Source: Branchiostoma floridae
Lineage: Eukaryota > Chordata > Leptocardii > Amphioxiformes > Branchiostomatidae
DNA: 64,000 nt
Direction: 5' to 3'
NCBI RefSeq assembly: GCF_000003815.2
Contig: NC_049990.1
Coordinates: forward strand, 18,400,879 to 18,464,878
Shown here: one piece after another, positions 1 through 64,000 of the stretch
Numbering within the stretch: the stretch's first letter is position 1
Layout of the letters: every line of letters starts with the position of its first letter
Notes under the pieces: generated by a model
What the model saw: only the letters and a program-made list of their open reading frames with translations
What the model was told of the DNA's origin: nothing
Databases searched by the model: none
Translations under genes and position numbers: made by a program

Positions 1-2936
1 AAATTGTGATTCCCATTGCAAAGAAATGACAGCAGCACTCTGTCATGGACCTTAGAAATGGATTAGATATATTGGTAAAAAAAACTTCCCAATCTCTGCA
101 AGCTAACTGTGACTTTATGATGAGATAGTTGGGACAAACTCAACAAACATAGAACTCTAACTGCCTGGTCAACATGTTTGCCCTATTCTAGAGAGCAAGT
201 AACTCTATACATGTAATTACAAAGTAATGACTGAAATCCTGTCCAGGCAAACTGTATTTAGAAGGTAAAAGTAGTTCCATAGCCTTCTGTAAGGCCATAG
301 GTGCAGTGGGTTGATGTCTAGGGCACAGTATTGAAAGGCGGAGCCCATCCCTCTCCTTTCATTGCCTTTTACCTCCCCAACCAAAGTCAGGTACCCATTT
401 TTGCACCTGAGTGGAGTGATGCAAGTCATATGTAGTGCATTTCCCTGGGGCACAAAATCCGAAGTATTTGAACCCAGGACCTCTGGGTTCGGGGCACACT
501 GTAGTTACGCCACAAAACCCCACTAAACTGTTTTTAGCTAAACCTTGTAACTAATCGGTCGCCTCCATGTTGTGAATATTTGTCGTATTCACCAGACTGT
601 GACACCGGTAGCTACTGTGGCCATGTTGGCAAGGGAAGGGGAGTGACTAATCATTACCCTTCACCCTAATCCCTTGTTATTAATCGGTAAGCATCATTAA
701 GCACATGTGATGCAGAAAAGTGCCCATACGTTTGTCTGAACATGTAGACATAGGAGACCATTTCCAGTCTACTAGCTGTGCAGGGGTGCAACTTGACTTT
801 TTGGAAAGGTCATATTATATTGCAGACCATAATTTTGCTGAGTTTTTATTGCCGGTTCTCAACATTTTATGGTGGAAATTCATATCTCTGTCGTGCACAC
901 TTTACCCTTCTCTATTTCATTGATTCATGGATACTGAAATTTATCTACAGTATATTGCTGGGAACCACCCTTTGAGTCTTATAATGTAATTGCTTGGGTT
1001 TTCTTTTGAAGAATGCAAAAAAATCAGCTGTGTTTCTTTATCCATTACAAATGTATGTGTTGCAAAAATTCATCCACGCCATATCGGCAGTAATTTGGTG
1101 ATTCAAATGTCCCATGTTCTAAATGCGATCAAGACAGTAGAATTTAGCTTACCACATGTTCCAGTGTAAAAGACCACTTGTTATACAGTTGTTGGAAGGA
1201 AATAACAGATTAGCACTGGTTGGCTGATGAGCTGTCAATCATTGTGACTGATGACTTAAATTGCACCGATATCTGGGTCGCCATCTGATTAAACATTCCT
1301 CTCCTCTGTATTAATGATGCCGTGGACACAGTACAATGCAAAGGTGGTTAGGATTTATATAGTATTAGGAAACATTGTTTTGTATCTTATATCCGTAGAA
1401 TCTCCAAGCAGATATATCGATGTAAAAAGGCAAAATTGTATTATTTCGTAAAGCTGCACTATGAAAGGTCTAGTTCCTGATGGTGTTTCTATATAACCTG
1501 GGCCCAAAATGTTACATAGTGTACCTTTAAGCTCCAAGTCAGAGCAGTTGGCCCTTTGGCTCTGTGGAACTGGGATCTTGAGAAACTTTGCAATTTGCCT
1601 TTCTATATCTATTTAGAGAGATAACTCTTGCAATTTTCTACTGGTAAAAATGCCTAGCACATCAGAGGACCCATTTGATAACTTGAACTGATTTTTCAAC
1701 ACAAGATAACGGAAAAAGCATTATTTAATTGATCCCAATGCAGTTCTTGTTGGTCTGATTTTCTTATGTGAGAACTATTCATGTCACTACCTTATAAGAG
1801 CTAGGGGACCACACCGCTGAGTTAGATAGTGTGATCATTCACATATCTGTCATCACAAGTTACACAGTACCATGTTATAACTTTGCCATTCTGTAGGGGC
1901 TAAAAGGTGACAAGGTTGAGAAACAAAACATTTTCCTCCAGGCTCCAGGCTGATAAGGGCTTTGGAATACTATCTGGAATATCATATTCACAGGTGCATA
2001 ACCTGTGTCATAATCTTAATTTTACAGCATAAGAAAGTCACTCGAGGATCTTCAAGCAAGGAGCTTCAAGTTTGCAGTACTTTCAAAAAATGATGAAGAA
2101 TTAGTCATCTGAGTGACAGTTTAATAAGAGGGAAGGTTGTTTTTTGTGCTGCCTGTGCTTCAATGTTTATCATCTAAAAACAGTTCCCCTACCAAATCAT
2201 CATGACCAGTTTTTTTCAGTGTACTTTGTTTGTACCGGATGACAGTTGCCATATAAAACCTTAAGAAAATCAATATTTGAAATCAATGGCCATTATTAGA
2301 GCAGATAAGCTAGGGCTGAAAGGTAAATGTACTCCAGACAAAATAAGCATTGAGGACTGCTCCAAAGTGGTAGGCTAGGCCTGAGGGCCCTTGCTGTAGC
2401 CCCCGCCAATCAGAGGAAGGCAAAAATCAATATGATTAAGTAGTCTACCAATGGGAGGCCCCATTCCATACCTGCATGTTACGTCCTATAGTGTCCCATG
2501 TTCTAGACTATGTCTGTCGTCAGTGACCTGGAACCATATAGCTATGGGGCCTTGTTCATATGCATCTGTTCCCTTCCAGCCAGGCCGGTAGCTCCGCCCG
2601 TGTGCCTGATGAGAGGCAGGGATTAATTGGTTGTTTCATGGCCATTTTATTTTGGGGTGGACCCTAGCTAACACCTGTGGCATTGGGCGAATACTGGCAG
2701 AACGTGCCGGACCTTCCAGAGTCTCCCCATATCCAGCAGCCATCATTATGCAGGGATCATCAAGGAATTGGTAGTCTGAGCGCACATTTGTATGGAGAGC
2801 TAGGTCCCCAGACGGCAGATTAGTCCCGACTCTTGGCGTGATCACATCGCAGGCTCACTCTGACAGACAGATTCAGGCAGAGCAGACTGGGAAGCTGTTT
2901 ACTTGGGGAAAAACCATTTGAGAGATTCTTGCAGCC
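1..2936. other. non-coding stretch left of the MBNL exons
   Basis: Apart from the SINE-like repeat at 290-535, no coding exon or RNA gene was recognised. All open frames are short, overlap on both strands and lack recognisable domains. The exon that should carry MBNL zinc fingers 1 and 2 is not visible here, so it probably lies left of the window. Confidence 0.5.
290..535 (-). repeat. tRNA-derived SINE-like dispersed repeat
   Basis: On the minus strand the block opens with a box-A-like stretch (GTGGCGTAACTACAG) and a box-B-like stretch (GGGTTCAAAT), the internal promoter of tRNA-derived SINEs. A non-tRNA body running toward position 290 follows. The 78-aa minus-strand open frame at 217-453 falls mostly inside it and is not a gene. 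Family assignment is from general resemblance only; no copy was aligned. Confidence 0.45.
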
Positions 2937-2975
2937 ATGGCGCTGGACTTGGCATATTATGTGTATAACCTGAAG
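2937..2975 (+). CDS. possible alternative first coding exon of MBNL
   Basis: An ATG in good context (gccATGG) opens a 13-codon frame, MALDLAYYVYNLK, which runs directly into a donor-like AAG/GTAGGA. The phase-0 junction would join in frame to the phase-0 acceptor of the MBNL exon at 7708. Such a transcript would make an isoform lacking zinc fingers 1 and 2. There is no homology support; the call rests only on start context, donor and phase. Confidence 0.25.
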
Positions 2976-5900
2976 GTAGGAATTAACGTTATGTACTATA
3001 CGTTATCATCTAATTTCTTTTCTTGCCGGAATGGGATTTTGTATCTTGTGGAGAAATCTAGCATGTGATGGGCCGGGGGAGGAAATTGCACATGGAAACT
3101 GATGTATGTTTTTACCTGTGCAACTCCGATTTTAGGAAGGCTGTCTGGGAATTGTTTAGTCTTTTTGCGTGGATATTCATTAGTCTTGATTGATTTTTAC
3201 GGAGAGAGTTGTGTCGGAAGGGGACTGTTACGGAGGATTCTGCATGTGTGCTGATGGAGTGGTGCGGATCCATGCATGCCTGGAAGGTAGAATCAGAACA
3301 TTTGATCGCACACTTGATTCTTGAGCCCCGAGTATTTTTCAAATATGACAGTCTAGGGAGATAACAAGTGCACGTAGAGGTCACTTCATGCGGCGCGTTT
3401 ACACAGGAATTTACTCATTTCCGTTTCGATCTCTGTTTTCACACTGATAGGTTTGTATTGGCAAGGGTATGTCCAGACAAAGGGAATTTCTGGTGTAGAA
3501 CGCAACTGAAAGGAATTGTCACCGAATCTGGGGCTGACACAAGGACGACATATGTATCCGTTTCAAAAACAAACAGGCTAACCTGATTCAATGGCCTTGG
3601 TATGGAGGACATGTAGTAAATAATGAGGCGGGCTTTTCTGACAGTGTGTATTTTCGCTCGGAGCAAACAATTTTTAGTGGTCTACTGAGAATGTAAGCTT
3701 GCTTTCTGGAACTATCTCTTGTGTTCTTAGATGTCTGGGTCATGCGGAAACACACATTAATATCAATATCTATTCAGCTGAGGGGCAACCTCTATTCATG
3801 GACCCGAGTATCATTGACATTTTAACGGGGGTCATGTTAGATTGTAGCATAAATTTTGCTATGGCCTTCGGCACCGACTCTTGCCTGAAATCCTCCAATA
3901 TTCATCTCACTTTCTGAGCTGAGTTGATAAAGGTAGTACTGAGATCGGAATGGTTGAATTTTGAGAGGCAATAAGCTGCATGCTGTGACAGCCCGGGGAG
4001 AAATTTTTAGCGGCTTTTGTTCAAACATAAGATTCATTTCCTTTTCTGTGGAGTTGGGGTCTGGTAATCCATAATGTTGTAGGAAGGGCTGTTTATCTTG
4101 CTTAGTGCAAGCGTCCCTAAAACAGGCCAAGCATGGCGTAACTCAAAATGGACAGACCAACAGGACGGGCTGTATTTGTGCATAAGGGACCCAGGCATCA
4201 TGTCAAGGCCATGCTGCCATTATTTAAGCACCAGCCTTGGCGGGCTGCAAAAACAGCTTCACACCGTAGTGGCTTCCATTACGGGATGGAGGTGTGATCA
4301 ATCGCCCAGCGCCGCTCGCTCTCAACCCGGATGGAAAATTTCTGCTAATGCTCGACGACGCAGCGACAGTCTGTCAGGGGAGGTCAACGAACTCCACAAA
4401 TTCACGTCAGTTGACACCTGTTTGGAGAGATTTTAAGGAAATTTGTGTGCCTCCATGGCGACGGGTACATTAGCCTGTGAAGCGAGTGTGAAAGGGTTTC
4501 AGGAGGTAGGCACAATTACAAGGATGAAAGCCTGGAGGATAAAAGTATGGATGGGTACATCATCAGACATGTCCTGCATATAAACAACACCTGTTCCAAG
4601 CAAACAGATTGGCTTATGAGACTTCATTGTGCACATGGGGGTTTTCTTAGCTTTCATGCATCTAACAATGCTATAATCATTAAAGCCCCATCTGCCTAGT
4701 GTAAAATGGTCAGTAGCATAAAACGTGTACTGTTCTACACATACGTTGTAGCAATGTCTTAATATTGGTGAATTTCTATTCCCCAAAGAAAACTTATGCT
4801 GTAAAATACACAAATGACACTAATCTGGTAGTTTTATAGCCGTATCTGGTATTTTATACAAGTGTCCAGAGACAGGAGGAGTAACGACTTTGCTGCAACA
4901 CTTTGGTTGGCAGGTGCAGATAGAGATGTTGAGTTCAGGCTGGGGACACAGGAGGTCTCTAACTACTTAATGATGGCAATCAAATACAGGCCCTTGTGAC
5001 TTGTTGTCCCAGGACTTGATAATGGATCACTAATGACAACATCCAACATCAGATCAGAAATAAGAGAAAATTCTCTAGAAAGCTTGTTACCCAAAGCATG
5101 TAGTACATCTGTATGTTGCAACGTCAAAGACTGAAGATGGTTGGTAGGGTTGGATTCTGACTGAATATTGATGATGTGGTGGGTAGAAAAGTGTTGTTAC
5201 TGCAGAAATGAGTGTACCTATTGCAGGAAGTGTACCATATCAGCAAGAGTACTATAATTGTGTTGTGTTGCAACAATGGTATCTGTCGTAAGGGCTCTAC
5301 AATACATGAATGTTTAACCTTTTCGTTGCTGCGTAACCCCATGACCAATACAAATTCCGTGCCAAAAGGCTACTTCAGCAGGAAAAGGTTAAACAGTCTG
5401 TTGTGAAGTGTAGAGCACTGTAGAGTTCTGCCCAAGTCAGGTGTACATGTGAGAAGGATTTGCTGTGACCCTCGGCAGACAGGCGCAGACAGACACTTGT
5501 CTAGACGCTCCCGTCGTGTGTCCGAAAGCCATCTCTCTTAAAACCCATCCCATTACACGATATGAGTCACGAGCGTCACGGCACGGGTCCATATTTTGAC
5601 CAATTTTGGCTAACAAATGTAAAATGATGCCCGGGTCTCGAAATCGGTGTAGTTAACACGGCCGGGCATTGATGAATTCATTAGCAAATCACCTTCCCCT
5701 CTAAGCTGTAATCGTTCCTCTTACTCACCAGCGGGCTCTAATGCATTTCAGCATCAGTCCCCGGGGGCCATCCCCAGATTAGTTCTCCCAAAAATCTTTA
5801 TTGTTCATCAAAAATGAGCAAATTTGCGGGAATAGATGTCCATTTCAGGCGGGACGGGGAAGCATAATCGATAGGAGTCGATGTGTGATTTGAGTCGGGC

Positions 5901-7220
5901 AGCGGGAGGCGAGGGTCGGAGATGAATAGCTGAAGTGGCGAGCGTTTCCCCATTTCCACACAATCAGGCCGGGTCAATACGCTGCCGTCTGACAATATGG
6001 ACAGACAGATCAGAAGGGTTTTGCCCGAACGGCCCCGCTGCACCATCTAAAGCTCGGGCTTTACCGGCCGCCCTTTGAATTCCGCCTCCCATTATACAAA
6101 AATCAATGAAGGAAATAAGATGAAGCCAGGAGGAATACATTCACATTGTCTGCTCGCAATCAAGTTGAAACCTACACAGCAGGGGCTTGTGTCAGGGATG
6201 GAGAGTATCAGGCTAATGTGTTCCCCAAGTAATTATCAATTGTCGTCTTTTGTGCCGTGATTACCTTAACATGCCTAAAAAACGCTGGTTACCAGACTTG
6301 GACATTTCCCAGGCTAAATGCAGCCTGTAATGTTATAAAGGCTATAGCTTTATCTGTGAGAAGGCAATCTGCTATTTGCCTAACGTTATTAGAAGAGGCA
6401 GTTATACAGATCTCTTTGACAATTTAAGGTAATTACGTCAATTTGCATGACATCAAAACAGGGTTAATGAACTTAATCTGCAGTGAAAGGAATTTTGTGA
6501 AACAAGATTGTGAAAGGGTATTGTAGAGTAATTTGCAATGGACCAAAAGAAATACTGTAATATAATGAGTAATTGGAAAGTTATAGGCACAGTAACGATA
6601 AGTGTGGAATTCCCATTGATATTCTGATGAATGAGACTAAATCGATATAAGACGTTTCGAGCTGTTACTTTCCGATGCAAAAAATTTGAAGCTGCAATGT
6701 CCGAGGTCTGTCTTTTACCTTCATGTCTACAAACTTAATGTTTCTCTATTCGAACCATGCCAGAACGATGTTAAAGAAAGACTACATTTTCATTTTGACT
6801 TGAACTTTACTGAAAAAAGCTGTCCGTCAGCTAACCCCAGCTCCTGCTGGTAATCTCATCAACCTTTGACCCCGAATGGGGGCTGTGGTGACCCGTGCCA
6901 TATAAACTTAACCTTGCGATCTTCCATCCGACCTGTCGGCCCTCCCCACCATTAAGTAAATCCCCCTGTAGGTCAGGTGAGACACATTCCACCTGATGAA
7001 GAACCTGACCTTTGGCCTTTGTATGGAAGTGTGTAAATCTGGCCTCTTCCCTTCCTACTCTCACCAGGGTGCCTGGTAAAGTTCAGCACCGTTCTGGGTG
7101 CCCAGACTGTAAATTCTGTCGGCCACACTCAAACTTGAGAAGGGCAGCTTGATGAAGAATCTGACCCCTTCACCTTCAGGTGGAAGTGGTTTAAGATGGA
7201 TCCTATTCTTCTGTCTACCA
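2976..7220. other. MBNL intron or upstream DNA, no gene seen
   Basis: No exon-like zinc-finger coding sequence occurs here. The stretch 5500-6260 has a locally higher GC content, CpG-containing segments and homeobox-like AATTA/ATTA cores, and reads like candidate conserved regulatory DNA. That is an impression only. Confidence 0.3.
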
Positions 7221-7505
7221 CAGGCAACCAAAGTTCAACTACAATCAGGTTGCCTCAGCCTACTAAAGTACTATACAAGCAGGCAACCAAAGTTCAACTA
7301 CAATCAGGTTGCCTCAGCCTACTAAAGTACTATACAAGCAGGCAACCAAAGTTCAACTACAATCAGGTTGCCTCAGCCTACTTAAGTACTATACAAGCAG
7401 GCAACCAAAGTTCAACCACAATCAGGTTGCCTCAGCCTACCATACAAGCAGGCAACCAAAGACAAAGTTCAACAACAATTGGGTTACCCCAGCCTACCAT
7501 ATAAG
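7221..7505 (+). repeat. 59-bp tandem array in the MBNL intron, related to the next exon
   Basis: Five units start with CAGGCAACCAAAG at 7221, 7280, 7339, 7398 and 7449. The first three are 59 bp and the last two are 51 and 57 bp. The unit resembles the 5' edge of the MBNL exon at 7708: AGTTCAACTACAATCAGG versus AGTTCAACAACATTCAGG. The flank before the array (7150-7220, with AATCTGACCCCTT and TTCTTCTGTC) matches the intron immediately before that exon. The 102-aa open frame through the array is not considered a gene. Confidence 0.85.
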
Positions 7506-7707
7506 TGACCAGTGACCACCTCTACATAACAAACCACTTGACTACTTTTTGGTGGTCACTTACTTTTTTCCCATTAAGAATTCCGTTCAGTGACCACCTA
7601 TCCACATTTTATTGGTCCCCTGAATGGTATTTTTTAGACTTGAGACTTGGTAGATCTAGCTTGACAATGAATCTGACCCCTTCATTTCTGTTCTTCTGTC
7701 CCTACAG

Positions 7708-10700
7708 CAGGCCACCCCGCAGTTCAACAACATTCAGGCTGCTGCAGCCTTTAATCCGTACTTGAACCCGATGGCACCTTCATCGGTGGGGCTGGTGCCC
7801 ACGGAGGTTCCGTTTCCAAGTGCCGTGCCGCTAGTGCCTGGGGCCAGTGCTCCTGCAGTGCTTCCAGCGAAGATTGCTCGCACTGACAGACTGGAGGTGA
7901 GTACAACAGTAGCAGATCTCTCAGTTCTTGTGAAAGTGTTAACTTAAAAGCCTGTACATGTCTGCCTACCTGCCTACATGCTTAGGGCAGGGACTGGCCC
8001 TTTGCTCCTATCCGTCAGGACTCTATACTAGAACTAAAGCATGAAAACTAAATGTTGTGCAGTCAAGCTTACAAGCATGCGTATGTAGAACTGTACCAAT
8101 AAAGAGGGCTACGTATTTTTAGAAGTTCAACGTACAGTCAAATCAGTAGACAGTACAAATGACCACATCTACATATGTATAACTGTAAACAGGTAGTCGT
8201 AATGACCACCTAGCCTATGTGACTACTGTTTGGTGGTCCCTTAAAATTTTCCCCATATGACAACACAAATATGAAGAATCCTGTCTACCACCTGTACACA
8301 TACCAGATTACATTGTACATGTATTTTGGTTGCTGTGTGGTCTTCTTGGGCAGTTTTGACTGTACAAGTGTAAATATTAAATGGCATTACACCTTTTGTC
8401 TCCTCCACATGCACTGTCATGATTATGAACATCCTATGTCATCTGTGAGCAGGTCTGCCGTGAGTTTCAGCGTGGAAACTGCACAAGAGGAGAGAACGAC
8501 TGTAAATACGCCCACCCTACCGAGGGGGTAACAGTCGACACATCCGACAACTGTGTCACGGTGTGCATGGACTATATCAAAGGTCGCTGCACACGGGAGA
8601 AATGCAAGTACTTCCACCCACCCCCCCACCTGCAGGCCAAGATCAAGGCAGCTCAGCACCAGGCACAGCAAGCCGCAGCTGCCATGGTAGGACTCCCCTT
8701 CCTCCCGCCTTAACAACTCTGCTCTTTCATTGTCCTGTGGATATTTTCTCCTTACCTTCATCTGCGATAGTCGAGAACTTGTGGAAGCAAGAAGAATGTC
8801 GAACAACTAAAAACGTTGTTTAATTCCCACAAATTAAGGACTGCTTTTGGTTGTCTTTTTGTCTATGCACCATAAAAAAGTGGAACCAACTGCTGGCCAC
8901 ATCCCCTAGGCCCCGTCAGATAAGGTCTTGTGAGCCAGTTTGGCCACCCTTCCGTAAACCGTATGCACCCCCCTCCCCCAGGCATACCCCAGTAGGGAAC
9001 GCTAGAGCGAAGCAAGAAGAAACATGTTATCTGTATCAGAAGAAAGCTTTACCCAGACCATATTTATAACAGTACATTCCAATATCAGTATATTCCATAC
9101 ACTTCAGAATGCTAATAGCTTTAGGTTGTTTCGAAAACAAGTCCAACCGATCCACTTCAATTGTCCAAGTTAAAAGGAAAGTCAACCAGGAACTTACATG
9201 TGTGCGTATATACAAGCATTCCTGTAATACTGTACACCTCGAATTTTCAGTCGCACTTCCGTCGACCTTCTTCAGGAGTGATGATTCAGTTACTCTGATC
9301 ACGTGACGTAGAGACACATGACTCGAGTAACGAATCATAAAACAGATTGTACCTAATAATGTCAAAACTAAAGGACCATCCCTTTCTTCTTGCTTCCACA
9401 ATTGACAGTTGTGCACTAACTAATGTTTTAACCTGAAGAATGTAGAATGTTGTAAATGCATGTTTTCCCTGGGATTTTCACACCACTTGTAGTCTGTCCA
9501 ACTTGCACCTTTACTAATTAGTTTGCGCTGCATTCTTGCACATCCTGGACACAGAGCCCTCTTGGGACTTTAGACATGGTGAGTTGTGTTTTATACACAG
9601 TAATTATACTATTATACAATATAACATATTTGTCCATTTTCTATTTCTTTCCTGCATTTTGTGTGTTAGACTGTGGTATACTTTCTGTATATAGTGGAAT
9701 ATATATTCTATGACGTAAGATGACTATTATTATAGTAGATGTATTTTACTGACTGGATGGCCTATGCAAGGCTTGGAGGTTGGATTGTAAAATATTTTTT
9801 GATCAGTGGAGACTTTCAGAAATCATAACTTTGTACTCAAAACTAGATGTTCATTTGCTATTACTCTATAATATACATGTAAATGGTCTCTCAGAGCAGT
9901 TTGTCCAAGAAACATGTATAACTGGTCTCTGGCTGCAGTTCCATTTCATTCCAAACTTTCTGTCATGCAGAAAAAAACACTTAAAATGAAATACTATCGC
10001 AGGTAAATATAACTTTTGATAGAATTGAAATATTCTACAAGTAATGAGAAAATGATTTGAAAGGACAGAATAACCTAAGTAGCAGACACAGAATTGTTCA
10101 TCTGAAATTGCCTTTCGTTTTGCTCTAGATCTGTCTTTTCTCCATAAATCAACTAACTCTATTACGATTTCCTGCCACAAAATAACCATTCTATGCAACA
10201 AATCTTCCACTCTGTGTGACAATTCTTACCTGAGAATGTACAAGAATTTGTGAAACTGTCCACTGATGTATATTGTAAATGTACATTGTACCTGGGTAAT
10301 GGTACTGTATTTGAGAGAAGAAAAATAAGAAGAGGTCTTCATGTTTAGTTGTAGCCTTGCATGCCGTTTTTTCTTTACCGCATTCCAATTGCTGTTTTTG
10401 TTTTATCCATCTCTCCCCATGATGCTTGCTGCACACTGCTTGCTGTACAAATCGTTTTGCCTCTGCAACCCCTATGGCCCATTGCCATCATGTGCTCCGC
10501 ATACTAATTACGCCTCAGACGCCTGACAAAGTACAAAGCCTGAAGCGTCTCCGAGACCCCTCGGACGACTTACTGGTATCTATCTTTGCTTGCATGTTGC
10601 CTAGTTTTGTAGAAGCGTAGACGTACTATAGATGTCGTCGAAAAATCGTTTGGTCTAACATCTTACCGTTTCGAAGCGACAGTAAGGTTTAACGTCGTTG

Positions 10701-13700
10701 GAATTTGTTTGTAAGGTCACGGTTATTAATAGTGGAACAGTAATATTCATGGGGAGTGGCGAATACTTTGAACGCACTGTTAACTATTTTGGTAACTTTT
10801 GATCTAGTACGTAAGGGTTGGTAGGGTGTAAGGTTCTTTATAATATGGATCTGTTTGTACACTTATGTTCTTCATGTCTCAGCCATGCTACCTCTCAACT
10901 GTATGGTGTACCCTGCCTCCCCTTGTTCACAGAATAATAGACTCTTCCCAAAATTTTTACCAGTTTGTAATATCCGATTATTTGTATATTGTGTGTTAAT
11001 TGCTATTTCCTAAAACTTACACTGAGAGTGTTCCTTCAGAATAGTCCGGCAGTCCTCTGTCATAGCTTTGACCTTGAAGATGGAGGTGACCAGGGTGACC
11101 TTCAGTGGAGAGGAAACATAGGCGCCGATCAGAATATGGTCGTGGGTATCTTCAGAAATGGCCGCCCTTTCATTTGCCAGCTGCACATCCCAGCTACATT
11201 GCACAGCCTGTATATAAAGACTTAGAGCCTGATTTAACTAATGAAGGAAACTTACATATGCAACAAAAACACATTCAAACAAAACAATTTTTGTTTAGGT
11301 CTGAACACAATGATTGCATGTGGCTCTTCTTTTTGCATCCAACATAGACTGTTATGTAAAACGTTAAGTAAAAGAAGGCTGAAGTCATGCTGAATGTAAG
11401 CTTTCTAAAACTTCACGTTTGAAGCTTTTAGCTCATTTTTCACCATGCAAATGCTGAGACATTCTGCACCAAGCCAATAACTCCATTTCATTAACCTGTC
11501 TGTCCTGCACCCCACATCCAAGCAGCGGAGCATGCGCCTACCCCCCACCCCCACTCAACTCACAGAACCGATCTATCCAATTCAGCCATCTTGCTACAGT
11601 ATATCCATTTTTACCAGATCACACATATATAACCCTGTCACTACTACTGTTTTTCCTATAGAGCAAAACAAAAGTTTAGTGACCTAGAAATTAAAGTAGG
11701 AGTGTTGCATTTCGAGCAAGACTGAAATTTGCATTGCATGATATCTTCACAATGTTGTTTCGTATTGAATCTAGAGGTCTAATTTAGCATACTGGGCCCT
11801 TCAGATTGTGACAAAACAGCTGGAATGTGCGTGCTTATGTATCCACTAATCTTCAACATTAATAACAAACAACTAACACTGTTTGGCCCGAAAAAGTCTG
11901 TTTCCAGTGCCAATCTGAATCCCATACCATATGAAGGATTGGTTGATGACATTTGACCTGTGAACTCTGACATGGAAAGTTTGTTCTCATGACCGTCTCC
12001 CCTCCTTCCGCCCACAGGGATTCCCACCTGGCATGGTTCCGTACGCCAAGCGTCCTACCCTGGACAAAAGCACACTGTACAACCCCCAACTTGCCGCGCA
12101 GTACCAGCAAGCCATCGCCTCTATGCAACTCCAGCAGGGTCAACAGCCCTTTGTCCCCACGGGTACTGCCTTCCGTGAGTTTGCCCCCTGAGTCTGACGT
12201 TCGGCGTGCGTCGGGTAGCACGAACAAACCCATCAAGCCACACATGGTCCACGGACGGGTCAGGACATCACAGATTCCCACTTTGCTTCGTTTGGCAGTT
12301 GCACTCGACAATCTAGCCAACCTGCAGATGCAGTGTTGCCAGTTCTAACCGTTGTCACGGCTATCTAAAACTCACGCATCATTCCGCACAATGATAGGCC
12401 AGGCAGAAAGAGCTCTGCCTCCCCCCAAAATCACAGTTGTACCTGTTGACAGATCGCATTGGCCAGTAGGCGAGGTGCAGTATATTGCACCATGATGCCC
12501 CTTGCTGCACCACGTATTGCTGACCACTTGCACAGGATCTGGTGCAACTCTGCAGGCATTTCCTAATCATTACATAGAAGTAAAAAAACAACAACAGACT
12601 ACCAAACCGAATAACATTTTACGAACTTTTTACAAAATATAATCACGCTTTTACCATTGTTACAGAGATACAATAAATCATATTATAAGTACCAAATCAT
12701 TTTTTATGCTATGTTTCAGAAAAAGTAAAATATAGTTTTAAACGTCCAACAAATTCTTTCAACCAGTTTCTATCACTGCAAAGTTGATGTTCTTCATCTA
12801 AAACAGTGTATTTTTCTCATAAAAGGCCTAAACAAACAACATCATTAGACAGATTAAAAAGGGACACTGCAGTAAGGTAAGGGCACCTAACCACTAAGAT
12901 GATGATCTTACTTTTCAGCAAAATGGCATTTTGAAAGCCAAGACACTCAGTTCTACCAGGGTGAGGGGTTCCATCCATTCCGTATAAGGAAAACAAATTT
13001 TATAAGACTTTTCGATACACATAGAAAACCAAATCTATTGCTGCCCATGTTGTGTTGGGAGGATTGCTGAATATTTGGAGAGGAGTTGCACTGATGTTGT
13101 GCGAGCTGTTCTACGGCTGGTGATGTGGCTTGCACCTGTGTTGTTCATGCTTCTCGTTACGATGCCGTTAGCCTAAGTGTCTGGTAGACCTAGACGATTC
13201 CCTACCTACTTTGCCTTTCCCAATGTATGTATTGTTGTATGAAAGCAGTAAGCTATCCACAGTATTTGTAAATGTTTCACTTCACTGTCTGATAGAAGGA
13301 AGCCATGTAGCTCTCTCATTGCTCCTCAGCAGTAGGCTATCTGTAGAACCGTCACTAGACATACTGCCCAAGTGTCGCTGAGTGTGGTATTTCTGCAATA
13401 TCATGTTCACTATTTTCAGACGCGCACATGTGTAGCTAATGTACCGTAGTGTCGGTCAGGGTGACGAGTACGTAGAGAGGGGCGTAACTTGTAGAGCGTA
13501 ACGCTGTCTATCCTAGTAATAATATTTTGCATGTTTCTAATTTAATGCTCTCTCTTTTTCTCCATTGTTTTCCATGCACCTGCTTTGCATGCTGCGTGCG
13601 TTGTGCTTGATCGCCAACCGCCCGCCATTGTTTACTGTTGTTGCCATGGTTGCATCACATACCCCCTGCATAGCTCCCATGATGCTCCCTGCTCCCGCTG

Positions 13701-16012
13701 GTGCAGCCACTGCAGCTTCCAATGTTCCTTACTTCAATGCACAAAACCAGGTTGGCCCTGTTTTCATTTCACATAGTTTAGTTGGTCTTTACAAACTGTT
13801 TTCTGTTCTTGTGTGACTAGTGCTGCAGAGCAGTAGTGTACATGAAACTCTGCTGCCAAAAGCCAGTACCTGAAGATTTGGCAAACGTGCGGACATTCAC
13901 AGGATTGAACCAAACCTGGGGAAGCAGGAGGGAAACCACGTCTACCTGAAATTTTCCACCTGGATACAAACACCTTTTTTCATTGGAATACAGAAGTCTG
14001 AATGCCTTCAGTTAAAATGAGAAAAAAAGATTTGTGAAGAAATTTTTCTTAATGTTGCACAGGTCCTGAAAGCAATTCCTTTCAAGCGCTGCTTTTTACA
14101 TTTAAAAAAAAAACTCTCAAGACAAATTTGATGACACCTGTGCAACTTAAAATTCCTCAATCTTGCAATGTCTTGCCAAGACAGTTCTTGATTTTGGGAG
14201 CTGGCTCTTTCCAATTGTTATATTGCCTTTGATTAACTGATTGACGATCCATGTTGTTTTTAAATTTTTGAATGTCATGTGCAGAAGGGAATGAAACTCT
14301 CATAATGGGAAAAGGATGGGTAAAATTCTCCCCTACTTACATGTATCCCCAAATCTTGGTGGTAGGCTCCGGTGCTGAAGCTAACATTGTCTAAAACACT
14401 GTCCCCCTCCAAGCATATGATTTGCCCCTTCTGCACATCCTTGTATCTGTTACACCTGGAGCCCATATATGGCGATAGCTTACAGGTGGTTAGGTCACGT
14501 GACATTGGTACGTGGTCATGTGACCTAACCAAACTGTTGTGATTGGTGCATGTCGTGCTGTTGTCTTGTCTTTAGTGCTCTGTACAATTTTTTACTGTTT
14601 ACAACCTGCGAATTCCCTGATGTTGTGATTACGAAGACGCCGGCCGTCACTACAGCGTAACGTAATGTCTCCTCTCCTTCCCCTCGCCCGCGTTCTTCCT
14701 TCACAGCCTACGGACCAGCTGCCCGTCTGCCGTGACTTCAAGGCCGGGAACTGCAAACGACCAAACTGCCGTTACGTGCACCTAGTGGAAGGTGAGGCCA
14801 CACCCCATGCAATCTTCCCACCATACTACTACCCACCATCATCATCACAACAGCCCATGGCCGGGATGTGGGATGGGACCGTTGCCAGCATACCACAGTT
14901 TTTGTAGGTTGTATGGACTCCCAAAACTTCAAACATTTCGCTTGCCGCGAGTCCTGCCAGAAAGCTTTGCCCTTCCCGAGCCTCTGGGATTTTGCAGCAA
15001 TGAGTTCCGTCCGAATCACAAAGTTCGATCCTTTGTTCAGAAAAGGTCATAAATTTTCTAGCCCTTTGCTTCTGCTGCAAAGCTGATAAAGAGATGCTTA
15101 AGCGGAACAAAGTGCTGCTACCTACTAGTAGTATGTTGCAAGAAACATGTTGCCTACTATGGTAGGCACAACATAGACACAGATGTTTGAAACTATACAG
15201 ACATCTTAGTATACAACCCTTTTGAAAGATGCAAAATCTCCATACTTGTCCAGTACCCTGAAAACCCCAAAATGAATGTGTTCGAACCTACAAATGATTC
15301 AGAACAAAATGAAAGACAAAATGTTGTCCTCAGTACCTCCAAAACCACTTCAGTAGAGAAAAGTGTTTTTGTCTACTTTAGTCTGTTGGGAAGAAATTGC
15401 AAGTTCTATCATCTTGACCTGGTAAGAAATGATAATTTATTGCAAACAGCTGAAATGTTTAACAGTCACTGGCCATGTTAATTTCTCTAGTCACCCTTTG
15501 CTGCACCTGCTTTTTGCAGCTGAGCAGAGAGAAATGTAGATTTTACATGCCTATACCTGTATAGTCGTATAGTCCGTAGATAATATCATATCGTCAAGTT
15601 GTATTATTATTAAGCAAGTATGCCTCCATAGGCAATTTAGAGTTAAATCAACTTTTTGCAAAAGTGTATAAAAATCTTAACATATGGAAGACCAAAGATT
15701 TGGTCAAAAACATTTTGGAGAATTAGTTTTCCTGTTGCTGAAATTACTATCTACCATGACAACTCAGGAGACATCCTTTTTTCAAAGTGAATGTAGTGAA
15801 TGTATGTACATACCTGCTATTGGTTGACATCTTGATTGACAGATGCTTTTCCTCCTCCTCCTCTTCTGTTGTCTGCAGACCATGTTGAAGTGGTTGATGG
15901 GAAGGTTACGGTCTGCCGGGATGCTTTGAAGATGAAGTGTGCCCGCCCGATGTGCAAGTACTACCACGTGCCCGCCGGCCAAACCCTGCCAACCGCTACC
16001 ACCATAGTCTGA
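7708..16012 (+). CDS. MBNL: muscleblind-like splicing regulator, 3' part (partial at 5' end)
   Basis: Coding exons deduced: 7708-7896, 8453-8686, 10519-10575, 12018-12174, 13674-13750, 14707-14791 and 15879-16012 (stop TGA 16010-16012). All junctions are GT-AG with matching phases, giving 310 residues of the C-terminal part. Family landmarks match vertebrate MBNL: AFNPYL and KIARTDRLE before the third finger; CCCH finger 3 (C65, C73, C80, H84) and finger 4 (C101, C109, C114, H118) of this partial protein; the LQAKIKAAQ helix; the small exon with SLKR; then [12 protein letters not shown]. Muscleblind proteins bind YGCY motifs in pre-mRNA and control alternative splicing in nucleus and cytoplasm. 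Unusually, a third CCCH pair follows (C246-H263 and C279-H296). The exon with fingers 1/2 was not found and is probably left of the window. Homology of residues 1-212 is near certain; the exact 3' end is less sure because alternative exons are likely. Confidence 0.92.
8453..8686 (+). CDS. MBNL: MBNL exon with zinc fingers 3 and 4
   Basis: This 234-nt, phase 0-0 exon encodes the canonical tandem CCCH pair. Finger 3 has C-X7-C-X6-C-X3-H spacing ([10 protein letters not shown], then DCKYAH). Finger 4 has C-X7-C-X4-C-X3-H spacing ([10 protein letters not shown], then KCKYFH). It ends with the alanine/glutamine-rich helix [19 protein letters not shown]. It is the clearest single identifier of the gene. 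Confidence 0.95.
8779..9403. mobile_element. possible small inverted-repeat transposon in an MBNL intron
   Basis: An 18-nt arm TTGTGGAAGCAAGAAGAA at 8779 recurs as its reverse complement near 9386-9403. No open frame between the arms looks like a transposase, and no target duplication was identified, so this could be a non-autonomous element or a chance remnant. The remaining intron (8687-10518) shows nothing else. Confidence 0.35.
10519..10575 (+). CDS. MBNL: small MBNL exon after finger 4
   Basis: A 57-nt exon between a CAG acceptor (10516-10518) and a GTATCT donor encodes [19 protein letters not shown]. It aligns with the vertebrate MBNL segment that carries SLKRPLE between finger 4 and the C-terminal tail. 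It is phase 0-0, so it can be skipped without changing frame; the KRLR cluster is basic. Confidence 0.8.
10576..12017. other. MBNL intron, nothing recognised
   Basis: The stretch between the exons ending at 10575 and starting at 12018 has no recognisable exon, repeat array or hairpin; open frames are short and unsupported. Confidence 0.4.
12018..12174 (+). CDS. MBNL: MBNL exon of the proline/glutamine-rich tail
   Basis: Following CCCACAG, the exon encodes [18 protein letters not shown] and a stretch with [16 protein letters not shown] and PFVPTGTAF. It parallels the vertebrate MBNL tail (a PPLPKRPALEK-like segment, then YQQAL-NMQLQQ). It ends at a GTGAGT donor in phase 1, compatible with the exon at 13674. 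Confidence 0.85.
12175..13673. other. MBNL intron, nothing recognised
   Basis: AT-rich intron between the exons at 12018-12174 and 13674-13750. No supported exon or repeat was seen in it. Confidence 0.4.
13674..13750 (+). CDS. MBNL: MBNL exon linking tail to the extra finger pair
   Basis: A 77-nt exon after TGCATAG completes a proline codon and encodes [20 protein letters not shown] followed by NAQNQ, ending at CAG/GTTGGC in phase 0. Alanine- and proline-rich composition matches the low-complexity MBNL tail. The assignment relies on phase agreement on both sides. Confidence 0.7.
14488..14530. repeat. hairpin-forming inverted repeat in MBNL intron
   Basis: Arms GGTTAGGTCACGTGAC and GTCATGTGACCTAACC are separated by 11 nt and pair over 16 positions with one G-T. 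Each arm contains an E-box-like CACGTG or CATGTG core. Confidence 0.7.
14707..14791 (+). CDS. MBNL: MBNL exon with an extra CCCH finger (fifth)
   Basis: This 85-nt exon (phase 0 in, phase 1 out) encodes [19 protein letters not shown] and then NCRYVHLVE. It is a CCCH finger with C-X7-C-X4-C-X3-H spacing (C246, C254, C259, H263 of the partial protein). The acceptor is preceded by a pyrimidine-rich tract. Its spacing is the one used by MBNL fingers 2 and 4, not 1 and 3. Confidence 0.85.
15879..16012 (+). CDS. MBNL: MBNL terminal coding exon with sixth CCCH finger
   Basis: After a strong acceptor (CT-rich tract, then TGCAG at 15878) the phase-1 exon reads [20 protein letters not shown], then [10 protein letters not shown], then 14 more residues to TGA at 16010-16012. 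The finger is C279, C287, C292, H296, again C-X7-C-X4-C-X3-H. The 15-residue linker from the previous finger resembles the linker between MBNL fingers 1 and 2 or 3 and 4, so the two exons form a tandem pair. Confidence 0.82.
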
Positions 16013-16357
16013 CACGCTGGCCCCCCCACCGCACAGCTGCCAACAATCCACCACGACAAACGACACAGCTCTCACGTGGAGCTGCGCTGTTCGGACTGAC
16101 TTCCAGTGGCAAATACGGCGTCAAATCGCGTTGAATTTGCATCTGTTTTTCCATCCACCTTTGCATCATGTCTGTCGGTGAAGACAAAAGTACTCACACC
16201 ACATTCGGCTATGCAAAGGTGGGCGGATTGGATTCGTGGCAGCTCTGTTGTGACATCATCAAATAGCATTGTTACTATAACTACTGGATAGAATCTGAAA
16301 ATCCCCCTCCACTCAACAGATACTAGAGTATGTATGTTGCTCTCTCTCCCCCTTTAG

Positions 16358-16407
16358 GTGCTAACAATGTTTCCCAGATGGCAGCAGTCGAAACCAAAGC
16401 CATTTAA
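16358..16407 (+). CDS. MBNL: candidate alternative last MBNL exon
   Basis: A CT-rich tract and AG at 16356-16357 precede a short frame that, joined in phase 1 to the exon ending at 14791, reads GANNVSQMAAVETKAI and then TAA (16405-16407). That would replace finger 6 with a short tail. It is supported only by acceptor quality and phase. Confidence 0.35.
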
Positions 16408-19400
16408 TTTTTATTATTAATGTGTAAATTGTGGACATAATTTTCCTATGAACTTTTTCATAATGATGATAACAGTGTTCCTATATTGTCCTAATATTGT
16501 GCAAAGCACGAACGTACGTACGCAAAGAAATGGTCATTTTTTAGAGACTGCTCGAGGGCAGAGTGATCCAGCTGAACAAAAATGCTTGTGAAGCATTGTG
16601 TTGTTGCACCACTGATCCAATGGGCCGAAGGCCATGTGGAGGGTGTTTTGGGGGGCTCCTCAATCATAGATCGATCGTGGCAAAGGTCCGTTACAGACGG
16701 AGAGAAGGACACAAAGTCTGAAGCCATAGGCACACTGCTAACTGCAGGACAGGTCACAGCAGAAAAGATAGGATAACTCCAGCCCACGTGACGTGACATG
16801 CGGAACCCCCCAAATCACCTCTCTGTAGCGACTATTTCCTGGCGCTTGAGGCATGCCTAGCATGTAAATTAATAAGAACGAGTTGTAAAGAAGAACCCTG
16901 TGGGGAACACGCGCTTGTAAAATAGCTGAGGGAAAAGCTCCGAGCCGGTGCTACTTTAACCGTCATCAGGTGCTGCTAGGGAAGGACATGGTATGGTGAA
17001 GACTGTGGAGGGATAAGGGTTAACTGAGAAGGATTTTAGCATTAGGAACGGGCTGCCAAACATATAACGTACAAACCATTATTCTTGACGAGTGACAAAA
17101 ACTTTCCACTGATGCACTTAATGTGAGAAAACAATCAGAATTCCCGTTTATGTACATTTGTAGCCATGTTTCACGCCGTCCCCACTGTATATGTCTCACC
17201 GAATCCTCTGTATCCAACGCCCGAAGCATCTGGTTAGCGTGAAAAGCACCGAGATGGAAGCGATCGTGCCATTCTGGACATTCGGAACGGCGCCTTCGCG
17301 ACTTAGTTCTGACCTTGGATACACGACGATTAGATGGGGGTGACGAGGATGGTTTGTGCAGTTTTGAGGGAACATTGATTTTTAGTGCAAATTGTGCTTC
17401 CAAAGTGAGCACGGGGCTGCCATCTTGGAAACGGGTGACCTTGTTGATCTTGGACAGGTTGATAGAGAATGTAGGAATAGTAAGATTAGACTTGTAGTGC
17501 AGAATTTCCCAATCAATGTATCTATGAAAGCAAAAAATTTAATTGAATCAAAATTGAATTTCCCTTGAATTGTTTCTATGGAGCTAGAATTTTTATAAAG
17601 ATGGATTGAATGAATGACTTTCATCATGTAATGTACTCGAAATGTGAATTCACTACCAAATATGGAAGTGCACTAATTTTGAATGCATCTATAGCTGTTG
17701 GAGAGGTGGTAGAATTATGTGTACTTTTAATGTAGACAACAAATCTGAAGTTCTCTTATTGTATGAATAGTAGAGAGTATTGTGACTACAGTTTGAACTA
17801 TGTAATGTCACCAATGCTAATCCTGTGTATAACATTGTAGGGGTAGTGCTAGAATTTTAAATTAGGAATTTAGCAAAGTGGGAATGGAATTTAGAAATTG
17901 TAAATTCTAAAATGTAGAGCTACAATTCTTGAAACAACTTTCTATATCTTTCACATATCAGGTTTGTTGTTCATTTGTTTAGTTAAGATTCAACATTATT
18001 TTACTACCTAAAGTTAATTTCTATTTTATGGATGACAAAATTATCGTCAATTGTAATGAATGTCATCTTGTAGTTATTTTCCATCCAATTGAAAAAAAAA
18101 TCAAAATGAATGAAAAATTTTAGAAAATACAATCCTATAACTACAATGATAGAAATCATTGTTACTATAAATAAATGGTTACAAAATGCCTTGTGGCTTA
18201 GTGAATAGAAATTACTAGGAATTCTTCCATGTGAGGATTTCCGAGAAAGCAGAACATGCTCGCGACGGCCAACATTAAGTCCAGGCTGATATACATGGCT
18301 ATTCTTGCTGGAAAGCATGTATTACGATCCATGTCACAGTGTCTACTGAAACTGACTGACAGTACGGACAGATCCAGTGCTGTTTCAGTACTGCATCTGT
18401 ACTGTACTCAGTCCAGTATTCAGTACCTACTTAGCTGCTGTAAGGACAGGCTTGTTATGTTCAGCCTCTAGGCAGAGTTAAACATCCAGCTTCCCATCAT
18501 TTCAGATGGAAACAGTGAAACTTTAAGAAGAAACCTGAAGAATCCTACAGCAGTTTTTTCAAGAACTAAAAAGCAGAAAGGTTGTAGTGGGGATGGATAA
18601 GTAGTTACTTGCTTCCTTCCCTGAAACAACTACAACAACCTTCACTACAATTTACAAATTATATGTCATTGGTGACAGTCAAGATATAATCTAATTACAA
18701 TACACAAACTTTCAATGTCTGACTATTACAGACAATAGATGAGAATGGAGTGGTGGGAATCTGGTAACTATTAGCTTTACATACATAAGTACATGCACGA
18801 TGAGTTAATGTATAAGAAACACTTGAAACAGCTTTGCTCTGTTTAATTAGTATAGATGTGTAGCAGACTACATTGTATTACTATTAGTTAAACACTCTGG
18901 AGAAATGACCACCAAACAGTCGAATGACAAACAGAGCCGTGAATATGTACCACTAGCCAGCCATCCTATCACGGTACCTGTAACATCTAAGCAGTTTCTG
19001 TGCACATGCGTCGTGCGTTGTCATTGGCTGCTGACAGACGAACACATGAGGTTGGTTACATTGAGTTGCAAAAGGGCATTTCTGCGGAATGTTCCTTCAA
19101 TCATGGAAATGAGGCTCGTGCAATTAGTGTGGAAAGGACACCCATCCATTGTGGTGAGATCAGAGCTAATGTTTTAGTCTTCTTTTTTCTAGATCCAGTA
19201 TTTTTAGTTTTATTTTTCTAAAATTGTTATCGCAGCCTAAAGATCTCGGTATGAGGCAACATCCTTCCATACTACACTAGCGTGCAGAGTTGCATACTTG
19301 TGTTCCATTGTTGCGAGGCTTATAGTCGGTAGTGTTGTATGACAATGATATAAAACCAGTGGATGTACACTGAACTATGGCTTACTAGAAACGTTTAACG

Positions 19401-20564
19401 TTCACTTTCCAACATACGCTAGTCTTGGCTTGATTTATATGTGTTTTGTCCAATAATTTGTGTGTTTTCTCTTTCATACTCTGGTTAAGATGGCCTCCAC
19501 AGCCAGCTGCTTAGTAAAGCAAAGTATCAGAGTATAATCTCAACTGTTGTGTCTTGGTCATTATTGTGTTGTTCTTACTAAGGTTATACATGTAGGATTT
19601 ACACACTCCTATAGTGTGCAGTATGAAAGTGGGTGTTTGTTTAGCTGTTATTTAGATCACAAAGTTCCCGGATAAGTTGCCCATCTTTCTCAAACTTCAC
19701 TAGTAGAAACAGATGAAGCAACTAAAATAGGTCATAACTTTCCTTACTGCTAAGAAAAAAGAAGGAAAACGATAGAAAATGCAGGTACTCGCACAGAATA
19801 AAATTAGCCTTGCCCTTGAGGTAGGTGTTGCCAAAAATTAACAATTTATGCCACTGGATTCATTCATAACATTACTGTGATGGACCACATTAACAAGTTA
19901 ACAAACATGTCTTGCACAGTTGCTTCCATTGAACTCTCATGACAGAAGAGGGAAAAGAAAAACAGCAAACACAATACATGCTGCATGTTTTCCTTATTAA
20001 AAGGGAGCATAATTATGGTAGGTGCAGCAAAAACAAATAAACGCATCATGTTTAGGAAATCTAAAATGGAACAATGTCCCTACAATTTTGTCCTCTGAAA
20101 ATGTAAAGAGGCTATATGATATATCCAGGTATGACCAAAGAATAGGACAAAAGACAAAATTTGAGTATATTTAAATGGAAAAATTACATTTGAAGCCAGT
20201 CAGCTTAACAAGGGAAATACTGCCCAGTGTTAAAAACAAGGTAACAGTGTAAAATGAGGGATCCAAGTAAGAACAAGATGTGTGTATGCAATGGTCCTAC
20301 TTTCTACTAAATGAAAGCTCTAAGCTGCATTAAAAATTCTGCTTTATTTTAAGACACACAAGGGACACATAAAGTACCTGAAACATTTTCCAGCTGTGAC
20401 AATTTCACAGACCATAAATGTAGGTACATTATGTGACAGAAAAGCCAGGTGTTGTTACCTAGGATAGTGAGTTCTGGGAAGCTTTCAAGGTTGATTCTGA
20501 GTCTAACTTAGAATCGTCCACCCCAACAGATCAGAATGCCCACAACTTACTCCCGCACCTACTA

Positions 20565-20737
20565 CAGTGAAAGTCGCTTAATTGCACACCCAATTTGCCA
20601 GCGAATGCCATGCAATTATCAGGCGTGTGCGATAATGCGAAGTTACCCAGTTGGGCCGCACCACCACCGGATTTAGGAATCCGTGCAATTGACCGAAGTG
20701 TGCGTTTATCCGACGTGCAATTAACTGGCGTCCACTG
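20565..20737. mobile_element. Tc1/mariner-like MITE with TA target duplication
   Basis: The element opens with CAGTGAAAGTCGCTTAATTG and closes with a diverged reverse complement ending CCACTG, flanked by TA on both sides (20563-20564 and 20738-20739). CAGT-type ends with TA duplications are typical of pogo/Tigger-like mariner relatives. No transposase is encoded. Confidence 0.65.
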
Positions 20738-21589
20738 TATCTGGTTTGTCATCTGTTCAAAAAATAATAAATCTTAAAAAATAACATTTGCCACCTAATT
20801 TGAGCTTAGATTTGCCAGAAGTACGTTTGTGTTTGAGTACATGCATGCCAACTGACCACATACGACTGCAAGCTGTACTGTTGATGTTGTTTCAAAATTA
20901 CTTTCTAAGCAGAGGTTAGGCTTCGGCTGTTTTTCGACATTATTTTATCGGGCTTTCTATTTTGTTATGTTTCTTGACGTCCGCTGGCCTAGACAGACAT
21001 CAAGAACCATTGTAACAGTTGGGTTCAAGCATCGGTGCACCGCCAACTGACCACGCCAAATGCCTGTCGGGCTCTGGGCCGAATCGGTTGGGTGCTTGAA
21101 TTTTTGAACTTGGCTGCCCGGGTCTGGCGCGATAGGTCGCGGCTTTGAACCCCAGGAGTGAGCTTGGGGTAAAAACTGTTCTACTTGCCCCTAGTGTTTT
21201 ACCATACAAAATAGTAGCCTTACCTCTGCTTGGAGAGTATTTCAAACTGACAAGTTACATGGCACAGTTTGAGGTCAGTACTTTGGGACTTGAGAAGCTA
21301 AGAAATCTAATTTGATGTTAGCTGTCTGGGTCTGCTCATGAGTTAATTTGTAGCCTTGTTCCAGAACAATCATGCTGGTGTCTCCTGTAATCAACTCCAG
21401 CACCACTGATTTCCCTCTACTCTACTTTACTTTTGGCATGGAGGTAATGGGAAATCACTGGGGTAGGACTGAATGCATGGTTTGTTAAAAATGTAATAAA
21501 GTTACTGGCAAGAGTGAAAGGAGTGGCTTAAGTCCGTACCTACAGAGGGTTGAGTTTTCTGACAGATCGCCCACCTGGTCTTAACTTGG

Positions 21590-21860
21590 TACACATCCAA
21601 TTACCTTCGCCAAGAAGCTTGTATTTCGGTGTGTCTGTGTGTGTGTGTCTTTGAACAGCATAACTTGAGAAGCTGTAGATGGATCCCAATGATATTTGAA
21701 CTTCGATAATAGGCTCCCAGTACTGCAGTGGAACTTCTGTATATGATATCTTGTGTTCTGGATAGCTCTTAGGACAGAGAGTAAGTGCTGTTAGTTTGGG
21801 CCCCCTAGTGGCCTTTTTGGAACTGCAGGGACCAATATTGTTTCAAACTGAGGACAAGAA
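21590..21860. repeat. dispersed repeat with short TG microsatellite
   Basis: The block contains ACCTTCGCCAAGAAGCTTG, a TGTG run and GGCCCCCTAGTGGCC followed by AACTGCAGGG. A related GGGCCGCCTAGCAGC...AACTGCAGGG segment occurs at about 26560-26595, so it is a dispersed repeat family. Boundaries are approximate. Confidence 0.5.
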
Positions 21861-24592
21861 TGAATCAAGAAGGTGTTGATGGATTGTCATGATTTACGTC
21901 TCAGTGTACTTCCCTACAGAACAGTCTTGCACTGGTTGAGAGAGACAGATGATCTGTATATATTTATATATATAAATATTTGTGAGAGCTCTGATTGGCT
22001 CATTATTTCAGGTATCCAATATTTTTTAAGGCAGTTTGCCCATATATGATTGATTGAGTGCAATGGATCAAACTTCTGAATGCCAGCAGAAATCCTTTAC
22101 CAAGTTTGTCATGACTGGTGATGTCATCTCTTTTAGAAACGTTCAGTGCAATATAAAATGGGGCATCAATTTGGGGTCAATGACCCCATTAAGAACAATA
22201 TGACAGAGCTTTATTGGAGACCTGCATCAATTTCTTTACTACATAGCCTCGGCAGTTAGAAACCTATTTGTCACTGACATTTTTTGTCATAACCGTGACT
22301 GGCACATGTACAATGTAGTACTGTAGAGTTGATGGGAGTTAAAGGACCTGAAATGTTGAACAAATGAGATGGAAATACGGCGAACTATGCAGAAGCTTGC
22401 CTGTGACACTGCCTCCAGAACTACGAGTAGTGAGGTCAAATCAGTCATCTTCCTGTGTCGCTCACAATACATGCTACTGGAAAGGGTTGTGGTAACTATG
22501 ACGGGGCATTGCACTGTGGTCGACTATTCATTTTGCTTAAAGAAAAGAGCCAGGTAAATTTTGCATACGTACAATAAACCTGTAAACACTGTACAATAAA
22601 CCAGGCTGTACATAGCGTCTGTCTTCCGACTCTTCTGTTACTGCCAGTGGAAGGTTCATTGACTTCCTTTGAGCTAAATTGGTGTGGTCTTACTTTCTTA
22701 TAGAGCTGTGACGCATGCCCTCTTAAAGGCACAAGACTCGTAGATTCTCCTAACTTGCAACTTCTCTCCCCAGAGCTGATAGGAGGAAGCTCAACGTTAA
22801 ATCAGCGGCCAAGAAAATAGCTCTCTGTGCCGGGGCCTTAATTGCCAGGCATCAGCACTAAATCATTGCAAAGAGCACTGCCTTGGCTTAAAACGTTTTT
22901 GACCTTTCACTCTAATGGACGCAAATGGCATGACAGGGACTGCGCCTTCCCTGGCCGAGCCATTTCTCGGCTTACGTGGTAAGTGCGGCAAAATGAAACG
23001 GGTTTTTCCTATAGGCCATATCAATTGTAATGGTTGGCAGCTACGAAGCTTTATCACCCTTTTACAAATGATTCTTCTATTCATCAGTGCGTCACATCTG
23101 AAAATGAATCGCTTCTTTCCACCTAAAATCTGGAAACTACTGTTGATGATTTCAAACTTGAAACAAGTGAAACATCTTTGACAAGTTTAGCGGTACGAAA
23201 CCTTGCGTTCGTTTCTCATCGTAACACCTGCGAAGTGAATACCAAGTGATGCATATGTGTCCTCGGGGGTAAATTGAGCCGTGCAGCTACTTTGTGTAAC
23301 TTCTTATAGAACCCAGCTAAGGGCCTGTTACCTCCACATCTACATGAGCGAGTGCATCCTTCTTGATCAACTGAAACAGAGCACAAATTCCCCCCTTCAT
23401 CCCCTTGAAAAACATGAGTCATGTGAGAGTCTTTACTGATGTTACTCTCCATTTAGCCTGGCACGTTGGAGGAGAGTTTGTTCAGCCGGGTGCACGCCAC
23501 AACAAAGGCAACGTTTCTCTTGAGGGATGCATGTCGTTAAGCAAGGAGGAAGACAGGACTTACTAGAATCACTCCCCAAATCTCTTTCTACATGTGGGGG
23601 TATTCATAATGGATTATTGGTTTATTTATTAGGCTTAGTGTCTTCTCTATGTAATTTTTGGTGGGAAATCTTAATAATTCTATACTGAGTAATTCCTAAT
23701 ACTTGTACTTATGCCTTATTTTGTTCAGAACTTACACAGTTTTATAGGGGAAAAGCATAACGTAGTGCTACCAATTTTCAGGCCCTTAAAATTGTAAATT
23801 TTGATACTTCTTTTATCTGGACCCCCTTTTATTTCACAGCAATAAAGAGTTTGAAATGTTCGTTCTTCAATGTTCTTTTACAAGTGTTTAATACAATATG
23901 TACATGGAGTTATGAGACATTGAATTACTAGTATATGTAAAATCTAAGACATGTTCATAATTTTCTAAATCGCTGCGACAATTGTTACGATATTTATTTT
24001 GTGCTACTAGTAGTAAACAAAAATGCAGCACTTTATACAGGTGCCTTAAAACAATTCCCAAGATGATAAACATGCAACAAAAAGCCTTTTGGAAGTGCTA
24101 CAAAAGCCCTAAAATGCACTCTACGTTTCTTGATGGCAGGCTGTTTATGCCGAAAGACATTTTATTTTGACTTAAGCTGATCTGGGTTCAAAGAGAGTTC
24201 GGAAACATATTGTTTTTGTGCATGAACAAGACTGAATCTGCTTTTTTCTATGAATAGAAATATATACTACCTCTACATATCAGATGCTATAAAGGAATCC
24301 TCAATAACTTTAAACACATTTGCTGTCATACTGTTGTCCTTTAATATTTCCGTAGACATATCCAGAGCACCCTATGTTCTGATTTATGCTGCCATATGTC
24401 ACATTTTTGTAAAAAAGTTTACCAGACTAATTATGATGTTTGCTGAAATACCTTACAAATATGAGATATCTTTTGATGATATGAGTGATTTGAATCATAC
24501 ACAATATACCTACTCGCTGTTTAATGTAAAGTAGAGTGTAGGTATATCCTTTTCTGTCATAGATATCTTTTGTCAATGTTACAGCTTACATC

Positions 24593-24692
24593 NNNNNNNN
24601 NNNNNNNNNNNNNNNNNNNNNNNNNNNNNNNNNNNNNNNNNNNNNNNNNNNNNNNNNNNNNNNNNNNNNNNNNNNNNNNNNNNNNNNNNNNN
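24593..24692. other. assembly gap of 100 N
   Basis: Exactly 100 N characters, the conventional placeholder for a gap of unknown size. It lies between the MBNL downstream region and the MED4 3' end, so distances across it are unreliable. Confidence 0.99.
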
Positions 24693-24974
24693 AGTAGCCC
24701 AGATGCTGGGCCAATTTGAAAATGAACGGATTATACCGTCAGGCATTCACGTATTTTGGGGCTTACGGGTCCAAGAAAATAACAAAAGCGAAGTAGAGGA
24801 GAGTTCATAGTCATTTTTACCAAGTTTCTACAGTCAAATTTGGTCTAAAACGGAGGCAGTTAGTGTTGTTTACATGACGATGGGATTTTAAAACGCCAAT
24901 GGATGTTGGATACTGCAACAAACAGAATCATTTGTAGTGAAATGGATCATTGTTTCAAGTATCGCCCATTCAAA

Positions 24975-25080
24975 AGTTTTCAAAGATAATCATGTTCAGG
25001 TTCAGGTCTGGACCTGATCCTCTAGACCTGGACCGTACCTGGACCTGAATTTTCTGTACCTGTACCCATCCCTAGCTACA
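24975..25080. repeat. dispersed repeat next to MED4 stop codon
   Basis: The run of GGTCTGGACCTGATCC, AGACCTGGACC and GTACCTGGACCTGAA-type words is a degenerate internally repeated sequence within the MED4 3'UTR or just beyond it. Family unknown. Confidence 0.4.
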
Positions 25081-25092
25081 ACTATGAGATAA

Positions 25093-28000
25093 CTAATTAC
25101 TGTCACTAGAACTACTGGAGGAAGAGTCTGTGGACATCACTTCCACATCGTCATCGTTCTCCTTTTTGCCGATCTCCACCGATATCTCTCCCGTGTGATT
25201 GGCCGAGGTGGAGACGCCGGACGACAAGTCGGCTGACGGTTGCCATGACAACGAGGCCTGGGACGTTCCCATTCCGTCTGCAAAACACAGTTTGGTTCTC
25301 AAAACTTCATTTTACAAATTAATCTTTAAAAACTCTTATAGTTCTGTGCTGAATCCTGAGTGCATTCATACAATGTAGCACACATACAAGATAGCAATGT
25401 GCACATTCTAGAATACCATGTAGTTTTCCTCCAATCCTGGTGCAGTAGCAAATTGTTTGCCTTGCTTTTGGTGGGTTGTGAGTTTGATCCCCAGCCGAGT
25501 CATACCATAGAAATGGCACGTACTGATTAGCACTAAGCACTTGGGAAAGGGTATCGTACATGCAGTTGAACACATTCCACTAATAGTAATAATGGACTAG
25601 ACTGTTGCGTGGTCAAGGGGCTATTGAAAAGGAGATGGGTGCTTTCCCATGCACCATCTGGTAATTGGAAAAGACTCAAAAACTTTTTCAAACTACATGT
25701 ATGCATTCCACATCCATGCCGCAAAGTTGAGGCTACAATCATACTTCCAACCCCAAAGCTACCCAAAAGTTTCACACCCACGCTGGCGATGTGCATTGCA
25801 ACAAAAACCTTCACTTCCTCCCAAAAATTAAACATCAGAAACCTCGTCATGCACTGTGGTAACGAGCGGTCGCAATGCCGCCTCTCCTCCATATTCATGT
25901 GAATATGCAGTTATCAGTATTTCTAACACAGCCTGCCAATCTGTTCATCAGGCAACAGGTTAGAGGCATGTTTTATACTTGGGTGCTTCCAGGGATGCAA
26001 ACTGGGGGGTTAACATGACTGGTTATCACAGGTCCTGTACGGACTTGCTTTATCACCATATGTTTAATAACCATAAAAGATGTTATCCCTTTGGGCTAAA
26101 AGCTAGCCATGGCATGTCCTGCATGTTAATCTCTAACCATGCATGGAAGTCTGCGGACCATCTGCAGACATGGAAAGGTTCCAGAAAAGTAATCATGGTT
26201 TGTATGCATTATTAAGGGTATCACAGTACACGAGCTGGGTTTAATCTAACAACCCTGCACTAATGGAGACAAAAACTGTGAACAAAGTTCACTCTGTTTT
26301 CGTTCATGATCACTAGGAGTGAGAATATTTGCAGTTGGTTCTGAAATACCATGCAGGGAATCCATGGAAGGGTAAGGAAGTATGCTGTGTATTTACAACA
26401 ACCTTCTTTTGCTGCCAAGTCACTTTAGATGAAAACATTCATCTGTTCGTTCAATCATTATCTCCATGATTGTATTTTTTGACCTGGACATGCTTCTATG
26501 GTCTTGATTTTTTGGTGACAGATAGCTTGTGATGTTAGGAAGATGTGACATATATGTTTGGGCCGCCTAGCAGCTTGCTCTCAAACTGCAGGGGCGTTTT
26601 TTGTACTCAATACTTCATTAGCCTAGGTGAAATCCTCCATAGTGACCGCTGTCTCAATCTTTCCGTGGTCAGTGAAAAGATTGAGCCAGCCGTCACTACG
26701 GAGGATGGTACCCAGGCTAGTACTTAACATAGCTGGATGAAATATATGTGCCCCAACTGTAGACCCAAAAAGAGCATAGCTACTGGGCAAAGCAATAACT
26801 TAAGCATTGGCATAACCACAAACTATTAAGTTAAACAGCAAAGCAAAAAAAAGGCCACTACATGTGAGTATAGTCCTAAAGCTGGCAGTTACGAGCATTA
26901 TCATTATAATAACGAGAAAGTGTACATAAACAAAAGGTAAGCAACAAAACACATTAACACTACTGCAAAGCAAAAAAATAGCATTTTTATGTACTGCCAA
27001 GTAGCACAAGCAAGAGAGCAGCCCCTAAAAAATACATCATTTTCATGTGCAAGGCGCATAACTATGTGCAAGCACTGGTGGAAATCACAGTCATAAAAGA
27101 TGAAACATTGCTCAACATACATACATGTACATGTTTATGGCATGGCCTCTTGGTAATAAATATAGGCTCTGGGTTAAATGCACTTTCCTATATCAACAGT
27201 AATCCTACAATATATATACATGTAGGTGTTAGATGAATAATCACTAGTCATCAAATTTTAGTAGCACATTACATGTTCTCAAATAGCCATCAATTTAGAG
27301 TTCATATTCAACTTTACTATTCTTGTTCTGGCTACTTAAGGAGAGACATCCTTTGATCCATCCAGAGACTGGGAAATTTATACATGAGAACACTCAAGGT
27401 GGTTGTACAATTTGCCTAACTGTGTGATTCAATGGTCAGGATGGAGTGGTTGTACCATCTGCCTAACTATGTGATTCCATGGTCAGGATGTGTCCCATTT
27501 TGACTAACTCTTCTCTAACCAATACCCTCTAGACTTCACCTTCAACTGCAGAGCTGTATTGAGTGACCCTGCTTCTGATTGGATTTTGCATAACACCACT
27601 GACAAGAAAGCCAAACCTTAGTCCCCAGAACAGGTATGCCAGCCCCTTCGAAAAAAGAATTTCTACAGTACTGTAGTATCATCTTGTAAAGTATTGGTGA
27701 GTGATGAGACATGCCTAACTTTGGCATGGATTTCTCTAAAAATTTGATCGTAGTGCTTCTACCATTGCTAATGTTAAAGATTTTCAAGACAACTATGAAA
27801 GAATTTTCTGGATTGACATAAAGCTATCTGAAGCTATCATCCCATCACGTTAGGGGGAGGAAGGTAGATAAAAGTTTGCAATATTGAGCACTTACCTTGT
27901 GCTGTGCTGGCCCCTACTGTGGAATGCTGGGAGGTGAGCATCACCATCCCGGGTGTGCCTGCCTCGGGGAGGGGGGTGTGGCCGTTCATGGGCAGTTTGC

Positions 28001-31000
28001 TTAGTCTTCCCAGGATGCCGCAGCGCATCTCGATGTCCTGAGGGTAGGGTCGTCTGGGGTCGCCCGGCGCCCAGTTGACGGGAGCGGCTACGGAGTGGCT
28101 GGCGCTGATGTGGCGAGCGTAGCGGATCAGCTCCTCGGAGGAGATCGCTCCTGCTCCGCCTGGAGAACAAGAGGTTTAACTGTCAATCATGGTTCACCAC
28201 ATCACTTGAGACACTTTCAGACCCAATCATCTCAAAGCTCTTAATTGGATTGGGTAGTGCATATAGCCTTCCCTTGATGAGTAAGAACAGTCTCCAACAT
28301 AAAACATTGTCACAAATATTAAAAAAACATCTGTATTGCAAAAGCATTCTGGTAAAATAAAAGGTAACACAAAATTTAACACATGAAAGACTTATAAGAC
28401 TACCATGTACATCTCTTTAGTCCAGTATTGATCTCTTCTCTCTCTCTCTCTCTCTCTCTTCTTAATAAGCTACTTTTACATTTTGAAGATGCAGCAATTA
28501 TGTACAATGTGTAAAACATTAAGTGCTGCAACATTTGGAAAGTTACAGGTCCATTGAAAGCTGAAATCTGTTAGACTGGTAGTACAATACATTCCAAATT
28601 GCAAGGATGAATATAGCTGTCATTGTTAGAATAAACTGGACTTACTTTCATTTGCCTTGTTGACAGACTTGAGTTTTTCCTTGGCCTGGTACAGGGCCTG
28701 TGCCTGTGGACGACATAACAAAGAATAAGACACACAAAAACTGACTTGTTTACTAATATAACTAAAATGGCAATGAAAAGAAACAAAAGTACTTCTATAC
28801 ATGACCCTGCTTTTTTCTTTCTCCCAGAATTAGCTCACTAAAGAGCTAATCTTGAACTGGTCCCAAAAGAGAAGAAAGACACTGTGTGCTAGCTCTTTCC
28901 CCTCTGACAACAATACAGTAATGAACAGTGGGCCACGGCTTAATGTCCAGTCCTAAGTACTGCGATCCTTTTCAGAAGTGTTTATTTAGTGCAGTGGATT
29001 CAAACTTCCAACTTTCTTGATCCAGAGGCAGGCTTGCTAACCACTAGCAGTAGACTACGTATGCTATCTATTTATAGGCCAGAAAGTAGGAAAGGCAAGA
29101 ACACCGTTGCATTGTCAGTCCCACTGAGTTTACGTACCTCCTATAGTGTCCGTACCATGCACCTGTAGCGTCCGTAGCCTTGAAGTTTAGGTACCTTCTA
29201 TAGTGTCCATACCACCTGTAGTGTCCTTACCCCCATAGTGTCCTTCCACCCCCCCCCGTAGTGTACATACCCCCTGTTGTGTCAGTACCCCCTGTTCTGT
29301 CTCTTTCTGACATTAATTTTCATAATACATTATGATTCCCTGGTAGGATATGATACTTTTGGTCATGTGTAAAGATACTGTTATCTCTGAAGAGAGAGAA
29401 GACCACCCACCAGTATGTGTTCAGCTTCCTTCAGCTGTTTCTGTAGCTGCCTGATGTCCTGGTCTCTCTTCTCAGCCTGTGTCTGCAGCTCCATCATCTC
29501 CTTGTGTCTTTCACCTTGTTCACGGGCTGGAGAAACAAAAACAAAAGAAAAACTTCTCTATAAATGTCTTGCAATAAACATTGAAGAGGTAATTTCTATC
29601 TTATCTACAAAATGACCGTCACTGTGACATCTTTTTTAAAAGAACATCAAGACAAAAAAAGTATACTTGTGATATCTGGAAGTTTGGAAGCTTCTACAAC
29701 TAATCCAGAGGTAAAACTTTTCACATGCGTATGATTCTCTCACCAAAGAAACAACATAGTTTTTCACTATCCACTCAGTATATCAAACTCTTCACACCTG
29801 TTTTCAGTAACTCTTGTAAAGCTTCATCTTTCTCTATCAGCAGCTCCAGCATCTGTGGAGAATGAGACAACAGTTAATGGAGAGGCAAGCAACAGAGTCA
29901 TAGAACAGGGCTTTGTAACATTCATGCTGAACGTTCTTCTATTACTAATAGTATTAGAATAGCTAAACTTGTGGGCTGCTATGTACATAAATGTCAGGCT
30001 GGTACCTTGGGATACATAATACACCTTGTTGTATTCTATGTATTTTATATGAATAAATGGACGAACATCATCATCATTCTGTATGAATACACAAAGGAAT
30101 CAACAAGGCTATCTGTTAACTGTATTTGTGATCTTCTTAGTTAGAGATGAAATGAACTTGTTCATGTGTCATATTTCCTACCTGTTGTTCCTCCCCACTG
30201 TCACCCCCACCACTGCCTCTCTGTTGCTTGGATGCTGCTAGAAGTTCAATCAGCTCCCTGGAACAATACAAACCAATGCATTTTCTTCTTACTGCTGAAT
30301 ACTAACATATAACTTCACTCCCAGTCCAAGTCACCACAACACAAAATTTGATACTAAAAGGCTATCATCCCAATCAAGATTATCAAAGTAGATGTACATT
30401 CATGTTACACAGAAACATCATCGATGAAGAGTTTTATTAAGTACATTTGTTGTAGAATCATACAATCATGTATGTCCATTCTAATTCTCTATTGGAACAG
30501 TCTTTGATATGTATCCAAATTCGGGTTCATTCATTTCATTCATCCATGGGTATTTCCCATGTACATGTCCTTAAAGGGGCATTCCACTCCACACAGGAGT
30601 GTTATTTTCCGATAGATATAAATTTCAGGAAGTGATAACTGCATACTACTTCACATTATACGATAAAGTTCCCAGTTGCTCCACATGCCACAAAAGTATT
30701 CAATGTTCTACTAAACTCCCCAAGTACCCTCTAATTGAATTAATCCTATGGCTGAATACAATGCAAAACTTTTAGGTAAGGTTACAAAACTAATTTCAGG
30801 TTCGCTAAGGGACCGTACGGCGTTTAGTGAGGGGGGAGGGCCGGTCGCCAGAGGGTCGGGTCAAGAAATTTTTGCATGGCCCTCCCCCCAGGTAAATTTT
30901 TTTTTGCTAGGCCCTCCCCCCAAGACAAAATATTTTTGCTTGGCCCTCCCCCCTCCTATCAACTTTGAAAAAAAATATTCAAGACGCCAATAAAACACTG

Positions 31001-34000
31001 CGCTCCCGCATTTGGAAACGTGCTTTGCGTCATACTTTTTCATGATAATTTTTCATCGAGAAGCAGATCTCTCACCCCTAGTAAAAAAAGGAAAACAGAA
31101 TTATGGCTCAAAATATCTGCTTAATAGAGGGATAAATATCTGCTTCATAGAGGCATAAATATTTGCTTTATAGAAGCTATTTCATTGTTTTGATATTAAA
31201 ACAACACCTAAAAAGCATTTGTACCTGGATTTCTAGTAGATTTGCGCCACGAAGCCGCGCGCGCCCCGCTCCCTAAATTTACGTATTGCAAGCTCGCGGG
31301 CATGAGCGGCTTGACGGAAACTATTTTCAATTTACATATATTTTGGACTTTTTCTTGGTTCTGTGGTGGTAATAACTTACGGTAAATCGGGGGGAAAAAA
31401 TGAAAACCAAAACGACAGCACGATTCGATTTCCAAAACTGTAGTGGGGAGGGGGGCGCCGACGCGTGACGCTGATTTTCCCACGGCGGGGTAAGACCGGT
31501 CGCCTCTCTCTAGCCGCCGGCGGGCGTGAGACCGCAGACTTGCAGGAGATCTTTTAGAAATGCCACGCTTTTTTTGCCACGATTTCCTGCATTGCTTTTT
31601 TATGGGAAAATTTGCTGGTTAGATGACATTTCTATGAAGAAAAAAAATACGAGGGTTTCAAGTTTTTGAGAACGACGTTCCGAACACCATGTTCGGCGCC
31701 AAAGAATCGCAAGGTAGGTCCGGGAGAATTTTGAAATCTTGACCCTCTTAAAAGCCATTTCCTTCAGTTTGAGGAGATATTTTGCTGACAAAGAAAGCTA
31801 ACTTTAATAGCATTTCAATTTAGAAATACAAAATTAAATCCCCCCCAAACACATTATCATGATGTCGGTCATCAAAGGCGCGAGGCCGGTCACGTCAAAA
31901 GGGATCCAGGGAAATTTGCAAATCTTTACCCTCGAGCTCTGAAACGCCATTTCTTACATTTTGAGGGCAATAAGACAGGGGTAAATTTTGCTGGCAGACT
32001 AATCTAGAGTTTAATAACATTTCTGTACGTGAAGAAGTTTTTCGAGGGCGTCATGCATAAGCCCCGCCCCCTCCCTTTCGCATTTTCACTGTATCCCGAG
32101 CGCCAACCTCGGGCGATCCCTTGCAGAGGTCCAAAAAAATTTTGAAATCTTGACCCTCTGAAACGCCGTTTCTTGGATTTTAAGGGACATATTTTGCTGG
32201 CAGACCAAGCTATTTTTTTTTTGCTTGGCCCTCCCCCCAAGTAAAAAAAAATTTGCTAGGCCCTCCCCCTGGCAAAATATTTTTTTGCTTGGCCCTCCCC
32301 CCCCCTGGCGACCGGCCCTCCCCCCTCGCTAAATGCCGTACGGTCCCTAAGAAATCTCGTCTTGCTCTTGTATTCTTTGCTATCTTATGAGCAATTTGCC
32401 TTCTCGGTTTGCTTAGCGTACCTCATTTATTCCGAAAATATGTAACGTAAGGTTACCAGTTTACGGTCGATTTGTTAACAACGCAGTTTTACGGAAATCG
32501 CGCAGGCAGAAATGAAAAACTCTCATTTTGGAAGATATCTTAGTCGGTCTGCCTCAACTTCTGTGTGGTATAATATTTCTTCTGAGTTGGATTTATCGCC
32601 GTGCGAGCTGCTTCAATAAACAAGCCTGCAGCCAAAAATTCTTTCAGGGTGACCAATTTACGGTCAGTTGGGTGTTTCTCCCTGTGGTTATTTTTCTAAA
32701 GGTCATGTAATTGATCATTTCCCATAAAAAGTTCCCCAAGTAGTTCACTGAGATAACACGGTGGATGATTGTTTACATCGACGCCATGCCGTGCACTTTG
32801 CATCGCCGCTATTTAAAACGTACCGGTCGGTCATCTTTGCCCCAACAGAACGCCACTCCTAGCACCATACTGTTCCACAACTTGCCCAATGGTACTCATG
32901 ACGTCGACGACGCATTTATATGTTTTTTATCAAGAGTATAGATAGTTATTGGCCTTGAAACACGTTCAGTATACGTTGGCTTCCTCATGCCGTGCCCTCC
33001 CCACATGAATTTGGCTAAAACAGCGCCCCTTAGCGATTTTGGCCTGCCCTCCAATGCACAAGCTATGAACTGCATAGTCACGTGGTACAACATGGCGTTC
33101 GAAAACTACCGGCTCGGCGACGACAGTCATTTGTTTTCGTGTTAGTTTTTAAGACTTCTTTTGGATAACATAAATAAAATCACCATGAATTCTTGAGATA
33201 AGAACTGCAGGTTTGGTTTCAGACGATTTTGCAATTGATATAGAGTTTGTAGGATTTAGAAAGAGGGGACGAAGTTAGCGGTTGAGAATTACGATCAAAG
33301 CGGGCCATCTATAACAGTGTTCTACGATCATAAATCGTCAATTTAAATTGTTGGCAGGCTTTTCAAATGTTTAGTCGGCTGCTTTGCTTGATGCAAACAT
33401 ATATCATAAATAAGATACATGCACATAGATCCTATAGACGTACTTCTTGCCTACTGAAGAGAATTTTCTTTTTCACAATTCACCTCGAAGTCTGCACCGC
33501 CCATTGAAGTGACCGTAAACTGGTCCTGCACGTAAACTGGTAACCTTACGTTACGATAAACAAAGTGTCTATGCGTATGGGGAATCCATGGGTAGGGTCT
33601 GCATGGGTTTAGTGAGTGTCATTATTGTTTTATAAAACACACATCACGTAATTCATCCCAAGGTGAATTCCACAAAATTCGGCTGATTATGTGTTCATTG
33701 ACACATTATCTATTGGAAGACAATACTACCTTCTGGAGTGGAATGCCCCTTTAAACATATACTTTGACATATACTTTTTACGTTGTCTCACCTCATTTGG
33801 GCTAATAGCCTTCAAACAATGATACATGTACTTTAGTACAGTAAACAGAGAAGAGTTAGTGAGCCCATAATAAAGGGTAAACTTTGATTTGATACTATAG
33901 TACCGCTCAACAGTAACACTAACAGTTCAAAGTACAGTACTGCACCAATACAAACAGGCACATGATCTGCTCGAAATTGCCAATCAGGAAAGTCCCAGTG

Positions 34001-37000
34001 CTTTCTGAGAAGGCAGTACGGCACATATACAGCAAAGTCTCCGGACAACAAGACAGGATTTGCCGTTTGAATTATCCCGTTGTTAATTGCAGCTAAAAGA
34101 GGCAGAAAAGGCATTTAGAAGTAAAAAGACTTTTACTGTCATTCTGTTTGTCCTGTTTGTTTCCTGCATACCATGGGTGGACCTTCAACATGGGTATTCC
34201 CAGGCTTCAACCAAGCAGGTACATGTAAGTATCATACTAATGGATATGTCACTTCTTCTGCAACAAATAATTAAAACTTGCAACTGGGAAGACCTGCTTC
34301 TGCTATTTTACTTATAACTATTACCCATTAGGACTTAAGGGTGAATAGTCAAATACAAGTATGTGTACAATTGTGTAGTGAACAGGGCTCAAATTAACCA
34401 CTTGCGCACCCCTGCCGCACAAGTAGTTTTCTCTGTGCGCAAGTTGTTCAGAAAGTCAGGTTGCGCCGCGTGCAACTAGATTTTTTGGGTAAACAAAACG
34501 ATCCTTAAGTTACAGGCCCTTTAGTAAAAAATATCAGAAAATCTACGCCCTGTTTTTGGGATGTATGCCTTCGGTAAGCCCTAATTTTCCGCCAGAAACT
34601 TCACTCAAAGTTCAAAATTTGCCGATTTCGGCCTCCATGGAGCCGCCATTTTAATTCTCGCGCAATCTCGCACTAACTCACATCTTGCGAATGGCGAGAG
34701 TAATACTCCATTGGCCATTTCGGCGCGACGTAGCGCACCTGGGCGCTGCTATTGGTAGAATATCTGATGTCCTAACGCTGTGTTCGCGAGGAAAATCATG
34801 TGGCAAAGCGTGAAACTTTGACAATGTTTACGAAAACTCATCGACATCGAAAGTACATGTATAGGCTTATTTTGAAGCTTTTTTTTTGCTTGTTTGGGAC
34901 AATACTGTTGGTGGAATGCGGGAAAAACAACAGCTAGTGTGGCGATGACTATACTAGGGAGGGGCGCACGGTCGGCACTGTTCAACGGAGGTCGCGATTT
35001 TTTCAGGGTTCATTGTTGCAGTCTTTATTTTCAAAAGATCGATAAATGGATGTGGTTTATTGAGAAAAGTGCGCTTAATTTGCCCTGCATTTTTTTTTTT
35101 TTTGCTATATTTCTTCAACTGACATGAACTGTTTTTACAGATAATGGATAAGTAGCTAATTCGGAGAAAGTATCAACTTGGAAGTGGCGCATCCCTGGAA
35201 CTCAACCACAATGGCGCAAGTTGGTTTTTGACTCCGACTCTCTGAGTGGTAATGAAGATTGTCCATTTGCCATGATAGGGAAGCTACAAAAGTTACTCCT
35301 ACATGGCAACAGCATTGATGCTATAGATGCTCAAAGCTTCTGTGGTCTGTCCAATTTGACGAAACTAGATCTCAGTCATAACAATATCAGCTATATAAGA
35401 AACAATTCTTTTCCTGACCTTGAGTCACTTGAAAACCTGAACATTGCTAACAACTTCATAGATGACATAGAAGAAGATGCATTTCACTATTTATCTCACT
35501 TAAGAGAGCTACATCTTCAAAACAACAGTCTGAGCTTCCTTCATAATGACACATTCTATCCTTGTACTAATTTGGAATCTTTGAACATCTCTTTCAACAA
35601 TCTGACAAGGATAATTATCAAACCTTTATTCCATTACCTTTATCACTTTAAGAGCCTTGACTTAAGTCATAACAAATTAGACCTTGATCATCACAAACTA
35701 AAGATTGCCTGTGATGACCTGATCATGTTCAAAGGCCTACAACATCTAGAATGGCTGGATATGTCATTCACTGGGGATATTTGGAGCCTTGCTAACTGCA
35801 GTCAAACGCTGGAGAACATAACCAACCTTGTAACGCTGAATATATCTAACTGTCGCATTAGCAACATCCCTCCCGAGGCATTCAAAAATCAGAAAAACCT
35901 CCAGTATTTGGATGTCCATGAGAATAAAATATCCACTTTGCCAACAAATATTTTTCAAGAACAGAAAAACCTCCAGTATTTGGATCTAAATCAGAATAAA
36001 ATATCCACGTTGCCAACAAATATTTTTCAAGAACAAAAATACCTCCAATACCTGGACCTGAGCTTTAATGGTCTACGTAGTTTACCTGGGAGTATCTTTA
36101 TTACTTGCAACTCCACAAATCTATCAATCAAACTTAAAGGAAATCGTATTGGGTCTCTCCCAGAAGGGATGTTTTCTCTCTTACACACTGCTGTTGAACT
36201 AGATTTGTGTGACAATGACTTCCACCACATTGATGCCTCTACTTTAACAGTCATACAGAATGTTTCTATCATAAATTTGTCAGGCAACCCTTTCAAATGT
36301 GACTGTGAGCTGGCACACTTTGTAAATTGGGCCAAAAGCCATGAAACCCAAGTAGTCGGATGGAATAACAATTTTACTGATGGGTTTAATGTTACAAATA
36401 ATGATTACTATAGATGCAATGGAAAAAGTTTGGAGAATTTTGATGAATATTGCCACAGCAGTACTGCTGAATATCTTGTGCCAAGTCTTGTAGTAATAGT
36501 TGTAATTGTTGCCTTTGTTGTTGGATATCTGTTGAAGAAAACTGTTAAAAGGCATAGACAAGGGTATCAGAACATTGTCGGGTCTGATCAAGAACCCTTG
36601 CCAATCACAAAGCATTACAAATATGATCTGTACGTAATACACAGTAGCGAAGATCTTGAATGGGTACAGATGTTGACTGCAAAACTTGAAGTGGAAGGTC
36701 ACTACAAAATCTCTTATCCTGACAAAGACTTTGTCCTGGGACATACTATTTTCAAAAACATTGACAACTTCCTTGAACAGAGCCGGACTATCCTGGGTAT
36801 CATCTCAACAAATGCCCTGAACAGTCCTTGGTGTTGCTATGAACTGGAAAGAGCCAGAACGCTGGAAATAGAACAGAGAGGAGATCATAAGTTGATCCCG
36901 ATATTGTTGGAAGACAGGGAATTGCTATTGAAACACATGGAAACAAAAGAATACAGTTATGCAATAGTTCACCTCATTCAAAACAAAACAAACCTAGAGT

Positions 37001-40000
37001 GGTCTGAGGATGGTAGGCTAGAACCAGAATATTGGAAAAGACTGAAAAAAGACATAGGAAAGCCTGTGGTACTGGTGGAAGGACAAGCTTGAGTGGCCAT
37101 TAAATACCAGAAACTAAAAACAGTTGAATGCAGAAATGGTGTGATTTTCTGCCACAACAATGTACAACTTGGCAGTGGCATTTTTAGTTAGTTAAAGTCC
37201 TAAAATGCTTTCCAATAAGGTTTGTAATCAGTAAGGATTTTGATCTTTCTTTCACTACTTGTTGTAAAAATGCTCTGAAACTTTGAATACCATTTTTTAT
37301 AAATAACAATTATACAAATAAAAAAATTAATGTGTACTGAAAATTCAGACTTCAGAGCCATGTGTATTGTCGTTGTACAAATGTACATTTACATGTAATA
37401 TACATCCTTATCCTAGTCCATGTAAAACATGTATACACGGACCTGTTATAATGTTGTACCCACTAACATTGGTGTACAATAAACTTAATGTTGTTAAATT
37501 GATAAACACATACACTAGTACACCAGTACTGGATTAGTCATCTTTTGCTTGGATGAGTGTTGTACAAAATAAATCCTCCTATGTTTATTGTACCTCATGT
37601 GCTTGTAGCAGTGAATCTTCCAATAGTGTGAGTGAGTCTACGCAATGTAATTCACCACATGATCTTGATGAACAATGATGGTGATGATATGCATGATACT
37701 TCTGTATTTTATGTGTTATCTAAGACTGATATCCACTGTGTTGGAAGGGGCTACAAGTCCAAGATCAAATGCTTTTTTGTGTGCAAAACATACTGGTCAT
37801 AATATGCATGTTTGTGGATCCAACTGTACATACACTGGTCAAAGGCCCATATAAACTGTAAATGCAGAAACTTTCGCGGTGGATTAATGTTTGCGGTTTT
37901 CGCGGCGGCCGCTTTACCGCGAATTTAAAACCATCGCGAACATTTTTCCATAACAGTTAGAGACTACAGTGTATGGTGCTACTGCGAAATTAAAACCACC
38001 GAGAAAAGTCCATTTTCCCGCTACTGCAAAATTAAATCTCCGCGAACTTAAATGGATCCGATCTACAGTATTACTTATCTGGACTTAGTCACCACATCTA
38101 TCTGCAAGCATGTCTAACCCCACCTGATGAGGAAGAACAGATAGTAAACTGGATATGCCCAGTTGGATCCATGAAGAGCTAAGTTTGCAGACCCTATACT
38201 GGTTGACTGTTCATTGTTTTGCAGGAACCATGCATGTGCACCAATGGTCAAATGTGGCTAAAAATACAAAAATGTACACCACATAAACCTCAATTTAACA
38301 GTAACACCTAGTATCTTCATGTACCACCTACAAATCAACAACACAGCTTGTCCAGGATCAAAGATATTTTTCTTTAAATGCTGCTGCAGTACCAACTTCA
38401 ACAACCAAGGGGTCCAACATGTACCTACACCGCGTCACAATACACCCACCTATCCACCAACAATTAACCACTGCAATCCTTCCAGCAGTTCTTGAGATAC
38501 ATTTATATCACCATACACAGTCCAGAGCCAAAATAGGGCCTCCCAACACAATAATAGTACCTCCTTCTTCATAGAGTTAATAATGAACTTCGAGATACCT
38601 TATTCAAACAGGCGCATGACTAATCTTAAAATAGCCAAACTGGTAAGTCCCTGCTATGCTTTGTCTCGAAACAACCTGCTGCAACACAATAGGATTCACG
38701 GTTTGAATTACAGAGGAAAAAAAGGCAGTAAAAATGACTTCCCCTGTTGTTTTATTTTTCCTGCTTGTTCTCTGCATACCTGTGAACCTTCATCAACATG
38801 GGTCTTCCCAGGTTCCAAGCGCACTGGTAAGTGTCACACTTACGGAGACGTTTGTTCTTACTGCTCATTATTTGCATACATGGAAGGACCTGCTTCTGCA
38901 AGTTTTCTTCCAGATTTTATTAATACCAATCAGGACTTTATTAATGAATGTGCAAGAACAAGTTATGTGTACTCAAAGTTGCCACAAAGTTTTTGCATGT
39001 TAGAGTAATGGCACGATCCAGATAGGGCAAGTTCGGGAAGACAAAGGCTTGCTTGATCAACACTTTTACATGCACTTTGTACTTGCCCCGGGTAACCGGA
39101 CCAATGGACCTGTCTAACTTACTCTAACCTTGACTGTCTTTTCTTCAGTTCCCTACTTCAGACCGATGTGTGGTCAAAACATTTGCTGAACAAACCGTGG
39201 TCAACTGCAGCGGGCTAGGTCTGACAACCATACCACAGGACATCCCACCAAATGCAACAGTATTGGACTTGTGCTACAACTGCATTCCTGTCCTGCATAA
39301 CAACAGCCTGGCAACCTTACTGAACCTGACGCACCTGAACATTTCACACAGCTGCGTTAACGACATCCAGATTGGAGCATTCCAAAATGTCTCAAACCTC
39401 AAAGTACTGAACCTGGAACACAACAACTTAACCGTGCTACAGAAGTTCTCGTTTTCTAAGCTGTACAACCTTGAGGAACTGCTTCTGTCCCACAACAATC
39501 TGACTAAGATCGACCCAGCATCTTTCCACAACTTGACCAATCTTAAGTCTCTAGATCTCAGTCACAACAACATCACTTACCTCCCAAACAATTCCTTTCC
39601 TGGCCTGACATTGCTTGAAAGATTGAACGTAGCCGACAACTTCATAAATGACATTGAGGAACATGCATTTTATTCCTTGTCTCGCTTAAAGGACCTACAT
39701 CTTCAAAATAACAGTCTGAGCTCTCTTCACACCTACACATTGTACCCTTGTACTGAGCTAAAATCTTTAAACATGTCTTTTAACAATCTGACAAAGACAA
39801 TTAGCAAGCCTCTATTCTATTATCCATACCACCTTAACAGACTAGACCTAAGCCATAACCACCTAGACATTGCCTGTACTCACCTGACCATGTTCCAAGA
39901 GCTACAACAGCTAGAATGGCTGGACATGTCATATACTGGGCATATCTGGGGATCTGACAACTGTAGTCAAATCCTGCAGAATCTAACCAATCTTGTAACT

Positions 40001-43000
40001 CTGAAGCTATCTTACTGTGGCATTAAAAACATCCCTTCTGACGCATTCAAAAATCAGAAAAAACTCCAGCACTTGGATCTGAATCACAATTTTATACTCA
40101 CTTTGCCAACAAACATTTTTCGAGAACAGAAATCCCTCCAGTACTTAGACCTCAGCTATAATGATCTAGATACTTTGCCCAGTGACATCTTCAGCTCTTG
40201 TAGCTCGACAAATCTCCATGTAAATCTAAAGCGTAATCACCTTCCATCCCTCCCAGCTGTGCTATTTTCCACCTTGTATCCTGCACAAGAGCTGGACTTG
40301 TCTGAAAATGACTTTTTCCAGATTGACTCATCCACTCTAACTGCCATACAGAATGTTTCTATAATAATTTTGTCAAACAACCCCTTTCACTGTAGTTGTG
40401 AGCTGGTAGACTTTGTACAATGGGCCAACAACCATGAGGCGCAAGTTGCTGGATGGAACGAAACTAACCAATATGTCACGGATGACTATACTTGTAGAAA
40501 TGAAGACTACAAAGGAAAAAGTTTGAAGGATTACAGTGTATATTGCCACAGCAAAGCTTCAAGTTCTTGGAAGCTACTAATTGAAGTCATTGTACCAAGT
40601 CTTGCAGGTCTTGCAGCACTTGTAGTAACTGTTGTACTTCTGTTCTACATAGTTAAAAGGCGTAACGCCGGTCCAAGATACGAGCCAATTATTGGATATC
40701 AAGATCTAGAACAGCAAGACTACCATTACGATCTATTCGTTATCCATAGTAAAGAAGATACTCAATGGGTAGGGATGCTTGCTGCCAGATTGGAAGGGGA
40801 AGGCCAGTATACCATGTCTTATATTGAGCGGGACGTTCTTGGAGGTTTGGAAGAGATTGAAAACTATATCAGACACAGCCGGATTATCTTAGGGATCATC
40901 ACAATCAATTCCTTGTACAACGCTGATGACAGTGGTCTATGTGTTCGCGGGCTGCAGATAGCCAGACAATTGGAAATTGAACATGGGGCTCGCCACCAGT
41001 TGAAACTGATCATGTTAGAGGATATGGACTCAATGAGGAAAAACTTGGCCAGATCTAGAGTGGACCCAAGTCGTGTATTCAGCATCATTCGAGGTAACGA
41101 ATACGTAAGATGGCCTGAGGATGGCAGGGAAGAACCACAATTTTGGGACAAACTGAAAAAGATGTTAGGCAATCCTGTGGTATGAACTACATTTGGATGA
41201 GAATGCAGTATTAGCATTTGCATTAAGCATGTTTAGCTGTTTCAAACACTGTCTGACATGAATAAGAGCATTAGTTTTTTCCTATGAAATTGAAAATATT
41301 GTTGGGATTACTAGTATTTGTATGCCTACAAATAAAGTTGGTTTTAGTGACATCTTGCATAAGTCTATAATTCATTGTGTCAAAAGGAGCTCAGAGTCAG
41401 AGATTAAACATTATGTTGTACAAGTTAGTACAACCACCCTGAGGTTGAGGTACAACCGGGTCTTAAAATATCCGTCGCCCAATGCAGCGGGTCTGTTCAC
41501 ACTAAGACAAAAACTTGTTATATGCTAGAGACGGATGACTTTGGCATATGTCAATTAGTCCTTGTCGTACAACCAGACATTTTCCTCATGTGAACTGGCC
41601 CATACATGGGCAAACTTGCCTCAGTCATAGGCCCAAATTATACTGTACTTTCTCCATATCAGCTACTTATCCATTACTAGTATCTTTTCTTCCAGTTACA
41701 TGTAACTACTTATGTTTTATCTTATCAAGAAATAAATACCACAAAGCTTATGCATGCAAGTGGTGGGGAAAAGTGGTGTTCCAACTGCAAAATTACAGGA
41801 TGTTCACTGTGCTACCTGAATTTGAAATTAAGTTGTACCAAGCAAAATGTGGTTGATTTTGCATGTGGGTATTTTGAAGTTAGATTTAGCAATATTCTAT
41901 AATTGCTAAATCTAACTTACCGTGACCACATCACCAACACAGAAGTCAGGAACACTATCAACAAGCTATGGGAACAGACCACCTAGAGGACCTTCTTAGT
42001 ATTGTCATAAAAAGGAAACTAAGGCCCACTTTACATTACGTTTTTCGCATTAGCGGGACTGGCGTTAGCGGGACTGCGTTAACGGGAGCCCCGTGTAAAG
42101 AGAGTTCCCGTTAACGTAGTCCCGCTAACGCCAAATTTTCTCCCGTCCACTCCGAAGCGTACGGCCGTAGGCTCAGCGGGAGTCCCCGTCAACGCCAAAC
42201 TGCGTATAAAGAGAACACGTCGGGCTCGCGTTAGCGGGAGTCAGGGTTTAGACGTTTAGCATAAAGCGCGCGCTTATTAGCATATGGCGCGAAAATGGTA
42301 GGTACAGATTTGCAAAACATTGGAGGAAAATTGCCAGCAGCGATCATGTTCATAACGCTGGGTAAGAATACAGTGATAAGAAAACAGTCTTCCGATAGTT
42401 ACTTTTTTATATACTAGTAGAATGAATGTCAACCCAAAAATCAACCCGAACTACGCAGAAACAATAGTTTTCACGGCCTGCCTTTTCCGTAATGGCCACC
42501 TACGCAGGCTCTTACGTCAATCGGGTCTGCAGTCAACCTTCAAAGCAGGCGGGATGTCAGCGAAAAATAGTCTCATTCTCACATTTTTGGACGACCTATT
42601 TTTGCACAATTTTCGTGGAAGACCTTTAAAAAAATATACAAGTTCGATTCCGAATAATTTCTCCTGCAATACATCGTTACGTTGTACCGAAACCAGAAGC
42701 CGCTATCTCTGCAAATTTTGTATAAAGTAATCCCATTACGCGTCTCCGATTGGCCGTTGCTATGACAGTGGTGGCCGTTGCTATGACATTGGTGGGGAAA
42801 TTCCCGCTACATGAACTGCTGGCAGCTTGAGTTTTTACGTACGAGGTAGTTATTATACCTGCAGGAATTATGCGTATATCACGGTTATTTCAGTACGTAG
42901 CCATAATTTAGCAGGTCATCACTGGAAGAAAGGGATCTTCTATCAAACAGTTCGCTTTGAAAGGGTTTTTAAGTGCTTTTTTATCGAAAATTTTGTGGTC

Positions 43001-46000
43001 GAAGTTACCGGAAGTGTCAGCGAAACAACAACGTAGGCAGGGACTTGTATTTCTCATGCAAGTCACGTATTTGAATTGTCAATCACTTGGTAGCGGTACG
43101 CAAACAAAAAATTAACAGTTGCTCAATATAACAACGTGCAGCTAAAAAGAACTGCGATCTTTACGGGTAGACTTTCACCAAGATTTTACATTCCACCGCG
43201 CGCCGCGGGTGTCCTGTCAGATTTCCGGGCGGTGTGTCTAAAGAGGTGCCGATAGCGGCGTCCCGATAACGGGGAATTTACCGCTAACGCGAAAAGCGTA
43301 ATGTAAAGTGGGCCTAAGGTGGTACATATACGGTCACGTGACAAGAAGCAAAGGCCTCTCAAAGGTCATACTGCAAGGAACAGTTAAAGGGAAAAGAAGA
43401 TGAGGCAGACAGAGAAAGAAATGGGACGACAACATCAGGGAATGGACAGGACTGCCCCTTGCCAACACCCAAGCATTGGCACACTACAAGGAGAGATGGA
43501 GTGAGGCAGCAAAGCGCCCCCACGACCACCCCCCGTCAAGGGACCGGTAAGCGGTAATTTCGAACACTGGTAAAGTCTGTTACAGTACAAAACAAAGTTT
43601 CCCTTTTGACTTGGACAAGTTTGTAAATTCAATTATGATTCACAATAGATGAACTTTCATGAACTTTGTTGCCATAGCAGCATTTCTAGACTAAGCCGGT
43701 TTTTCAACTAATATGGTCACATGATGAGTTTCCAGTCAGGGAAATCCCGCTGGCAAAAATAACTTTTACCTTTCTTAACATAAAATTTGTACCTTTGCGT
43801 AAAGGATTTGCTTTTGTTACAAAGACGATAGCAGTAAAAATTAAAATGAATCTCCTTGTCACTCTGACTGTCTGTCTGCTTGTTTTCTGCATGCCAGTGG
43901 ACCTTCAACATGGGTATTCCCAGGTTCCAACCAATCAGGTACGTATCATACTTATGAAGATGTTTTTCTAACATATACTGTGACAGCATAGTATTTGTAC
44001 ACTTGAAAGGGCCTAATCCTGCCATTTCAGTAATGATCATTACCTATTATGACTTTAGGAGTGAATATTCAAGTACAATGAATGTATATTCACAAAAAGT
44101 CCTTCCAAGTTAATTTTATACATGTAGTTGTAGTGTAGTTGGTAATGAGTTAGTATGTTTGCATTGATACTATATAAAATCATTGTTTATCAAAAAAATT
44201 AATGCTGTTTCCTACATCTTAGCATCATTTGAGAAATCCCGATCGCAATCTATACTAGTAGAATTGCCTACTTCTACTAGTGCAGATTGCGATTGCGATC
44301 TCTCCTAGGAGAAACTCCGATCACAATTTCTCCTAGGAGAATCGGCGATTCTACTGGATCGTGATCTCTACTGTGACATGTATGTTAAACAAAAAAAGAT
44401 TAATCTTACAAACATTTTGCTTGTTTCGGCTTCAGTCAGTCATAGACTCATACGTGTAGCTGTCAAGAATAGATTAAATAAAGGCAAAAAAAGAACGTAC
44501 GAAATGAATATTATCTCAGCTTGGTGCCATTTCAAATTTAACTTTACAGATACTCTATATGAATTTAGATCATGGGACTGACGTGCATCTGTATGACTTT
44601 ATCTTCAGATTCTAATGTCTCATGGATGCACCGTCAAAAAATTTGGTGAGCAAACCGTCGTCAACTGCAGTGGGCTAGGTCTGATGACCATACCACAGGA
44701 CATCCCACCAAATGCAACAGTCTTGGACTTGAGCTACAACTGCATTCCTGTCCTGAAAAACAGCAGCCTGGCATTCTTATCGCACCTGAAGCACCTGAAC
44801 ATCTCCTACAGCTGCGTTCATGACATCCAGATTGGAGCATTCCATAACGTGTCCCACCTTAAAGTACTGAACCTGGAACACAACAGCTTAACCGTGCTAC
44901 AGAAGTTCTCGTTTTCGGCACTCCACAGCCTTGAGAAACTGCTTCTGTCCCACAACAATATAACTAACATCGACCCAGAATCTTTCCACAACTTGACCAA
45001 CCTACAGTGTCTTGACCTGAGTCATAACAAACTAGACATTGCTTGCACACATCTGAAAATGTTCCAGGACCTACAACATCTAGAATGTCTAGACATGTCA
45101 TTCACTGGAGATATTTGGGGCTCTTCTAAATCTAACTGCAGTCAAACCCTGCAGAACCTAACCAACCTTGTATCCCTCAAGCTATCATCATGCGGCATTG
45201 GCAACATCCCTGCCAATGCACTAGAAAATCAGAAAAACCTCCAGTACCTGGACCTGAGCTTTAATGATCTACATAGTTTACCCAATGACATCTTCTTTAC
45301 TTGCAACTCTACAAACCTCAATGTCAATCTAAGAGGAAATCATATAGGGTCTCTCTCAGCACAGGTATTTTCTACCTTGCATCCTGCATTGGAACTAGAT
45401 TTGTCTGGAAACGACTTTTTCCAAATTGGTTCCTCTACATTAATGGCCATACAGAATGTTTCCCTCATAAATTTGTCAGACAACCCCTTTGACTGTGACT
45501 GTGAGCTGGTAGATTTTGTACAATGGGCCAACAACCATGAAGCTCAAGTTGCTGGATGGAACAACACTACTGCTGTAATAGATCATTACAAATGTGCAAA
45601 TGAAAAGTATGAAGGAAAAAGTTTGGAGGATTACAGTGAATATTGTCCCAGCACATTTTCCTGGTCTTTAAACCATATTGCTATCATTGCATCAAGTGTT
45701 TCAGCATTCGTAATTCTAATTATTATTGTACTTATGGTAATCTACAAAAGGTATAGAAAACATGAACCGGAAAGACAAGGATATGCGCCAATCATTGGAT
45801 TTCAAGATCTACAACAGCAAGACTACCATTACCTGTACGATCTATTCATTATCCACAGTAGAGAAGATATTCGATGGGTACAGATGTGTGCTGCAAGATT
45901 GGAGAAAGGCGAGTATACTGTGTCTTATATGGAGCGGGACTTGCCTGGGGGTTGTCACAGTTTGGAAGGGATTGACCATTTTATCAATAACAGCCGGATT

Positions 46001-47307
46001 ATCCTAGGGATCATCACAATGAACTCCCTGTGCAATGGGCTATGCCGTCATGCGTTGCAGATAGCCAGACAGTTGGAAATCGAACAGGGAGCTCACCACC
46101 AGTTGAAACTGATCATGTTAGAGGATATTGACTTAATGATGAATAACTTGGCTCCAGAGGACCGAGGTCGTGTATTCAGTATCATTCGAGGTAAACCATA
46201 CATAAGGTGGCCCGAGGATGGCAGGGAAGAACGACAATTTTGGGACAGACTGGAACAGATGATAGGAAACCCTGTGGTATAAACTATGATAGGAGGCAAA
46301 TGCAGTGTATGTGCCTTTTAGCATGTTAAGCTGTTTCAAACACTGTCTAATAATATGAATAAGAGCAATTGTTTTTACCTATGAAATTGGAAATATTGTT
46401 GAGATGCCTACAAATAAAGCTGGTTTTAGTGACATCTAACACGGGTCCATATTCATTGTGTCAAAAGGAGCTCAGAGTCAGAGATTGAACGTTACGTTGT
46501 ATATCAACCCTGAGGTTGGCAATCAATGTACTCAAATTCCAGGTCAAACTCCGTATGCCAACCCAGGCAGTTCAGCACGAGCAATCCGACAACAATACCT
46601 TGTCCTCTCGGACCTCTCTCTGCTTTTCTTGAAATGGTACTAAGTAACTACGTTCGGTTTTCGGCATCATCTTCATGACCAATCAACCTACTTGTGATAT
46701 TTTTGTTACCATTCTGATTTAGAGCAATTTTTCTATATCATCTCAAAGTTAGGACATACAAAAATAGCAAACGTACCCAGAAAGTGACTTTCTTTCAGAC
46801 AATTTTCAACAAATCTTCCCAAGAGAAAGATATGGCGCCTTCCTTTTATGACCCTCTAAGGTTTCCGCGTGAAAAACAATTGACGGCGACCTCCCTGCAG
46901 ACCCTCTTGATAATTATTGTATTTTTGTAAGCTCAAATTTCAGAATAGCAGCAAATATTAACAACATTGGCTTCCCAAACGGGATGGAAAATCAAATGCA
47001 AAGCCTGGGACAGCCTTGAAACACCTACAATGTGGGCTACATTTGCATACCCGAAAAAGGAATTGAACTGTATGCTGCATGCGCGTGCTGTAAATTAAGT
47101 AGCATTTGAAGGAGTTTAAAACCCCCAAAGTTTCTGGGACACTGACACTTTCGTCCGAGCTTTTCTTAACATTTTTTGACTCTGAAATGTTCATAAGTGT
47201 GTAGAGTACAGCCTGAAGCCAACTTAAGTCCAAACATACCTTGAAATAAGCTCCAAATCATCCAAAGTCTCCACAATCCTACTTTTCGTACTCATGGCTC
47301 CCGCCAT
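25093..47307 (-). CDS. MED4: Mediator complex subunit 4
   Basis: Coding exons on the minus strand: 47240-47307, 30182-30257, 29798-29852, 29411-29526, 28646-28703, 27896-28159 and 25093-25277. All junctions are GT-AG with matching phases and total 822 nt, a 273-aa protein (human about 270). Identity is clear from [20 protein letters not shown] at the N-terminus, the coiled-coil block with [20 protein letters not shown], then YQAKEKLKS, the core [20 protein letters not shown], then [11 protein letters not shown], and the acidic/serine tail [23 protein letters not shown]4 is a Mediator middle-module subunit linking activators to RNA polymerase II in the nucleus; the coiled coil (about residues 20-120) should pair with MED9/MED7-type partners (family knowledge). 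The first intron is 16,982 nt and contains three opposite-strand TLR genes. MED4 is divergent from EIF4E2. Confidence 0.95.
25278..27895. other. MED4 last intron
   Basis: The intron between the last two coding exons shows short unsupported open frames on both strands and a dispersed-repeat fragment at about 26560-26720. No nested gene is recognised. Confidence 0.5.
27896..28159 (-). CDS. MED4: MED4 core exon
   Basis: This 264-nt exon carries the most conserved MED4 block: [20 protein letters not shown] followed by [17 protein letters not shown]. It is more GC-rich than its surroundings. It ends with a GTAAGTG donor (minus strand) after ASTAQ. Confidence 0.93.
28437..28459. repeat. TC dinucleotide microsatellite
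   Basis: An uninterrupted run of TC dinucleotides in a MED4 intron. Confidence 0.9.
29135..29300. repeat. degenerate minisatellite of about 20 bp units in a MED4 intron
   Basis: Words of the type CCTATAGTGTCCGTACC, CTGTAGTGTCCTTACCC and CCTGTTGTGTCAGTACC recur about eight times with variable spacing, enriched in C runs. No coding role is apparent. Confidence 0.7.
30809..32347. mobile_element. PIF/Harbinger-like non-autonomous element with long C-rich ends
   Basis: Terminal inverted repeats begin GGGACCGTACGGC and continue for more than 40 nt (with GGGCCGGTCGCCAG) and are mirrored at 32304-32347. Flanking TAA at 30806-30808 and 32348-32350 is a three-base TWA-type duplication typical of PIF/Harbinger. 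Subterminal copies of TTGGCCCTCCCCCC recur at both ends. No transposase frame was recognised. Confidence 0.75.
32442..33554. mobile_element. third inverted-repeat element in the same stack
   Basis: Arms of 24 nt beginning GTAACGTAAGGTTACCAG (32442) are perfectly mirrored at 33531-33554. An inner partial copy (ACCGTAAACTGG) lies just inside the right arm. The target duplication is unclear and no coding capacity was recognised. It sits within the TTAA element, to the right of the Harbinger-like one. Confidence 0.7.
33987..33996 (+). promoter_or_regulatory. NF-kB-like site upstream of TLR copy 1
   Basis: GGAAAGTCCC fits GGRRNNYYCC and lies about 130 bp before the signal-peptide exon remnant at 34126. 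It aligns with the kB-like site of copy 3 (shared context CAGTCAGG or CAATCAGG just upstream), so it belongs to the duplicated promoter. Confidence 0.4.
34126..34218 (+). pseudogene. signal-peptide exon of TLR copy 1 with lost start codon
   Basis: This 93-nt segment is homologous to the signal exons at 38734 and 43846. It encodes [20 protein letters not shown], then [10 protein letters not shown], with a GTACAT donor. The position of the initiator ATG is AAG (34126-34128), and the in-frame stop TAA at 34084-34086 excludes an upstream ATG. A phase-0 splice to the acceptor ending at 35140 meets an in-frame TAG after four codons. Confidence 0.75.
34219..35151. other. intron of TLR copy 1 with probable repeat insertion
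   Basis: The first part resembles the corresponding intron of copy 3 (AAATACAAGTATGTG versus AAGTACAATGAATGT). From about 34386 (CAGGGCTCAAATTAACC) unrelated repeat-like sequence takes over. The insertion coincides with the loss of the exon part encoding the LRR N-terminal cap, so it probably caused or accompanied that deletion. Confidence 0.45.
35152..37092 (+). CDS. Toll-like receptor copy 1, N-terminally truncated
   Basis: An uninterrupted frame (open from 35152; first ATG at 35270) encodes leucine-rich repeats, an LRR C-terminal cap with [12 protein letters not shown], one membrane segment ([19 protein letters not shown], about 419-437 counted from 35221) and a TIR domain from about residue 465 ([10 protein letters not shown]). 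The TIR has an intact [11 protein letters not shown] motif and YW at box 3; at the BB loop it reads KDFVLG instead of RDxxPG. Compared with copy 2 about 100 residues of N-terminal cap and first repeats are missing. Two nearly identical 24-residue repeats ([19 protein letters not shown] type) stand in tandem. Intact TLRs sense microbial ligands and signal through MyD88-type adaptors; without a signal peptide this copy may be a young pseudogene or use an unseen first exon. AATAAA occurs at 37317-37322 and 37478-37483. Confidence 0.78.
   Translation, partial: VANSEKVSTWKWRIPGTQPQWRKLVFDSDSLSGNEDCPFAMIGKLQKLLLHGNSIDAIDAQSFCGLSNLTKLDLSHNNISYIRNNSFPDLESLENLNIANNFIDDIEEDAFHYLSHLRELHLQNNSLSFLHNDTFYPCTNLESLNISFNNLTRIIIKPLFHYLYHFKSLDLSHNKLDLDHHKLKIACDDLIMFKGLQHLEWLDMSFTGDIWSLANCSQTLENITNLVTLNISNCRISNIPPEAFKNQKNLQYLDVHENKISTLPTNIFQEQKNLQYLDLNQNKISTLPTNIFQEQKYLQYLDLSFNGLRSLPGSIFITCNSTNLSIKLKGNRIGSLPEGMFSLLHTAVELDLCDNDFHHIDASTLTVIQNVSIINLSGNPFKCDCELAHFVNWAKSHETQVVGWNNNFTDGFNVTNNDYYRCNGKSLENFDEYCHSSTAEYLVPSLVVIVVIVAFVVGYLLKKTVKRHRQGYQNIVGSDQEPLPITKHYKYDLYVIHSSEDLEWVQMLTAKLEVEGHYKISYPDKDFVLGHTIFKNIDNFLEQSRTILGIISTNALNSPWCCYELERARTLEIEQRGDHKLIPILLEDRELLLKHMETKEYSYAIVHLIQNKTNLEWSEDGRLEPEYWKRLKKDIGKPVVLVEGQA
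35891..36034 (+). repeat. 72-bp tandem duplication coding for two LRRs in TLR copy 1
   Basis: Two adjacent 72-bp units (35891-35962 and 35963-36034) differ at few positions and each encodes one 24-residue LRR. Copy 2 has one such unit (around 40060-40140) and copy 3 none. Confidence 0.9.
37856..38068. mobile_element. dispersed MITE-like repeat with CGCGG-rich core
   Basis: The segment begins ACTGTAAATGCAGAAAC, contains repeated TTTCGCGG/CGCGAA words in both orientations, and ends GATCTACAGT. The short ACTGTA/TACAGT ends are inverted. It lies between TLR copies 1 and 2 and is non-coding. Confidence 0.5.
38734..41185 (+). CDS. Toll-like receptor copy 2 (full-length LRR-TM-TIR)
   Basis: Two exons: 38734-38826 (signal peptide [16 protein letters not shown] and spacer) and 39149-41185, joined in phase 0 to give 709 aa. 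The ectodomain starts with a cysteine cap (CVVKTF...[16 protein letters not shown]) and carries more than a dozen LRRs rich in N-glycosylation sites. A single LRRCT ([17 protein letters not shown]) follows, then a membrane helix at about 505-530 and a TIR domain at about 555-705 ([10 protein letters not shown]). One cysteine cap next to the membrane marks it as a vertebrate-like, single-cysteine-cluster TLR. TIR box 2 reads RDVLGG (proline replaced by leucine) and box 3 has FW. Ligand unknown; role is pattern recognition and TIR-adaptor signalling by family. AATAAA at 41331-41336 ends a plausible 3'UTR. Confidence 0.9.
41330..41337 (+). terminator. poly(A) signal of TLR copy 2
   Basis: AATAAA at 41331-41336 within CCTACAAATAAAGTTGG is shared with copy 3 (AATAAA 46413-46418), showing that the duplicated unit includes the 3'UTR and polyadenylation signal. 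Confidence 0.6.
41879..41916. repeat. perfect 15-bp-stem hairpin
   Basis: GTTAGATTTAGCAAT and ATTGCTAAATCTAAC face each other across 8 nt. It lies between TLR copy 2 and the LINE remnant. Confidence 0.8.
41920..43556 (+). mobile_element. LINE 3' remnant split by a MITE
   Basis: The two parts (41920-42019 and 43318-43556) read as one degenerate reverse-transcriptase C-terminus, with [13 protein letters not shown] before the insertion and [20 protein letters not shown] after it. This basic RGRQRK-W-DNI-EW segment is typical of the C-terminal end of non-LTR retrotransposon polyproteins. The copy is fragmentary and dead; family unassigned. Confidence 0.65.
42023..43314. mobile_element. PIF/Harbinger-like MITE inserted in the LINE remnant
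   Basis: The ends GGCCCACTTTACATTACG (42023) and CGTAATGTAAAGTGGGCC (43297-43314) are perfect inverted repeats, flanked by TAA (42020-42022 and 43315-43317). Subterminal GTTAGCGGGACT/CCCGTTAACG words recur at both ends. The interior open frame (42422-42730) has no recognisable transposase motif, so the element is non-autonomous. Confidence 0.85.
43739..43748 (+). promoter_or_regulatory. palindromic NF-kB site upstream of TLR copy 3
   Basis: GGGAAATCCC is a perfect match to GGGRNWYYCC and lies 98 bp before the ATG of the signal exon. The aligned positions are GGAAAGTCCC in copy 1 and the degenerate GGTAAGTCCC (38642-38651) in copy 2. Confidence 0.5.
43846..46282 (+). CDS. Toll-like receptor copy 3 (short ectodomain)
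   Basis: Exons 43846-43938 (signal peptide [17 protein letters not shown] and spacer) and 44609-46282 join in phase 0 to give 588 aa. The cap ([18 protein letters not shown]) and first repeats closely match copy 2, but about four LRRs are missing. In copy 3 a single LDLSHN joins the repeats that in copy 2 lie on either side of a roughly 97-residue block bounded by two LDLSHN motifs. The single 24-residue LRR unit present once in copy 2 is also absent. LRRCT ([17 protein letters not shown]), membrane helix near 383-410 and TIR from about 438 ([10 protein letters not shown]) follow. This copy keeps the BB-loop proline (RDLPGG) and FW at box 3. Expected to be a plasma or endosomal membrane receptor; ligand unknown. 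AATAAA at 46413-46418. Confidence 0.9.
44239..44375. repeat. mosaic of short palindromes in the intron of TLR copy 3
   Basis: GATCGCAATCT, its complement AGATTGCGAT, two copies of TCTCCTAGGAGA (self-complementary) and CTACTAGTAG or CTACTAGT words are interleaved. The block could fold into several alternative hairpins. Confidence 0.6.
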
Positions 47308-47879
47308 TTTCCTGTCAGACTACTTTATTGTAGTAATAAGGGGTGACAAGAATTTTAATTTTTCATAACAAAATCATTTGCCACATTTTTCGTCCAGATA
47401 TGACATTCAAAGTGTATTTTTAGCGTATCTAAATTATTTCGTCTTCCGAAAATACATTATCTGTAGTGAAATATAAAGTAAATAATAGTAATTTTGAGGC
47501 GAATAAGTACCCATTTTATTAATAGTTTCTTCCAATCAGCTTGATCTTTATTTACTCAAAATTTCTTTTTCTGGACAAAACATTAAATTCTAAGGTATCA
47601 ATTTGTCATAATATTGATGCAATCTATAAGAATAAAGCGAAATATACCATATTTTGAGCTATTTTTGCCTATTTTGTCCAATAAAAACATACTGTAGGTC
47701 AAGGGTGACAGACAACCAATGAGATGTAACGTTACAAAGCTATCTCGCTAGTTCAACGCATGCGCACTTCAGATATCAAACTTGGACGAAGGAACAGTGG
47801 CAGCTGAAAGTTTTGTGTACATAAAAAATCGCGTATATTTTTGTATATATTTGTATTTATTTGATAAAGACAGTGCAAA
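47308..47879. promoter_or_regulatory. bidirectional MED4/EIF4E2 promoter region
   Basis: The 572 bp between the two divergent start codons contain an inverted CCAAT context (CAACCAATGAG near 47713), a dyad GTAACGTTAC and an NRF1-like ACGCATGCGCAC (about 47757-47768), all nearer the EIF4E2 side. There is no TATA box in an obvious position. MED4 begins at AAAATGGCGGG, a YY1-type motif overlapping its ATG. Confidence 0.55.
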
Positions 47880-50800
47880 ATGAACAACAAATTCGAAGCG
47901 TAAGTATCCATTAGCTTGTCTTTTACGTAAATGCCTTGATTGGACAGGTTTTGGTGTGTATAGTGAGACGTGTCATGTGGACACTCGCCTGTCTTGGAGA
48001 AAAATATCATCAACTCAGCTCAACCAAGCCGACCTGATGTCGTCCAAATATTCAAAAGTTATTAATGAATCACCATATTTGAACTGTATGGATCACAAGC
48101 AAATAGAATATCTAGTCGTATTTCTTTTTGGATGCGTTGCTGGTCATGCAAACGTCGCGATTGCGATTTATGATTTACAAAATGTGTAGTAAAATATTAG
48201 ACTCTAGTTCCAAATCATGTTGGCTGCTAGCTGTGATGTCTCTTCTGTAAAAAAAAAAATATCACAGTACTTTCTGTCATCTTAATATTAGTGGTGTTTG
48301 ATGCAAATGAGAGATGTTTTGATTAGTAAAAGTGTGTGAGGTAAAAAAATTGTTTTCCCCAATCCTTGTAGTAAGTCCTTCCAACACTAGTAGTTTTGTG
48401 TTTGTGTCATAGCAAAAATGATCTGATCCACATGTATAAGCCTTTTCATTGTTTCAATTGCACATGCTCAGGTGAAAGGTGAAGAACTCTAACTTGTAAA
48501 CAGTCCTTGCCCAAACCATGCTTGATACACGTTCAGATGCATTTTGTTTATGTCTTAGGGGCCTTCAACCAAAGGCATTTTTTTTTCAGTTGATGGATCC
48601 TTCTTGTTCCAATTTTAACATAAACATTTGCCCACAATGCACGCACATGAACAAGGAACATGATTATCAGCAGGCTCTTCTTTTAAGTTACCTCCGACTT
48701 AAGATGGTTTGTATGTAGAGACCAGACTGACAGAACTGTTTCACTGTTATACATGATACAACATTTTCCTAACTCTGAGTCTGATGTTTCTCTGCTGCAG
48801 ATTGAAAGACGATGACAGCGGAGAAGATAAAGATGAGGACAAGGATGAGAATGGGGAGAGTAGAAGACAGCAAAGCCCCAGAGTTAGTTACACTTTGTTG
48901 AGATATTAGCATACATATATTCTGTAAATGAAATCTTTCTTGTTATTCTGAATAACCCTAGTTTTAAAATTACCTCTTGGATGAAGACTTAAAAGAAATT
49001 CACTTGGAAAAATGACTACGATCCTTTCAGTAATTTTAACTTCAGACTTGAGAGTGCTGACTTTCCTAGAGTATATATTTGCTTACGAGAAAATGTCCCA
49101 GCATGTACATGCATACTAACACAGATGTAGTCATTTGGTTTATTCTATCAATTTATTGTGGGAGTTTGTTTGTATGTACCAACTTCAATTTGCAGTGTTA
49201 AAGAAATCTACAGACAATCAAATATCAAGACAAGTAACAAGTCTTCTGAATTCTTCTTTCCAGCCAATCCAGAAGGCTGGCCCAGGAGAACACCCACTCC
49301 AGTTCAACTATTCCATATGGTTCTCAAGACGGTCTCCTGGAAAACAGCAGAACTCCACAAACTACGAACAGAATATTAAACTAGTCGGGACTTTTGCCTC
49401 AGTAAGTAGTATATGTGGGCATGTGTAGGTCACAGTAGAGATTGGAATCGCAAAACTACCGAAGTCACGGGTTCCTCTCTCAGCACTCGGTGTCTAGTGC
49501 GGAAGGGGCCTTCCGCACTAGAAGTCTAGTGCCGAAGTTACGTCCGCACTAGGTGTCCAGTGGTGAGTCAACTTCAGCACTGAAAACCCCGATTCACCAC
49601 TAGAAACCGAGTGCTGAGACTACCTTCCGCACTAGAAAACGAGTGACGACAAATATTCCGCACTAGATAACGAGTGACGACAAACATTCCGCTCTAGAAA
49701 ACGAGTGACGACAAATATTCCGCACAGGAAAACCAGTGACGACAAATATTCCGCACTTGAAACTGAGTGCTGACAGCCAGCCTCCGTTACGTTATTTACA
49801 GTTCCGGGCAGTTAAAGGTGGTACACATATATAAAAGAAGTGTAACAAAACGTTCACCTTGAGCCTGAGAAAGCTGCGTATGGGAGGAAATATCCGTGTC
49901 GGGTTTTCAAAGAACAGTACATATCAATTATCTTTCTTATTTAGACATTAATTTCTTTCGTGACCAAAGTAGAACTGTCTAAACTGTCTGTATCCACCAC
50001 GCAATGATGCATGCGAACGATTGATTGAAAGTAGTCTGCAACTCAAACACGACAAAGGGAGCTGTAACGTTAATGTATTGTATTAGCATTTTATCTTCGT
50101 GAAATTTAGAAAAAGGGAACGAAGCTGACACACTGTTGACATGAGGTCATCATAGTACATAACACTATATACATGTAGGATGTAGCGTATGATACACACA
50201 TGCTGTTTGAGTTCCGACAGAGACAAGACTAAGCCAAAATTGATTTTAAAATACTGAGTTTACAAGTGACCGTCCGAAGGTGAGTAGGCGCTGCTGCATG
50301 TCAACTATGTTTTTGAGTAACGATTTGGACGCGAGCACTGGAAACCCAGTGCTGACGGTCTTAAAATGATAGTAGCACTCGGCTTCTAGTGCCGAAGTGG
50401 TCTTAGCACTCGGCCTCTAGTGCCGAAAAGTCACCGAGCACTAGAAATCCCAGTGCGGAACCCGTGACTTAGGTAGATCGGCACTGGGTTATCCAGTGCT
50501 CAATGACCTCCGCACTGGGTAACCAGTGCTGAACGACCTTTGAACCACCCTTCCGCACTAGAAACCGAGTGCTGAGCGGAGATCAGCACTAGAAACCGAG
50601 TGCTGAGCGGAGTTCGGCACTAGAAACCGAGTGCTGGGCGGAGTTCGGCACTGGAAAACGAGTGCCGAGACAAGGTGTAGCTCTGGAATTCCAGTGCTGA
50701 CGGGTCTTCAGCACTCGAACAAAGCCGTTCCGCACTGGAATTCCTGTGCGGAAGTTTCTTCCGCACTGGGCCCCGAGTGCCGATGCCATTTTCTCCACGT

Positions 50801-53065
50801 ATTCCGCACTGGGCGGCCAGTGCGGAACCCGTGACTTCGGTATACTTGCATTGGAATCCCAAAGATTGGAATTCTAAAAGGACAGTCTTTGATAAAATTT
50901 TGAACCAGTCTGGGAGAGGGAAATGAGCTCTCATGTATCACTAACTCATAATGGTTGTTTGCAATGCAAATATAGCTTATTTGGATATCAATTACATTTA
51001 CATGCCACCATTATGAGTTAAAAATGGCCACTTTGCAATGCAAATTTAGTGGATTTACACATCAGTCTCATTTACATAGAGCCATTGTGAGTTAGTGACT
51101 CAGTCAATGTTCTTTCCAGTTCTCAGGGAAAGAGAGAAAGAATGATATATTATGAACAGTTGGCATTGTTTTTTTTGGCATTGTTTTTTTTATTTCAATT
51201 TATTCTTGTGAAATATGACATTAGTTATCTGTTTTCCAATCCTTTTTTTTCAATCTACAGCATGTATGTGCTCGTTTTTTTACAGCTGCTCTGCCTGATT
51301 TACAGTATGGTCAAAAACTTTTTTGGCGAAATGGCTGAAAATTCTTGCACGTGCAGATGTTATCCTTATGATCAAATCAACATGGCCTTACAACAAAGAT
51401 GTAAATTTTTGAGAGTGAGAAATAAGTGTTGCTGCCTGTATCCCCTCTAGGTGGAGCAGTTTTGGAGGTTCTACAGCCACATGGTTCGACCAGGAGACCT
51501 GTCAGGCCACAGCGACTTCCATCTCTTCAAGGAAGGGATTAAGCCTATGTGGGAGGTACATGCACATATGGTTATCCTAAACTTACATGCCAAAATGATT
51601 GTATTATACCACATTCATGGCTGCAAGGCTTTTGGACAGGTATGCGTCCATGCAGCACTGATATCAAAATAACAAGAAATTGGACCCACTAGATGCTTGC
51701 CCTTACAGATTAAGTATAAAATTCTGATTAACAAGGGATGCTACTAGGTCACTTGTGGTGGCAGTCTTCAACTGGGACCTTGTTAACGGTAATTTTTTGT
51801 AAATGGTTGAACACTTAGATAGAGTTCACTACCTTTCGACAGTGACTGAAGGATCTTTAGGTGTTCTAGTAGATGTGCTTATGTTTGAAAGAATTAAACA
51901 TAGATTTTGTAATTGTGCTAATCCAACTTCTCCAGGATGAAGCTAACAAAGATGGTGGAAAGTGGATTGTTCGTCTACGGAAGGGCCTGGCCTCGCGCTG
52001 CTGGGAGAACCTGATCCTCGCAATGCTAGGGGAACAGTTCATGGTGGGGGAGGAGATCTGTGGGGCTGTCATCTCCATACGCTTCCAGGTCAGTACTGAA
52101 ACACTTCCAGGTCAGTAGGGAAACACTTCCAGGTCAGGGGGGAACAGTTCATGGTGGGGGAGGAGATCTGTGGGGCAGTCATCTCCATACGCTTCCAGGT
52201 CAGTAGGGAAACACTTCCGGGTCAGGGAAGAACACTATGGGTCAGGGAAGAAACACTTCCAGGTCAGGAAAGGAACATGGTTTTGTGTCCTTGCTTCTTT
52301 TGAAATGGTTATATTTGCAACCTTTGAATGTTATGTGTGAAATGATATAACTGAAACATTCTCCCAAACCATTTTTTACCAACATTTCAGGAGGATATTG
52401 TTTCTGTGTGGAACAAGACAGCCTCAGACCATGCAACAACAACGCGTATTCGAGACACCCTGCGCCGGGTGTTGAACCTTCCTCCAAACACTATTATGGA
52501 GTACAAGGCCCATCAAGACAGCCTAAAGTAAGCAAGTCTCTTTTTGGTAACGTCTCTGGGGTGGAGCCTTTTTATGCTTAAAAGTTTCTTATCAGAAAAC
52601 TACATGTACGAGTCTTCATAGAACTGTAGCATCTATAAGCATCCTAATTGACTGGGATTTTCAAAGAGAATTTTACGTTTCAGTTGCCTGACAACAATCA
52701 TACATATAAGGATGTGAACAAATACCTGTACATGAAAACAGATACATGAATCTGGGTAGGCTTGTTCAGTGTGTCTTTAAGAATGGGAAAGACAGTCACA
52801 TGGAACCTGAATCCCTATTATGTTTTTAAAAAAACAGCTTGATTTCAAAACTTTTCATCGAGTCATAGATGAGTAAGCAACATGTCAATATATAATTTCT
52901 TACTAGTCTGTAGTGTAACATCTTTATATACTTTGTTGCTGTGGATTGTGTAACGCAAAAGCTGCTAGAAATGTCATTACAGTCTGTCATGTTGTTGTTT
53001 TGTTTTGTTTGTTAACTCACAGGGACAACTCCAGCTTCCGTAACACCGATGTGTTCATGAGATGA
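47880..53065 (+). CDS. EIF4E2: eukaryotic translation initiation factor 4E type 2 (4EHP)
   Basis: Coding exons 47880-47899, 48801-48882, 49264-49401, 51451-51555, 51936-52088, 52391-52527 and 53023-53065 give 678 nt, a 225-aa protein. The first residues MNNKFEALKDDDSG match 4EHP, not canonical eIF4E. The cap-stacking residues are the 4EHP-type tyrosine (Y68 in NYEQNIK) and a tryptophan (W114 in KPMWE). The signature VEQFWRFYSHMVRPGDL, then RKGLASRCWENLILAMLGEQ and RIRDTLRRVLNLPPNTIMEY, completes the fold. 4EHP binds the m7G cap without recruiting eIF4G and represses translation, typically with GIGYF proteins (family knowledge). Intron 3 holds a 1.4-kb dyad-rich transposon; intron 5 carries a partial duplication of exon 5. 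AATAAA at 53735-53740 may end the transcript. Confidence 0.96.
49459..50840. mobile_element. TA-flanked element packed with GCACT-N8-AGTGC mini-hairpins
   Basis: The ends CCGAAGTCACGGGTTCC (49459) and GGAACCCGTGACTTCGG (50824-50840) are perfect inverted repeats flanked by TA. Inward from both ends run arrays of more than 20 short dyads of the form GCACT, 7-9 nt, AGTGC, spaced about 13-14 nt (period near 31 bp): roughly 49482-49790 and 50334-50825. The centre (49800-50330) is unique and non-coding. A partial internal copy of the terminal motif (GGAACCCGTGACTTAGG) occurs at about 50457. No transposase was seen. It lies in EIF4E2 intron 3. Confidence 0.8.
50938..51098. mobile_element. small MITE with TCACTAACTCATAATGG ends
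   Basis: Ends TCACTAACTCATAATGG and CCATTGTGAGTTAGTGA are inverted with one mismatch. An internal CCATTATGAGTTAAAAATGG and repeated TTTGCAATGCAAAT words give further symmetry. Non-coding, just right of the dyad element. Confidence 0.65.
52031..52198 (+). repeat. 110-bp tandem duplication of the end of EIF4E2 exon 5 with its donor
   Basis: The segment from GGAACAGTTCATGGTGGGGG to the donor GCTTCCAG/GTCAGTA occurs at 52031-52088 and again at 52141-52198, 110 bp apart. The one coding difference is GCT versus GCA (both alanine). Short ACACTTCCAGGTCAG-type repeats fill and follow the interval up to about 52270. Use of the distal donor (52199) would add 110 nt and shift the frame. Confidence 0.9.
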
Positions 53066-53835
53066 AGCCATGTGCGTCCACCCCCCACCCCCGGTCTGTA
53101 AGGTCCTGGTCACATCATCACAACAACATCACTGTGTAATTTTTGTATCATCAACAGCTACTCAATAAGACCTTGTAACATTGGCGTTTATCGGCAGGAT
53201 GTTCGAGATCTGTCAAACTGTGAGGATGTGCATGTGCGTACCCCTCGAAGGCTTGGACATGGAAAGGTGTACCATTCTCTAATGTCCTGAATGTAAAATC
53301 ATCAGGCAGTTAGCTTAGGAAATGTTGTTCCTTTTATGTGTAGACTTCATGAAAGGTGGTCAAGTCTTTTGGTACTATGATCAGAGAGCCTTTTCTGTAA
53401 TGATTGGGTATAAAACCAAAATGCCTGCTGTCAATGTTGTCCGTTTCATTTCCAATAATCGACATGGACGCAATGTTGTATTAGATTACTCATGAATATT
53501 AAAATGAGTATTAAAGGAAATAACTGTGACTTACAAAGTGACAAATGTTAAGGGTTCCCTTGTGTTGACACAGTTCTATGTGTCTATGTGCATTATAAGT
53601 ACCATGACGCTAAAATACAAACCATTGGTACAAATCTTGGTCGATCATGCAGAAGTCAACACCAAACAGACACAGAACATTGGTAGAACTGGTATCTGAA
53701 AAATCTTGTTGCCTTTCTTCTCAATCCTGAAAATAATAAATAATGTTTGTGAATAACAAGATTCTTCATAATCATACACAACCAATTGTTTTATTCAACT
53801 AACGTTACAGTGACTGTCACCTTCCTCGGCACAAT

Positions 53836-54014
53836 TCTGACTGGTTCACATTGCACTGCTGTGTTGCTGCTTACAAGTGTGGTCCCAAATGTAGGTAGTT
53901 TACATTGCAGTCCCAAGCATAAAGGAGTGTGTTATGTGTATGTATATCTGTCACGTTTGGGACAGCATTTGTAGCAGCGACACCTATGCTGTAGTGCAAT
54001 GTGAACCAATCAGA
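53836..54014. mobile_element. foldback MITE
   Basis: TCTGACTGGTTCACATTGCA at the left is mirrored by TGCAATGTGAACCAATCAGA at the right with two mismatches. Inner segments (GTCCCAAATG and CGTTTGGGAC) extend the symmetry, so most of the element folds back. No coding capacity. Confidence 0.65.
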
Positions 54015-54594
54015 TTTGCACTAGATAGACCAAAACATCGATAGAATAAAACACTTAGTTGTGAACAAGGAATCTAGTTATTCAGTGACTTACCACATTA
54101 GCGAAACTGTTCAAGAAATCAAATATGGTTTGTGAACTTTTAGAAGGAATGGTGTAAGGAGACCATCTTCTGTTGTTGGTTTTGGTTAAATTCCTAGTAT
54201 GATAGGAATGGTTTAACTGTACCATTTTATTTAAATTTGGAATATTTTTAGCCTTGGATTTACTGTTTCTAGCTTGTGTTCCCTTCAGGAAGGTAACAAC
54301 CATTGCAGACTCAAGCTGGAAATGACTGAATACTAGTAAAAAATTTGTATCCTGTTTGGCAATCCCATAAAAAAAGTGTCCCTTCCAAAGGAAAAGAAAT
54401 GGCTCCTGTGGTATCAAAAGTCCTGATGTAGCACCCATCAATACAGACTGTGCTTGAACAAAAGTTCCTGTTTTACTGTATCCTTAGAACTGTTTGTTCC
54501 CATCCTATCCTACCAGTGTTAATTGATAGCCATGAATCGCCGGCGTGTTCAGGAGTTTCTGTAACATTCCCTGAGTGCTGCTAGGTTTCTTTTA

Positions 54595-54787
54595 CCCTGG
54601 GAAAACCAGACTCCAAAGAGGCATCGCTGAAAGGGTTACCAATCCTTAGTACACGCGCGCGCACAACTATACGCCAGCCCCACTTAATGTCGGCCACCAA
54701 CTATCGGGCGTATAGTTGCGGGCGCGCATGTTCTGAGGATCAGTAACTCTTTCCGTGTCACCTCTTAGGAGTTCGGTTTTCCCAGGG
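54595..54787. mobile_element. foldback MITE with TA target duplication
   Basis: CCCTGGGAAAACC... at the left is mirrored by ...GGTTTTCCCAGGG at the right, with TA on both sides (54593-54594 and 54788-54789). Inner arms with ACAACTATACGCC and GGGCGTATAGTTG continue the dyad nearly to the centre. Confidence 0.8.
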
Positions 54788-56904
54788 TAGGTTTCCGTAG
54801 AAGATCTAGGGGTCACACAAGGTCAGTTGGACAGATCCCAGGGGAGCACATGGCTGATGCATGTATCCTTGTACATTATTAAGAAAAAAAGTGCTCATAT
54901 CACCAATAAAAGTGTGAAAGTTAAAACCTGTGTTGTGCTATTTCCTCTTATGGTCTCATTCATGTGTATTACTTTCAGTACATGTGTAGGTACCCTAAAA
55001 GAGTGCTGTGCCCAAAACTAAATGGCTGCATGGACGCATGTTTTTTAGCTGTGGGAGATTCCCTTTCAGCCAGCTCAACTGACCTCAAATGTTAGATTTG
55101 TGAAAGTTTGTATGTAACTGAAGAAATTAGCAGGTAATGTTTGGCAACCGTGCGCAATGTCGGAGGTACACAGTTCTGAGAGGTGCGTTTGTACACCAAC
55201 AGCGAAAAATTGCCTCTTGCAGGGAGTGACAAAGTGTAGTTTGTAATTGCTATAAACATATGGCAATTTTTTATCATGATATAGGGAAAATGTGCTCAAC
55301 AAAGTGAATGATATGGGGAATACCGGGGTATACCAGAAAAGTGAGTAGAGACAAATCTAGAACAGACTTAAGACCAGGACAATCTTAATACTGTCACATT
55401 TAAAAGAATTACATGCAAGCGACATATATAAATATACATTAGTTACACATATGATTACAATGTACACAATATAGTAACTTTCCCAGATACGGTACTTAAA
55501 TCCAAGCTTTAATACAGTTAGGATATCCTCAGTCAGAGAAACGTGTACGTATCATAGCTGTAAGTTGCATAATGTGCCTTTAAAAAATGAAGAAAAACTT
55601 TCTTAAATGGTGTCAGCACAGATTACAAAGCTGGGAGTAAAATCCCATGTATACTGGTACAACGTATTCACAGATTTTGTACGGTAATATGCACAAAATG
55701 GTTGATGTATTAACTGGTATGTCACACATTTGAAAGCAGCTTCATATAACAACAACCATTGAACACTTCCAATTTACATACAGAACATTTTTGCTATACA
55801 CCTGATGACCGGTACATGTACCACATTGCACAGTGATTTGTTATTCTGTACCTACAACTGCTTAATGTTGTATATTAAAAGGAGAGCCAAAAAATTAATG
55901 TTCAAAATGGAAGAAAATTACTGTAACTGAAATATCTGAAGTTTGCACTGGAGGGAAAACCTTGTTAAGAAAGGTGTTAAAATTTGCCCTGACAAATCCT
56001 ATAGCCACTGAAGAAGTTGCACACAATGAAAATGGTTTGTCAGGCTGTAAAAGTTTTAAACTGGAACTATGCGGCTCCAGGTGTCTTACTGAGGGACTGC
56101 AGTGTCAGTGACTGATAGATGTCAGTTATCTAAGGAATGAGTCCACTTTACTATATAATTTCTGAAGTGTTATGGAATTTGAAATATTTACATCTGCTTG
56201 AATCTAAAGGTAAACAGCAGATGTACCAAATATAAATGCTCACACACATAATATTTTGAAATGTATCAGTTTTCGAGTCTTGGAGAACCCTGTAATACTG
56301 CTTTCAGCTTTCATTTAATTTACTTGATACAGGTATTCATAAGTTCATAACACATACATTTTAGTTCAGAAAGAAGTCCAGGGAAGCCACTGATACAACA
56401 TGTAAGAAGATCCACATATCATTATCTGTGCTTTCTTTGGGTTAACAGTTTTTCCAGGCAGATGAGTGCAAGCATAATTATCTTATGAGACAAACATAAA
56501 AAACAAACATGTTAGAGAGAAATCTACAAATCTGTCTGTAAATGCACTCTTCAACATTACATACTTTAAACTGCATTATTAAACATGACCATATCCCTGT
56601 ATTCCCATACCTGCAAGTAGTTTCTGGCAATACTCTTAACTCATTCCCTAAAATCAGAAAAAAATTCAGAACCCTGGCCTCAGTTCATACAGTGTACACT
56701 AACATCACAAATTTACCTTAATCCCTGCAATATCCTACCTAGCTACAAATTTTCTGCTATTGTTTTTAAACTACAATGTATCTAAACTACAATATCGAGA
56801 TCCAACAGACAATAAAAATCCCTAAGAAATCATGTAAAATCTATATGCTAAATGTATGTAATCCTTGTGCACCACACCCCATAGTTTCCAACCCTGGAGA
56901 CTCT

Positions 56905-56965
56905 AGCCATCCAACCCCAGCCCACAGGTTAACTGCTTTCAGCTGAGGTTTTCATAAATGGTCCC
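56905..56965 (-). promoter_or_regulatory. candidate SECIS element of SELENOT
   Basis: On the minus strand ATGAA (56955-56951) is followed by AACCTCAGC, then TGAAAG, a CAG-TTAAC-CTG mini-stem, TGG, GCTGGGGTT and GGAT (56912-56909). The nine-base arms pair fully (one G-U). UGAA faces GGAU, giving the U-U, G-A, A-G quartet of SECIS cores. AAA lies unpaired at the top of the helix, as in form 2 SECIS elements. The orientation matches SELENOT. Found by eye, not by a covariance search. Confidence 0.62.
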
Positions 56966-57016
56966 AGCGCCTTCCACTATGGAGACATCAGTCGCACAAA
57001 GGAGGGGGGAAGAGAA

Positions 57017-57045
57017 GCTGAAACACAAAATAACATAATGGTTAG
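57017..57045 (-). other. candidate 3' splice site of a SELENOT 3'UTR exon
   Basis: The minus strand reads a T-rich tract with TTATTTTGTGTTTCAG ending at 57018, then CTTCTCTTCC. The exon would begin 62 nt before the SECIS core. The matching donor is probably ATG/GTCAGT at 59873/59872, 12 nt after the stop codon, which is close enough not to trigger nonsense-mediated decay. Confidence 0.5.
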
Positions 57046-57339
57046 GACTCTCACTTTGGCTAAGGGTATACATTTTGTATTTCTATCTTCTTTAACCAAG
57101 CAATCGTTAACTAGCCTGGGTACCATCTGGATAGTGGTTTGCTCCAACGTTTATTATAAGCTATTTACAGCTTTAAACTGAAGTCTATCGGTAAAAAGAG
57201 GAAAAGATGTAAAGTCAAAACACATCACACCAACAACCTTATTCGTTGATTCAAACAAAAGAACTGGGCAAAGAGTTGAACAGCTGTCCGGACTTTTAAC
57301 AGCAGGATACAACAAGCTTGTCTTTGGTTCTTTGTCATC

Positions 57340-58945
57340 ATGGATGCGGAAGCAGTCACAGCGGCTATAGCGCTCAACAAGCAATCGATTTTGAATGCGG
57401 TTTCCGTCATGATGGATGAAAAGTTGGGTGACCTGAAGAGGGTGAACGAAGACCTGGCTGAGAAGCAAGTACAACAGCTGAAGACGATGAAGTCGGACTC
57501 AGAGCCCAAGATTAAGAGAATGGCCTATCAAGATCAATTTGACTTCACACAGCAGTTGAAGGAAAAGCTGGTGGAAGCAAAGACGGAGGTGCAGGGAGGG
57601 AAGACAGAGAGAGCGCTACAGGCACTGGCAGAAGGTGAGGAGTTGATTTCTTTCAGGCAAAAATGTATCCTTATGGGGGATAAACCTGAAGCCGGCTGGC
57701 TTACAGTTGAAGAATACAAAAAGAACGAATTGGCTGACAACTCAGATGTTGAGAAACGTATGTTTAAAGCTGAGATGAGAGCAAAGAAAGCCAAGAAGGA
57801 GAACGAGGAAAAGCGGAGGAAAGCCGGGAAAGCAAAACGTTCTTTTGACAAGAGTTTTCAACCACCAATTAGGTTTTACGGTAACGCTGCATCTTCCGTC
57901 ACTAGCACTAAGAAGCCGGGCAACTGTTTTGCCTGCGGGGAGGAAGGGCACTGGAGGGGTATGTGCCCCATGTTGAGCGGCTTCAGGCAGAAGGGGCAGC
58001 AGTTCGACACCATGGCCAGCAAGAAACTTTAATTGAATTTTGTTTTCGTACATTTTCATTTTCAGACTTCCCTCATGCAGAGTGACTGAATTGTCAGGGA
58101 CAGAGTGACTTCGTTGGAGACATCCCAGGAATTTCTTCTTTGAGGAAATTCATGAATTTGAAAGATTTTGAGTTCCAAGAAGGAGATCCAGATATCAGCG
58201 TCAGAGGGAGACTGAAAAGAAACATTGAATTTTGGCAGAACGCTGGTGCACCTGAGTTTATTTTGGACACTGTTAGACATGGTTATAGATTACCGTTGAT
58301 GCATTTACCACATTCTAGAGTTTTGCATAATAATGCTAGTGCGAAGGCTAATCATGATTTTGTTTCCAATGCAGTGTCTGAGCTATTGAAACTAGGATGT
58401 GTGGAGGAAGTAGACACGTGTCCATTTGTATGTAATCCGCTTTCAGTAGCAACACAGTCTAGTGGTAAAAAGAGATTCTGGATTTAAGGTATGTTAATTT
58501 ATTTCTGTATAAGCACAAATTCAAATGTGAAGATCTGCGCCTTGTAGCAAAAGAGTTCAGGAAAGGAGAGTTTATGTTTACCTTCGATTTGAAATCGGGT
58601 TACCATCATCTAGACATATTCAAAGATCATAGGAAGTATCTAGGTTTTGCTTGGAAATTTACTGGAAAGATTAAATATTTTGTTTTCTGTGTTCTTCCTT
58701 TTGGTTTATCAAGTGCTCCCTTCATTTTTACAAAGCTTCTGAAACCAATTGTAACAAAATGGAGGAGAGAAGGTATTTCAATCTTTGTTTATTTGGATGA
58801 CGGCATTGGGAAAGGGCAAGATTTGCATGACACTACAATGATTGCTGAACATGTTTGCTCTGATATTTTGAAATTTGTGTTGGTGTTTCATTGTGTGTAT
58901 GAGAAGTGTATGAACGCATCGAGAGGTAGTTGTGTGCAGGAGTGA
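57340..58945 (+). mobile_element. decayed retrotransposon (Gag-like and reverse-transcriptase parts)
   Basis: A 230-codon frame (57340-58032) is lysine/glutamate-rich with coiled-coil character and ends with a CCHC zinc knuckle (CFACGEEGHWRGMC), a Gag-like protein. A second part (58140-58487, then 58490-58945 in another frame) is reverse transcriptase: FDLKSGYHHLDI, VLPFGLSSAPFIFTKLLKP and the catalytic YLDDG. One base is missing near 58486, shifting the frame, and the RNase H and integrase or recombinase parts are absent. The RT wording suggests a DIRS/Ngaro-type tyrosine-recombinase element rather than Ty3, but no recombinase is present to prove it. It lies antisense in the probable 3'UTR intron of SELENOT. 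Confidence 0.75.
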
Positions 58946-59109
58946 TGCAGAAAGTGTTTTTACTTCAATAGGAAGCAGGCTTAATAAAAATTCTGACTGG
59001 AAGCTCTGTGACTCCACTGCTAACATGCTCACCACAAAAAAGCCTAAGGTCGGCAGGTTTTCCTAGGGTACATAGGGAAAAGAGAAACAAAACATTTTTT
59101 TCCTAGGCC

Positions 59110-59900
59110 TTATGAGTGGTAGACCATACTGACCATGTAACACATCTAGACTGTGAAGGTTTGCTTCATGTTGCTGTTGATATAAATGTATGTACCCGTG
59201 GTAGACCATACTGACCTATAACACATCTAGACTGTGAAGGTTTGCTTCATGTTGCTGTTGATATAAATGTATGTACCAATGGTAGACCATACTGACCATG
59301 TAACACATCTAGACTGTGAAGGTTTGCTTCATGTTGCTGTTGATATAAATGTATGTACGAGTGGTAGACCATACTGACCATGTAACACAACTAGACTGTG
59401 AAGGTTTGCTTCATGTTGCTGTTGATATAAATGTATGTACCAGTGGTAGACCATACTGACCATGTAACACATCTAGACTGTGAAGGTTTGCTTCATGTTG
59501 CTGTTGATATAAATGTATGTACCAGTGGTAGACCATACTAACCATGTAACACATCTAGACTGTGAAGGTTTGCTTCATGTTGCTGTTGATATAAATGTAT
59601 GTACCAGTGGTAGACCATACTAACCATGTAACACATCTAGACTGTGAAGGTTTGCTTCATGTTGCTGTTGATATAAATGTATGTACCAGTGGTAGACCAT
59701 ACTGACTGTGACACATCTAGACTGTGAAGGTTTGCTTCATGTTGCTGTTGATATAAATGTATGTACCAGTGGTAGACCATACTAACCATGTAACACATCT
59801 AGACTGTGAAGGTTTGCTTCATGTTGCTGTTGATATAAATGTATGTACCAGTGAGTGGTAGACCATACTGACCATATAACACATCTAGACTGTGAAGGTT
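59110..59900 (-). repeat. 82-bp satellite array that includes the SELENOT stop codon
   Basis: About ten units of 78-88 bp, each (minus strand) containing AACAGCAACATGAAGCAAAC, CTTCACAGTCTAG and a donor-like ACATGGTCAGT. The right-most unit is the actual coding end of SELENOT (NSNMKQTFTV and stop). The other copies keep those ten codons and stop almost unchanged; differences are concentrated in the linker (GTACCAGTG, GTACGAGTG, GTACCCGTG). Confidence 0.93.
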
Positions 59901-62715
59901 TGCTTCATGTTGCTGTTGAAGAGTTTCATCTGGTTGTCTATAATCTGGAACAGCTCCTGGCCGGCAGGGACGCGGCCGGACTGAAGCTTGGACCAGATCG
60001 GAACATCTGAAAAATAAACACAAACAACGGTTCAAAACATGATGATGATCTGTATCAGTATCTATATCTATACAGCCGGTATGACTGCCCTTTGGCAAAA
60101 CACACCAGCTTCGCAGGCACGCGGCGCGACAGCAGCTGGTTTGATTACACTGAACGATCCATCACACCTAACTTTTGCACATCTATCTGCAAGTGTTCTT
60201 TTAAACTATCCAGAGAAGATGCCCCTGCTGTGCTTGGTGATAACAAATTCCATTCTACAAAAGTTCTGAGAAAATACAACTTTTTGCACACATCAATCCT
60301 AGGTTGGTAACTCTGGTATTTGATGTTTTCAGTTTTTCACAAAAGAGAAAATACTTCCATTGTTTTCTTCTTACCTATCAAAACATACTTCCATACGATA
60401 TTATTTTGTTACTTTGTTCATTCCTTCAGACCTTAATAGTGCCCAGTGGCACATATTGGAGCAGTTTCCTTGCTGTTTCAGAAGCAGGGTAAAGCTACCA
60501 GTTGAGCTACAGGGACATCCCAAAAGATGGCTATATCATTTCACAAATATTACTTAGCAGTTCTGATCTGTACTGCAATGTTTAACATACTAGAAATTAC
60601 AAAAAAAGCTGAAGAAGATATCCACTTTTCAATCAAGCATATCTGCAAATTACTTACCATTAAATGTAATTTCAAATGCCCCTGTTGACATAAGTTGCCC
60701 TTCCACAGCATTGGAGATGAAGAAAACCATCATACAGGCATAGATCTGAAACAGACATGGTAAAAGTATTGAAAACTGAAATACTATGCAATCTTTAAAA
60801 TATATACTTTATATCCATGTGTTCCCTCTTAAACCCAATAACCCAGAATCTAGCGTTAGCTTTCAGAGTAGACACCTGCTATACTGTTTGAACCGCTTAT
60901 GTTACCTGAAATTAACTCAAGGTCAAGAAGTTGCAATAAACTTATTATTGTTTTCCTATCACAGCTTATATTACAGTCTAGATAAAGAAGCTGAACCAAC
61001 CTTGTTTTCCAGTGCCCAAGTCCAGGCGTTTGGTGTGTCCATGTTGAGCTGGGAGAAGATGTTCTTTCCACTTACTATGCAGCCAATCACAACAAACTAC
61101 AGGAAAGTAAAAAAACATAAATTAATCACTTATCAGAGTCTGTACTACTACACGTACTAGTAGCCTATTTAGGTGTTTAAGGCAACCTAAGCAACACTAC
61201 AGCATTAAAAGTGAAAATCTGTATGAAATTGCACAATATTCCCACAACCACATCATTATTTCATACATAGAGCGGTTAAAAACGGAGCAGAAACAGGCCC
61301 CGCCTGGATTCCCTAAATATTGTAACCTACAAAAATTAAGCCTTTATTCAGACAGTAACTGTTTTCTGTCGACAATGTTCGGTAAGTTCTGGCCGCACAC
61401 AGAAAGGTCACAGTAAACCACGTGACGACTCGTCAGATCGGGTCGGGAGGAGGTCAGGAGAGGTCTGAAGGTTCTGGTATTTTGGACCTGTACCTAATTG
61501 ATTGTACCGGTACCAGCTCTAACTATGATTCATCTCACCTTGAAGATAGAGAGGAAGCCTGCCAGGTACTGCCTGTAGGCTGGAGGTGGATAATTAGCGC
61601 CCTCTATCCTCAGCTCTGGGTAGTTCTGCTGGATGGCCTGGGCATACTGCTGGAAAGCATTCTTGTACCCTCAGGAATAGCTGGAACAAATCAAACACAT
61701 TTAATAGATCAAACTCATTTCTTGTTCCAAAAATAATTTTATCAGGTTGGTGAAATATAGGATATTATGTAGCTGATGTAGGTGGCCCTTTTGCGGTGAG
61801 AACACAATCCAAAACATGTCTAAGTTTATATCCCCTCTTATCCCGAGACTGTGTATAGTGTATTATAAAAGTCAGAGTGAGAAGAGACTGTGTACAGTGT
61901 GTAATAAACGTCAGAGCGAAGTACCATCCGGAATTCAGGATGGTACCCAAGCTACTGTGTTTCTGTGCTGTTATCATAATTTTACGAAATGATCTAATGT
62001 TGTTATATCAAGCATGAGCTGCAGATTGTTATTAAAAAGAACAACCATAGATTTACACAAGAACAATAGTAATGAATATTTTCAATTTTAACATACCAAC
62101 AAATGTAACGTTACATGTTCATGAACTGTGTTTCTGTGTTGTTATCATAATTCTACAAATAATCTATGATATATCAACATTTATATTTTGGATATTCAAA
62201 ATAACAGAATAAATGTCCAGTTGATACATAGATTAGCATGATTAGATTTACATGTAAATTGTGATGACTCATGACCATTTCCAGCATAATTTAGTTGTGC
62301 ATGATTGTGTAATCAGCACAAAACTAGACATTTATGCTCATATTATACGCAAATTTCGCTCTAGATGTACGGCTTATTAACACACATACTTTTGTATTTT
62401 ATGTGCTAAATATGGTGTTATTCTTACCGCTCAAAAGCAAGAAATTACCATTTTTTGGGATGAGGAAATTAGACAGCGTCGCATACCCCCCCCCCCCCCC
62501 CCCACTTTTGCTTAGCATATGACGATGACATACTTTACTTACCAAAATGTAAACTTTAGGACGGGATTTGTCCCTTGGAAGTGCTTCAGCTTTCCTACGG
62601 GTTCGTTATCTTCGTCTGCGGCTACGTTACCTAGTGCGGACATGTCTCTCCACGTCACAAAACTGACGAAGAGAGCCAGGCCGGCCAAGAACACAACCTG
62701 GGTTGGTTCCGCCAT
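59885..62715 (-). CDS. SELENOT: selenoprotein T (selenocysteine encoded by in-frame TGA)
   Basis: Coding exons on the minus strand: 62543-62715, 61539-61680, 61001-61096, 60658-60745 and 59885-60006, phases consistent, 206 aa. SELENOT is an ER-membrane thioredoxin-fold oxidoreductase involved in redox and calcium homeostasis (family knowledge). Seen here: an N-terminal hydrophobic segment (about 7-20), GTNPVLKFTF leading into the redox motif CYSUGY with TGA at 61673-61671 (Sec61, Cys58), NYPELRIEGANYPPPAYRQY, a membrane-associated stretch (FVVIGCIVSGKNIFSQLNMD), YACMMVFFISNAVEGQLMST followed by GAFEITFNDVPIWSKLQSGR. An ordinary predictor would stop at the TGA and lose the gene. The start ATG sits in AAGATGGCGGA. 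The last exon ends in a satellite unit. Confidence 0.95.
61539..61680 (-). CDS. SELENOT: SELENOT exon with the selenocysteine codon
   Basis: After TTGTTCCAG the exon completes a cysteine codon, then reads TAT TCC TGA GGG TAC. The TGA at 61673-61671 sits exactly at the U of the CxxU motif, and the frame stays open for 44 codons after it to AAG/GTGAG, with strong family similarity throughout. That rules out a true stop. Confidence 0.95.
62487..62503. repeat. poly-C tract in SELENOT intron 1
   Basis: An uninterrupted C run in the first intron, about 40 nt from the exon 1 donor. Length is likely polymorphic or assembly-uncertain. Confidence 0.85.
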
Positions 62716-63748
62716 CTTCACTATCCCACAATACAACACGCCCGGGGTCAATGACCTTACGGCCATCCATCACAGTCGAAGTGCAGATGAGATCTATAGA
62801 TCAATCAATCAATTAATCAATCAATCGACCAATGAATCAATCAATCTTTAAGAAATGAGATTGAAGGTGAACGGCACTCTATCATGGATTGTTCACAATA
62901 GGATGATAAATCCACAAATAGAGCTGTTCACATTTCTTGCTTTTTATTTAAAAGAATTCAAAACATTCCATCCTAAAGATAACTTAAACGTTATGTGTAA
63001 GATTAGGCCACAGCAAGTAAATTTTATGGATGACATCATATATATACGTTCATCAATTTTCGCTTTTTCAGAAAAAAAAAGCAGAAAAAAAATTCTTCTT
63101 TGGAGACGGTGAACATGACGAAAAATTACCAAGTTAGCAAATATCACGGTTGTGTTGTATGGTTGTAACGTTAAAAGTGTGTACAGGTGATCACACAAAT
63201 GTCGTTCTCATCGTCAATAAAGTTAAAGTCAAGTCAAAAAGTTAACAACAAGTGACCGTAGGTAACATTGACTTATACCACAAAACTTACTTACAAAACA
63301 CAATCCTGTACGCATCAACATCAATATCAGTGTCTCAAAAGAACGACACCGAATAAAAAATATTCAAAATTGTCAGGAATACCCCAAACAGTTGGCCCAT
63401 GACGTCAGCTGCTGTCGTTACATCACACATAATACTACGAACATCTGTTCAATTACATTTGTACCTTTCGCCGCATCAGTTTCAACTATATACTAGTACT
63501 GTAATATCCAACACAAAAATCGGACTCACACAAATTTTTGACTGAATAGCACCAGTCTTTGTCAAGGAATGAACAATCCACTGCTGTCGTGACGTCAAGT
63601 TATGTAGACTTCCTGCAACCTATGATCCATTGCTTATTATTTATACTGAGTCACATGTTCTATCTGCATAACAGGGAGGCCTGCACGTAAAGATCTACGG
63701 CGTGTCTGCGTGCTCCAAAATCCGTCGGAATCCCTACGAGTTCTTATA
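62716..63748. other. region upstream of SELENOT, no gene recognised
   Basis: Contains the probable SELENOT promoter immediately next to the start codon, the AATC microsatellite and AT-rich sequence. No coding similarity was seen. Confidence 0.4.
62793..62850. repeat. AATC tetranucleotide microsatellite
   Basis: Repeated AATC units with interruptions, upstream of SELENOT. Confidence 0.8.
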
Positions 63749-63919
63749 CCCCCTCACATTAGGCGAAAATCGATCGGACGACGAGTCTGCGAGGAGGTAT
63801 GACCCTGAAGGGAAGGGAAGGGGGAACTCATTTCTTCGTCGGCATCAGGGTCATGCCTCCTTGTAATTTAGAGGTCGCAGACTCGTCGTCCGATCGATTT
63901 TCGCCTAATGTGAGGGGGG
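63749..63919. mobile_element. foldback MITE with long near-perfect arms
   Basis: Left arm begins CCCCCTCACATTAGGCG and continues with AAAATCGATCGGACGACGAG; the right arm mirrors it over at least 45 nt and ends GTGAGGGGGG. TA flanks both ends (63747-63748 and 63920-63921). The loop contains GAAGGGAAGGGAAGGGGG. Confidence 0.85.
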
Positions 63920-64000
63920 TATTACGGCGGCGGTTTACAGATCCCAAAAGATTGCCCACGTTTTGGCACGTAGACAGCACGTGGGTTGTGCCTTTAGCTC

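Follow-up and report, generated by a model that had tools for sequence, protein, structure and literature searches.

Three Toll-like receptor copies, one of them broken, lie antisense within the long first intron of MED4 in the lancelet Branchiostoma floridae

The window analysed here is a stretch of 64,000 nucleotides of Branchiostoma floridae DNA (NC_049990.1, positions 18,400,879 to 18,464,878), in which MED4 is found as a 7-exon gene on the minus strand, with a coding span from 47307 to 25093 that encodes 273 amino acids plus the stop codon. The exons, obtained by in-phase splice assembly, are located at 47307-47240, 30257-30182, 29852-29798, 29526-29411, 28703-28646, 28159-27896 and 25277-25093, and all the joins are in phase, with GT donors, AG acceptors and no internal stop. 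The assembled protein matched the Pfam Med4 profile (6e-33) and was similar from end to end to human MED4 (PDB 7emf_D, 1.3e-64). At the join of exons 1 and 2 the protein reads ...LEDLEVLSRELIEML..., and the alignment with human MED4 is gapless there. Intron 1 (30258..47239, minus strand) is 16,982 bp long, of phase 2, and is bounded by GTATGT and TTCCAG. The first-pass annotation had joined the same two exons across this interval and had called the interval intronic. Its exon coordinates were exact, and the intronic status is supported by the splice model together with the donor scores and the uniqueness of exon 1 described below.

The exon 1 donor was examined by screening the minus strand, upstream of exon 2, for ATG-initiated, phase-2 open stretches of at least 10 residues. 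This gave 645 candidates with 424 distinct donors, which were scored by comparison with the human residues that precede the junction. The donor at 47240 scored 52 and the runner-up 10; because none of the 424 donors came near the score of 47240, an alternative first exon close to exon 2 was ruled out. Exon 1 with its flanks had 1 match in the 513-Mb, 431-contig genome, and the Med4 profile also had 1 genome match, to a single exon, in a six-frame search that takes no account of introns and scored 5 candidates; MED4 thus appears as one detectable locus in this genome. The sole N-run of the window is at 24593-24692, outside intron 1, and the sequence from 24693 to 64000 is free of N. A scaffold misjoin at 30-47 kb is not indicated, since the intron contains no N-runs. 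On the MED4 sense strand there are 11 AATAAA motifs within intron 1, at which transcripts could end prematurely. No RNA gene was found in intron 1 by Rfam, the one match of the window being a SECIS element outside the intron.

That element (56897-56965, minus strand; RF00031, 37.3 bits) is found 2,920 bp downstream of the stop codon of a five-exon gene at 59885-62715 on the minus strand, which we take to belong to the selenoprotein T-like family and which has a CYSU motif at an in-frame TGA. A retroelement fragment and a minisatellite are located between the stop codon and the SECIS element. The unit of an 82-bp tandem array at 59115-59919 carries the last coding codons and the stop of this gene, and the gene end occurs 10 times on the minus strand. 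The window also contains a broken retroelement at 57280-58945 (plus strand), in which a reverse transcriptase piece (8.7e-11) is in a different frame from a zinc-knuckle ORF whose match (0.00076) stays under the Pfam cut-off, and 31-bp tandem arrays at 49598-50669, upstream of MED4.

Within intron 1 of the minus-strand MED4 gene, three Toll-like receptor (TLR)-like ORFs with leucine-rich repeats (LRRs) and a TIR domain lie on the plus strand, spanning 34126-46282. When a nested gene is defined by a coding sequence located wholly in one intron of another gene, all of copies 1-3 are nested. Copy 2 (38734..41185) consists of exon 1 at 38734-38826, which encodes the signal peptide, and exon 2 at 39149-41185, with splice sites CTG/GTAAGT and TTTTCTTCAG; it encodes 709 amino acids arranged as LRRNT, LRRs, LRRCT, transmembrane (TM) helix and TIR. 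Copy 3 (43846..46282; exon 1 43846-43938, exon 2 44609-46282) encodes 588 amino acids and is about five LRRs shorter, being without 97 and 24 LRR residues that are found in copy 2. The layout is the same in both: a short exon encoding a hydrophobic leader precedes a large exon with the LRRs, the TM helix and the TIR domain, and a cysteine-rich C-terminal cap is visible in each translation. Copies 2 and 3 therefore have the set of features by which a TLR is recognized, namely a signal peptide, a capped LRR ectodomain, one TM helix and a TIR domain, where the signal peptide and TM calls are a hydrophobic N-terminus and a TM segment given by Kyte-Doolittle alone. The best PDB match of the copy 2 ORF was Toll-like receptor 3 (E 3.8e-50), a value for the whole ORF, which many other LRR proteins also match. 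An AATAAA motif is present within 131-225 bp of the stop in each TLR copy. For copy 3 this poly(A) signal is at about 46413, and the distance from its stop to MED4 exon 1 is 957 bp. Only these two of the three copies look intact.

The TIR domains of the copies differ in how well they fit the profiles. Copy 1 passed both TIR and TIR_2 of Pfam; copy 3 passed TIR_2 only (33.2 bits, above the cut-off of 28), and copy 2 scored 22.3 bits for TIR_2, under the curated cut-off of 28. A genome-wide PF01582 search (E<=0.001) gave 85 matches, among which copy 1 was the only one of the three nested copies. At the aligned position where the other lancelet TIRs compared have RDFxPG or similar, a motif that we take to be the BB loop, the sequence is RDVLGG in copy 2, where a short deletion follows, RDLPGG in copy 3 and KDFVLG in copy 1. 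Because of this divergence, signalling by the nested-copy TIRs may be altered.

Judged from its sequence, copy 1 (34126..37092, plus strand) is a broken, 5′-truncated gene. It has a signal-peptide-like exon at 34126 and an open LRR-TM-TIR frame at 35152-37092, and no ATG was found in the leader-like exon where copies 2 and 3 start, nor upstream in that frame. An 852-bp interspersed repeat (34383..35234, plus strand) replaces the acceptor, the N-terminal cap and the first LRRs, and homology with the LRRs of copy 2 begins again only beyond 35234. The first 27 codons or so of the open frame are within the repeat, and the first Met after it is at 35272. A TIR domain and a TM segment are present, and the start ATG and the N-terminal cap are absent, so that copy 1 falls outside the definition of a TLR used above. 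The name of three TLR genes given to the cluster in the first-pass annotation thus holds for the nesting, the antisense strand and the gene family, and fails for copy 1 as a gene, since it is without a start codon and a repeat takes the place of its N-terminus. No stop interrupts the remaining 618 codons, an outcome to which a neutral model gives a chance of 0.55, 0.05 and 0.002 at 0.01, 0.05 and 0.1 changes per site, respectively. Either the break is young, then, or the remnant remains under constraint. A 72-bp tandem repeat with one LRR per unit is also found at 35881-36047, in the LRR region of copy 1. This 24-residue LRR unit is found twice in copy 1, once in copy 2 and not in copy 3.

The repeat that interrupts copy 1 has at least 48 genome matches (40 of 312 candidates scored), and its ends are the same in the fullest of 5 aligned copies, with 85-90% identity. 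A further transposon-like stretch at 30571..33754, identified by inverted arms alone, has 48-nt inverted ends and encloses inverted-repeat elements at 30805-32351 and 32442-33554, recognized likewise by their inverted arms. Between copies 2 and 3 lies a 1.3-kb inverted-repeat transposon (42019..43318) with 38-nt inverted ends. At least 39 other long copies of it were found at 95-99% identity among the best 40 of 191 candidates scored, an identity that indicates a young element. These three stretches account for at least about 31% of intron 1.

When the TIR domain of copy 2 was searched against the genome, copy 3 showed 72% identity and copy 1 46%, and the other 28 matches showed 29-35%. A tree was built from 19 TIRs, the 3 nested ones and 16 from elsewhere, and in it the nested TIRs formed one side of a branch with support of 100/99, a value from a bootstrap that had not settled and a midpoint-rooted tree, and copies 2 and 3 were sisters. 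For this tree 20 loci were fetched and one (L007) was excluded with no hit at extraction; of the 85 profile matches, a part is represented. A local expansion, as put forward in the first-pass annotation, is supported by both the tree and the genome search. The copies also share the layout of signal exon and large exon, homologous introns and homologous 3′ flanks. Because the LRR block of about 97 residues is common to copies 1 and 2 and absent from copy 3, and copies 2 and 3 are sisters, copy 3 probably lost the block. The dS values by NG86 were 0.52 for copies 2-3 and 1.03 and 1.07 for the pairs with copy 1, and pairwise dN/dS among the copies was 0.33-0.39 (NG86) or 0.45-0.56 (YN00). These values indicate that constraint acted after old duplications.

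The whole locus is most probably a passive arrangement of host and nested genes. MED4 would keep a long first intron, in which one ancestral two-exon TLR-like gene settled on the opposite strand. Since the TIRs of the copies group apart from the 16 others sampled, and copies 1 and 3 show 46-72% identity to the TIR of copy 2 versus at most 35% for the other 28 matches, this founder probably duplicated inside the intron. The simplest reading, in which the nesting would precede the duplications and these would have occurred in place, is one founder and two tandem duplications within the intron long ago. The copies would then have diverged to give the present outcome of one full-length copy, one with fewer LRRs and one broken, and transposon insertions would have added further to the length of the intron. 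Each TLR copy probably has a promoter and a poly(A) site of its own, and intron 1 would be removed from the MED4 transcript by ordinary splicing. Given the poly(A) signals of the copies and the 957 bp that separate copy 3 from exon 1, no overlap of the mature mRNAs is predicted, and no feature that would require coupling of MED4 and the TLRs was seen in the DNA; we infer that the two are not coupled.

Regulatory coupling would give the nesting a function, in that MED4 transcription through the intron would repress or time the antisense TLR copies by interference or by nuclear duplex RNA. The geometry permits this, because the strands are opposite and the whole cluster lies in a transcribed intron, and nested genes in human can interfere with their hosts (PMC3192792). 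Nevertheless, the predicted mature mRNAs do not overlap, with copy 3 ending well short of exon 1, and expression of the nested TipE genes is poorly correlated with that of the host in PMC3240667, where the expression of published host/nested pairs is often described as inversely correlated or not correlated. We therefore consider a functional coupling unlikely, and it is very unlikely that expression of the antisense cluster is set by MED4 transcription running through intron 1, whereby the innate receptor repertoire would be tied to the output of this core transcription component. The expression coupling proposed in the first-pass annotation is accordingly not supported by the predicted exons, which are without overlap. 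The same annotation had held that nesting protects the cluster from loss. This too found no support, because a deletion internal to the intron need not touch the MED4 splice sites, and both the break in copy 1 and the loss of about 97 LRR residues from copy 3 took place in situ. This damage, together with the possibility of splice-sparing deletions, makes the protection claim weak here. Loss of a nested LRR gene without its host is described for LRRTM2 in frog (PMC3933685); as a counterpoint, nested structures are said in PMC3240667 to be gained more often than lost.

It is highly improbable that all the three nested copies are decaying relics without function. This would fit the broken copy 1, the shortened copy 3 and the divergent TIR boxes of copies 2 and 3, with only copy 1 recovered by the genome-wide PF01582 search at E<=0.001. 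However, copies 2 and 3 keep the signal peptide, splice sites, LRRs, TM helix and open TIR, dN/dS is below 1, and 618 codons are open even in copy 1, for which the neutral chance is 0.05 at 0.05 changes per site. That exon 1 belongs elsewhere, or that the interval was misjoined in assembly or annotation, is barely credible: a single assembly and a repeat-rich region underlie the interval, but it lies in N-free sequence and exon 1 is unique in the genome and by far the best donor candidate.

Nesting of this kind has many precedents. The share of genes that are nested is about 6% in Drosophila, 2.1% in C. elegans and 0.5% in human (PMC3786989), and about 63% of human nested genes are on the opposite strand (PMC3192792). 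No published report of TLRs nested in MED4 was found by titles and abstract openings among the papers listed, which is weak evidence of absence. One of the closest known systems is the insect TipE cluster in the last intron of CG18675, where several related genes likewise lie in one intron of an unrelated host; according to PMC3240667 these encode sodium-channel auxiliary subunits and not immune receptors, the nest is kept across much of the insects with escapes in beetle and moth, and a terminal exon overlaps that of the host, unlike the lancelet copies. The same source gives the GMC oxidoreductases in flotillin-2 as a further single-intron cluster. LRRTM1-3 of jawed vertebrates likewise encode LRR transmembrane proteins and lie antisense to their hosts in large introns, those of alpha-catenin genes, but with one nested gene per host, no TIR domain, and pairs that arose by duplication of the whole nest (PMC3933685). 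Of 19 conserved vertebrate nests that were later lost in frog or chicken, 12 include LRR genes according to that paper. Its Table 1 lists human MED12L with P2RY12 and P2RY13, which resembles our case in having a Mediator-subunit host and nested receptors on a different strand, and differs in that the receptors are GPCRs instead of TLRs and the host is another Mediator subunit (PMC3933685). In Drosophila, 2mit, which lies antisense within an intron of timeless2, also has two exons and encodes an LRR transmembrane protein; it is a single gene with a neural role and no TIR (PMC3786989). In their domains, the nested copies resemble the lancelet-expanded amphioxus single-cysteine-cluster TLRs, which have LRRs, TM and TIR (PMC6224433). 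Their frames are shorter than many other genomic TIR frames (e.g. about 1,070-1,200 amino acids), to which their TIRs are 35% or less identical.

In lancelets, the dispensable genes, those whose presence varies between individuals, are enriched for TIR-domain genes (PMC12373286), and the MED4 locus would thus allow one to ask whether immune-gene turnover goes on inside an essential host gene without harm to it. Opposite-strand nests and nested clusters are well known, and with so many precedents no general view is changed; the MED4/TLR nest is a genuine further instance of this arrangement and a clear example of how a fast-evolving family of receptors has expanded within the intron of a conserved host.
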